Virus record (IMG/VR): IMGVR_UViG_3300034418_003573
Span: 1-37,240 of that record
DNA length: 37,240 nucleotides
Direction: 5' to 3' (one strand)
Origin: a virus
Part shown: one piece after another, positions 1 through 37,240 of the stretch
How positions within the stretch are numbered: position 1 is the stretch's first letter
Layout of the letters: every line of letters begins with the position of its first letter
The notes under the pieces: model-generated
What the model was told of the DNA's origin: nothing
Database searches by the model: none
Seen by the model: the letters and a program-made list of their open reading frames with translations, nothing else
Program-made: the position numbers and the translations under genes

Positions 1-101
1 TTAAGAATCCGCGCTGCTTTACTGTCCTCAGTGAGGGCGATGATATTAGATGCGCCAATTTGGTTTAACGCACTATTACAAATGTCTACGACAGAACTCA
101 T
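1..101 (-). CDS. Tail tubular protein A, N-terminal fragment cut by the contig edge
   Basis: This fragment encodes the first 33 residues of the protein given complete at 36029-36619. It starts at the ATG at 101 behind a GAGGTGAGG-type ribosome site and is cut by base 1. It differs from the complete copy by one base. It is the end of the overlapping assembly and not a second gene. Confidence 0.85.
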   Translation of the reverse strand, partial: MSSVVDICNSALNQIGASNIIALTEDSKAARIL

Positions 102-117
102 GCCTCACCTCATTTAG

Positions 118-139
118 AAAAGGGGGCGCGTCCGCCCCC
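118..139 (-). terminator. Intrinsic terminator after the decoration-protein gene
   Basis: On the minus strand a 7-bp GC stem (GGGGGCG / CGCCCCC, bases 122-139 with a 4-nt loop at 129-132) is followed at once by TTTT. It lies between the decoration gene stop at 147 and the tail tube A start at 101. This suits partial termination after the very abundant capsid messages, before the tail genes. The other genome copy is at 36636-36657 with the loop inverted. Confidence 0.75.
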
Positions 140-146
140 GATTCAT

Positions 147-623
147 TTAGTCAACAACGTAGTACATTGTCAGCTCAATAGTGCCTGTGCCAGCAGCACC
201 GCCCATTGTTACTGTTACAACGAACTCGTTATCAGCTAACTCACCATCAAGATCAACTTCTGATCCAGCACCAAGAGCCAAAGTATTCGCTACTTCGACA
301 CATTGTCCTGAAGTTGAAGCTGCTGCTGCTTTGTAACCAGCAGCTGCAGCAGAAACTGCTGTACCCGCTGAGTTAGTGTAAGCAGCATACCCAGCTGACA
401 ATGTTGTGCTTGCACCAAGTGCATCGTGACACAACTTGCCATGCAGGATGCGAGCGCCGTTAGGCAGCGAGAACATCTCGATTACATCGCCAGAAGAGAG
501 GTTAGATGCTTCATACTGAGCATGAGCGACTCTCATTGATCCGCCAATCTGGTTAGCTTGTACGAACTCAGAAGGATCATCCTGAGTAAGGTCCGTCCGG
601 ACATTAGAGTATACAGTTGCCAT
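147..623 (-). CDS. Presumed capsid decoration/head protein (allele 1)
   Basis: This 158-residue protein follows the major capsid gene by 13 bases and is preceded by a strong AAGGAG ribosome site. It is rich in Ala, Gly, Ser and Thr and looks like an all-beta structural protein: residues 1-30 are polar, the middle is Ala-rich, and the C-terminus ends in a hydrophobic beta strand (TMYYVVD). There is no signal peptide or membrane segment. Small proteins directly after the capsid gene in podoviruses are usually head decoration or cement proteins. That role is inferred from position and composition, since I do not recognise a named family. The second copy at 36665 differs at 14 of 158 residues, spread over the length. 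Confidence 0.65.
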   Translation of the reverse strand: MATVYSNVRTDLTQDDPSEFVQANQIGGSMRVAHAQYEASNLSSGDVIEMFSLPNGARILHGKLCHDALGASTTLSAGYAAYTNSAGTAVSAAAAGYKAAAASTSGQCVEVANTLALGAGSEVDLDGELADNEFVVTVTMGGAAGTGTIELTMYYVVD

Positions 624-636
624 GATTCAGGTCTCC

Positions 637-1500
637 TTATGCTGATTCGTCACAGTCGATCTGAACAACCTTCTCTTCCTCCATCCGAGTCGCCCCGAAT
701 GTTGCACAGTAGTAAACCTGTGTTGAGTAAGATTTGTCGGCACGTTCATCGATCTTGGCCATAACATCTTTGCCCACTGCGAGCTTGATGCCGTCTTCTG
801 CCCATGCAAAGCATGAACGGATGTTGCCAGACTTAGCCAAACGTGTTGTGACATGGAAGGTGAACCCGAGGAACTGGTTGATCTCACCCTGTACAAGAGC
901 TTTGATCGTATTGTAATCAGAGCTTGTAACAGTTGTATTGTTCAACAGAGCCTCAATCTGGTCAGGGCCTACTGCAATATGACGAGTGATTGATGGATCG
1001 ACAGAAGCCAGGTCCAAAATCTTTTTCGTCTGAATGAGTTTAGCCAGAGTCAGATCAGCAGATCCATTTGCGATTTGGTGAGCAGCAAGCATTGTGGTGC
1101 TTGTTGCGCCAGACTTACCAGTCTTGGAAGTCCCAGTCGCAGCCGAAATGATTGCATCGTCCATCGCACGACCCATTGCAGCAGCAGCTGCTTGAGCGTA
1201 AGTCGATGTTGGATCAATCAACATGCGCACCTTATCAGCGTCATCGATGAGGTCGGCCCACTCGTAAGTGTCCATTGTGACCATCCGACGCGAATGTGGT
1301 GTTTCGAGTAATGGAGTGTCCCCATGACGCGAAGTACGCTTAACGGCAGCTACCGCGCCTACTTGGTCAAAGAACGCCTTTTCGCCAGTAACTGATTCCT
1401 CAGATACGGCACCACGCAGCAAAGAACCGCGCTGCTGTGAGAGCAGCTGGACGTTGCTGCTGAACTGCTGCACAAATGCAGTTGTTACTTGAGTAGACAT
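637..1500 (-). CDS. Major capsid protein
   Basis: This 287-residue protein sits where podoviruses carry the major head protein: portal, scaffold, then this gene, then a small structural gene. The ATG at 1500 follows AAGGAGAGACACA. The N-terminus (about residues 1-50) is Gln/Ser-rich and helical. A central part includes the segment YEWADLIDDADKVRMLIDPTS followed by an Ala-rich spine-like helix. The C-terminal half carries the beta-rich part ending in acidic residues. Length and layout fit the HK97-fold capsid proteins of phages with a separate scaffold, though the fold is inferred. CCWGG pentamers are nearly absent here (I found one), unlike most of the genome, which may reflect selection on a highly expressed gene. 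Confidence 0.85.
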   Translation of the reverse strand: MSTQVTTAFVQQFSSNVQLLSQQRGSLLRGAVSEESVTGEKAFFDQVGAVAAVKRTSRHGDTPLLETPHSRRMVTMDTYEWADLIDDADKVRMLIDPTSTYAQAAAAAMGRAMDDAIISAATGTSKTGKSGATSTTMLAAHQIANGSADLTLAKLIQTKKILDLASVDPSITRHIAVGPDQIEALLNNTTVTSSDYNTIKALVQGEINQFLGFTFHVTTRLAKSGNIRSCFAWAEDGIKLAVGKDVMAKIDERADKSYSTQVYYCATFGATRMEEEKVVQIDCDESA

Positions 1501-1648
1501 TGTGTCTCTCCTTCAGTCAGCTAAAACAAAGTTTTCGCTACCCCGCACACGCAGGACGATGTTTTTTGCTGCTTATGGTTGCAGCTACCAGCAGGGGCTT
1601 TCGCTTATCCTGACTATTGCAGCAAGTTTACTCGCTGCGCAAGAAAGA

Positions 1649-2473
1649 TCAACTATGGATCATTTCCTGGAACTTCAGAGCTTGCTGCACATAGTAGTCA
1701 TGCTCTGGATGCCGAGCATCCCAGAATGGACTGCCTTGTGAGCGCAGCTCTGCAAGTTTCTCCCTGGCGGCGTCTGGCGTAATGCCACCGCTGGTGCGAA
1801 CTCCTTCAAGAGTATCTTCACCAACACGCTCCTGGATAAAGTTTCCGACCTCACCCATGAGTCGAATGAAGTCAGGGTTATCGCCTAGTTTCGTCCCATC
1901 AGACAGAGTAACCTCCATCAACTCAGGATTACCAAACTGGGTAACAACTCCATGACCTTGCGCCAGGCGATCTTCAAAAGCCTGGCCATATTCTCTACGG
2001 AGGTCTGATTCAACCTGGGCAGTGTACTGCTCCAGGTCAACACCCATTGATTGCTCCTGGGAAGAAACAAATTCGTTATAAGACTGGTACAACTTAGCTG
2101 CTTGTGTTGCGTTTAAGCCAATGTCATGCGCCATTTGCTTGTACCAGGACGTCATCTCAGGATCGGCTTCAAAGTTTTCTGGCGCTGGAAGCTCATAACC
2201 TTCTGCGTCAGCTGGTCTGCCAAGCCTGGCGTATACCTCGTTCCAGTCATCAGGTGTTGCACTTTTGCCTGGAATCGCAATTTTGTCTGCACCGATCATT
2301 GATTGCGCATGCACATAACTCTTTGCGAGCGCACCAACATCGTTAATGTGATCTAGGGATTTATGTCCACGAATCTCTTCGGGGATACTTGAGCGCCAAT
2401 CTCCTACAGACTGAGCTACCTCTTGCTCCATTTCTGGCGCAGAGACTTCAGCTACCTGTTCTTCACTCATCAT
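1649..2473 (-). CDS. Scaffolding protein
   Basis: The product is about 274 residues, strongly acidic and predicted to be mostly helical. An acidic N-terminus rich in Glu, Gln and Val is followed by a region of Pro/Glu loops and a Gln/Glu-rich central helix (for example EFVSSQEQSMGVDLEQYTAQ). The family directs procapsid assembly and leaves the head before packaging. Its place between portal and major capsid, together with composition and length, gives the call. Three possible starts lie in a row. I prefer the ATG at 2473 because GAGG sits 6 bases upstream. It overlaps the end of the preceding small gene by 11 bases, suggesting translational coupling. Confidence 0.8.
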   Translation of the reverse strand: MMSEEQVAEVSAPEMEQEVAQSVGDWRSSIPEEIRGHKSLDHINDVGALAKSYVHAQSMIGADKIAIPGKSATPDDWNEVYARLGRPADAEGYELPAPENFEADPEMTSWYKQMAHDIGLNATQAAKLYQSYNEFVSSQEQSMGVDLEQYTAQVESDLRREYGQAFEDRLAQGHGVVTQFGNPELMEVTLSDGTKLGDNPDFIRLMGEVGNFIQERVGEDTLEGVRTSGGITPDAAREKLAELRSQGSPFWDARHPEHDYYVQQALKFQEMIHS

Positions 2474-2693
2474 CAATTACCTCATTTGGTAGGTTGAATG
2501 TTTCCATCATGCCTTGAATAAACAGCACAACACTGCGCTGCCCCTCGCGGAAAGCCGTTTCATACGGGTCCGCAGAGAATGTAGGCGAGTGAACGTGGAA
2601 CCGCATTTCCAGATCATGGAGTACCGTATCCCCATCTGTCTCGCCAAACAGGAAGGCGTAAGCCTCCCGTAAGTCGTTGATTTCTTTTGACAT
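2463..2693 (-). CDS. Bbp19-like small phage protein
   Basis: The product is 76 residues long. The pattern of an early L-R-E-A-Y-x-F-L-F-G segment (residues 8-17), a middle V-L-x-D-L-E, and a late T-x-F-R-E-G-Q-R-S-V-V-L-F-I segment resembles the Bbp19-type proteins found between portal and scaffold/capsid genes of podoviruses. The assignment is from memory of the family and was not searched. The function is unknown, though association with head assembly is likely from position. It starts 3 bases after the portal stop and overlaps the scaffold start, so the portal-scaffold-capsid run is one translation-coupled block. Confidence 0.6.
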   Translation of the reverse strand: MSKEINDLREAYAFLFGETDGDTVLHDLEMRFHVHSPTFSADPYETAFREGQRSVVLFIQGMMETFNLPNEVIDDE

Positions 2694-2696
2694 ATA

Positions 2697-4295
2697 TTAT
2701 TGCTGCATCAACTTCATCATTGGCGCAGCAGCTCCCATTGCTTCTGCTGTTTCCATTTGTTCCTGCCTCTGAGCTTCAGCTTGCATTTGTTCTGCGCGCT
2801 GCTCCCTAATCTCAGCAACCTGCTGCTCACCGCGAATAGTGGTAGCTGGTACAGAAAGTGTCTGCATCAGATACTTGGCTAAACCGTCAGCATCGATGTA
2901 ATCAATAACAGATTGGTCAATTTGGGCAAGTGGTCCCATCAATTCAAACAAACGCATGGCTGCCTGGATATCTCCAGACTTCTGCGCTTTCGCAAGTGGT
3001 GAGACATACTCGATCTCAATGCCAGTGTTCTTCATAAAGTCAGGCGCAGCTGCAAATAATCGGTCCCTGGTCATCAGGTTATATGAACGATTGATTAGCG
3101 GCTGCAATAATTCTGCCTGGAGTCTACCCAGGACAGGACCTAACAACCGCATTTTCTCTTCAGTGCGCTGCATAACTTCTGTCGCAGTCATCTGAGGACC
3201 CTGCGAAAGTATTAGTTGATCGACGTAAAACGCAGATTGAATTGCTTTTCTGCGCTGCTCTTCCATATTCAAGCCGAGCGGCGTATTCGCGCCGATAGTT
3301 AATGGCTCAATCTTATCTCTGGTACCTGATCGATAGAAGTTGAGGCCGCCAGGAACAGTGCGGATTGGCAACATAAAGCCGTCATCCGGAACCATTAGTG
3401 GTGGATCAACCTGCTTTTGCGCAGAACGAATGGTCACTTCAGACATTTTGTTCAGCATTTTGATGTCTGGCAGCGCTGTCATCGCTGGAGAACGGCCATA
3501 ACCAATCTCAAATGAAGCTTTCAAGAACCGTGGTGCAACGTATGGGAACTCATCGAAGCCTGATTCGCTCAAGATTGTGCGACTATCTGGGTCCAGGTAC
3601 ACAGAAGCAAATGGTTTGTTTTCTGAGTTGACCTTGATAACGTCACGCTCGTGGCGCGGATATACCGCATGCACCAGGGTAATCATCTCATACGGGTTCT
3701 GTTCCGCTTTTTTCTGGATTTTACTGTCTACCTGATCACCAAAACGGTCGATAACCGCCCTGGCTGGCATCTTAAATCGACGGAATACAGTGTCTACACG
3801 GCCATTTGAGTCCTCAGAAAGGAACACTTCAGAGCAATGCCTGGTCTGGAAGCGCAGCGTATACTCCGGGTCCTTCTCAATAAACATGACTCCGGTGCCG
3901 AAACAGATCAAATCATGGTACAGCTCGTGGACTTGTTCCTGGAAGTTGGACCGATTGAACGCCTGGTACATGACATCTTCGACAGATTCCAGCCATTCTT
4001 TGGCTTCATCGTTCATATCCAGCTCTTTATCGCGGAAACGCAGCGAGAACCAGCGAACACTAGAGTTAGTCAACATGCCATGCAGCGAAGCTGATAACAG
4101 TTCGGCAGCATGGATTGCCGTACCATCGAAGACCAGCTCAGTACGCTTGTCGCCCTGGGTACGCTTTTTCGTAATGTCCGCCTTACGGGGGACCACATAA
4201 TCAGCAATTTCCTGCCAGTGTGATTCCCACACTTGGCGCTGATTCTCTAAAGACCCCAAGCGTTTCAGCAGCTGGGTAGCCAGGACGTCAGCCAT
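2697..4295 (-). CDS. Portal (head-to-tail connector) protein, T7 gp8 type
   Basis: The protein has 532 residues, the expected size for the T7-like head-tail connector family. The N-terminus has the family hallmark of a helical stretch with W-x-x-I-A-D-Y-V-V-P-R (about residues 24-36), then a run with L-V-F-D-G-T and L-H-G-M-L-T (residues 53-77). The centre has the F-P-Y-V-A-P-R-F and G-Y-G-R-S-P-A elements, and the tail is Gln/Met/Glu-rich. As a dodecamer it forms the head vertex through which DNA is packaged and ejected. The start is behind a perfect AGGAGG site 5 bases upstream. It follows the basic 132-residue gene by one base and precedes the Bbp19-like gene. Confidence 0.92.
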   Translation of the reverse strand: MADVLATQLLKRLGSLENQRQVWESHWQEIADYVVPRKADITKKRTQGDKRTELVFDGTAIHAAELLSASLHGMLTNSSVRWFSLRFRDKELDMNDEAKEWLESVEDVMYQAFNRSNFQEQVHELYHDLICFGTGVMFIEKDPEYTLRFQTRHCSEVFLSEDSNGRVDTVFRRFKMPARAVIDRFGDQVDSKIQKKAEQNPYEMITLVHAVYPRHERDVIKVNSENKPFASVYLDPDSRTILSESGFDEFPYVAPRFLKASFEIGYGRSPAMTALPDIKMLNKMSEVTIRSAQKQVDPPLMVPDDGFMLPIRTVPGGLNFYRSGTRDKIEPLTIGANTPLGLNMEEQRRKAIQSAFYVDQLILSQGPQMTATEVMQRTEEKMRLLGPVLGRLQAELLQPLINRSYNLMTRDRLFAAAPDFMKNTGIEIEYVSPLAKAQKSGDIQAAMRLFELMGPLAQIDQSVIDYIDADGLAKYLMQTLSVPATTIRGEQQVAEIREQRAEQMQAEAQRQEQMETAEAMGAAAPMMKLMQQ

Positions 4296-4296
4296 G

Positions 4297-4695
4297 TTAG
4301 CCTCCTAAAAGACTCTTTTTCTCTACTGGTGCAGAACCCATCACGCCACGCGATCCGGTACGGATGCCGCGACGACCGCGACGACGCTGCGCTTGAGTTT
4401 GGGTTTCAGCGCCACCAGCTGCAGTCGCAGCTTTTGGCGTTGGCCCAAGACCTGTTGCCTCTTTGATTGTTTGCTGAACCTGAGATTCAGCAGCAGCAAT
4501 TACTTCTTTTGGCGCTCCAGCAAATGTGTCTGGCCTTTGGGATTGAGCTAGGCCGCCACCAGACCTCACAGCTCTCAAAGGATCATTAGCAACCTTTAAA
4601 ACATCTTTGACTATTGGCGTTTGTTCCGCCACTTTGACGATTGGAGCTGCCACTTTCTTAACAGCTTTTCGAATGGTTCTAGTTACTCCACCCAT
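4297..4695 (-). CDS. Small basic virion-region protein with C-terminal RG/SLL motif
   Basis: This 132-residue protein has no recognised enzyme domain. Residues 1-45 form a basic helix (VRKAVKKVAAPIVK type). The middle is Ala/Gln/Thr-rich and low complexity. The end carries RRGIRTGSRGV, then AP-x-E-x-x-S-L-L-G-G. The same C-terminal signature, RR-x-x-x-x-T-x-x-RGV...AP-x-E-x-x-SLx, is found in the 96-residue protein at 5074-5364. Many phages carry short proteins with such a tail motif near the portal and terminase genes, and their function is unknown to me. The start follows GGAGGTAGAT. The gene lies between the GNAT-like gene and the portal. Confidence 0.7.
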   Translation of the reverse strand: MGGVTRTIRKAVKKVAAPIVKVAEQTPIVKDVLKVANDPLRAVRSGGGLAQSQRPDTFAGAPKEVIAAAESQVQQTIKEATGLGPTPKAATAAGGAETQTQAQRRRGRRGIRTGSRGVMGSAPVEKKSLLGG

Positions 4696-4697
4696 AT

Positions 4698-5096
4698 CTA
4701 CCTCCAGATAAATGGCAGTTCTAACAATACGCTGCCATCAGGCTGCGCCTTTCCTCCGATCCTTTCCAGGATCTCGCTACTCTCGTTTTCCGCCAGGACT
4801 GCATTGCAGCCTAGCGCATAACACGCAGGAAACAGCGTGTTAATCATTGTCCTGGAGAAAAACCTCTTCCGATACTCAGGAACGATACTGATGTGTACGA
4901 TCCAGGTATGCGGGTCTTCCTCCCACTGATAAAACCATATATAGCCAGCAATATACTCCCCAGAGAAGCAAACGAACACCGCAGCGTATTTAAGTATGTC
5001 CGCGTGGTCCCGGAGAAATTCATAGTCCGTTTCCTCTAAATGCGAGTACAACTCTTCCCTGGCAGCATCCTGGTCACCGAGAATTGGTCGTATCAC
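4698..5096 (-). CDS. GNAT-fold acetyltransferase-like protein
   Basis: The 132 residues fit a compact GNAT domain. A first strand ends in EYIAGYIWFYQ (about 47-57) and is followed by a strand with WIVHISIVPEYRKR (65-78). This corresponds to motif A, where acetyl-CoA pyrophosphate normally binds an R/Q-x-x-G-x-G/A loop. Here the loop reads YRKRFFSR, without the usual glycines, so acetyl-CoA binding may be weak or lost. Such GNAT-like proteins are common next to terminase and portal genes of podoviruses; their target is unknown. The start is a GTG at 5096 that overlaps the preceding gene by 23 bases. Confidence 0.65.
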   Translation of the reverse strand: MIRPILGDQDAAREELYSHLEETDYEFLRDHADILKYAAVFVCFSGEYIAGYIWFYQWEEDPHTWIVHISIVPEYRKRFFSRTMINTLFPACYALGCNAVLAENESSEILERIGGKAQPDGSVLLELPFIWR

Positions 5097-5364
5097 TTGA
5101 TCTCGCCATCAACGATGAATACTCAAGAGGCGCTTCCTGGGTCACGCCCCTGGCACTTGTCTGAATTGTCTTGCGCCTGGACATCCGTTTTGGGTCACGC
5201 ATCCTTTTCAGCATGTCAGATGATGCGGTCGCCTCAACTGGCTTAACCGGAGTCACTGGTGGAGCTGGTGGCAGCGCTGGTGCCTGGGGGACATTCCCGC
5301 CGCCAAACAGGCCGCCGACTAACTTGCCAACACCTCTTACAACATTTCCAACAACCTTACCCAT
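5074..5364 (-). CDS. Small Gly/Pro-rich phage protein with RG motif
   Basis: The 96-residue product begins with a Gly/Val-rich hydrophobic helix (GKVVGNVVRGVGKLVGGLFGG), which could be membrane-active or amphipathic. A Pro/Ala/Val-rich linker covers residues 26-45, followed by a basic tail with RRKTIQTSARGV and then AP-x-E-x-SSLM. The tail motif matches that of the 132-residue protein two genes downstream, suggesting a shared binding partner. Its ATG lies 9 bases after AGGAG and overlaps the terL stop by 8 bases. The function is unknown. Confidence 0.65.
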   Translation of the reverse strand: MGKVVGNVVRGVGKLVGGLFGGGNVPQAPALPPAPPVTPVKPVEATASSDMLKRMRDPKRMSRRKTIQTSARGVTQEAPLEYSSLMARSSDTTNSR

Positions 5365-6646
5365 AAGTCACTGCTCCTAGTGGGTTGTAGTTTGAGTCCG
5401 CTATCGCTTGTGGCGGACGCTCAAAACCTCTGTTTTCTTTCAAACCGACAGCCAGGTAACGCCAGGCATCGGCAGCATGCGAACTCCAGTCGTGTACCGG
5501 GGTCGCCCGGAAACTCCTGGTCTTCTGATTGTACGCCCGGTGATACTGGCGTAAACACTCCAGTCCATCCTTGCATAGCACACGATCAAACCAGCAGCGA
5601 CTAATCAACAGCTGCGCTGCATGAATCCCATCTTCCACTGGCAACTTTGGCACAACCCGGAAGTTGATCCCAAGATCATACGCAATCTCTCTCCTAGACT
5701 TTCCGCTGCCAAGTTCCCGGACCTCAATATCATGCGGCGCATTATGGGTACCGTAGATGTACCCCTTCTGCTGCAGGACCTCTTTGTAATGCGGCAATCC
5801 TTCATTCCGGTTTTCGTAGAAATCAATTACATGGATGGACCGCCCAATCGTTTGGGTAAACCAGATCGCGGTACTATCCCCAACTCCCAGGTCCCACCAG
5901 GTATCTACCAGGGCAGCAGAATCATACGGCACATCAGTGATGCGCCCCTTTTCTGAAACCTCTTGCAGCTCCTTCCCGTAAATTGCACCTGGCACATTGG
6001 CAACCCAGGAACACTCAAACTCTTGCTCAAACTGATCTGGCGACATCATCGCCCTGGCTGCACCTAATTCCTCGTCGTCCAGGATTCCAGTCTCACTCGC
6101 CTTATATACCTTGGTGTACCAATCATCTTGTGCCTGGGCAGCCTCAAACAGCTCGTAGAAAGCGTTATGACCCTTTGGCGTACCGATGAACAACGCCCAA
6201 CCCTTCCGGTCCGACAGAGCTGGTCTGATGACTTCTGGGAACAAACTTTCTGGCATATCCGCCATTTCGTCCAGGACTGCACCATCCAGGTAGATTCCCC
6301 GTAGGCTATCTGGGTTCTCTGCACCGAGTAACTGAATCCTGCTGCCATTTGGTAGATCACAACGTAATTCAGTCTCGTGGAACCTAACCATCGGGATTGC
6401 ACCCGCAAACTGCTTCAAATAATCCCAGGCGACGTTCTTTGCCTGGCGATAAGTAGGTGCAATGTACGCATACCGTGGATTCGTTTTGTCACTGAGGATT
6501 GCATCGCGCAGCAAATGGTTAATCGCCATGACTGTCTTGCCAAAGCGACGATGGCACACCACAACGCCCCAGCGCTTCACAGAGAGCTGCTTGTGCAAGT
6601 CAGCTTGCATAGACCTTGGTGTGTAGGGGATGCGGATCTCAGTCAC
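5357..6646 (-). CDS. terL: Terminase large subunit
   Basis: This is the DNA-packaging motor ATPase and headful/end-cutting nuclease that docks on the portal. Numbering from the upstream GTG at 6658, Walker A is CHRRFGKT (35-42), Walker B is AVLDEMAD (127-134) and the coupling motif is GTPKG (159-163). The RNase H-like nuclease acidic residues fit D256 in WWDLGVGDS, D310 in PHD and D397 in HAADAWRYL. The length of about 430 residues is typical. I prefer the GTG at 6646 because AGGGAG lies 11 bases upstream. It overlaps the stop of the leftward gap ORF in the GTGA pattern. The alternative GTG at 6658 has its ribosome site touching the start codon. Confidence 0.93.
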   Translation of the reverse strand: MTEIRIPYTPRSMQADLHKQLSVKRWGVVVCHRRFGKTVMAINHLLRDAILSDKTNPRYAYIAPTYRQAKNVAWDYLKQFAGAIPMVRFHETELRCDLPNGSRIQLLGAENPDSLRGIYLDGAVLDEMADMPESLFPEVIRPALSDRKGWALFIGTPKGHNAFYELFEAAQAQDDWYTKVYKASETGILDDEELGAARAMMSPDQFEQEFECSWVANVPGAIYGKELQEVSEKGRITDVPYDSAALVDTWWDLGVGDSTAIWFTQTIGRSIHVIDFYENRNEGLPHYKEVLQQKGYIYGTHNAPHDIEVRELGSGKSRREIAYDLGINFRVVPKLPVEDGIHAAQLLISRCWFDRVLCKDGLECLRQYHRAYNQKTRSFRATPVHDWSSHAADAWRYLAVGLKENRGFERPPQAIADSNYNPLGAVTYG

Positions 6647-7050
6647 GATGCAAGACACTCCCTAACCCCTATATTACAGCATGACAGCGGCACACTGGTT
6701 TTTGGGGTGGGTAGGGGTCCGGATTCCAGAAAAACCGCCTGGTCAGCATTTAACATAATACCCGTTATGCGACAAACGACCTGGCTCCGCCTGGTTTCGC
6801 CAGGATTCACCAGGCTTCGTGCGCGCGAACACTGCCACACTGCGCTCATTCGGTCGATCAACAGCAGCAATGCCAGGTTAATCCATTCCTTTATATAAAG
6901 CGCAGCATCGGTCTGAATCCAGCGCCATGCCTGGTTACTTAGCCACACTGCTAAGCATTGCTCCTGGAGCTTCTCTGTGCGTCTCAGCGCTAAAAGCTGC
7001 CAGGCTGCGCTGTACCTTATATGTACCTGGCTTGTCACTCCTCGCCCCAT
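6643..7050 (-). CDS. Doubtful ORF filling the terS-terL gap
   Basis: An uninterrupted 135-codon frame exactly spans the gap between terS and terL. It overlaps the terS end, and its TGA overlaps the terL GTG as GTGA, the coupling pattern used elsewhere in this genome. Against coding, the product is unusually rich in Trp and Cys and matches no family I know. No good ribosome site precedes the ATG at 7050 or the in-frame GTG at 7038. The DNA also carries 10-bp tandem repeats (6780-6819), whose period would break a reading frame. It may instead be a non-coding packaging or control region that happens to be open. Confidence 0.3.
   Translation of the reverse strand: MGRGVTSQVHIRYSAAWQLLALRRTEKLQEQCLAVWLSNQAWRWIQTDAALYIKEWINLALLLLIDRMSAVWQCSRARSLVNPGETRRSQVVCRITGIMLNADQAVFLESGPLPTPKTSVPLSCCNIGVRECLAS
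6780..6819. repeat. Four 10-bp repeats (CCWGGnTTCG) in the terS-terL gap
   Basis: CCTGG begins at 6780 and 6790 and CCAGG at 6800 and 6810, each exactly 10 bases after the last. The following five bases fit NTTCG, NTYCG or NTTCA. Ten-base spacing puts all four sites on one face of the helix. The location beside the terminase genes suits a packaging (pac/cos) or protein-binding site. That use is inference; the repeat itself is directly visible. Confidence 0.75.
6938..6964. promoter_or_regulatory. Inverted CTTAGC/GCTAAG element in the terS-terL gap
   Basis: CTTAGC (6938-6943) and GCTAAG (6950-6955) form an inverted repeat with a 6-base spacer. The right arm continues as GCTAAGCATTGCTCC (6950-6964), which matches 11205-11219 at 14 of 15 positions. 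The latter is the edge of the GCTAAG cluster in the candidate origin. A common binding protein for both places is a reasonable inference. Confidence 0.55.
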
Positions 7051-7436
7051 TTCAGCGTAATTGTTCCCTGGACCTTCGAGTCCTGGTCAGCTGCCTTGTT
7101 CCGAATACCGAGTGGCTGCAGCTGCCTAACGTACTTATCTTTCTGTTCAACCTCCAGGCGTCGCCTTCCGACTTCAGCCTGGGCAAGCTTTGGATCGTCC
7201 GGTAGCGGAGCTTCGATGATCTCAATGATCTCGTCGCGCAGCATCTCTGCCTGGATCGCCCTGGCTTTCCGATACTCATCGTGAGCTTCATCATCTTCCT
7301 GGATATGTCGCAGCACTGTGCGCCAGGAAGGAAGCGTTTCGTCCTGGCCACAGATCTTCATCAAGCTGCGCCCTTCTGCCAGCTGTTCGCAAATCGTCTT
7401 GAACTGCTGCTTTGTAACTCTTGGTCTCCTGGGCAT
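7035..7436 (-). CDS. terS: Terminase small subunit
   Basis: The product is about 133 residues. The N-terminal part (PRRPRVTKQQFKTICEQLA...SWRTVLRHIQ) reads as a basic helix-turn-helix of the kind that recognises the packaging site, within about residues 8-47. A long helix with charged residues (DEAHDEYRKARAIQAEMLRD) follows and probably drives ring assembly, then a C-terminal beta/basic tail ends in GEE. TerS binds phage DNA and regulates TerL. I chose the ATG at 7436 because GGGAG lies 8 bases upstream; an upstream GTG or ATG would add 13 residues. It is the first gene of the leftward late unit, divergent from the early genes. Confidence 0.8.
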   Translation of the reverse strand: MPRRPRVTKQQFKTICEQLAEGRSLMKICGQDETLPSWRTVLRHIQEDDEAHDEYRKARAIQAEMLRDEIIEIIEAPLPDDPKLAQAEVGRRRLEVEQKDKYVRQLQPLGIRNKAADQDSKVQGTITLKWGEE

Positions 7437-7495
7437 TGCATCTTCTCCCAAACGCCTTGCTGCGTACTGTACCAAACTTTTTTTGACATAAGGTA

Positions 7496-7524
7496 TTGAC
7501 CAATTTGGTCACATATGAGATAAG
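7496..7524 (+). promoter_or_regulatory. Early promoter 1 with embedded palindromic operator
   Basis: TTGACC (7496-7501), a 17-base spacer and GATAAG (7519-7524) form a sigma-70-like promoter. The -35 lies inside the palindrome TGACCAATTTGGTCA (7497-7511). The same arrangement recurs at 9167-9195, down to the ATATGAGATAAGA stretch. It reads into the gene at 7556, which has GGAGG 6 bases before its ATG. The region from 7437 to 7555 is also the only space for a promoter of the leftward terS unit, but I see no convincing one. Confidence 0.75.
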
Positions 7525-7555
7525 ACAAATGTGTTTGTAATTTTGGAGGTTTGAG

Positions 7556-7804
7556 ATGGTGTTCGGGTTTGAAAGTTTTCAGGTTCGGATCGACAGCGAG
7601 AGCGCTGCTCGTGACGCCATTGTTGCCTTGGGCTTCGGTGATGTGGATTGCGGTTGCGATGAGATGGAACGGTTGATCCGCATGATCGAAGGCTTGGATG
7701 ACTTGGCCGCTCGGGAAGAGTTGATGACTGAGTGGGCCTACGAATTGAGCGCCTACGAAATTTACTGCGGCTGCTGCCGCTTTGCTGCTCGGTATGGAGG
7801 GTAA
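7556..7804 (+). CDS. Hypothetical early protein, Cys-rich
   Basis: The 82-residue acidic protein is not recognised. The N-terminal half resembles a small alpha/beta unit (FESFQVRIDSESAARDAIVALGF). Two cysteine clusters, DCGCDE (31-36) and YCGCCRF (70-76), could bind metal. A helical stretch with EELMTEWAYELSAYE lies between them. It is the first gene after early promoter 1, with an excellent ribosome site (GGAGGTTTGAG-ATG), so it is probably among the first proteins made. Early phage proteins of this size often modify host functions, but nothing specific can be read here. Confidence 0.7.
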   Translation: MVFGFESFQVRIDSESAARDAIVALGFGDVDCGCDEMERLIRMIEGLDDLAAREELMTEWAYELSAYEIYCGCCRFAARYGG

Positions 7805-7805
7805 C

Positions 7806-7997
7806 GTGAAAGAGTTTGAGAAGTTGATCGAGTTAGCCAGGCATTACAACCGCCACGGCAAATGGCGCGCTGCTCGCAAGATCTGCGAAGCGCTCCACCG
7901 CAATGCTCCCGAAGAAATGCGTGATCGGGTTGCGATGTTTGCTCGGGAAATGCCATTCAAGATTCGAATGGATGACAAAACTTTGGATATGTTCTGA
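7806..7997 (+). CDS. Hypothetical early protein, helical repeat-like
   Basis: The 63-residue protein starts at a GTG (7806) behind GGAGGGTAAC, one base after the previous stop; an ATG at 7794 would overlap it. Residues 1-40 form two amphipathic helices with the spacing A-R-x-Y-N-R-H-G-K-W-R-A-A-R-K, reminiscent of a single tetratricopeptide-like hairpin. The C-terminus is short and charged (DDKTLDMF). No enzyme motif is visible. It belongs to early operon 1. Confidence 0.65.
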   Translation: MKEFEKLIELARHYNRHGKWRAARKICEALHRNAPEEMRDRVAMFAREMPFKIRMDDKTLDMF

Positions 7998-8008
7998 GGA
8001 GGACACTG

Positions 8009-8206
8009 ATGACTGTTGCTGAAGTAACCGAAAAGCTGGCGATTATCGAGGCTGCTGCTGCAGCCAGGCGCGCCGAGTTCAAGATCAAGTTCATGCTGCT
8101 GATGCTGAACACTGGCCGAGAGAAAGAAGCAGCTGCTGCTTGCACTGATGCGCTCAAAGCCCTGGAAGAAATCATCAAACTGGAGGGTAACCATGCCAAA
8201 GCGTAA
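8009..8206 (+). CDS. Hypothetical early protein, Ala-rich helical hairpin
   Basis: The 65 residues are almost entirely helical, with Ala/Glu/Lys-rich sequence (KLAIIEAAAAARRAEFKIK, then KEAAAACTDALKALEEIIK). This looks like two antiparallel helices or a coiled coil. It is preceded by GAGGAGGACACTG. It overlaps the next gene by 14 bases. It may partner with a neighbour in early operon 1, although no function can be assigned. Confidence 0.65.
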   Translation: MTVAEVTEKLAIIEAAAAARRAEFKIKFMLLMLNTGREKEAAAACTDALKALEEIIKLEGNHAKA

Positions 8207-8384
8207 AGCACCTGTTCCCAAGTTCGTCATCACTGAGGCGAGCCTGGCTCCCACCGAGCGCACCATTGGTGCTGCAACAACCAGGCGTATGGCTGAGAAG
8301 ATCGCAGCGAAGTATGACTTCGACTGCAACATCTACGAGCGAGGCGTCGACAAATTCAACCTGATTCCGATGGAGGAAGTATGA
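8193..8384 (+). CDS. Hypothetical early protein, basic N-terminus
   Basis: The 63-residue product has a basic, Pro/Lys-rich start (PKRKAPVPKF) and then a compact alpha/beta part (AATTRRMAEKIAAKYDFDCNIYERGVDKFNLIPME). The start at 8193 was chosen over upstream codons because GGAGGGTAACC lies directly before it. The form resembles small phage proteins that mimic or bind nucleic acid, but I do not recognise a family. Its stop overlaps the next ATG as ATGA. Confidence 0.65.
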   Translation: MPKRKAPVPKFVITEASLAPTERTIGAATTRRMAEKIAAKYDFDCNIYERGVDKFNLIPMEEV

Positions 8385-8761
8385 CTGACCTAGAACGTAA
8401 CATCCTGGGGATGCTGATCTGTGACAACGACGGCATCTATGACCCGCTGATTGATCGAGTGCGTACTGTGGTGATCGAAGCTGCAGCTGATCGCCATCCC
8501 CTGGAAAACTTCCCACGCATGGCTGCAAGCTACCGAGTCAGCCATGCCCTGGAGAAAGCAATGCTTGCCTGGTGCGAGGAAGCCAAGGATCGCTATGGCT
8601 ACGAGAAGCTGCCCTGGTTAGCTGTCGTTCACGAGATCCTTTACAAGGCTTGCTACCACAAGCTGGTCAACTGGAATGAGCTAGCGGATGCGCTGCTTAA
8701 GCACTTCAAAGACGACATCGAATACTACGAGCGCAATGTCAAAGAGGAGAACTGGGCATGA
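8381..8761 (+). CDS. Hypothetical early protein, 126 residues
   Basis: The protein is acidic and helical, with three recognisable helices: LERNILGMLICDNDGIYDPLI (4-24), SHALEKAMLAWCEEAKDRYG (54-73) and NELADALLKHFKDDIEYYER (99-118). It has no catalytic motif or membrane segment. It is coupled on both sides by 4-base ATGA overlaps, so it is expressed in step with its neighbours. The family is unknown to me. Confidence 0.7.
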   Translation: MTDLERNILGMLICDNDGIYDPLIDRVRTVVIEAAADRHPLENFPRMAASYRVSHALEKAMLAWCEEAKDRYGYEKLPWLAVVHEILYKACYHKLVNWNELADALLKHFKDDIEYYERNVKEENWA

Positions 8762-8931
8762 CAACATCATACGAAATTCGAGTTGCTGGTTGCTCTCTGG
8801 GCTATGTCGATAGCCTGGAGGAAGCAAACGAGTGCAAGGAAAAGCTGGAGTGTATCGTGATCGGCACTGTCGAGATCGTAGAAGCTGATCCTGGCATGTT
8901 TTTCCCGGAGGAGGAGTCGAAGGATGCCTGA
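8758..8931 (+). CDS. Hypothetical small early protein, 57 residues
   Basis: This short frame is supported by ATGA overlap with the previous gene and an 8-base overlap with the next one, leaving no gap in the operon. The product starts with a beta-alpha-beta pattern (SYEIRVAGCSLGYVDSLEEA, then CIVIGTVEIVEAD) and ends with an acidic tail (FFPEEESKDA). An acidic surface could mimic DNA, but that is only a thought. There is no family match. Confidence 0.6.
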   Translation: MTTSYEIRVAGCSLGYVDSLEEANECKEKLECIVIGTVEIVEADPGMFFPEEESKDA

Positions 8932-9163
8932 TCTGATTGACTTCGCCAAAGAGCTGCGCGCCAAGCGCGTAGCTGCCGCACTACCTGCCCTGGATCGGTC
9001 CATCAAAAAGCTGGACCTGGTAGCAGCTGATTTATTTCCCTGGAACGAAGAGAACAATGGCAGCGCTGAGTTCCTGGACGAGCATCTCTCACACCTGGTG
9101 CGCACTGTCGATGATTGTCGAGTCGCAGCCAGGATCGCTCGCAATGCATTAAAACCAAAATAG
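8924..9163 (+). CDS. Hypothetical early protein, last gene of early operon 1
   Basis: The 79-residue product has a helical start (LIDFAKELRAKRVAAALPALD), a middle with FPWNEENNGS, and a second helix (LVRTVDDCRVAARIARNALK). It starts inside the preceding gene behind GGAGGAGTCGAAGG. Its stop codon lies only 3 bases before the -35 box of early promoter 2, so the second promoter is placed with no spare space. The function is unknown. Confidence 0.65.
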   Translation: MPDLIDFAKELRAKRVAAALPALDRSIKKLDLVAADLFPWNEENNGSAEFLDEHLSHLVRTVDDCRVAARIARNALKPK

Positions 9164-9166
9164 CTA

Positions 9167-9195
9167 TTGACCAACCTGGTCAAATATGAGATAAG
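9167..9195 (+). promoter_or_regulatory. Early promoter 2 with embedded palindromic operator
   Basis: TTGACC (9167-9172), a 17-base spacer and GATAAG (9190-9195) repeat the architecture of early promoter 1. The palindrome here is 7-3-7: TTGACCA and TGGTCAA around ACC (9167-9183). Both promoters continue with ATATGAGATAAGA. Identical spacing and operator imply co-regulation of the two early operons by one dimeric DNA-binding protein. Confidence 0.75.
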
Positions 9196-9218
9196 AAAAC
9201 CTGGTTATAGGAGAAAAC

Positions 9219-9740
9219 ATGATGAAAAAAGCGATGAGTCCGGCAGCGATGGTTGCCAAAGAGTTGAAAGCCCGGTTCAAAAAAGAGCTTGGCTTGAAGG
9301 TGACCTGGAGTCGCAGCGAATACTACGCTGGTGGCTGCAGCGTCAAGATTGACATTGAGAATCCGCGCCCTGCTGAGTACGCAGCAGCAAAGGCAATGGC
9401 TGCCAACTACGAGTGCGGCAACTTCAACGGCATGGAAGACATCTACGAGATCAAGCCAGGCTACGATTTCAACAAGCCGCACTGTGACTATGTGTTCGTG
9501 ACTCCACGGTACAGCGATGACGTCATGGCTGCTGCCAAAGAATACGCTGCCAAGTATGGCGTGTTGGATGCGAGCTTCCGCGAGCCATGCGCCTGGAAAG
9601 CGTTGACTTTGGATCGGTTCTGGGAGTTCTACGACTACGGATACAAGAGCGTGTTAGAAGCAAAGATGGCTGGCGATGATGCTGCTGCGGACAAGATGTT
9701 CGACAAAGCCAAAGCTGGCGAAGTGATTCGATTGGTTTAA
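9219..9740 (+). CDS. LPD29-like domain protein
   Basis: The 173-residue product has a segment with KVTWSRSEYYAGGCSVKIDI (28-47) and, after a short gap, NGMEDIYE (about 69-76). This resembles the small domain called large polyvalent protein associated domain 29, in which a phage/mobile-element protein has a K-x-S-x-R-Y-x-G-G-S-I-x-V pattern and a later F-D-G-M-x-D-x-Y. The assignment is from memory, not searched. The C-terminal half is helical (DDVMAAAKEYAAKYG and the terminal KMFDKAKAGEVIRLV) and unrecognised. These domains are found as stand-alone early phage proteins and in large ejected proteins; their function is uncharacterised. The start follows AGGAGAAAAC and is the first gene after early promoter 2. 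Confidence 0.6.
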   Translation: MMKKAMSPAAMVAKELKARFKKELGLKVTWSRSEYYAGGCSVKIDIENPRPAEYAAAKAMAANYECGNFNGMEDIYEIKPGYDFNKPHCDYVFVTPRYSDDVMAAAKEYAAKYGVLDASFREPCAWKALTLDRFWEFYDYGYKSVLEAKMAGDDAAADKMFDKAKAGEVIRLV

Positions 9741-9755
9741 CTGGAGGGAAAAGTA

Positions 9756-10040
9756 ATGGATATCAAAAAACGAGCAAAGATTATCGCTGCCCTGGTCGAG
9801 GCCGGGTACGAAAAAGCAGTGATGACGGACTGGGGCCGAGAGGGCGACCTGGCGTTGAACTGCGAGGTCTGGTGTGGAGACGAGGTTGGAACTGCTGGTG
9901 ACTATTACGGCTGGGAAGACCCTTGGATGAAAGACATCTTGGACGACTTCGGAGTCAAACTCGACATCGTAAAAATCCTGGATAAGTTCAAAGCCTACAC
10001 TGAGTGGCACAACCCCGCTGTGTTCATGGTGGTTGCATGA
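9756..10040 (+). CDS. Hypothetical early protein, acidic, Trp-rich
   Basis: The 94-residue protein begins with a basic helix (DIKKRAKIIAALVEAGYEKAV) and continues as a strongly acidic part with several tryptophans (TDWGREGDLA, CEVWCGDEVG, GWEDPWMKDILDD). Acidic and aromatic composition is common in protein or nucleic-acid mimics, but I cannot place it. It is preceded by CTGGAGGGAAAAGTA. Its stop overlaps the ATG of the HD-domain gene as ATGA. Confidence 0.65.
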   Translation: MDIKKRAKIIAALVEAGYEKAVMTDWGREGDLALNCEVWCGDEVGTAGDYYGWEDPWMKDILDDFGVKLDIVKILDKFKAYTEWHNPAVFMVVA

Positions 10041-10516
10041 TGTTAGGTAAACGAGACATTGCCTTGGCCATTGCAGCCAAGGCCCACGAGGGCGCGGTCG
10101 ATAAAGCTGGCGCGCCTTACATCTTCCATCCAATGCGAGTCGCTGAAGCTGCGAGTAAAAACGCAGCGCCAGGCACCTGGGACAATCGATACATCGTCGG
10201 TGTGCTGCACGATGTCCTGGAAGACAGCGACATCACAGAGACTGAGATCGCTGAAGCCCTGGGTATCGGCCTGGACAGCGACATCATGAACGCGCTGCGA
10301 GCGATCACCAAAGAACCAGGCGAGCCGTACCATGAGTTTATCGAGCGCTGCGGACGCAATGAGTTGGCACGAGTCGTCAAGATGCACGACCTCGAAGACA
10401 ACATGGACCTGGACCGGATACCGAACCCAGGCAAGGCAGACTACAAGCGCGCAGAAAAATACGGAGTCGCGCTGCTTTACTTACGAAACATAGTTGGAAC
10501 AGGAGTACCATTCTGA
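10037..10516 (+). CDS. HD-domain (p)ppGpp hydrolase-like protein (SpoT/MESH1 type)
   Basis: The 159-residue protein matches the hydrolase half of RelA/SpoT enzymes and the stand-alone MESH1 class. It has A-x-x-A-H-E-G at 12-19, then G-x-P-Y-I-x-H-P with H31. The HD box is V-L-H-D-V-L-E-D (H58, D59, E62, D63). The third metal/substrate motif D-x-x-x-N (D118, N122) lies in KMHDLEDN. All metal-binding positions seem kept. The known reaction removes the 3'-pyrophosphate from ppGpp/pppGpp using Mn2+. Some relatives instead remove phosphate from other nucleotides. A phage copy could damp the stringent response or cancel a nucleotide alarm signal. It overlaps both neighbours by 3-4 bases. Confidence 0.8.
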   Translation: MMLGKRDIALAIAAKAHEGAVDKAGAPYIFHPMRVAEAASKNAAPGTWDNRYIVGVLHDVLEDSDITETEIAEALGIGLDSDIMNALRAITKEPGEPYHEFIERCGRNELARVVKMHDLEDNMDLDRIPNPGKADYKRAEKYGVALLYLRNIVGTGVPF

Positions 10517-10746
10517 TGAGTCAAGTCAAAGATATCGCCAGGTACCTGGCAGAACACAAGATCATCACAGCCCTGGAAGCACTCGAAGAGTTTGGCTGCT
10601 TCCGACTGGCTGCTCGAATCTATGATATCCGATCAAAGGGTATCGACATCATGGCAGCTGACCTCAAGCTGCCGAACGGTAAACATGTGACTCGCTACAT
10701 GTGGGTCAACACTGAGCGCAATGCTGCGCTACTGGAGAAACTGTAA
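10516..10746 (+). CDS. Helix-turn-helix protein, HTH_39-like
   Basis: The 76 residues fit a short winged-helix domain. Y-L-A-E-H-K-I-I-T-A-L-E-A-L-E-E-F-G-C-F-R-L-A-A-R-I-x-D-I-R (about 10-39) is the signature I recall for HTH_39, where an S/T-x-x-E-A helix leads into the GC-x-RL recognition helix. It probably binds DNA. Its gene sits between the HD hydrolase and the 2H phosphoesterase with TGATG and TAATG overlaps, so it may be a local regulator. It could alternatively be a host-directed regulator. Confidence 0.75.
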   Translation: MSQVKDIARYLAEHKIITALEALEEFGCFRLAARIYDIRSKGIDIMAADLKLPNGKHVTRYMWVNTERNAALLEKL

Positions 10747-11156
10747 TGTATTCATCAATCGTCCTGAGCCTTGAGTCCAGGACTGAGCTTCTTTGCAGAT
10801 ACTTCGACATCATCAAACATGACCTCAAGACGTTCGCACCCTGGAACTGTCTTGCTCATCACATGACCATCCGGTTTGGCAGCCCTGAGCTGCCAGACTG
10901 GGCATATCCAGATGAAGGCAGCGAACAAGCTCTCCTGGCTACACACTGGGGTATCAGCGACATGGCTATTGCAGTCAAGGTCAGCGGCTACCGATCAGAG
11001 AATGAGATCGCGCACATCACTGTCGCGGTCAACACCAAAGCTGGCGGCAAGCCCTGGATGTCGAACGAGATTAACCACTGGATTCCAATGCCAGAACCAA
11101 TCGAACTGGTAGGAACAGTCACTGGCTGGGAAAAAGTTATCCACAGACATGCTTAG
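10746..11156 (+). CDS. 2H phosphoesterase-like protein (two HxT motifs)
   Basis: The 136-residue protein has two histidine motifs: H39-M-T41 in AHHMTIRFG and H90-I-T92 in AHITVAVN, each starting a hydrophobic strand. This is the hallmark of the 2H phosphoesterase superfamily (LigT, CPDase and phage Acb1-like folds), whose members open cyclic phosphates or cut 2'-5'/3'-5' bonds in RNA or cyclic nucleotides. Spacing of 51 residues between the motifs fits a minimal single domain. After the second motif, GGKPWMSNEINHW resembles the loop seen in fungal tRNA ligase-type CPDases. The substrate is unknown; degrading CBASS or other cyclic signals, or RNA-end healing, are all possible. It is the last gene of early operon 2. 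Confidence 0.72.
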   Translation: MYSSIVLSLESRTELLCRYFDIIKHDLKTFAPWNCLAHHMTIRFGSPELPDWAYPDEGSEQALLATHWGISDMAIAVKVSGYRSENEIAHITVAVNTKAGGKPWMSNEINHWIPMPEPIELVGTVTGWEKVIHRHA

Positions 11157-11219
11157 CTAAGCCTATGCTAAGTATATAGAAATGCTAAGAGTGCTAAGCA
11201 TAGTGCTTAGCATTGCTCC
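11137..11219. other. Candidate replication origin: DnaA box plus GCTAAG cluster
   Basis: A perfect consensus DnaA box TTATCCACA (11137-11145) lies in the end of the 2H gene. Six GCTAAG/CTTAGC hexamers follow at 11152, 11156, 11167, 11184, 11193 and 11206. An AT-rich stretch (AAGTATATAGAAA) lies among them. Two arms, TGCTAAGCA (11192-11200) and TGCTTAGCA (11204-11212), make a 9-bp perfect inverted repeat with a 3-base spacer. The site sits between convergent genes. Iterons, a DnaA box and an AT-rich stretch are classical origin parts. The role is inference, though clustering of the hexamer is far beyond chance by eye. Confidence 0.5.
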
Positions 11220-11245
11220 CGCCTTCCTTGAAGCGGAGCGTAATC

Positions 11246-11650
11246 CTAATTCCAATGTGGGTCAAGCGTTTCTCGCACGATTGAACACCACAAATCAAAA
11301 CTGATCTGCGCAGCCGAATTGAAATCGAACGAGTCATACGCATCTTTGCCCGGTCCATCCCAATCGACAAAGACCATGATCGGCTGCCGATCCTCTTTTA
11401 CAATCAAGCAAGGCCGAGCGCCAGCTCGAATTGCCTGGTCCACTGTCTGCTCCCAGAACCTGGTCAAGTCTCCATGTTTGACCTGGGCATACCGTTTACA
11501 TTCAACAGCCCATCCAGGCACTCCCAGGAGGTCATGGCCGCCTTCCCTGGTCTGGTCCAGGTTGCGCTTGCAATCAAAACCCAGGCAATCCTTAATCAGA
11601 TTGACCACTTCACGTTCAAAGGCTGCGCCCTTGTTCCTGCTATTAGCCAT
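11246..11650 (-). CDS. PD-(D/E)XK nuclease, Holliday-junction-resolvase-like
   Basis: From the ATG at 11650 the 134-residue product has the resolvase core: KGAAFERE (7-14, with the helix-1 Glu at 12), G-G-H-D-L-L (D40) and W-A-V-E-C-K-R (E50, K52). These form the E...D...E-x-K metal site of Hjc/RecU-like PD-(D/E)XK nucleases, followed by a helix that faces the substrate. Such phage enzymes cut branched DNA during recombination or before packaging. The longer frame to 11854 is an artefact, since it runs antisense across the HTH gene. The start lies inside the last codons of the HTH gene (8-base overlap), so both are made from one leftward message. Confidence 0.75.
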   Translation of the reverse strand: MANSRNKGAAFEREVVNLIKDCLGFDCKRNLDQTREGGHDLLGVPGWAVECKRYAQVKHGDLTRFWEQTVDQAIRAGARPCLIVKEDRQPIMVFVDWDGPGKDAYDSFDFNSAAQISFDLWCSIVRETLDPHWN

Positions 11651-11861
11651 ACTCTCGCTCCAGGTAAAAGTCGTTTGGCTGCACCTCTCCCTGGGAGATC
11701 TCAAAGATGCGCAGCATGTAGGTTGGACCGGGGATTCTGAAGTCCGGGTGGTCCATCGGTTGGCACCATCTGCGAACCACACTTGCATGCGATGCGCCGA
11801 CCAGGGTGGCGAGACCCCGGTATGAATGGCCCTTATTCTTCCGCCAGGTATCAAGTTTCAT
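11643..11861 (-). CDS. Cro/CI-like helix-turn-helix regulator
   Basis: The 72-residue protein contains SYRGLATLVGASHASVVRRW (about 13-32), a good helix-turn-helix with the small residue before the turn and hydrophobic positions as in Cro/CI-type DNA-binding domains. The second half (DFRIPGPTYMLRIFEIS) resembles the strand or helix that completes small Cro-like repressors. It is a natural candidate for the protein that binds the TGACCA palindromes, although this is not shown. The ATG at 11861 has no ribosome site. A -10-like box ends 8 bases upstream of it, suggesting a leaderless mRNA as known for lambda cI from PRM. A GTG three codons upstream is the alternative. Confidence 0.72.
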   Translation of the reverse strand: MKLDTWRKNKGHSYRGLATLVGASHASVVRRWCQPMDHPDFRIPGPTYMLRIFEISQGEVQPNDFYLEREYG

Positions 11862-11868
11862 GCGGTCC

Positions 11869-11896
11869 ACAGTACACCAGGCGCAACTTTGGTCAA
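11869..11896 (-). promoter_or_regulatory. Leftward promoter of the HTH/nuclease operon
   Basis: On the minus strand TTGACC (11896-11891), a 16-base spacer and TACTGT (11874-11869) precede the ATG at 11861 by 7 bases. The -35 box overlaps the half-site TGGTCA (plus strand 11890-11895), so autoregulation is likely. The -10 box is weak, matching 3-4 of 6 consensus positions. Confidence 0.5.
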
Positions 11897-11922
11897 GGTT
11901 TGCAGCTGCTCGAAATAGAGTG

Positions 11923-11950
11923 TTGCTTTTCTGGTCACATGTAATAGAAT
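11923..11950 (+). promoter_or_regulatory. Rightward promoter of the recombination operon
   Basis: TTGCTT (11923-11928), a 16-base spacer and TAGAAT (11945-11950) form a good sigma-70 promoter. An operator half-site TGGTCA (11932-11937) lies exactly 7 bases upstream of the -10, as in the two early promoters. Together with the leftward promoter it makes a divergent lambda-like switch region of about 120 bases. Confidence 0.6.
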
Positions 11951-11987
11951 CGGAAATCCCATAACTGAAAATGAGGAATATTTATGA

Positions 11988-12236
11988 ATGAAAGATCAAT
12001 GGAAACAGCAAATGTACGCAATGGAGGCGGCGATAGAGCAGCACCAGGGGACTACGGAAACCCTGGCTTCTTTGAAAAGTGCCTTCTTGTTTTACGGAGG
12101 TCAGTCCGCAGTGTTTTCGTATTACCTAAACAAGGCGCTGGACAATCGGAGGGATATTCGATTGATCTACGAAAGGACTCCGGGGTGGTACACGGAAGTG
12201 TGGGTACAGGTAGACGCAATGCGCAGAGAGACCTGA
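11988..12236 (+). CDS. Hypothetical protein, first gene of the recombination operon
   Basis: The 82-residue product looks protein-like. A helical N-terminus has QWKQQMYAMEAAIEQHQ, then LASLKSAFLFYGG, then QSAVFSYYLNKALDNRR, and the end is a strand (GWYTEVWVQVDAMRR). No family is recognised. A different frame starting at ATG 11984 overlaps it completely and runs to 12361. Its sequence is Gly/Arg-rich and less credible before the HTH part, so I take 11988 as the coding frame. The ribosome site GAGG is 11 bases upstream of 11988 and 7 bases upstream of 11984, which favours 11984 slightly and leaves some doubt. Confidence 0.55.
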   Translation: MKDQWKQQMYAMEAAIEQHQGTTETLASLKSAFLFYGGQSAVFSYYLNKALDNRRDIRLIYERTPGWYTEVWVQVDAMRRET

Positions 12237-12361
12237 ACATTTACTTCGATTACCTGGATGGCTTAGCGCCAAAGTACCTGGCTAAAAAGCATGGCATCAC
12301 CAGGGGTCGCATCTACCAGATCTTGAAAGAGATCGATAAAGGCGGGGATCGTATTATATGA
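12200..12361 (+). CDS. Sigma-region-4-like HTH miniprotein
   Basis: From a GTG at 12200 the frame encodes about 53 residues, mostly a helix-turn-helix: DYLDGLAPKYLAKKHGITRG then RIYQILKEIDK. The pattern L-A-K-K-x-G-I-T-R-G-R-I-Y-Q-I matches region 4.2 of sigma-70 factors, which contacts the -35 box. The start is uncertain because no strong ribosome site is seen, and the frame could extend to 11984. Its TGA overlaps the nuclease ATG at 12358 as ATGA. A paralogous HTH follows the nuclease at 13287. Confidence 0.55.
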   Translation: MGTGRRNAQRDLNIYFDYLDGLAPKYLAKKHGITRGRIYQILKEIDKGGDRII

Positions 12362-13290
12362 GCGCTCCAGAATGGGCAGCCAGGCACCACTACTGGCACC
12401 ACTCCAACCCGCGCAGCAAGCCATTGGCCAAGACGCTTTTTGACAAGGCGCATGTACGGCCTTTGGTACGCAAGGCATGGGATACATACCGGAGTGACTG
12501 GGCGACCGACCATGACCGCGAGGATGCGTTACAGACCATCTTGCGTCTAGATCAGTCGATGAATAAATCAAGCAGCGCAAAAATGTTTGCAGGAATCGTA
12601 GTCCAGGATGCGTGTGACAAGATACTGCTGCAGAATAAGGACCCAGGTTTTGTCTTTGACCTGGCGCTGCAGAAGTACATGGAGTACGAACCCAGGGATT
12701 GGGACAACGGCGTTGATGCGGAAGACTGGAGTAACTGCCAGGGCAAGCTGGTCGATGTCATACGCTGCAGCGTTGAAGGTTTGCGTGAAGCGATGAGTCA
12801 GGCCGACAGTGTGTTTGGTGAGACCGATCTCAAAGGATGCTTGCCTGGCAACCAGGTTGAACACTTCAACAAGCCTGACTATGTAGGCTGCGGAGATCTC
12901 AAGACCAAGTGGCCGAAGCGCAACACCAGGACAAAGAAAGGATTCTCTGAGGCGTCGCTGCCGAAAGATCTATCAGGCATGTTCGATATGAACAACGTGT
13001 ACCAGGTTGCTGGCGGCTGGTGGATCAACGGTAAGAAACCTGTCTGGCTGCTTTACTCGAACGGGAACGACTACACAATCCTGAGCGAGAAAAACTGCGA
13101 GCAGCTGCAGCCTGAGTACCTGGAGCAAATCGTTGCTGAGACCTCACGCATGCATAAGCTGACTGAGAAGATGCTCAAGGCTTCGGAAACTAAAGAGGAG
13201 CTGCTTGAATGGGTAGTGCCTAACTTTGACGACCTGGCCTGGAAGGAGCCGCCTGGCTACCTTGAAGAAGCACGAAGGATTTTCAGGTGA
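12358..13290 (+). CDS. RecB/Cas4-like PD-(D/E)XK exonuclease
   Basis: The 310-residue protein shows the order of motifs of the RecB/Cas4-type nuclease family. A helix with MFAGIVVQDACDKIL (76-90) stands where these enzymes have G-x-x-x-H-x-x-x-E. E168 lies in QVEHF. The D-x-K core is Y-V-G-C-G-D180-L-K182-T-K, followed after about 30 residues by N-N-V-Y-Q-V (213-218), equivalent to the Q-x-x-x-Y helix. The N-terminus is rich in His, Trp and Arg (WAARHHYWHH). Such enzymes resect DNA ends and here are coupled to an ERF annealing protein, giving an exonuclease-annealase recombination pair. It overlaps both flanking HTH genes by 4 bases. Confidence 0.7.
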   Translation: MSAPEWAARHHYWHHSNPRSKPLAKTLFDKAHVRPLVRKAWDTYRSDWATDHDREDALQTILRLDQSMNKSSSAKMFAGIVVQDACDKILLQNKDPGFVFDLALQKYMEYEPRDWDNGVDAEDWSNCQGKLVDVIRCSVEGLREAMSQADSVFGETDLKGCLPGNQVEHFNKPDYVGCGDLKTKWPKRNTRTKKGFSEASLPKDLSGMFDMNNVYQVAGGWWINGKKPVWLLYSNGNDYTILSEKNCEQLQPEYLEQIVAETSRMHKLTEKMLKASETKEELLEWVVPNFDDLAWKEPPGYLEEARRIFR

Positions 13291-13514
13291 TAGTCAACTT
13301 TGGTGAGAAAAATAAAACTTGGCAAGATCAGCACACTCCAGAGCAATGGGAAAAGATTTATGCCAGGAGAAAAGAAATAGTGCGGCGGAAAGACGCTGGC
13401 GAAACAGCTACATCGATTGCCAAAAGTTTAGGTATATCGAGGGAGCGCGTTCACCAAATCTATTGGAAACAAAAGAGGGGAATTTATGATGCAAACATCA
13501 GAAAACTTGACTGA
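13287..13514 (+). CDS. Sigma-region-4.2-like HTH protein
   Basis: The 75-residue protein starts at a GTG overlapping the nuclease stop (GTGA). Its centre, ATSIAKSLGISRERVHQIYW (about 42-61), closely follows the region 4.2 recognition helix of sigma-70 factors (T-x-x-E-I-x-x-x-x-G-V-T-R-E-R-I-R-Q-I), preceded by a basic helix with WEKIYARRKEIVRRKDAGE. It likely binds promoter DNA or core polymerase-associated DNA. It could adjust host or phage transcription, or act as a small autoregulator. The end overlaps the ERF start by 29 bases. Confidence 0.65.
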   Translation: MIVNFGEKNKTWQDQHTPEQWEKIYARRKEIVRRKDAGETATSIAKSLGISRERVHQIYWKQKRGIYDANIRKLD

Positions 13515-14229
13515 GCTTGGAGCTGCATTGAGCGCGTTCCAGGGCGAAGTCAACAACGTGGCTAAGGATAAAGATGGCCACAACTACAAGTACGCAGATC
13601 TTGCTGCAATCTTGCATGAGGTGAGACCGCTGCTTAAAAAGCATGGCTTGTCTGTCATCCAGATGCCTGGTCATTCAAGCACTGGCGTAACTGTATCGAC
13701 CATGCTGCTGCACTCATCAGGACAATGGGTGATGTCAGAGACGCAGCTGCCGATGGAGACTGCAGCCAGGATGTCAGCAGCGCAGCAAGCTGGTAGCGTG
13801 ATTACCTACGCTCGACGCTATGCTCTCGCTGCAGCCTTGGGTATTGCCCAGGAAGATGACGATGCTGCGAAGCCTGAGAGCGGCTGGGAAACTGCGAACA
13901 AAGTCGTAAAGGCTGCGCAAACAGCAAAGCCAAAACATGACTGGCCTGGTTTCTGTAAGGCAGGAAAAGATAAGATCAAAGTGTTCAGCACTGAAGGTCA
14001 GCTGCGCGCCTGGGCAGAAGAGAACGACGATCAGCTGCAGACCCTGGCGGTCCAGGACAATGCGCTGTACCAGGATCTACTGTCAGCGTGGAAGGAGCGC
14101 AAGACTTTCCTGGAGAACCATCCGCAACCAGCGGTTACAACAGGCAGCGAGCCTGATCCAAACCCAGCAGATGTACTTGCAGATCTCAAAAAGAAAGCAG
14201 GTATATCAGACGAAGAGATTCCATTCTAA
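13486..14229 (+). CDS. erf: ERF-family single-strand annealing protein with SSB-like tip
   Basis: The 247-residue protein has the ERF-superfamily core. LGAALSAFQGEVNNVAKD (near 10-27) is followed by Y-K-Y-A-D-L-A-A-I-L-x-x-V-R-P-L-L-K-K-H-G-L (35-56), a middle strand pair, and S-V-I-T-Y-A-R-R-Y-A-L-A-A-A-L-G-I (102-118). These are the usual conserved blocks. ERF proteins anneal complementary single strands for recombination and genome circularisation. The C-terminal extension ends in DEEIPF, almost the acidic tip of bacterial SSB (DDDIPF), which binds many repair proteins. The start follows GAGGGGAATTT. It sits directly after the nuclease and HTH genes. Confidence 0.85.
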   Translation: MMQTSENLTELGAALSAFQGEVNNVAKDKDGHNYKYADLAAILHEVRPLLKKHGLSVIQMPGHSSTGVTVSTMLLHSSGQWVMSETQLPMETAARMSAAQQAGSVITYARRYALAAALGIAQEDDDAAKPESGWETANKVVKAAQTAKPKHDWPGFCKAGKDKIKVFSTEGQLRAWAEENDDQLQTLAVQDNALYQDLLSAWKERKTFLENHPQPAVTTGSEPDPNPADVLADLKKKAGISDEEIPF

Positions 14230-14240
14230 GGAGAACCACA

Positions 14241-14570
14241 ATGGCAAAACCACAACTCGGTAACGCAACAGTTACATTCAAAGAAACGATCCTCCCAGCC
14301 AAAGAGTACAGGCTGAGCGGATTCCTCCAGTTCAACAACGGTTGGGACGACCAGGCTAACCGCCCGGTGCCAATGACTGCCGACCAGGAAGCAGTCGTTG
14401 CTAACATCCACAAGCAGATGCTTGCTGCTGGCATCGAGCTGCAGGTTACGATCCAGGAAAAAGCTGGGGATGACTATCGGAACTGGAAGATTGTCGGACG
14501 GCCAAAGCTGCATGTGAATCAACCAGAGCAGCAAGCTGCACCTGCTGCGAGATCAGGAGATTTCTCGTGA
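14241..14570 (+). CDS. Small ssDNA-binding-like candidate
   Basis: The 109-residue protein follows the ERF gene behind AAGGAGAACCACA. It has several beta-strand-like segments (GNATVTFKETILPAKEYRLSGF, then GIELQVTIQEK and NWKIVGRPKLHV), a middle helix and a Gln/Ala/Pro-rich disordered C-terminus ending in GDFS. The shape and place resemble single-strand-binding OB-fold proteins, which usually accompany phage recombinases. No residues prove the fold, so this is an inference from layout. Confidence 0.5.
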   Translation: MAKPQLGNATVTFKETILPAKEYRLSGFLQFNNGWDDQANRPVPMTADQEAVVANIHKQMLAAGIELQVTIQEKAGDDYRNWKIVGRPKLHVNQPEQQAAPAARSGDFS

Positions 14571-14716
14571 GCGCTGGGTCAATGGCTGACACGATCAGGC
14601 AATGGTGTAAATCTTTGAAGAGTGAAAACGAATTGAACAAGAGATACACCAGGTCGAAAAGTAAATTTAGTCGTAGCCCTAGATTTAGGGTTGGGGGTAA
14701 AATGAAATCCGAGTAG
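14567..14716 (+). CDS. Tiny basic protein at the end of the recombination operon
   Basis: A GTG at 14567, overlapping the previous TGA as GTGA, is placed 7 bases after AGGAG and opens a 49-residue frame. The product is very basic in its second half (KRYTRSKSKFSRSPRFRVGG), suggesting nucleic-acid binding or an arginine-rich tail. No family is recognised. It is the last gene before the terminator. Confidence 0.5.
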   Translation: MSAGSMADTIRQWCKSLKSENELNKRYTRSKSKFSRSPRFRVGGKMKSE

Positions 14717-14750
14717 CTCATCGCTATTCATCCTTCACCCCGAAGGACCT

Positions 14751-14784
14751 GGGCAGCTGTGTTCCCTCGCGGCTGCCCTTTTTT
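14751..14784 (+). terminator. Rho-independent terminator of the rightward genes
   Basis: GGGCAGC (14751-14757) pairs with GCTGCCC (14772-14778) across a 14-base loop, followed by six T (14779-14784). A second small hairpin, TCCTTC/GAAGGA (14731-14747), lies just upstream. It closes the operon that ends at 14716. The T-run overlaps the stop codon of the convergent leftward gene, so there is no comparable terminator for the minus strand. Confidence 0.88.
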
Positions 14785-15079
14785 ATGCCTTCGATTTGTT
14801 TCGATTAGAGATTGCTGCTGCCTTCTTCTTGGCGTCAGCTTTGCTGCTTGCTCCCCAGGCACGAAGCGATAGCAGCAGCCTGGTTGGTTCGCCTTTGCTA
14901 TCGCGTTCCGGTCCAGGCATGCCGCCCATCCTAGCCAGGAAGCTAGCGCGTCGAGGATTGTCGCCAGACTTTACTGGGGCCTTCAAAGTTCCGCCCTTAT
15001 AAGACGCCCGGCCCTTGGCATTGAGTCCGCCCTTGGGATTCTTGCCTTCCTTGCGCTGCCAAGCTGGAGACTTAGCCAT
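14783..15079 (-). CDS. Small basic phage protein (DUF6321-like)
   Basis: From the ATG at 15079 the 98-residue product begins AKSPAWQRKEGKNPKGGLNA, then KGRASYKGG. This is a pattern I remember from the phage domain DUF6321, in which a S-P-A-W-x-R-x-E-G-x-N-P-x-G-G-L-N box is conserved. The rest is basic and rich in Arg, Lys and Ala (SFLARMGGMPGP, LLLSLRAWGASSKADAKKKA). The family has no known function. It is the last gene of the leftward late unit. It overlaps the next upstream gene by 8 bases, and its stop lies in the T-run of the opposing terminator. Confidence 0.75.
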   Translation of the reverse strand: MAKSPAWQRKEGKNPKGGLNAKGRASYKGGTLKAPVKSGDNPRRASFLARMGGMPGPERDSKGEPTRLLLSLRAWGASSKADAKKKAAAISNRNKSKA

Positions 15080-15212
15080 CTTTCTTGGCCTTAAATCCAC
15101 CAGCTTTGCGCTTCATCAACGAATAAGTCTTGTCACTGATCGTTGACTTGCTCTTTGGCCTGGATGTCCCAGCCTTTTTCCTGGCGTTGATGTTGTCGTA
15201 CAGTCCACGCAT
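15072..15212 (-). CDS. Tiny basic phage protein
   Basis: The 46-residue frame reads MRGLYDNINARKKAG, then TSRPKSKSTISDKTYS, then LMKRKAGGFKAKKDG. The opening G-L-Y-x-N-I-x-A-R/K-x-K is familiar from many short proteins near phage lysis and packaging genes. Their function is unknown. Its ATG overlaps the previous stop as TAATG, and its end overlaps the DUF6321-like gene. The block of three tiny basic genes is tightly coupled. Confidence 0.7.
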   Translation of the reverse strand: MRGLYDNINARKKAGTSRPKSKSTISDKTYSLMKRKAGGFKAKKDG

Positions 15213-15334
15213 TACTTCTTCCCCTGCTTCTCCACTTTCTGCAAGGTCCCATAGACATACGCTTTTTTGCGCTCGCCTTTGAGACCCATCTTCGATGCTC
15301 GACGCATTAAACTTTCATGCAGCTGCTTCGGCAT
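15212..15334 (-). CDS. Tiny basic phage protein, 40 residues
   Basis: The frame starts at an ATG one base after the lysozyme stop codon. It encodes MPKQLHESLMRRASKMG followed by LKGERKKAYVYGTLQK and a Lys-rich end. Phages often carry such short proteins, in which an A-x-K-x-G-L-x-G-E-x-x-x-A-Y-V-Y-G-T-L box is conserved. The sequence suggests a helix-rich nucleic-acid-binding mini-domain. The function is unknown. Confidence 0.65.
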   Translation of the reverse strand: MPKQLHESLMRRASKMGLKGERKKAYVYGTLQKVEKQGKK

Positions 15335-15335
15335 A

Positions 15336-15758
15336 TCAGATCTCCAGGCTATCCTCAACCATTGCTGTAGCCAGGCGTGTAGCTCGCTGCCCTACCTGGT
15401 CTGCCCACCTAGAATCTAACATTTGCGCTGCGCACTCTTCCCAATTCTGTTCTTCAGCAGCTGCGATCATGTTCTTGAAATTTAGGAATCGACTGATGCC
15501 CAGGTTAAAAACCATATCAACAAAGATGCGCTGCCTAACTTCGCTCATGTCTCTCCACCACGGGAGGTTGTTGTCCAGTTCCTTCGTCACTCGCAGGATG
15601 TCGTTGTCCAGGAGGTACCTGGCTTCGTCTTCGGTGATGCCTAACTCTTCTACGTTGCGCCCGACCCCGAGCGTTATGAATCCTGCACTGCATTGGTAAC
15701 TCTTTAGCTCCAGTCCTTCGTGTAGTATCAGCTGATCTTTCAGTTTATCTACGTCCAT
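15336..15758 (-). CDS. Endolysin, T4-type lysozyme (GH24 muramidase)
   Basis: The protein cuts the glycan strand of peptidoglycan to release phage. Counting from the ATG at 15758, the catalytic Glu is E14 in LHEG. Nine residues later the usual Asp is replaced by Cys (C23), and T29 follows in G-F-I-T-L-G-V-G. This is the E-8-C-5-T variant known in part of the GH24 family. A second helix has F-V-D-M-V-F-N-L-G and a later W-A-D-Q-V-G-Q-R-A (the C-terminal lobe). At 140 residues it is compact and has no signal peptide, so it depends on the holin next to it. The start choice follows GAGG 9 bases upstream; an ATG at 15764 and a GTG at 15773 are alternatives. Confidence 0.88.
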   Translation of the reverse strand: MDVDKLKDQLILHEGLELKSYQCSAGFITLGVGRNVEELGITEDEARYLLDNDILRVTKELDNNLPWWRDMSEVRQRIFVDMVFNLGISRFLNFKNMIAAAEEQNWEECAAQMLDSRWADQVGQRATRLATAMVEDSLEI

Positions 15759-15773
15759 ATCCATATACCTCAC

Positions 15774-16169
15774 TTACTTCGTTAACCCCTTTGCTTTCTC
15801 AAAAGATCGCATACCACCAAGCCCCAGCATACCGAGAAGTACAGTCATCAGCGAGTCCATATCGAACGCAGGTAACTCAGGTATTTCTGCACCAAACCAA
15901 GCAACTCCAAATACAATGAATGGAGCAAGCACAAAGTGATATGCCAGCGCGATTCCGCAGACCCATCCGATGAATGGTCTCCATCCTGCGACGAAGATTG
16001 ATCGATGCTGGGCTTCTGCCTTGTTGACTTCAACTTGAGCCATAGCTGCTTCATGTGCAGCCTTCTCAGCCATCGTTGCAATCTCGTGAGCCATTGCATT
16101 TTTGGCATCCTTATCTTCGACGAACTTATCAAGCAGTCCGGTTACTGGTCCTATCAATGCTTGTATCAT
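15774..16169 (-). CDS. Holin, 3TM family
   Basis: The 131-residue protein has the arrangement of the holin-3TM family. An N-terminal amphipathic segment I-Q-A-L-I-G-P-V-T-G-L-L-D-K is followed by a charged helix. Then comes W-R-P-F-I-G-W-V-C-G-I-A-L-A-Y, a strongly conserved motif in this family, which starts the first membrane segment; further hydrophobic segments run up to L-L-G-M-L-G-L-G-G. It likely forms the inner-membrane lesion that lets the lysozyme through. The start at 16169 follows GGGAGAAGACCA and drops nine residues of a longer frame. It sits directly upstream of the lysozyme gene. Confidence 0.85.
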   Translation of the reverse strand: MIQALIGPVTGLLDKFVEDKDAKNAMAHEIATMAEKAAHEAAMAQVEVNKAEAQHRSIFVAGWRPFIGWVCGIALAYHFVLAPFIVFGVAWFGAEIPELPAFDMDSLMTVLLGMLGLGGMRSFEKAKGLTK

Positions 16170-16290
16170 TGGTCTTCTCCCTTGTCTTCCGACCACATTT
16201 GTCGCACTTGACGACAGGCCGAAATAATAACTTTGATCCGCATCCTGTGTGGTACATCCCCTCTTTAAAGACGTACTCGCAGACTTTCAT
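16129..16290 (-). CDS. Small zinc-ribbon-like protein
   Basis: The 53-residue frame begins MKVCEYVFKEGMYHTGCGSK and then has V-K-C-D-K-C-G-R. Cysteines at 4, 17, 29 and 32 make a C...C...C-x-x-C arrangement that would hold one zinc. The ATG overlaps the stop of the preceding 25-residue gene as TGATG, and its 3' end overlaps the holin start by 41 bases. Small zinc-binding proteins in this spot are seen in other phages. No role can be assigned. Confidence 0.5.
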   Translation of the reverse strand: MKVCEYVFKEGMYHTGCGSKLLFRPVVKCDKCGRKTREKTNDTSIDRTSNRTA

Positions 16291-16367
16291 CAGTCATCCT
16301 TTGGCGGAATATTCATAATTCCCCAAATAGCCAAGACCGCTAAAATCAGTGCGGCTACGAATTCCAT
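16290..16367 (-). CDS. Very short single-span membrane peptide
   Basis: The 25-codon frame encodes MEFVAALILAVLAIWGIMNI and then PPKDD, a single hydrophobic helix with an acidic tail. TAATG links it to the EF-hand gene and TGATG to the zinc-ribbon gene. This overlap chain is the main evidence that it is real. It could tune holin function or form its own membrane oligomer. Confidence 0.45.
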   Translation of the reverse strand: MEFVAALILAVLAIWGIMNIPPKDD

Positions 16368-16684
16368 TAGCTAGCCTTCTTCGATGCGATTGCTGTACTG
16401 CCAAAGAAAGCGGATACAAGGACAGCGATTGAGGCGAAATAAGTGGGAGCTATGTCAGCGATCAATCCCGCCGCTGTAGCAAGTCCAAATAGATCACATA
16501 GAAAAATACCAAAGGGATACAGCAGTAGGCCAAATAGCGCGAACCACGCCATCTTCCTGATCGAATCACGCTGCGCATCCTCATCTTCCATCTTACGGCG
16601 GCGATCCTCCAGTTCAATAACAGCAAGCTCATCCGGATCGAGAACGCCATTCCCGTTCTTGTCATACTTTTCTAGCTCCGTCAT
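16367..16684 (-). CDS. EF-hand membrane protein
   Basis: The 105-residue protein starts with a perfect calcium-binding EF-hand loop, D8-K-N-G-N-G-V-L-D16-P-D-E19, where Asp, Asn, Asn, Asp and Glu take the ligand positions. A charged helix (residues 24-43) leads into two membrane segments (about 45-66 and 72-97, LFGLLLYPFGIFLCDLFG and FASIAVLVSAFFG). The topology suggests a cytoplasmic or periplasmic Ca2+ sensor domain on a small pore-like membrane part. It lies next to the holin and lysozyme and may be an accessory holin. It starts inside the preceding gene by 4 bases. Confidence 0.75.
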   Translation of the reverse strand: MTELEKYDKNGNGVLDPDELAVIELEDRRRKMEDEDAQRDSIRKMAWFALFGLLLYPFGIFLCDLFGLATAAGLIADIAPTYFASIAVLVSAFFGSTAIASKKAS

Positions 16685-17397
16685 ACATAGTCCTCCAATA
16701 GTACAGCGCCCATGTATATGGACAATTCGTTTTCACCGCTGCTGCTCTTCGCTTCAATCAAGAAGTCTGTCTTTTCACGCACAATGAATGGCACTCGCAG
16801 ATTAAAGTATACGTCCTGTTGGAAAGTAGATTGCCAGAACCTGTTCTCTACGCCAGTGCTGCTGATGATTGATCCTCGCGCAGTCATATACTTGTTTGGG
16901 TTGACCGTCCCAGAGTTGAATGTGACTTGGTGTATATATAGGGATCGCCCGGCAGGGACCGTGTAGAAAGTTGTTTGGTGAGTCCCTAGGTCAGGACCGA
17001 TATAAGCGTATACGGTCCCAGAGTTGCTGATGGATATTGCGCCAACGTTGACTCCTGCTAATGTCCTGGCTGCGTTGATTCGGTAAAACTGATTTGTTGT
17101 CGTCACCGGAGTTGTGCCGCTGAGCTGCACAATATCGTAGATTTCCTCGTAATCCTCATCCAGGCCAGAGATCAGGATTGTTTGAGTATCGTCGGCAGAC
17201 GTAGAGACGCAGCTCATGGTCAGCGCCTGGCTAGGGTAAACGTACTGACCACCGCCGTTGTTCCAGATTGTTTCGTATGTTGTGCTGACAGCAGGATTGA
17301 ATCCAAAGAAGTGCAGCAGTTGCGCAGATGAATCGCGCTGCTGTCCAATCTCAAGCATGGCGTCAGGGCTGTTGATCTCTCGCCTAAAGTAAGCCAT
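16681..17397 (-). CDS. Putative virion or tail-fibre-associated beta-rich protein
   Basis: The 238-residue protein is rich in Thr, Ser, Gly, Tyr and short hydrophobic strands. The second half (TTFYTVPAGRSLYIHQVTFN, then KTDFLIEAKSSSGENELSIY) looks like a jelly-roll beta sandwich. There is no signal peptide or membrane helix. This sort of protein is common between fibre genes and lysis genes in marine podoviruses and is usually annotated as hypothetical structural. The start follows GGTAACTG. Confidence 0.6.
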   Translation of the reverse strand: MAYFRREINSPDAMLEIGQQRDSSAQLLHFFGFNPAVSTTYETIWNNGGGQYVYPSQALTMSCVSTSADDTQTILISGLDEDYEEIYDIVQLSGTTPVTTTNQFYRINAARTLAGVNVGAISISNSGTVYAYIGPDLGTHQTTFYTVPAGRSLYIHQVTFNSGTVNPNKYMTARGSIISSTGVENRFWQSTFQQDVYFNLRVPFIVREKTDFLIEAKSSSGENELSIYMGAVLLEDYV

Positions 17398-17400
17398 CAG

Positions 17401-17859
17401 TTACCTGCCCCGTAAAGATATAAGCCAAAGTAAAAGGGCCACGGCCCCGCCCACCACACCGAGAACAGCAATGCCGACAGCAGTATAAAGAAATCCATTC
17501 TGTATGGCCTTTTTCTTAGCCAGTTTGCGAGCCTGTTCACGCTCAATCTCTTTCTTCTTTAGAGCCTTGCGATTTTCCATGAACTTCTGATAGTCATCCC
17601 AAAGTCCTGCGCGACCCTGGTAGATAAACATCTGTTTGATCTCAGCTTCTTTGTTGCGGATATCTTCTAGCGCAAAGAAGGCATCCATATCACCATCCTT
17701 TGCTTTCTTCTCAATCTGCTCTTTTGAATCCGCTAGCTTGGTTAGCTCACCACCCATCTGACCAACAGACTGGATGTTGCCACACATCTCTTTGATCGCG
17801 CCTATGGCTTCATTGGCTGCCTTGATTGCGCTAATTGCCAGGCCGATCTCCGCTAACAT
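17401..17859 (-). CDS. C-terminally membrane-anchored coiled-coil protein
   Basis: The 152 residues are helical: an Ala/Ile-rich N-terminus (GLAISAIKAANEAIGAIKEM), a middle with many Lys/Glu pairs, a strongly charged coiled coil (RKALKKKEIEREQARKLAKK, about 97-116) and then one membrane span (FLYTAVGIAVLGVVGGAVAL). This layout could be a spanin-like or virion-associated membrane protein; I cannot decide. It lies between the EF-hand/beta-rich genes and the XhlA-like gene, a cluster enriched in membrane proteins. Confidence 0.6.
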   Translation of the reverse strand: MLAEIGLAISAIKAANEAIGAIKEMCGNIQSVGQMGGELTKLADSKEQIEKKAKDGDMDAFFALEDIRNKEAEIKQMFIYQGRAGLWDDYQKFMENRKALKKKEIEREQARKLAKKKAIQNGFLYTAVGIAVLGVVGGAVALLLWLISLRGR

Positions 17860-18054
17860 CTAGGTCACCTTCATCAGAATCGCAACAAGCATGGCTATGA
17901 TGCTCCCTGCTGCAGCAATCATCACGCCTTCGATGCGCTTAATGCGGAGGATGGTTTCCTTCCAGCGCTCACCGCACACAGCTTCGTGCGCCTCCAGGCG
18001 TACCTCAATACTATCGATGCGCTTATGCGCTGAAGACACTGTGCGCTTGTCCAT
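17860..18054 (-). CDS. XhlA-like coiled-coil membrane protein
   Basis: The 64-residue protein has a coiled-coil head (AHKRIDSIEVRLEAHEAVCG, then ERWKETILRIKRIEG) and one C-terminal membrane span (VMIAAAGSIIAMLVAILM). This matches the small hemolysin XhlA-type topology seen beside phage holins, where a cytoplasmic coil with R-I-x-x-I-E repeats precedes one membrane anchor. It might support lysis or oligomerise with neighbours. The start is supported by GAGGTTTAACA. Confidence 0.6.
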   Translation of the reverse strand: MDKRTVSSAHKRIDSIEVRLEAHEAVCGERWKETILRIKRIEGVMIAAAGSIIAMLVAILMKVT

Positions 18055-18056
18055 TG

Positions 18057-18608
18057 TTAAACCTCATCAGGCCAGTCATTGATTGGTGCGTTTCCGGTAG
18101 GATTACCGTCGGCATCTACTGGCGCATTATACAACGCCATGAACGCTGCGTGGTCAGCCGCGCCTGTGATCGCAGTTTCGATGGTATTCGATGCTGTACG
18201 CACTGCCGCACGATAGGTTGTGATATCAGCAGGGACAGTGTATCCAGATACCTCCGCCGCCTTGATAACCATCCAATCAGTCGGAGCAAGCAAGCCGCTA
18301 GCAGTCACTTTTGTCTGTGCGATAGCATTGCTCTTGAGTCCTTTAGTGACAACCTGAACACCGTCTTCATCCAGTACAGGATTGCCGTCCTCGTCTACTG
18401 CGTTGACATCATCCAGTGCCTTTGGAACTCCTGCACTCCAGTAGAAGCGATTGTCGAACGGTACAGGCTGTAAGTCCTGATTCCACACCAGACCTTTAGC
18501 GGCCTTCTCCTCGTCTGTCCAACGATTCCACTGTGCAGGGTGCTGTACACCTTCAGCGTCAGTCCACGCCCTGCCTTGTTTGATGACTCTTCCTAAGTAA
18601 GTCCACAT
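18057..18608 (-). CDS. Fibre-adjacent protein with DUF4376-like C-terminal domain
   Basis: The 183-residue product starts WTYLGRVIKQGRAWTDAEGV, followed by HPAQWNRW, with a Trp/Asp-rich first half. The second half has an A-D-I-T-T-Y-R-A-A-V-R-T-A-S-N-T-I-E segment resembling the DUF4376 type helix often found in fibre-associated proteins. An acidic D-x-D-G-N-P repeat (about 72-82 and 170-175) links both. It probably helps assembly or decoration of the distal fibre made by the genes upstream. The call is from memory. Confidence 0.55.
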   Translation of the reverse strand: MWTYLGRVIKQGRAWTDAEGVQHPAQWNRWTDEEKAAKGLVWNQDLQPVPFDNRFYWSAGVPKALDDVNAVDEDGNPVLDEDGVQVVTKGLKSNAIAQTKVTASGLLAPTDWMVIKAAEVSGYTVPADITTYRAAVRTASNTIETAITGAADHAAFMALYNAPVDADGNPTGNAPINDWPDEV

Positions 18609-18623
18609 TGTTTCTATCTCCTA

Positions 18624-19766
18624 TCAGCGAGCGTTGCTGTACTTAAATGGGTTTTCGGCAAAGGCCATGTAGATGTATGTTCCTGACCCATCCCATACAG
18701 CATCTGCGTTTCGCAGTTTAAATCCGTTTGACAGAAAATCCACATCGTGCAGAGTACCTGTGTACTCAGTTAAACTGTCATTCGGATACAAAGTGTTTCG
18801 TGTTGGATTGATGGTGCTTCTGGTGCTGTCTTTCACGCCCCATTTGGCTGTACCTGAGTCGATGTTTTTACAAATAATCATTGCGGGTCTAAAGCCTGTG
18901 TAGACAAAAGCATCTGACCCGCCTTCGTAACTGCCAAACTTGCTGAAGCCTTCAACGCTGTGGAAGCAGTACATGATGTAAGTGTTGGAGGTAGCGTTCA
19001 TAAACGCATCTGTACCGTTCAGAGTTACAACAGAACCGTCTTGATCTGCCCAGTTGTAGTTAATACTAGCCGCATCGTTAGTGCCATTAAGATAAAGCCT
19101 GTTTACGTCAGGTGTAGTTACTGCCCAGTTATCTCCGCCAGTTCTACGCTTTACAATAACAACTTCAGGTGCGCTGTCTAAATGATGCGGGATTGAATGA
19201 CCTGCCGTTCCATTCCCTGCATATCCAATGATTCCAAATCCAGAAATTGGGCTAACTGATCCAGTATAACTTTGGCTAGTACCTGACCCAGTAGTCGACC
19301 CTGATACAGATGTTCCTGCTTTCCAGTTCCAAGCAACGTATGTGCCACCTGATTGGTTAATGCCTTCTAGCGTGTGGCTTGGATCACTACCTTTCTGAAC
19401 AGTAAATCCATCTGTTGTGAACGCATCAATGTCGCCAAAGTTTGTCCAAAATGACCCTGCTTCTGTCCTGCCTTCTTCTTGTGTTCCATTACTGGATAAA
19501 GCATTGAACGAACCGACACCACGAACAGCATCCAATAGCATATGGTCACTACCATTGCTCGATCCGTTTCTACGCTTAATCCAAGAGAAGTCGGGTGTGA
19601 AGTTAATGTCACCTGTTACACCAGAGCCTCCTGTTTGAATAGTGCGTGTTGCGTTGTCGTCACCAGACCACAACAGTGTCCCAAAGTAATCCTCTGGACT
19701 ACTTCCCTGTGCAGGGTCTATCGCAGGATCGGGTAGGTTGGCTGTACTGAGTGATTTAAAAGCCAT
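18624..19766 (-). CDS. DUF7483-type receptor-binding/tail fibre protein
   Basis: From the ATG at 19766 the protein has 380 residues: M-A-F-K-S-L-S-T-A-N-L, then a beta-rich body. Repeated family words are W-I-K-R-R, L-L-D-A-V-R-G-V-G, T-Y-V-A-W-N-W-K-A-G, Y-I-M-Y-C-F-H and F-V-Y-T-G-F-R-P. The same words appear in the C-terminal two-thirds of the 800-residue gene directly upstream, so these are paralogues. DUF7483-type proteins are widespread in marine phages and thought to be distal fibre parts, probably contacting the cell. The start directly follows the previous stop; its ribosome site is weak. The gene lacks CCWGG pentamers, unlike most of the genome. Confidence 0.7.
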   Translation of the reverse strand: MAFKSLSTANLPDPAIDPAQGSSPEDYFGTLLWSGDDNATRTIQTGGSGVTGDINFTPDFSWIKRRNGSSNGSDHMLLDAVRGVGSFNALSSNGTQEEGRTEAGSFWTNFGDIDAFTTDGFTVQKGSDPSHTLEGINQSGGTYVAWNWKAGTSVSGSTTGSGTSQSYTGSVSPISGFGIIGYAGNGTAGHSIPHHLDSAPEVVIVKRRTGGDNWAVTTPDVNRLYLNGTNDAASINYNWADQDGSVVTLNGTDAFMNATSNTYIMYCFHSVEGFSKFGSYEGGSDAFVYTGFRPAMIICKNIDSGTAKWGVKDSTRSTINPTRNTLYPNDSLTEYTGTLHDVDFLSNGFKLRNADAVWDGSGTYIYMAFAENPFKYSNAR

Positions 19767-19767
19767 A

Positions 19768-22170
19768 TCAAGAATCCAGTGAAGTTGTGTGAACGAAAGG
19801 CTGTTGACCAAAGTTGGCTGTCAATGTTCCTGACGATGCACCCGATAATGCGTGTAACCAAAATACTTTGTCGTCAGAAATGCCAGTTACAACAGGACTT
19901 CCGCTATTTGCGAGCGTTCCGTTGACTGCATAATACAGTGACCCTGATTTGACATACATCGTAACTACGTCTCCTGCTGTAAATGAAGAAAACGTACCTT
20001 GTGATGACCCGTCATCATAAACAGTGCCGTCTACACCGTAAACAACAGCCCTTGCTTGAGTCGTAGCATACACAGTTCCTTCATCGGTCTTAAACGTCTC
20101 ATCAGCAAGACCAATAACCATATTTCCTAGCGTGTTGATAGTGAACTCAGCTTTGTACCCATCAGTATCTTGTGGATCAAATCCGATAGAGCTAACAATA
20201 CCGTTGCGATTCGTGTTAACAGTGGACTTCAAATTACCTTCCGACAAAGTAAAATTACCTGCAACGACCCCATTCCAAGTCGCAAAGTTATCAGTCGGAC
20301 TGTCTGCAACGGTATCGTTATGGTCTAGGTTGACTGGTTGCCAATCGTTGTCATTACCAGACTGATCTAACCAGAAGGCCGCTTCTCTTGTGTCTGCAAA
20401 GGCGGCATAGATGTAGATATCACCAGAAGTATTGAATACTGTATTTGAATCTTTAAGCTGAAATCCATTGTCTAAAAAGTCAACAGCAAACCCACCACCA
20501 TCTGCGTCAGTCCATTCATCAAAACTACCATTGGCAAATAGCGTATTTTCATTTCCGTTTGCGACTGTTCTTGTATTGTCTTGCAACCACCAGTCAGAAC
20601 TTTTAGCCGTTCCTCCACTGTCGCTTATCTTTTTGTGGATAATAAAGGCGGGTTTAAATCCATTTGCCCCACCTGCTGTTCCATCATCCGTTGTATAAAT
20701 GATCGGGCCAGTAGAAGAACCGTTTCCAGAATAAGTGCCAAATGCGGACAGTCCAGATTTTTGTGTCCAACAGTACATGATGTAGTTGTAAGTACCTGAG
20801 TTCGTTGATCCTGCATAACCTAAGTTCATAACAGTAGATGTTGGATCGACAGTACCAAAGTTAGAGTTGTCAGTTGTTACAACCCCATCATTAGTATTCA
20901 ATCTAAGATAATGTTGGATGCTTGCTAAACTTGAGTGCCAAACAGCCCAATTTGTAGCGGTAGGAAAATTTCTTGCGGTAACCAAAACGAAATCCGGCAC
21001 AGCCCCTAAACCGTGAGCTATCGTTGAATTGTTAGTGTTATTAGCAGTATAAGAAACCACAGAAAATCCGTAGGCAGTGCTAGCAGAAAGTCTTGTGGCA
21101 GGGATAGTACCCGCTAGTGCAGACGTAGAGTCAACGCCATCAATCTTGACACTACCTGCTGTTGGAACATCCCCTGCACCTTCTGAGTTATCAACGGTAG
21201 GTGCGCCACCTGCTTTCCAACCCCAACCAACGTATTTTTTACCGGACTCGTTTATGGATACGTTTAAATGCCCGTCAACAATAAAACCATCGGTAGTTGG
21301 TTTTGAATTTGGGAATAAGTCACCTGCCCAGTTTTCTGCAAATGTTTGACTTGATGTAAGATACTTGCCAACCCCACGAACTGAATCAAATAAAATATGA
21401 TTGTATGCGCCATCACGAGCTTTTATCCACACTAAGTCAGGCTCAAAGCCCATCCCTGTAACAGAACTTGAGCTAAGGCCATTACCCCGATACAGCACAG
21501 TATTGAATGCTTCAACCGCTGTATCGTCTTGGAACGTCAGGTGAAAGCCATTCGTACCCATTTCAAAGTCTGTGGCTGTAATGTTCTTTGGAACCCACAC
21601 ACCGTTCTTGGTTTCACCGAAAGCGTCAGCGTTATGGGCTGTGCCGTCAATGAAGAATACTTCGGCTAGGTAGCCGTCTTGATAATCTGCATTCGCAGGA
21701 TCACGGCCAATACGATGAGTATATTGATTGCCAATGTACCAACTACCTGAAGGTGAATTAGATGTAGTGAAGTCTGTAATTTCTTCACCATTAACATAAA
21801 TTGCCGCAGATGATCCGCTGACATTAACAACAAAGTGATACCACGCAGACGGATCACGAAACTTGGCAGTTGGCACTCTGACTGTTGTTGTGTGTTGTAC
21901 AAACTCTAACTGCCCACTACCGTCAAAACGTATCATATGACGGTTACTACCGTCAGCCGCACCAAATACGACTTCAGTACCGCTGTTATTTGCACCAACG
22001 CTTTTTTGCCACCAACTAAATGTCCATATAGTAGAGCTAGTCCCTGCATCAATAGGAGTCCATTCTAGGTACGCAGAGTCATCATCGTTAAACCGTAGCG
22101 ATCCTTCAATGGTCTTAGGATAGAAGCCCCGTGTAGAGCCTTGCTTTGCATTACCTTGCAATATTGCCAC
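19768..22170 (-). CDS. Large LamG/DUF7483/SPRY-like receptor-binding protein
   Basis: The start is the GTG at 22170 with AGGAG 6 bases upstream, not the longer frame to 22206 that overlaps the fibre gene. The 800-residue product has three parts. A concanavalin/LamG jelly roll (about 25-190) has W-T-F-S-W-W, W-Y-H-F-V-V-N and A-E-V-F-F-I-D-G. A DUF7483-type middle (about 215-600) has L-F-D-S-V-R-G-V-G, Y-I-M-Y-C-W and F-K-P-A-F-I-I. A SPRY-like domain (about 640-790) has A-V-V-Y-G-V-D-G and L-Y-Y-A-V-N-G-T-L. It probably binds a surface glycan. It lies between the T7-type fibre and its shorter paralogue and contains no CCWGG. Confidence 0.72.
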   Translation of the reverse strand: MAILQGNAKQGSTRGFYPKTIEGSLRFNDDDSAYLEWTPIDAGTSSTIWTFSWWQKSVGANNSGTEVVFGAADGSNRHMIRFDGSGQLEFVQHTTTVRVPTAKFRDPSAWYHFVVNVSGSSAAIYVNGEEITDFTTSNSPSGSWYIGNQYTHRIGRDPANADYQDGYLAEVFFIDGTAHNADAFGETKNGVWVPKNITATDFEMGTNGFHLTFQDDTAVEAFNTVLYRGNGLSSSSVTGMGFEPDLVWIKARDGAYNHILFDSVRGVGKYLTSSQTFAENWAGDLFPNSKPTTDGFIVDGHLNVSINESGKKYVGWGWKAGGAPTVDNSEGAGDVPTAGSVKIDGVDSTSALAGTIPATRLSASTAYGFSVVSYTANNTNNSTIAHGLGAVPDFVLVTARNFPTATNWAVWHSSLASIQHYLRLNTNDGVVTTDNSNFGTVDPTSTVMNLGYAGSTNSGTYNYIMYCWTQKSGLSAFGTYSGNGSSTGPIIYTTDDGTAGGANGFKPAFIIHKKISDSGGTAKSSDWWLQDNTRTVANGNENTLFANGSFDEWTDADGGGFAVDFLDNGFQLKDSNTVFNTSGDIYIYAAFADTREAAFWLDQSGNDNDWQPVNLDHNDTVADSPTDNFATWNGVVAGNFTLSEGNLKSTVNTNRNGIVSSIGFDPQDTDGYKAEFTINTLGNMVIGLADETFKTDEGTVYATTQARAVVYGVDGTVYDDGSSQGTFSSFTAGDVVTMYVKSGSLYYAVNGTLANSGSPVVTGISDDKVFWLHALSGASSGTLTANFGQQPFVHTTSLDS

Positions 22171-22171
22171 G

Positions 22172-23938
22172 TTATGCTCCTGCGCTTGTGACTGCCGGAG
22201 TCGCACTGACCATTACGTTCGTACCATCAGAGTAGTACGACAGGAAGTAAACACCTGCTGTTGAGATGGTAGTGAGGTCTGCACTGGCAATGTATGTGGT
22301 AGCGGCGGCTGAGATAGTGTGGCCGCCAGAGTTGTCTAGCCAGATATTGCCAGACTGTCCGGCTGTAATGTTCGTGAACGTCAGCGTACCTGTGCCTGTT
22401 GGTGTGCATTTGAAGTAGTTAGATGCGTTCATGTCGAATGACAGATCGTTGTCTGTGGTCAGCGTACCAGTTGCTCTTCCAGTGACAGCGACTCCTGCTG
22501 ATGCTGTGGCGAATTTGGCGGAGTTGTCGTAGTAAAGGGATACTGCACCATTTTCATTCAAAACAGCATAGGTTTCAGATGCATTAGTATTTGTGAAGCT
22601 GACAGCCGCACTTGCTTGAATATATAAGTCACCAGTACCTAAATCTCTAATCTGGCTGTTAGTGCCATCGTGATAAATCTGTAAATCCGACCCCGTACCA
22701 AAGATAGCCTTGTCGTTGTCGCCAAAGTTCAGATCACCAGTCATGCTATCGCCAGTAACCGCAACAAAGTCTGTGCTTGCTGATGTGGCCGCAGTGCCTA
22801 AGCCAAGGTTTGTTCTAGCTGTTGCAGCGTCGGCGACATCAGACAAGTTGTTTGCTGCAGCCAGGAATGATCCGCCAGATACATAAGCAGCAACCCAAGC
22901 AGAGCCTGTGTAAAGTTTCATTACAGTATCTGTTGTGTTGAAGTACAAATCCCCAGCATCAACAGTTAAACCGTTGCCAGTGACGTATGTTTCGGCTGCG
23001 CTATCACTTGCGTGAGCGCCATAGTAACGATCATCAAAATCATCAAACGCTGCCAATGCAGCATCTCTTGCAGACTCAGCAGCAGTCTTGGCTGTCTCTG
23101 CATCATCTTTATGACCCTCTGCTGTTGTTGCGTGACCGGATGCAGTTGTCGCATGACCCTCTGCTGTTGTGGCATGACCTGAAGCCGTTGTTGCTGATGC
23201 CTCTGCATCGTCTGCGTGACCTTCCGCTGTCGTCGCGCTAGCTGCAGCTGCAGCTGCTGATGAAGACGCTGATGCAGCATCAACGATCAAGTCCCACTTA
23301 GCGCTGTCTGTGTTTGATGTCAGTGGCTGAGAACCGCTAGACGTATGCGCTGTGTTGGCTAGGAAAATGTTGTTGGTGCTGGTGTCTTTAACCAGGTCAC
23401 GCGCATTGTATGAAGTTGATGCTGACCAATCTCCCTGGTATGTACCAAGCTCTTGGGTAACAGATAAGTCACCATCGCCATCAAAAGCGAAGATTTTGTT
23501 TGCTCGATCTGCAGCAGAAATCGCAAACTCAGTCGATGAGATGGTGTTTGTAACCGATGCCTTAATAGACCGATCAATCTCTTCTTGCATTTGCTGCGTG
23601 ATAAACGTCAGGCGGTCCAACGCTTCTTCGTGCGATTCAGCAGGGAATGGATCGTTCTCAACGTAGTCTGTACCCTGGGTAAGCGCTAGCTTACGCTGAA
23701 TAACCACAGTCTCGCCTGATGCTGGAGCAGTGCCGAATGTGACGTTACCGCCACCATCGACCCCAGCATTAGATACTGTGTAGTCAGTTGTCAGAGTCTT
23801 AAGCGTTTCTGTGCCAGTGGAGCTTCGGATATAAACGTCCAGGTCACCGTCTGCAAAGATCTTGAAAGTGTACTGAAAAACGGTTGTGGTTCCGTTCCCT
23901 GAGTAACTAACCTTGTTGGTTGTACTTGATACCGTCAT
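22172..23938 (-). CDS. T7-type tail fibre protein
   Basis: The 588-residue protein begins with the T7 gp17-like fibre N-terminal domain (about 1-140), with Y-T-F-K-I-F-A-D-G-D-L-D-V-Y, a D-Y-T-V-S segment, G-E-T-V-V-I-Q-R and F-P-A-E-S-H-E-E-A-L-D. This domain plugs the fibre onto the tail. A carbohydrate-binding-module-like piece (Y-Q-G-D-W-S-A-S-T-S-Y-N-A-R-D-L-V, about 167-207) follows. Next is an Ala-rich coiled shaft (221-297) with 7-residue repeats, then a beta-rich C-terminal part with D-L-Y-I-Q and a late S-G-N-I-W-L-D-N-S-G-G-H. The domain order fits a trimeric fibre. The gene is next to the two receptor-binding candidates, which may sit on its distal end. Confidence 0.85.
   Translation of the reverse strand: MTVSSTTNKVSYSGNGTTTVFQYTFKIFADGDLDVYIRSSTGTETLKTLTTDYTVSNAGVDGGGNVTFGTAPASGETVVIQRKLALTQGTDYVENDPFPAESHEEALDRLTFITQQMQEEIDRSIKASVTNTISSTEFAISAADRANKIFAFDGDGDLSVTQELGTYQGDWSASTSYNARDLVKDTSTNNIFLANTAHTSSGSQPLTSNTDSAKWDLIVDAASASSSAAAAAASATTAEGHADDAEASATTASGHATTAEGHATTASGHATTAEGHKDDAETAKTAAESARDAALAAFDDFDDRYYGAHASDSAAETYVTGNGLTVDAGDLYFNTTDTVMKLYTGSAWVAAYVSGGSFLAAANNLSDVADAATARTNLGLGTAATSASTDFVAVTGDSMTGDLNFGDNDKAIFGTGSDLQIYHDGTNSQIRDLGTGDLYIQASAAVSFTNTNASETYAVLNENGAVSLYYDNSAKFATASAGVAVTGRATGTLTTDNDLSFDMNASNYFKCTPTGTGTLTFTNITAGQSGNIWLDNSGGHTISAAATTYIASADLTTISTAGVYFLSYYSDGTNVMVSATPAVTSAGA
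23098..23233. repeat. Heptad repeat region in the tail fibre gene
   Basis: DNA for residues about 236-281 carries near-repeats of 21 bases encoding S/E-G-H-A-T-T-A units (SGHATTA, EGHATTA, SGHATTA, EGHKDDA). A period of seven residues fits a trimeric coiled-coil fibre shaft. Direct repeats like these can change copy number and alter fibre length. Confidence 0.8.
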
Positions 23939-26436
23939 CGTGCAAGATCTCCTGCTGCTGCTCCTATGTCAGGCGCTCTTGATGGGGCAGTTTGTCCAGG
24001 TCTCCACCAATAACGCTGACCGTATTCTTTTTTCCTCAATCTCTCAAGTCTTCTCATATTCGATCTTGCATCTGGGTCTGCCCAAATCCGCATCTGATCG
24101 AAGACCATTCTTTCTAACGCTGTCCTCAAATACCAAATACTTGAGCCAGGCGTATACCTTGCTGCAAATGTTAACATTTCCTTCGCCAATTTTGGATCTT
24201 CTCCAGTCAACGCCTGGACAACATTCCCAGAGGAAAGATTCCTTAGATCACTTACAAGGCCACCAATGACTGGTCCAGCAACAGTTTCTCCAAGCCCTCT
24301 GTTGTGCCGATTGACATCAGAAAACAGGAAATCGCCATAAATACCAAAACCACCTCCAGCAAGCATTGCAGCCATCCAGAAGTCTGGGTCGTCCATTGGA
24401 CGAGGATCTCTTCCTTTTGCAATTTCTTTAAGCTGCAAACCAAGAGCGCCCATCAGCGTTGTGCTGATAATTAAATCAGCCATGTACAGCCCTTTGGCTT
24501 TTGGCCCAGAGCGCATAGCTGCCCTGGTAAAATGATCGCCAACAACTGTCACGCCAAAGTTTTTGAATTGCGCAAATGAGCGCAAAATTTCACCTGGCAG
24601 CGTTCCTGGTCTACTTTCTCCATACAGCGTATATGCGCCTCTTGCTGAAGATGTAGGGATAGCCGTGTCTGTTTCTGCATTGATTGCTTGCTGCCATTTT
24701 GTAGAAAGCCTGGTTGCTTCTTCAAAAGACAAATCAGTTCTTTTATCTATCGCTGCAGATGTTAAGAATTCTGCTCCGTCTTCAACGTATGGCGCAGTCT
24801 GCCGTATGGCATCCCAGTCAGCTTCATTGATTCCATGCTTTAACAAAGTCTCTCTGTTTTCTGGTGTCAACTGGTCAAATGTTTTTCCTGCAGCGTCCGC
24901 ATAGTAACTTGTCCAGGACATACCAAAAGCCCATCGACCAGCTGTTGTATGCGGGGAAAGCAACGAAGCGTTCATTGTGAAGTCAGAAATTCGCCTGGTA
25001 ATTTCTGTGCCTGATACGTCTCCAATGAAACGCATCTGAGCTGTAGCGACTTGCGCCCATCCGTCAGCAATCAATCCCTGGGAAATAGCTATCTTTGCTC
25101 GCTCTTCGTAACCAAGTGGATTCATGTACTTTAGGTAATCCTTGATTATCGAAGTCTGTGGCAAGCCAGCCATCCTCCTGGCAATCCGCTGAAAGTTTAA
25201 GTCTGTAATCGCAATTAGTGATGTTGCCCCCAGAAATGCACCAGAAATCAACTGACGCATACCTGCAAAAGTTTGCGCAACTTTAGGGTTTATGGGGCTA
25301 TTCACTGCTCCAGTTATGTGTTGATACAAACCTCTTGCTTTGTTTATGTCGGATGTATATTTAGCTTTTGCCTTTGGGTCGGCTCCTGTTTCTCTGTAAG
25401 CCACGTTCTCCAGGTAGGCAAGCATTGAGTGTGGGTTGGGGCCAAGAACCTCCATAACGCCAATATCCCTGGACATGGTTTCAATGTGCTGAACCATCGT
25501 TTCAAAAATATTGTCGTTGCCAAATTTTTTTTGGTACTGCAGCCAGGAATCAGCATCTTTAAAAACCAGAAACCTGTGATCTGCGCGAGTGTTCCTTAAA
25601 GCCTTTTTCCCTTGCCCACGATTGAAACCTAGCGCTGTTCTGCTTGCGTTTTCTGTAACGATTGCTTCGTGCATATCTTTTAAAGCAATCTCAATCGTCT
25701 CCCTGGTAAATGGCAGTCCCGTTGTGGAATCGATCATTTTATCCAGGTCAATGTAATCAAGTAACTCATCGCGCCAAATTTGATATCCATCATCCAGGTT
25801 CTGAGCAACTGTTCTTATCTTGTCTGCGTTATGTGATGTAGGGAAGTTCCAGTCAGCCCGCTTAGGAATATGTCCTCCAGCAGCGTTAAACCTACGTCTA
25901 AGGTATTCGCTGCCATCAGCCCAGGATGCAGATAGCTCTCGTGCAACAGCGTCACCAGTGTCTTCACCAAAACTTTCTCTTACTGCATTTTCAAGATTTG
26001 CTTTATTTCTTGTTTGCCCTAAAAGATTTCTGTGGCCTTTAGCCAGGATGTTGCTAATCCGCGCATAAGCTAGATTTCTAACAGCATCAATCTGGCCTTT
26101 TACGCTGCCAAATGTTCCAAGATTTAATTTGTCCATCAAAGCAACAATGCCTTCGCTGGCACTATTTTGATTTTTTATGGTTTTGTAGCCTAAAATATTT
26201 CGCCTGTTTTCCGTGGCCTTTCTAGCCTGGATCAATGCCACACGTTTCTTTTCCTTTGCTTCAAAAGAAAACGCATCAAATGCCTGTTGACCAGCAATTC
26301 GCTCTGCTTCAGCTTTTGGCATCCTTGCAGCATTTTCTTCAACAGCGCCTTCAAATAGATCAGAAATCTTATCTAATCGCTCCGGGTCGATCTTGCCTTC
26401 AGCCCTGGCATTTGCAATACATTGTCTAAAGCTCAT
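23935..26436 (-). CDS. Large internal virion/ejection protein (833 residues)
   Basis: The start is the ATG at 26436 sharing a base with the previous TAA (TAATG); the longer frame adds three residues from a TTG. The protein is helical with mixed charge: R-Q-C-I-A-N-A-R-A-E-G at the start, coiled segments at about 40-100, then a long region with alternating Ala/Gly helices and aromatic patches (D-Y-L-K-Y-M-N-P-L-G, W-A-F-G-M-S-W-T-S-Y-Y). A late hydrophobic part reads A-D-L-I-I-S-T-T-L-M-G-A-L-G-L. Proteins of this kind precede the fibre gene in many podoviruses and are ejected with DNA or form the internal core (T7 gp15/gp16-like role). No lysozyme motif is evident. The role is inferred from position and size. 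Confidence 0.7.
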   Translation of the reverse strand: MSFRQCIANARAEGKIDPERLDKISDLFEGAVEENAARMPKAEAERIAGQQAFDAFSFEAKEKKRVALIQARKATENRRNILGYKTIKNQNSASEGIVALMDKLNLGTFGSVKGQIDAVRNLAYARISNILAKGHRNLLGQTRNKANLENAVRESFGEDTGDAVARELSASWADGSEYLRRRFNAAGGHIPKRADWNFPTSHNADKIRTVAQNLDDGYQIWRDELLDYIDLDKMIDSTTGLPFTRETIEIALKDMHEAIVTENASRTALGFNRGQGKKALRNTRADHRFLVFKDADSWLQYQKKFGNDNIFETMVQHIETMSRDIGVMEVLGPNPHSMLAYLENVAYRETGADPKAKAKYTSDINKARGLYQHITGAVNSPINPKVAQTFAGMRQLISGAFLGATSLIAITDLNFQRIARRMAGLPQTSIIKDYLKYMNPLGYEERAKIAISQGLIADGWAQVATAQMRFIGDVSGTEITRRISDFTMNASLLSPHTTAGRWAFGMSWTSYYADAAGKTFDQLTPENRETLLKHGINEADWDAIRQTAPYVEDGAEFLTSAAIDKRTDLSFEEATRLSTKWQQAINAETDTAIPTSSARGAYTLYGESRPGTLPGEILRSFAQFKNFGVTVVGDHFTRAAMRSGPKAKGLYMADLIISTTLMGALGLQLKEIAKGRDPRPMDDPDFWMAAMLAGGGFGIYGDFLFSDVNRHNRGLGETVAGPVIGGLVSDLRNLSSGNVVQALTGEDPKLAKEMLTFAARYTPGSSIWYLRTALERMVFDQMRIWADPDARSNMRRLERLRKKEYGQRYWWRPGQTAPSRAPDIGAAAGDLAR

Positions 26437-29400
26437 TACACGCAATCCTTAAATCGTTCGATTAAAGCATCATCCATCTCAAAATCTTTTTGCATTTCGT
26501 CAAATGTTTGCATCCTGGGCTGCATTTGGGCATCCTCATCAACAAATATCCCAGCGGTAGGGAAACCGTCTGGATCATTGGTTTCGTTGACCAAATCTGT
26601 TACACTGAACTCGGAGGTATTAGAAGTGAGATTTTTCATGGTAGACGGCATATCACTGGCAGCATGGGATGTTGACAGTGACGTTGTGTCTGTGTGGGAC
26701 GGACGCGCTGGTGCCTGGAGATCAGGTAAAGGTGCCTCCCGTATATTGATGGACGACAGGTCGCCCGAAATATCAGCAGCCGAAGCTGCATCTCTTGCGC
26801 TCAAACTTGGCACCAACCTCCGGTCAATCTCAAGCGTTGCTAACATGGAATCAAACGTAGAAGGCAGTTCATCAGCGACTTCTTGATACAGAGTTCTCAT
26901 TTCGGTTGACAATCTCTTCTCAACGTCAATGTCTGCTTCGTTAATTAGTTCGCCATCATCGTCACGCTTTAATGCGCGCCAAAGTTCATAAAGTTTATGC
27001 CCGCCAGTATAAGGTTTTGTTTCCCCTTTTTTATTGACGTATGTTGCTTCATATCCAAACCTGGTTAGGTCAGCAGTATTTTTAGCGTCAAGCATGCCTG
27101 GAGGCCAAAACTGAATTTCAGCAAGCATCCCGTCAGGCATGATAACCAGGGCTTTTGCATCAAAATAACCAACTGGAGTTTTCCCCCAGCCTTCATCAAT
27201 GATGTGCCACTTGTAGTCTTCGTTTAGTTTTTTAAGTACGGCCCTGGCATCTTCTGGGCGGTAAACGGTCATGCCAGTCCTGGCTATGTCTGTAACGTTA
27301 TACAAAGATGGTAATAAGTTGTCTGGATCAGCTTTGTATTTCTCAACCAGTTTCTCTATTGTAGCATCTGCTTCTTTAACTGGAGGGACTAAAAACTTTC
27401 CAGCATCGTCTTTCTTTGGTTTAAATTCCAGGCCAAGGTCATTTGCAATTTTCTCAACCGCCTCATTCAGCGCCTGGTGATTTGCAGCGCCCCTAGTCAT
27501 CATGCTGTCAAAAGATTCAAACTCTTGGTTATGCAAGACTTCATTCATAAATGAACCAAAGCTCACTTTGTCAGACTCTTGCTTGTCTACATATCTTGGT
27601 TTTTCTTTTGCGCCAGGACGCAGAATATTGGCCATTGCTTTTTCTGATGTGGCAGAAGCAAACTCCTCATCAGTTGTTACGCGAATAGGCATGCTCTCCC
27701 ATCCGCTATCTACAGCAACCGAATAGGTACTATTTCCGTCACGCAGCTCATACGTTCCATCACCAAGATCTTTGGCTTCAACAGGCATGCGCTTTTCCAT
27801 GAGGCCTTCTTCGGCCTGAGACATAAACACTTTTGCATTAAATATTCCTTCGCCCCTAGCTCTTATTGGTTTGATATCACGCAAAGAAACCATTAAGTAA
27901 TCGCCAGTCGTATCAAAATACAAAGACGGATCTGGCTTCAGCCTTATGGCAGCCATTTGTCTGAATACTTTCCTGGCAACAGCTTCTCCAGCTGCGGTTA
28001 AACCACCTGACTGAGCTTTTGGATTTTGGCTGCGATATAAGTAAGAAAGCGTTGAGCCAATCCCGCGCCCCTGGAAATCTGTTGCGACTAGACCCTGGAC
28101 CCCACCTTCGTACCTGCGCCAATACCCAAGGATGAGATCTTCTGTCTCGTGCATAGCAAAGATGTCTGGACCGCTGCGATCTTTCATATAAATAACGCCG
28201 TCAACCCGAGCTATTTCTACAGTGCTTATTGGAAAGTCAAAGGCTTCGTCCATTGTCAAATCAGTTAACTCAAGCGAATCCAAGCGCATTGCTTCAACTT
28301 CTGGTACGCGCAGCCCACCTGGGTTGATTAACTCAATATAAGCATCTTCATCAAATTTGCCGATTGACTTAGCAACATTCTGCCGAACTTCTTCAAAAGC
28401 ATCCGCTGCCTGTTTTGTTGCCCCTTCTCCAACTACGTCGTCAAAGAGCGAGAAATCTTCGTCCTGGACAACCTGCGGGCGTTCTGAGACTTCCGCTTGA
28501 TTGCGTGAATGTACGAAATCATCTCCGCTTGCGTAGCGATCAAATTCGCCCTCATCAACTGCTCTTCTGACGGACCCGAGGAATTGTTCGACAGCTCCGT
28601 CATACTTTCCTGATTCTCTTGCAATCTTAGCTGCGTCTGTAAGCGCGGACGAGATTGGCCCCCTTGCGTTTGCGAGCGCTGTGAGGATTTCGAGCGTTTT
28701 CTCTTCATCAGTGATACGTCTCCTGTTGTTCTCTTTAATTACAACATTGCCTTCTTCTTCGAGGCGACTAGCGTTTCTAACAATGTTATTGAAAGCAGCC
28801 TTGTCTTTTCTTATTTGTTTCTGCGCTCTATCCAGGATAACTGCGCGCTCCTCAAAATAAGAATCAATAAAGGTTTCTGCGCCAAACAATCCTTCCTGGG
28901 TTACTTTTTCGTAACCAGCAACCTTAACGTCTTTGACAATCTGAGTAGCCTGGAATTCATTGTTCGGCTCAATCCTGGCTAAAACTTTAAAAGCAGCTTC
29001 CTGCATTGCAGCGTCATCAGGAATTAGTTGACCGATAACTGCGCCATAGTTCATTGGAACCAGGCCGTTTATCATATAAGGCCATAGCTCTTCATTGATT
29101 GCCATGATTGCCCTACCCTGCCTAGCAATCGCTGACTCCTTGCCGAAAGATAACTTTTCGATATCTTCCGGGCGCATCTTAAATACCCTTGCTGCATCCA
29201 ATGCAGAACCAGTTCCCTGGCGAATATTTTTAATGGCTGCTGAATAACGCAAGTCTTCCGCAGAAAAACCATCTGTTTCCCGGAAAATAATGACAGGCAG
29301 CCTTGGCTCTTGTGCCGGATCTGTATCCATAATTCGCTTAGCAAGGCCCAATCTCTGATGTCCATCGGCAACAAAATTGGCCCCGTCAGATCTTTGCCAA

Positions 29401-30884
29401 ACCATAATTGGGTCAGCTGCATTTTGATCCCACTGCGTTACGTCAGCAAACTTGGGTAAGACACCGTACCTATCGCCTCCAGATTTAAACTGGAAAGTTT
29501 CTGCATCAACCTGGATGGACCGCAAATCATCTCCGCCCCAGATTGGGAGGCTGCTTTCTTCTATTGCTTCGTTAATTGGAGATATTGGTTTTTCGGGAAT
29601 ATTTGGTGCTTTATTGTGAACTACGGCTTCTGTTGCTGCTGCAGATCTTTCCGCATGTTCTAAATTAGCTCTTGCACCCTGCCATGCCTCATCAATTTCA
29701 TTCTGTTTTGTTAACCAGTCATCAATGTTTTTTGTGGATTGATCCCATAATTTTTTAATGCCATTGACATCTAAGTCTTTGGTAATTTGAGCAAGCTGCG
29801 CGTTCCTTTCTTCAATAGTAATTTCGCCGCGTTCATAAGCGTCAAGCACTGGTTGCCATAATTCGGCTTGCTGTTTTTTTACTTCTTCCCAAGATATCTT
29901 GTAACCTGCTTCAATATCGAGCAGCCTATCCATTTCTTTTTGCCATCGTGCTAAAGGCAGAGGCAGAGGCAAATCTTCTAAAGGATTTGTGGTTTGCAGA
30001 TCTTCAAGTTTTTCAAGAGCAACTTCAGCAGCTTTAGCATCTGCAGATGGTGAGTCGGCAAGGCCGCTATCTTTGTAAGCCTTAATTCCTTTCTTTACTT
30101 GATCCGCAGTTAACTTCATGGTCCCAGAAAAAATAGCGCTAAATGCGCCGCCAGCTGCCGTTCTTGTAACAAAGTCTTCCCAGCCATACTCATACCCTAG
30201 CTCTTCGTACCAGGAAGCAACTCTTGGCTGCAACAATGCTGTTACTCCTGCGCCAACAACAAATTCGCGCAGCAACAACGAACCAAGAGTTTTAGCGCCA
30301 GCTGAGTAAAGACCAGATGGTAATGTTAGATATGTGAATGGATCATAAGCAGCAGAAGCAACACCAGCGCCCATACCGACCAGCCAGTTAGTCGCACCGT
30401 ATGACCTCCCCTCGACTTCCATGTATTGCTGTCTTTTGCTTCTAGCAAGGTTTTTTGCCTCCTCTTCTATATTCCTGGATGCGAAATCTGCAACTTCCGG
30501 GAACCGATCCTGGTTATCCAAAATATGCTTTCTAATTTTATTGGCGCGTTCTCCGTAGTCAGATGTTCCGCTATAAGCAAAAGATGATTCTGGATCAATC
30601 ATCTCTCCACGCTGTTCAGCTTCATATATTTCTCGTTCAGTTTTCTCCGCAATGATGGAGTCGCCTGGATTGTCGAAAGTAATTCCGTCACGCTCTTGGA
30701 TTAAATCAATATATGGCTGCCATGCGTCTTGGTGCGAATACAAGTCAGACACAAACAGCTCATTGTAAATGCTGTCTTGCAGAGCAAATTCCCAAACTTC
30801 AGAAGCGCTTGCGCTAGGTTTGTTGCTCCAGACACTAGGCTGGAATGGAGCTTGCGATTTTTTTTGGAAAAGAAACGAACTCAT
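26436..30884 (-). CDS. Giant polyvalent virion protein (ParB/DdrB-, GNAT- and RelA/SpoT-like segments)
   Basis: The 1482-residue protein starts at an ATG overlapping the previous stop (ATGA). Residues 165-220 are hydrophobic and Gly/Ala-rich. Residues 310-420 are a long charged helical region. Residues about 450-560 resemble the DdrB/ParB-like domain, with V-A-D-G-H-Q-R-L-G-L-A-K at 505-516. Residues about 895-960 look GNAT-like, with D-F-Q-G-R-G-I-G-S-T-L at 936-946 as the acetyl-CoA loop. Residues about 1165-1305 resemble a RelA/SpoT nucleotidyltransferase: D1199-I-A-R, G1239-Y-F-D, L-A-E1256-I-Q and G1295-H-K-L-Y-E. Polyvalent proteins are packed in the capsid and delivered with DNA. That this protein is ejected is inferred from its position between core-protein genes. 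Confidence 0.75.
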   Translation of the reverse strand: MSSFLFQKKSQAPFQPSVWSNKPSASASEVWEFALQDSIYNELFVSDLYSHQDAWQPYIDLIQERDGITFDNPGDSIIAEKTEREIYEAEQRGEMIDPESSFAYSGTSDYGERANKIRKHILDNQDRFPEVADFASRNIEEEAKNLARSKRQQYMEVEGRSYGATNWLVGMGAGVASAAYDPFTYLTLPSGLYSAGAKTLGSLLLREFVVGAGVTALLQPRVASWYEELGYEYGWEDFVTRTAAGGAFSAIFSGTMKLTADQVKKGIKAYKDSGLADSPSADAKAAEVALEKLEDLQTTNPLEDLPLPLPLARWQKEMDRLLDIEAGYKISWEEVKKQQAELWQPVLDAYERGEITIEERNAQLAQITKDLDVNGIKKLWDQSTKNIDDWLTKQNEIDEAWQGARANLEHAERSAAATEAVVHNKAPNIPEKPISPINEAIEESSLPIWGGDDLRSIQVDAETFQFKSGGDRYGVLPKFADVTQWDQNAADPIMVWQRSDGANFVADGHQRLGLAKRIMDTDPAQEPRLPVIIFRETDGFSAEDLRYSAAIKNIRQGTGSALDAARVFKMRPEDIEKLSFGKESAIARQGRAIMAINEELWPYMINGLVPMNYGAVIGQLIPDDAAMQEAAFKVLARIEPNNEFQATQIVKDVKVAGYEKVTQEGLFGAETFIDSYFEERAVILDRAQKQIRKDKAAFNNIVRNASRLEEEGNVVIKENNRRRITDEEKTLEILTALANARGPISSALTDAAKIARESGKYDGAVEQFLGSVRRAVDEGEFDRYASGDDFVHSRNQAEVSERPQVVQDEDFSLFDDVVGEGATKQAADAFEEVRQNVAKSIGKFDEDAYIELINPGGLRVPEVEAMRLDSLELTDLTMDEAFDFPISTVEIARVDGVIYMKDRSGPDIFAMHETEDLILGYWRRYEGGVQGLVATDFQGRGIGSTLSYLYRSQNPKAQSGGLTAAGEAVARKVFRQMAAIRLKPDPSLYFDTTGDYLMVSLRDIKPIRARGEGIFNAKVFMSQAEEGLMEKRMPVEAKDLGDGTYELRDGNSTYSVAVDSGWESMPIRVTTDEEFASATSEKAMANILRPGAKEKPRYVDKQESDKVSFGSFMNEVLHNQEFESFDSMMTRGAANHQALNEAVEKIANDLGLEFKPKKDDAGKFLVPPVKEADATIEKLVEKYKADPDNLLPSLYNVTDIARTGMTVYRPEDARAVLKKLNEDYKWHIIDEGWGKTPVGYFDAKALVIMPDGMLAEIQFWPPGMLDAKNTADLTRFGYEATYVNKKGETKPYTGGHKLYELWRALKRDDDGELINEADIDVEKRLSTEMRTLYQEVADELPSTFDSMLATLEIDRRLVPSLSARDAASAADISGDLSSINIREAPLPDLQAPARPSHTDTTSLSTSHAASDMPSTMKNLTSNTSEFSVTDLVNETNDPDGFPTAGIFVDEDAQMQPRMQTFDEMQKDFEMDDALIERFKDCV

Positions 30885-33238
30885 TTCCCGTACAGCTCCT
30901 GCCAGGCTCTAATATTGATTATCAGAGGATCTCCAAAGTCATCTGTAATCCCTTCGTGATAACCAAAGGAATCACCACGAATTAGATAGTATTGGTCTTT
31001 ACCGTAAGCAACTAATGAATACAGGGCGCTTTCTTCTCTGATGTCTTCAGATAAACCAGGATTAACAACTTGCCCGTCTGTGACTTCAAAAAATTGCTCA
31101 TCAGTGACATTCTTTAATAGTTTCTTAACATCATCAGCATCGGTGTTATCTGGCAGGAGTACCATATTGTTCCTTGCCATTTCATGGAATCCACCTTTAC
31201 CTGTAGATTTGTTTTGACCAAATGCTTCTTGAATTGCTTGCGCATAGATTTCTTCATTAAATTCACCTAAACCTTGTGCTCTGTAGGCATAGATGCCTTT
31301 TGCTAATTCGTACCCTGCGGTCATTGACGAAGGGTTGTTTATTAACGACTTTCCTACTGTCTGGTTAAATACTTCTTGCATTGTTGTTTGGTCGTATTTA
31401 ACTGGTGCGCCGTTCTTAATAAGGTCTAAACCTTGTAGCGCATCACTAACTACAGAGTGTTTACCGTCAACCAGTAATCCGCCAAGGTGCGCGTATTCAT
31501 CTACATTTTTGGCATCAACAAGTTCGCCCAAGACGATTGGAGCGTCATTACCAAATCCTTGCGCAATACTGGTTAGCAGCGCATGGCGTGACCCTGCGTC
31601 GCCGTTTTTCAATAAATCAGATAACGCTGATCTTTCTGCGTCAGTAGTAAACTGGGGCGTCGTTAAACCAAACTTGTCTGCTACAAAGTACGCATCGCGA
31701 CTCCGACGCGCTGCGTTCTGCATCCACTCCTGGCTAACCTGTGGGCGACCATTAACAAGAACTGCTCTGCCTCTATCATCACGCTGATACATATCCGCAA
31801 TCAAAGGACTCGAAACAATAAGATCTCGATTCTGTGCAGCTTCCAGGGCATCACCACTTGCTATCTTGGAACTCAGTCCAGAAAGCATCTGACGCCCATT
31901 CTTGATGACGACAGCCGCTTCCATTGTTACGCCACCTGATTCCTTAGCTTTGCTCTCCATCTCGTCAACTGCTGCAGCTAGTTCTAAAGGACCCATTTTC
32001 CGCATGCCAGTAATGATGTCGTAAGTTGCCTTTAATACGTTTTGAGCCTGGACTAAAGATGCAGGAGCTTGAGTTCCTAAAGCAGCAATCTGTCTATCTG
32101 GGGCTAGAATTGTTGCTACCCCAGGATCAAACCCATCTAACAAAAGCCTTGTTGCGTCTGCTTGCTGCTTCTCAATGGTTTTCACTACAGCGTTGATTTG
32201 GGCTTTCATCGAGCTTATTACGCCTTTACCGTGAGAAATCGTAGCTCTAAAGTCAGACGAAACCATTCCAACCTGGTCTGGCGTACCCATCATTACATCA
32301 AGCAATTTTTTCTTTTTATCCTCAAACGACACTTCTGGATTGTTAAAGTATTGCTCAAGCTCAAGTCTTTGCTCGTCAGATAACAGCGCTTTAGCTGCTT
32401 TATCCAACTGTTTCTGTGTTCTTATTTCACCTTCTATTGCGTTTTTTAGCTGCTTTACTTCTGTAGGCAAAAGATACGACAATTCAGAAGCAATATTATC
32501 TGGGACCTTCCCTTGCTCGAAATCTGCAAGAAATTTCTCAACAACCTCTACTGGCTGCGTACTACTTAATGCGTCAATGTGATTTACGATTCTGTTTTTA
32601 GCTACCATTGTCCTGGTAGTCATTGCTCTTGCTGCAGCTTTATCTGGTGATATAAAGCCGTTCTGTATGCCGTTGTCGTAAAAACTTTTGATGCCATTAG
32701 CAGGGTCACCAAATAGTTCTACAGATGCGTTCATGTCACCGCTTGCTGCTGCAAGTTTTAGGCTTTCTTCTCTTTCAAGCCAGGTAGCTGTGCCGATACT
32801 GGCGCGCATAGATCGAGTAAATCTTTGTACATTAGCGGTTTGTTTTTGCGAAGTGGCATCGTACTGTAGAAAAAACTGTTGCCTGGTGGCGTCGTTCTGA
32901 ATTGCTTTAGACTGTTTCTCCCGGTGAAAAGTTACACTGTCCTGCCAATACTGATCCGCCTCGTCTGGGTTTCCCCTTTTTGCCATTTCTTCTGCCATAG
33001 CAGCAGATTCACTTAGCATGCGGTTCGACTCATTAAGAGCTTTTAATCGCTCGGTTTCATTGCGCTGCTGAAGCTCAGCCTTGCCATACTGAAACGCTGC
33101 GTCTTCTGCCTGGGCATAAAATGCTTTCGCTGCTTCAGCGCCACGCGCAAACTGCTGAGGGCTTGCTTGTACTGACATACGCTGCCCACCAACTTCAGTG
33201 GTCCGCTGAACTTGCTGGGTATAGGTAGGTACTTTCAT
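30881..33238 (-). CDS. Internal core/ejection protein (785 residues)
   Basis: The protein is long, helical and Gln/Ala/Lys-rich, with an N-terminal region of coils (P-Q-Q-F-A-R-G-A-E-A-A-K-A-F-Y, and later E-L-Q-Q-R-N-E-T-E-R-L-K-A-L). Most of its length alternates charged helices. The order small protein, then this, then the giant protein is the T7 gp14-gp15-gp16 order of internal virion proteins that form the ejection channel. No catalytic motif is seen. It starts one base after the previous stop and overlaps the next start by 4 bases. Confidence 0.75.
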   Translation of the reverse strand: MKVPTYTQQVQRTTEVGGQRMSVQASPQQFARGAEAAKAFYAQAEDAAFQYGKAELQQRNETERLKALNESNRMLSESAAMAEEMAKRGNPDEADQYWQDSVTFHREKQSKAIQNDATRQQFFLQYDATSQKQTANVQRFTRSMRASIGTATWLEREESLKLAAASGDMNASVELFGDPANGIKSFYDNGIQNGFISPDKAAARAMTTRTMVAKNRIVNHIDALSSTQPVEVVEKFLADFEQGKVPDNIASELSYLLPTEVKQLKNAIEGEIRTQKQLDKAAKALLSDEQRLELEQYFNNPEVSFEDKKKKLLDVMMGTPDQVGMVSSDFRATISHGKGVISSMKAQINAVVKTIEKQQADATRLLLDGFDPGVATILAPDRQIAALGTQAPASLVQAQNVLKATYDIITGMRKMGPLELAAAVDEMESKAKESGGVTMEAAVVIKNGRQMLSGLSSKIASGDALEAAQNRDLIVSSPLIADMYQRDDRGRAVLVNGRPQVSQEWMQNAARRSRDAYFVADKFGLTTPQFTTDAERSALSDLLKNGDAGSRHALLTSIAQGFGNDAPIVLGELVDAKNVDEYAHLGGLLVDGKHSVVSDALQGLDLIKNGAPVKYDQTTMQEVFNQTVGKSLINNPSSMTAGYELAKGIYAYRAQGLGEFNEEIYAQAIQEAFGQNKSTGKGGFHEMARNNMVLLPDNTDADDVKKLLKNVTDEQFFEVTDGQVVNPGLSEDIREESALYSLVAYGKDQYYLIRGDSFGYHEGITDDFGDPLIINIRAWQELYGK

Positions 33239-33742
33239 TTATGCCATCCCGTACAAAGTTGCTGCTTTTGTTGCGCCACTTAGCAATGTTCCAGCTGCGC
33301 GATACTCTGATTCTCTAACTGCTTGTTTACCGTAAAGCCTGTTTAAATCAGCCTGTATTCTCTCTTGAACAGCGCCTTCCAGCACCTGAGCTTGGGCAAT
33401 AGCTGTATTGTATTGCAAGTTAGCTATGTCCTGGTCAGCTGCTGATGCAGCTTCAATCTGCAACTGCAATCCTGTACCTGTGTCGGCGTCCCATCCGTTC
33501 ATCGCCAGGGTACGCTCCTGCATAGCCCGGAACTCTGCGTAACGTCCTTTGATATCCTGGACGTTTAAATCGCTTTCCCTCTTTATGACTTCAGCGCGCT
33601 GCTCAGCGATAACTGCGTTTCGCTCATTTACATTTGCGTTAAATTCCAGAGCAACCTGCTGCGACTTACCAGAGTCAATAGCAGCCCCAGCTCCTAAAAG
33701 TGAGCTGCCGACTGCTAATATTGCTGCTGCTTCAAAAGACAT
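33239..33742 (-). CDS. Small internal virion protein (T7 gp14-like role)
   Basis: The 167-residue protein has a hydrophobic Ala/Gly-rich start (AAILAVGSSLLGAGAAI) and then long charged helices (NANVNERNAVIAEQRAEVIK). The motif M-N-G-W-D-A-D-T-G-T-G appears near the middle, followed by a second long helix. Size, topology and place before two very large virion proteins fit the first of the three internal virion proteins that cross the envelope during ejection. The assignment rests on layout. Confidence 0.7.
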   Translation of the reverse strand: MSFEAAAILAVGSSLLGAGAAIDSGKSQQVALEFNANVNERNAVIAEQRAEVIKRESDLNVQDIKGRYAEFRAMQERTLAMNGWDADTGTGLQLQIEAASAADQDIANLQYNTAIAQAQVLEGAVQERIQADLNRLYGKQAVRESEYRAAGTLLSGATKAATLYGMA

Positions 33743-33746
33743 CTAA

Positions 33747-36029
33747 TCACCTATCAAACGTCTGAAGGCGAGGATAAATCGCCAACAATGTCATTGGCAG
33801 AGGCTGGCTCTGCTCCACAACGATGAAGCCATCAGTATCGTAGTCTCCATCGAACTCAATATCTTTGTCGCCAGTGAACATCGGTACCGCCGTATCCATC
33901 GCAGCAGCTGAGCTGCGGAATGGAATAATGTCCAAGGTAGCCTCTTCCGGTCCAACTTTAGCGCCCACCGATCTGTATAAGCGTAGTGTAACGTCTCGGA
34001 TTCGCTTGGTCTTGCCCTGACTGGTGCCTTCTGTGCCACCTGCATCGATTCGCATTGTCTGCAGCCTGGAGGTATATGGAAGCCCTATGTGTACATCAGA
34101 CGCGCTACGGTCCAGTGTCACTGCGCCAGATGCCACTGTTTTATCTGCATGAGCGGAACCATCAGCAATAATCGAAACAGTCTGCCCTTCCAGGTGATCG
34201 AGTCCTGACAGACTGCTTGTTGCGCTGCCTTTGTATGTCAAACCACTATCGAGGAAATGTGCATCCAGGATGTCATCTCCAAAATCAAAGTTGCTGAAAT
34301 ATTCAACATAGCGAACAGTGCCGCCATCAACCTGACGATTAACCACCAGGTAAACCGCATCTTCATCCAGGTCACCAGGAATTGTAGCAATCGACTCAAC
34401 AAAGCCATACGCATAATCAACGCTGTTGACTGTCGAGCTGCCACCAATTTTATGCTCGTGCCAGGCAATGACCTGCTCTTCACGGCGATAAGTCATGCCA
34501 ACCAGCTTGCCGTTCTCCAGGACACACCACACCACGTTGTCTGGCTCTTGCTGGAACGCCATCTCTTTGATGCCTGATTCAGTGATATGCTCAGAAAGCA
34601 GCGTTAAATCTGGCGCGTAGTAAGAGTCAGAGTCAAAGTCATACACCAGTTCCCGGACCTTTCGCTTCGCTCGCTGCACAAACAGCGTGACGTTCCCAAC
34701 AGGAACAGGCTGAATGTTAGCTGCGCCATAACTCGACTGGCGTTTGATCTGCGCATTTGTAGGACTAATCGGTTCAGTTGTTCCTGACGCAGAAACAGCA
34801 AACTCACCTCCAGATGTCCCAACAATCAGAACTCGGCCAGAGGAAAGATACTGGATGACGTTTACCTGGTTTGATCCGATAGTGTAAGTCAACGCATCTG
34901 CTGCGCCTGTTCCCTGGGTAAAGTTTTCAAAGTCACCGCCCTGGGAGAAAAAGATTGTTTGAGGTTCTTCCTGAGTGTTTGCAAACACCAAACGCTGCTC
35001 GTAAAACGCAACCGTCGCTGGGTAACCAGTAGTCTCAGAGAACGCTCCAAGCTGATAACCTTCGTCAGCTTCGAGGTCGCCAACCATCGTGACAGTATCC
35101 CCGGCAGCTTCATCTGCCAGGTCAACAGATGGTGCAAACAAGATTGTATCGTCAGTGACAGAAACAATAAGTGCGGATGTCTTGTTATTGCTGGTGCTTC
35201 CAGTAATCGTCATTCTCATGCCGACTTTGAAGCCCTCGTCAATGAAACCGCCAGCACTATCCTGGATTCGGTCGTTATGCTCTAAACCTGTTGCACTAGG
35301 ATCGCCTTCAAAGAACTGGATCGTAGTCGTTGTGTAAGAAGGCATTAACTCGGTGCGACCATCTTCGTTTTCCAAAACAGTCGCGCCAACAGATGTCGCG
35401 CTGGTGTAGCTAGAGATTGCAGCATACCCATCATGCAGCTTAACGATCCTGCCAACATCTGTACTCGCAAAAGTATTTACACTTGCCGTGATTGTTACCG
35501 TTCCTGTCCTGGCGCTTGCAGTCAGTGTCGAGCCATCGAGGAGCGGATCTTGGAGCGGCCCGCGACGAAAATCAACTTCTGTGATCGTCCAAGCAGTATG
35601 GCTTGTTCTCGTAATCTTTTGTACAGGATGATCTGGATGGACCAGATACATAACGTCAGCCGATTGCGTGAACTTGAGATTTGCCAGCTCTGTGTGCGCA
35701 TAGGGCGTCGTTACCTCTACTGGGCTGCCGCCCGATACAACAGTGCCTCCATCCTTATGAATCCGGAAATACAAGTCTCCAAACTCCAGGACGTAAGCCT
35801 GTTCAACATTAAACTCAAATGGGATCAATCGGCAGTTGTTAGCACTGTTCTTAACTTCTCGAACAAACAATGTGCCTGGACGACGGCTTGCACCGCCATG
35901 AGGATGGACCACAAAGTTAGATAACTCCTTGCAGCCATTGAAGTATTTACCTAGATCAGTCCGACCGTCCAAGCGCGGAGACAACTCACCCGCTGTAAAG
36001 TTGGCAAAAACTGGACTCGCTTTAGCCAT
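33747..36029 (-). CDS. Tail tubular protein B / tail nozzle protein
   Basis: The 760-residue protein begins F-T-A-G-E-L-S-P-R-L-D-G-R-T-D-L, then Y-F-N-G-C-K-E-L-S-N-F and V-V-H-P-H-G-G-A-S-R-R-P-G-T. I know this opening from the nozzle/stabilisation proteins that cap the short tail tube of podoviruses. The rest is beta-rich, with repeated strands and D/G/T loops. It directly follows tail tube A (TAATG overlap) and precedes the internal virion genes, as in T7 gp11-gp12. It forms the distal part of the short non-contractile tail to which fibres attach. Confidence 0.82.
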   Translation of the reverse strand: MAKASPVFANFTAGELSPRLDGRTDLGKYFNGCKELSNFVVHPHGGASRRPGTLFVREVKNSANNCRLIPFEFNVEQAYVLEFGDLYFRIHKDGGTVVSGGSPVEVTTPYAHTELANLKFTQSADVMYLVHPDHPVQKITRTSHTAWTITEVDFRRGPLQDPLLDGSTLTASARTGTVTITASVNTFASTDVGRIVKLHDGYAAISSYTSATSVGATVLENEDGRTELMPSYTTTTIQFFEGDPSATGLEHNDRIQDSAGGFIDEGFKVGMRMTITGSTSNNKTSALIVSVTDDTILFAPSVDLADEAAGDTVTMVGDLEADEGYQLGAFSETTGYPATVAFYEQRLVFANTQEEPQTIFFSQGGDFENFTQGTGAADALTYTIGSNQVNVIQYLSSGRVLIVGTSGGEFAVSASGTTEPISPTNAQIKRQSSYGAANIQPVPVGNVTLFVQRAKRKVRELVYDFDSDSYYAPDLTLLSEHITESGIKEMAFQQEPDNVVWCVLENGKLVGMTYRREEQVIAWHEHKIGGSSTVNSVDYAYGFVESIATIPGDLDEDAVYLVVNRQVDGGTVRYVEYFSNFDFGDDILDAHFLDSGLTYKGSATSSLSGLDHLEGQTVSIIADGSAHADKTVASGAVTLDRSASDVHIGLPYTSRLQTMRIDAGGTEGTSQGKTKRIRDVTLRLYRSVGAKVGPEEATLDIIPFRSSAAAMDTAVPMFTGDKDIEFDGDYDTDGFIVVEQSQPLPMTLLAIYPRLQTFDR

Positions 36030-36619
36030 TAGAACCTCGATCTAATAAATGTATCTGCCTCCAGGCTTCCCGAATCTGTCACGCTACCGATGCTACCCGG
36101 AGTACCTTCAGTTGCATCGACGAACCTAGCCTCTGATAGTTTCTGTTCGTACAAGGCTCGCATCTCCTGGGCCAAAGAAGTGCTGCCAACCAATGGATAG
36201 GCTACGTCAGCTGACAAAGCTGCAGCTAAAGCCTCGATCAACAATGTATCGTACTGCGCTGGATCAGTTACTTTCCCGACATAAATCAAGTCAACAGTGT
36301 CTTCATCGCAAAGAATCTTGCGCCCTTCAACACGGTGAACAATGTCCAGGTAACGTAAATTCAAAACCCGTAAACAATACGGGTCGGTAGGCAGCGTAAA
36401 CGCATTGTCGAACTCAAATGCTGGGGATATTGCATCTGGAGCCAGGGTTACCCTGGTAACCAGGCAATTCCAGGGATGTGCGCGAAACACAGAGTCCCTT
36501 ACATATTCGTAGCGCTGATTAAGAATCCGCGCTGCTTTACTGTCCTCAGTGAGGGCGATGATATTAGATGCGCCAATTTGGTTTAACGCACTATTACAAA
36601 TATCTACGACAGAACTCAT
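36029..36619 (-). CDS. Tail tubular protein A
   Basis: The 196-residue protein has the known start of the tail adaptor family: V-D-I-C-N-S-A-L-N-Q-I-G-A-S-N-I-I-A-L-T-E-D-S, then A-R-I-L-N-Q-R-Y-E-Y-V-R-D and F-R-A-H-P-W-N-C (residues 5-50). This matches the T7 gp11-like ring that joins portal and nozzle. The C-terminal half forms the usual helix-strand part (about 117-160), and the end is a disordered Ser/Gly/Thr-rich arm. The start lies behind GAGGTGAGGC. This is the complete copy; bases 1-101 hold the beginning of the same gene. Confidence 0.88.
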   Translation of the reverse strand: MSSVVDICNSALNQIGASNIIALTEDSKAARILNQRYEYVRDSVFRAHPWNCLVTRVTLAPDAISPAFEFDNAFTLPTDPYCLRVLNLRYLDIVHRVEGRKILCDEDTVDLIYVGKVTDPAQYDTLLIEALAAALSADVAYPLVGSTSLAQEMRALYEQKLSEARFVDATEGTPGSIGSVTDSGSLEADTFIRSRF

Positions 36620-36635
36620 GCCTCACCTCGCGTAG

Positions 36636-36657
36636 AAAAGGGGGCGGACGCGCCCCC
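36636..36657 (-). terminator. Intrinsic terminator, right copy with inverted loop
   Basis: The stem GGGGGCG/CGCCCCC (36640-36657) is the same as at 122-139, and TTTT follows on the minus strand. The four-base loop is GACG on the plus strand here, whereas the left copy has CGTC, its exact reverse complement. Function is unchanged, since stem and T-run are kept. Confidence 0.75.
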
Positions 36658-36664
36658 GATTCAT

Positions 36665-37141
36665 TTAGTCAACAACGTAGAACATTGTAACTTCGATTGT
36701 GCCAGTGCCAGCAGCACCGCCCATAGTCGCTGTTACAACGAACTCATTGTCAGCCAGCTCACCGTCGAGATCGACTTCTGAGCCTGATCCCAGTGCCAAT
36801 GTTGCAGCAATATCAACACATTGTGCTGACGTTGATGCAGCAGCTGCCTTGTAACCAGCCGCAGCAGCAGAAACTGCTGTACCAGCTGAGTTAGTGTAAG
36901 CAGCGTAGCCCACTGACAGTGTGGTGCTAGCGCCAAGCGCATCGTGGCAAAGTTTGCCACTTACGATGCGAGCGCCGTTAGGTAACGAGAACATCTCGAT
37001 TACATCGCCAGAAGAGAGTGAAGATGCTTCGTACTGAGCGTGAGCTACACGAAGAACGCCACCGATCTGGTTAGCTTGTACGAACTCAGAAGGATCATCC
37101 TGAGTAAGGTCCGTCCGGACGTTAGAGTATACAGTTGCCAT
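36665..37141 (-). CDS. Presumed capsid decoration/head protein (allele 2)
   Basis: This 158-residue frame is colinear with 147-623 and keeps the ATG, length and stop. It differs at 14 residues, grouped near 29-30, 59-62, 107-120 and the C-terminal strands, while the first 28 residues are unchanged. The substitutions are conservative and many DNA differences are synonymous, so both alleles look functional. It follows the same AAGGAG site. The most likely reading is a strain variant at the contig end. A genuine second gene is less likely because both flanks belong to the same neighbours. Confidence 0.65.
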   Translation of the reverse strand: MATVYSNVRTDLTQDDPSEFVQANQIGGVLRVAHAQYEASSLSSGDVIEMFSLPNGARIVSGKLCHDALGASTTLSVGYAAYTNSAGTAVSAAAAGYKAAAASTSAQCVDIAATLALGSGSEVDLDGELADNEFVVTATMGGAAGTGTIEVTMFYVVD

Positions 37142-37154
37142 GATTCAGGTCTCC

Positions 37155-37240
37155 TTATGCTGATTCGTCACAGTCGATCTGAACAACCTTCTCTTCCTCC
37201 ATCCGAGTCGCCCCGAATGTTGCACAGTAGTAAACCTGTG
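37155..37240 (-). CDS. Major capsid protein, C-terminal fragment cut by the contig edge
   Basis: This is the last 28 codons of the capsid gene that is complete at 637-1500, ending in E-E-E-K-V-V-Q-I-D-C-D-E-S-A. It is identical in DNA to the left copy and is cut by the window end. Confidence 0.88.
   Translation of the reverse strand, partial: QVYYCATFGATRMEEEKVVQIDCDESA

What the first reader, a model, noticed from the sequence alone, without database searches (positions are those of the whole stretch)
10037..11156. Coupled HD hydrolase, HTH and 2H phosphoesterase: possible signal-nucleotide eraser cassette
Three genes overlap by 1-3 bases: a SpoT/MESH1-like HD hydrolase with intact metal ligands (H31, H58, D59, D118) and D-x-x-x-N motif, an HTH_39-like regulator and a minimal protein with two HxT motifs. 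Both enzyme classes can destroy nucleotide second messengers ((p)ppGpp; cyclic or 2'-5' linked nucleotides, as Acb1 does for CBASS). Early co-expression suggests a dedicated counter to host alarm or CBASS/toxSAS-like defence.
Basis: partly seen in the sequence, partly recalled or inferred. Interest (0 to 1): 0.75.

Follow-up and report, generated by a model that had tools for sequence, protein, structure and literature searches.

The report
Phage alarmone-maker with its own antidote

Summary
The three overlapping genes are real. The HD protein is a (p)ppApp-hydrolase (Aph1)-type alarmone hydrolase: best solved relative 7smg, E 4e-27; 43-44% identical to the pneumococcal prophage Aph1, whose family was tested experimentally. 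HTH_39 is a common phage DNA-binding protein. The third gene has both HxT motifs and resembles 2H/tRNA-ligase cyclic-phosphodiesterases, only weakly. The "cassette" is not a unit: a sister phage with a 94% identical HD gene lacks the 2H gene.

The main discovery lies 16 kb away. The phage's 1482-aa protein, in the position of the T7 gp16 ejection protein, has a C-terminal domain whose only sequence match in the PDB is Tas1, a (p)ppApp-synthetase toxin (E 6.7e-6). Its predicted fold matches alarmone synthetases (Foldseek best hit Tas1; Z 10-12), and the catalytic residues are kept. Aph1-type phage contigs carry such domains on four different virion proteins (MuF, portal, XkdF protease, gp16-like): 8 of 28 against 0 of 50 controls.

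Best reading: virion-delivered alarmone synthetase plus early antidote, a new variant of MuF-Apk2/Aph1. Delivery, activity and product are not shown. Erasing host alarmones or toxSAS products remains possible; CBASS or Acb1 has no support.

The parts
10037..10516 (+). Aph1-type small alarmone hydrolase (HD domain), 158/159 aa; start at 10037 or 10040
   Evidence: 7smg E 3.9e-27, PHROG 990 E 3e-41, Aph1 clade in tree
10516..10746 (+). HTH_39 winged-helix protein, 76 aa
   Evidence: Pfam HTH_39 E 1.5e-11; common in phages
10746..11156 (+). Minimal 2H-like protein, 136 aa, motifs H39-M-T41 and H90-I-T92; absent from the sister phage
   Evidence: Weak tRNA_lig_CPD match; relatives share both motifs; absence in L010
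9756..10040 (+). Upstream ORF of unknown function, overlapping the HD start
   Evidence: no Pfam family
26436..30884 (-). 1482-aa virion protein in the T7 gp16 (ejection protein) position, carrier of the synthetase domain
   Evidence: Gene order and PHROG matches of neighbours
26850..27533 (-). Tas1-like alarmone-synthetase domain, residues 1118-1345
   Evidence: Tas1 only PDB sequence hit, E 6.7e-6; fold search
27279..27290 (-). D1199-I-A-R1202: predicted Mg-binding Asp and ATP-binding Arg
   Evidence: Invariant with Tas1 and Apk2
27111..27119 (-). E1256-I-Q1258: predicted catalytic Glu and Gln
   Evidence: Invariant with Tas1 and Apk2
33239..33742 (-). Internal virion protein (gp14-like), context for the carrier
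   Evidence: PHROG 418 E 8.8e-11
30881..33238 (-). 785-aa protein in the gp15 position, context for the carrier
   Evidence: Position and size only

Best explanation
The HD gene encodes an Aph1-type small alarmone hydrolase, probably made early in infection. Its main job is most likely to remove the product, probably (p)ppApp, of an alarmone-synthetase domain that the same phage carries at the C-terminus of its 1482-aa ejection-type virion protein. Proposed order: the virion protein enters the cell with the DNA; its Tas1-like domain transfers pyrophosphate from ATP to adenine nucleotides and so arrests the host or kills cells in which infection fails; the early hydrolase then turns the alarmone back into ADP/ATP so that a productively infected cell (or a lysogen) survives and can support the phage. 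Shown here: homology, fold, conserved catalytic residues and genomic linkage. Inferred: delivery, activity, product and timing. The HTH_39 protein is a bystander or local regulator. The 2H protein is an accessory RNA-end or nucleotide phosphoesterase that is not needed for the pair.
For: HD: 7smg '(p)ppApp hydrolase' E 3.9e-27. 43% identity to the S. pneumoniae prophage Aph1, at the low end of the 43-57% range among tested Aph1 proteins (PMC12226406). D-K-x-G loop; tree places the window HD with 7smg and the Sp and Mh Aph1 in a clade holding all 51 D-type and only 2 of 33 R-type sequences. Synthetase: only PDB sequence hit is Tas1, E 6.7e-6; fold search ranks Tas1 first and alarmone synthetases fill the top rows; K, K, D, R, Y, E, Q, K, H, Y invariant with Tas1 and two MuF-Apk2 toxins. 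Carrier: gene order tail, tail, internal virion protein, 785 aa, 1482 aa. Linkage: 8 of 28 Aph1-selected viral contigs have the domain, 0 of 50 controls. Carriers differ: MuF, portal, XkdF protease, gp16-like. In the sister phage the 1482-aa protein has diverged widely, yet the synthetase core is kept at 60% and Aph1 at 94%. PHB04 independently has portal, synthetase, small ORF and SAH in a row.
Against: No activity, delivery or timing is measured. The published adenosine signature at syn3 (GxN; PMC12226406) reads D-A-K in the window, so the product could be (p)ppGpp-like or pyrophosphorylated tRNA. In 35 cellular or prophage loci with D-type HD genes only 1 has the domain within 10 kb, so Aph1 often lives without it. 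Synthetase and hydrolase are 16 kb apart on opposite strands, and no IapK-like partner was found. AF2 model confidence is moderate (pLDDT 70, pTM 0.67). The linkage contigs are not all independent, and two of the viral positives trained the profile.
Confidence: 0.58

Rival explanations
1. Host-directed eraser. The hydrolase removes host alarmones (stringent response) or products of host toxSAS defence such as pyrophosphorylated tRNA (CapRel, FaRel2); its presence beside a virion synthetase is secondary.
For: The SAH of Salmonella phage SSU5 removes the FaRel2 tRNA mark (PMC11559606), and many phages carry SAHs: 449 GenBank phage records match the HD protein, including lytic Pseudomonas phages where authors suggest alarmone control (PMC12846349). 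34 of 35 D-type loci in cellular genomes lack a synthetase within 10 kb.
Against: The window HD lies in the Aph1 clade, close to members whose partner synthetase sits in the same phage, and the same genome has a Tas1-like domain with intact residues.
Confidence: 0.25
2. The synthetase-like domain is a catalytically dead or structural remnant, or acts only inside the virion, and the HD gene is an unrelated metabolic gene.
For: The 1482-aa protein is divergent, Pfam RelA_SpoT does not detect it, and syn3 differs from Apk2.
Against: Ten key residues invariant across six divergent sequences, and the core is better kept than most of the protein between sister phages (60% against mostly 33-52% in the C-terminal half).
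Confidence: 0.1
3. Signal-nucleotide eraser cassette: HD and 2H act together against CBASS or similar nucleotide-signalling defence, as Acb1 does.
For: Overlapping genes. Phage 2H domains have been proposed to degrade defence nucleotides (PMC5512222).
Against: 2H is absent from the sister phage although HD and HTH_39 stay. No Acb1 similarity found. Aph1-type HD enzymes act on 3'-pyrophosphates, not on cyclic oligonucleotides (established for the family).
Confidence: 0.05

Closest known systems
MuF-Apk2 / IapK / Aph1 of S. pneumoniae, M. haemolytica and P. multocida prophages (PMC12226406)
   Same: Virion protein with C-terminal alarmone-synthetase domain plus an Aph1-type hydrolase in the same phage; same conserved catalytic residues; HD proteins 40-44% identical.
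   Different: Carrier is a 1482-aa gp16-like protein, not MuF; hydrolase sits 16 kb away on the opposite strand with the small plus-strand genes instead of directly downstream; no IapK homologue found; no integrase found.
Tas1 (Apk1)/Tis1 of P. aeruginosa T6SS (PDB 6ox6)
   Same: Only PDB sequence match of the window domain and top Foldseek hit; both are C-terminal alarmone-synthetase domains of larger proteins.
   Different: Delivered by T6SS, neutralised by the binding protein Tis1; about 20-27% identity; syn3 motif differs.
RelA/SpoT domains in phage polyvalent proteins (PMC5512222)
   Same: Large multidomain phage proteins thought to be packaged and injected, with an alarmone-synthetase domain beside other effector domains.
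   Different: Reported there for spirochaete and epsilonproteobacterial (pro)phages and MuF; the passages read here did not describe a hydrolase partner or this podovirus type.
Small alarmone hydrolases of phages (e.g. PaSpo of phage SSU5; Pakpunavirus Adele)
   Same: Stand-alone HD hydrolases of the same superfamily.
   Different: No virion-borne synthetase has been tied to these; many phage SAHs found here belong to the R-K-x-G type instead.
Fungal tRNA ligase cyclic-phosphodiesterase (2H) domain, Pfam PF08302
   Same: Two H-x-T motifs; distant relative in Bacteroides phage DAC19 scores above the family cut-off.
   Different: Window protein itself is below cut-off, short (136 aa), with no ligase or kinase partner seen nearby.

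Membership tests
Aph1 (p)ppApp hydrolase | HD fold with metal ligands H..HD..D and D-x-x-x-N | tested here: met
   H31, H58, D59, D118, N122; aligned to 7smg over residues 7-149
Aph1 (p)ppApp hydrolase | Groups with proven Aph1 proteins apart from RSH-type (p)ppGpp hydrolases (D-K-x-G versus R-K-x-G loop) | tested here: met
   Tree of 111 sequences; D-type clade with 7smg, Sp and Mh Aph1. Node support is modest (0.75-0.79)
Aph1 (p)ppApp hydrolase | Published two-residue specificity signature (PNAS 2023, e2213771120) | not tested
   Paper not held in the library
Aph1 (p)ppApp hydrolase | Hydrolyses ppApp/pppApp in preference to ppGpp | not testable with these tools
   Needs an enzyme assay
Apk/toxSAS alarmone synthetase | Alarmone-synthetase fold | tested here: met
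   Foldseek Tas1 E 7.2e-6; VIA Z 12.0 (exported SAS), 11.9 (RelP), 10.2 (Tas1)
Apk/toxSAS alarmone synthetase | Catalytic residues (FaRel2 K66, K74, D90, Y128, E145, Q147) | tested here: met
   K1170, K1178, D1199, Y1240, E1256, Q1258 invariant in a six-sequence alignment with Tas1 and Apk2; FaRel2 residues from PMC11782079 matched by order and spacing, not by alignment
Apk2 (adenosine-specific synthetase) | GxN at syn3 | tested here: not met
   Y-F-D-A-K in window and sister; Y-K-G-V-N in Apk2
MuF-Apk2/IapK/Aph1 system | MuF N-terminal domain on the synthetase protein | tested here: not met
   No MuF match in Pfam or PHROGs for the 1482-aa protein
MuF-Apk2/IapK/Aph1 system | IapK immunity gene | tested here: inconclusive
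   No tblastn match to two IapK proteins better than E 0.19; IapK diverges fast
MuF-Apk2/IapK/Aph1 system | Temperate phage | tested here: inconclusive
   No tyrosine integrase in window or sister; record completeness is not stated
Phage polyvalent proteins | Several effector domains in one large virion-packaged protein | tested here: inconclusive
   Synthetase domain clear; ParB-like (PHROG 1033 E 0.023) and GNAT-like (E 0.0068) weak; virion context by gene order
2H phosphoesterase (tRNA_lig_CPD, PF08302) | Two H-x-[T/S] motifs | tested here: met
   H39-M-T41, H90-I-T92; both motifs kept in two distant homologues
2H phosphoesterase (tRNA_lig_CPD, PF08302) | Profile score above curated cut-off | tested here: not met
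   16.6 bits against a cut-off of 23 for the window; its relative DAC19_96 scores 31.8
2H phosphoesterase (tRNA_lig_CPD, PF08302) | 2H core fold | tested here: inconclusive
   Single-sequence model pLDDT 39
Acb1 (anti-CBASS) | Recognisable similarity to Acb1 | tested here: inconclusive
   No significant PDB sequence match for P0003 or its small profile; no direct Acb1 comparison was made

The most novel reading that the evidence does not exclude
A timed pulse-and-erase device: a short-tailed phage injects its own alarmone synthetase as part of an ejection protein to freeze the host at entry (and to kill cells where infection aborts), then makes a dedicated early hydrolase to lift the block. 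Phages have evolved this repeatedly by putting the same kind of synthetase domain on different virion proteins (MuF, portal, XkdF protease, gp16-like).
Probability: 0.3. Interest if true: 0.82.

Novelty: new variant of a known kind. Interest (0 to 1): 0.62.

Why it matters
If right, phages do not only erase host alarmones. They also deliver alarmone synthetases in the particle and carry the antidote, on several unrelated virion proteins and not only in temperate MuF phages. That gives a concrete role for one group of the widespread phage small alarmone hydrolases and turns "why do phages carry Aph1?" into a test with one active-site change in the synthetase and one gene removal.

Tried and rejected
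Three-gene eraser cassette: rejected as a conserved unit, because the sister lacks 2H and HTH_39 contigs lack HD. Acb1/CBASS link: no support found. DNA-level relatives in GenBank phages: none. Relatives of 2H: only identical copies in IMG/VR, none in genome contigs. 2H structure: single-sequence AF2 failed (pLDDT 39), so no fold search was run. IapK homologue in the window: none convincing. Pfam RelA_SpoT does not detect the window domain at E 0.05; the portal fusion reaches only E 0.066. Linkage of Aph1-type genes to synthetases is not general in cellular genomes (1 of 35 within 10 kb). The VIA and Foldseek lists also show DNA polymerase lambda, cGAS and other Pol-beta-fold enzymes lower down; they share only the fold core.

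Full report
WHAT IS THERE. The window is a whole IMG/VR virus record of 37,240 bases. It has a short-tailed phage layout: major head protein, head-tail connector PF12236, large and small terminase, tail proteins and an internal virion protein, all on the minus strand. A plus-strand block from about 7.5 to 15.7 kb holds small genes, an HTH_39 gene, a Mor-like regulator and an ERF recombinase. The finding lies in that plus-strand block. The three ORFs are at 10037/10040-10516, 10516-10746 and 10746-11156, each overlapping the next by one base, and the HD ORF overlaps the gene before it. That the block is "early" is inferred from layout; no promoter evidence was found.

THE HD GENE. P0001 matches PHROG 990 (E 3e-41) and, in the PDB, first of all 7smg, a "(p)ppApp hydrolase" (E 3.9e-27 over residues 7-149); the next hit, a Rel enzyme, is about 21 orders of magnitude weaker. 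The best GenBank phage relatives are the Aph1 genes of pneumococcal prophages (43%), then Pasteurella and Mannheimia phages (38-40%). PMC12226406 describes those genes as aph1, whose products hydrolyse (p)ppApp and partly neutralise the virion toxin Apk2; the tested Aph1 proteins are 43-57% identical to each other. The window protein has D-K-A-G where ppGpp-type hydrolases have R-[KR]-x-G. In a tree of 111 sequences it sits with 7smg and the two Aph1 proteins in a clade that contains all 51 D-type sequences and only 2 of 33 R-type sequences. I did not have the paper that defines the specificity signature, so substrate preference is inferred.

THE NEIGHBOURS. HTH_39 is a widespread phage protein: 69 relatives in viral contigs, and none of 50 such contigs has an HD relative. 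The third ORF keeps both H-x-T motifs. Its weak Pfam match is the cyclic-phosphodiesterase domain of fungal tRNA ligase (E 0.0059). A distant relative in Bacteroides phage DAC19 passes that family's cut-off (31.8 bits against 23), and an Agrobacterium jumbo-phage protein shares both motifs. A sister phage, L010 (94% identical HD, 77% HTH_39), goes from HTH_39 straight into the non-coding region, with no 2H gene. The trio is therefore not a conserved cassette.

THE PARTNER. Since Aph1 is known as an antidote to a virion-borne synthetase, I looked for one. Residues about 1150-1300 of the 1482-aa protein (26436-30884, minus) hit exactly one PDB sequence, Tas1 (6ox6), E 6.7e-6. The profile built around it also recovers true long RelA/SpoT proteins (best E 8e-7), a positive control. 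An AlphaFold2 model of residues 1118-1345 from five sequences (pLDDT 70, pTM 0.67) gives Foldseek rank 1 Tas1 (E 7.2e-6), then small and long alarmone synthetases. VIA-align gives Z 12.0 (exported synthetase 8vx3, 181 residues, 4.0 A), 11.9 (RelP, 168 residues, 3.0 A) and 10.2 (Tas1, 171 residues, 4.4 A); other Pol-beta-fold enzymes start at about 7.3. K1170, K1178, D1199, R1202, Y1240, E1256, Q1258, K1268, H1296 and Y1299 are invariant with Tas1 and two MuF-Apk2 toxins. Their order and spacing fit FaRel2's K66, K74, D90, Y128, E145 and Q147 (PMC11782079). The adenosine motif GxN of Apk2 is not present (Y-F-D-A-K), so the product is open.

WHERE THE PARTNER SITS. Read in transcription order the minus strand gives 196 aa tail (PHROG 394), 760 aa tail (PHROG 376), 167 aa internal virion protein (PHROG 418), 785 aa, 1482 aa, then an 836-aa virion structural protein (PHROG 684). 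By order and size this is the T7 series gp11, gp12, gp14, gp15, gp16, whose last three are ejected into the host (my own knowledge). The 1482-aa protein also has weak ParB-like and GNAT-like segments, like the polyvalent injected proteins of Iyer et al. (PMC5512222), who already noted RelA/SpoT domains in some of them and on MuF.

LINKAGE. I searched 28 IMG/VR contigs chosen only for an HD relative: 8 carry the synthetase domain. None of 50 contigs chosen for HTH_39 does (Fisher p 1.3e-4, or 1e-3 without contigs that trained the profile; contigs are partly related, so these are rough). The carriers differ: MuF-type capsid proteins (L118, L119), a portal protein (L112 5667-7985; its domain hits Tas1 with E 1.1e-12), an XkdF-type protease (L120) and the gp16-like protein here. 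In the MuF and XkdF cases Aph1 lies directly downstream; in the portal case and here it is elsewhere. In the portal-type group, contigs with Aph1 but no domain appear, from their contig coordinates, to end before the expected portal gene. Bordetella phage PHB04 has portal, synthetase-domain protein, small ORF and hydrolase in a row, with an R-type hydrolase. In the sister phage the 1482-aa protein is only about 20-70% identical by segment; the synthetase core (1201-1275) is at 60%, and Aph1 at 94%. That fits a hydrolase acting on a small molecule, not on the protein. Against this, only 1 of 35 D-type loci in cellular genomes has the domain within 10 kb.

MECHANISM. Most likely: ejected synthetase, brief alarmone burst, early hydrolase as antidote. 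Steps shown: both domains, their residues, their joint presence. Steps inferred: packaging, ejection, activity, product, timing and benefit (host arrest, killing of cells in which infection aborts, or protection against later-arriving sister phages). Main rival: HD removes host alarmones or toxSAS tRNA marks, for which a phage SAH precedent exists (PMC11559606).

NOVELTY. Each half is a new member of a known family. The combination on an ejection protein of a short-tailed phage with the antidote placed among the probable early genes, and the portal and XkdF carriers, are a new variant of the MuF-Apk2/Aph1 and polyvalent-protein themes. The literature searches covered open-access papers only.

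Noticed in passing
window 11137-11217: A perfect DnaA box (TTATCCACA, overlapping the last codons of the 2H ORF) followed by TGCTTAGC/TGCTAAGCA repeats and palindromes; the same block follows HTH_39 in the sister phage (L010 5757-5880). Possible replication origin or operator array.
   Followed up: partly
L112 5667-7985 (-): Portal protein (Phage_portal_3) with a C-terminal Tas1-like synthetase domain (Tas1 E 1.1e-12) in a phage contig that also has an Aph1-type gene at 12290-12796.
   Followed up: yes
L120 1459-3519 (-); also L019, L020: XkdF-type phage serine protease (Peptidase_S78_2) fused to a synthetase domain, with Aph1 directly downstream.
   Followed up: partly
L133 5080-7345: Bordetella phage PHB04: 493-aa protein with synthetase domain, 69-aa ORF and small alarmone hydrolase next to the portal gene; annotated hypothetical or as bifunctional (p)ppGpp enzyme.
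   Followed up: partly
window 147-623 and 36665-37141 (-): Two closely similar 158-aa proteins at the two ends of the record, beside the major head protein; suggests tandem paralogues across a circular junction and a nearly complete genome.
   Followed up: no
window 11246-11668 and 11643-11870 (-): A phage PDDEXK/RusA-like nuclease and a small HTH protein encoded against the plus-strand block, 96% identical in the sister phage.
   Followed up: no
window 9219-9740 (+): LPD29-like protein next to the HD operon; a similar protein lies near the portal-synthetase gene in L112 (3049-3546, -).
   Followed up: no
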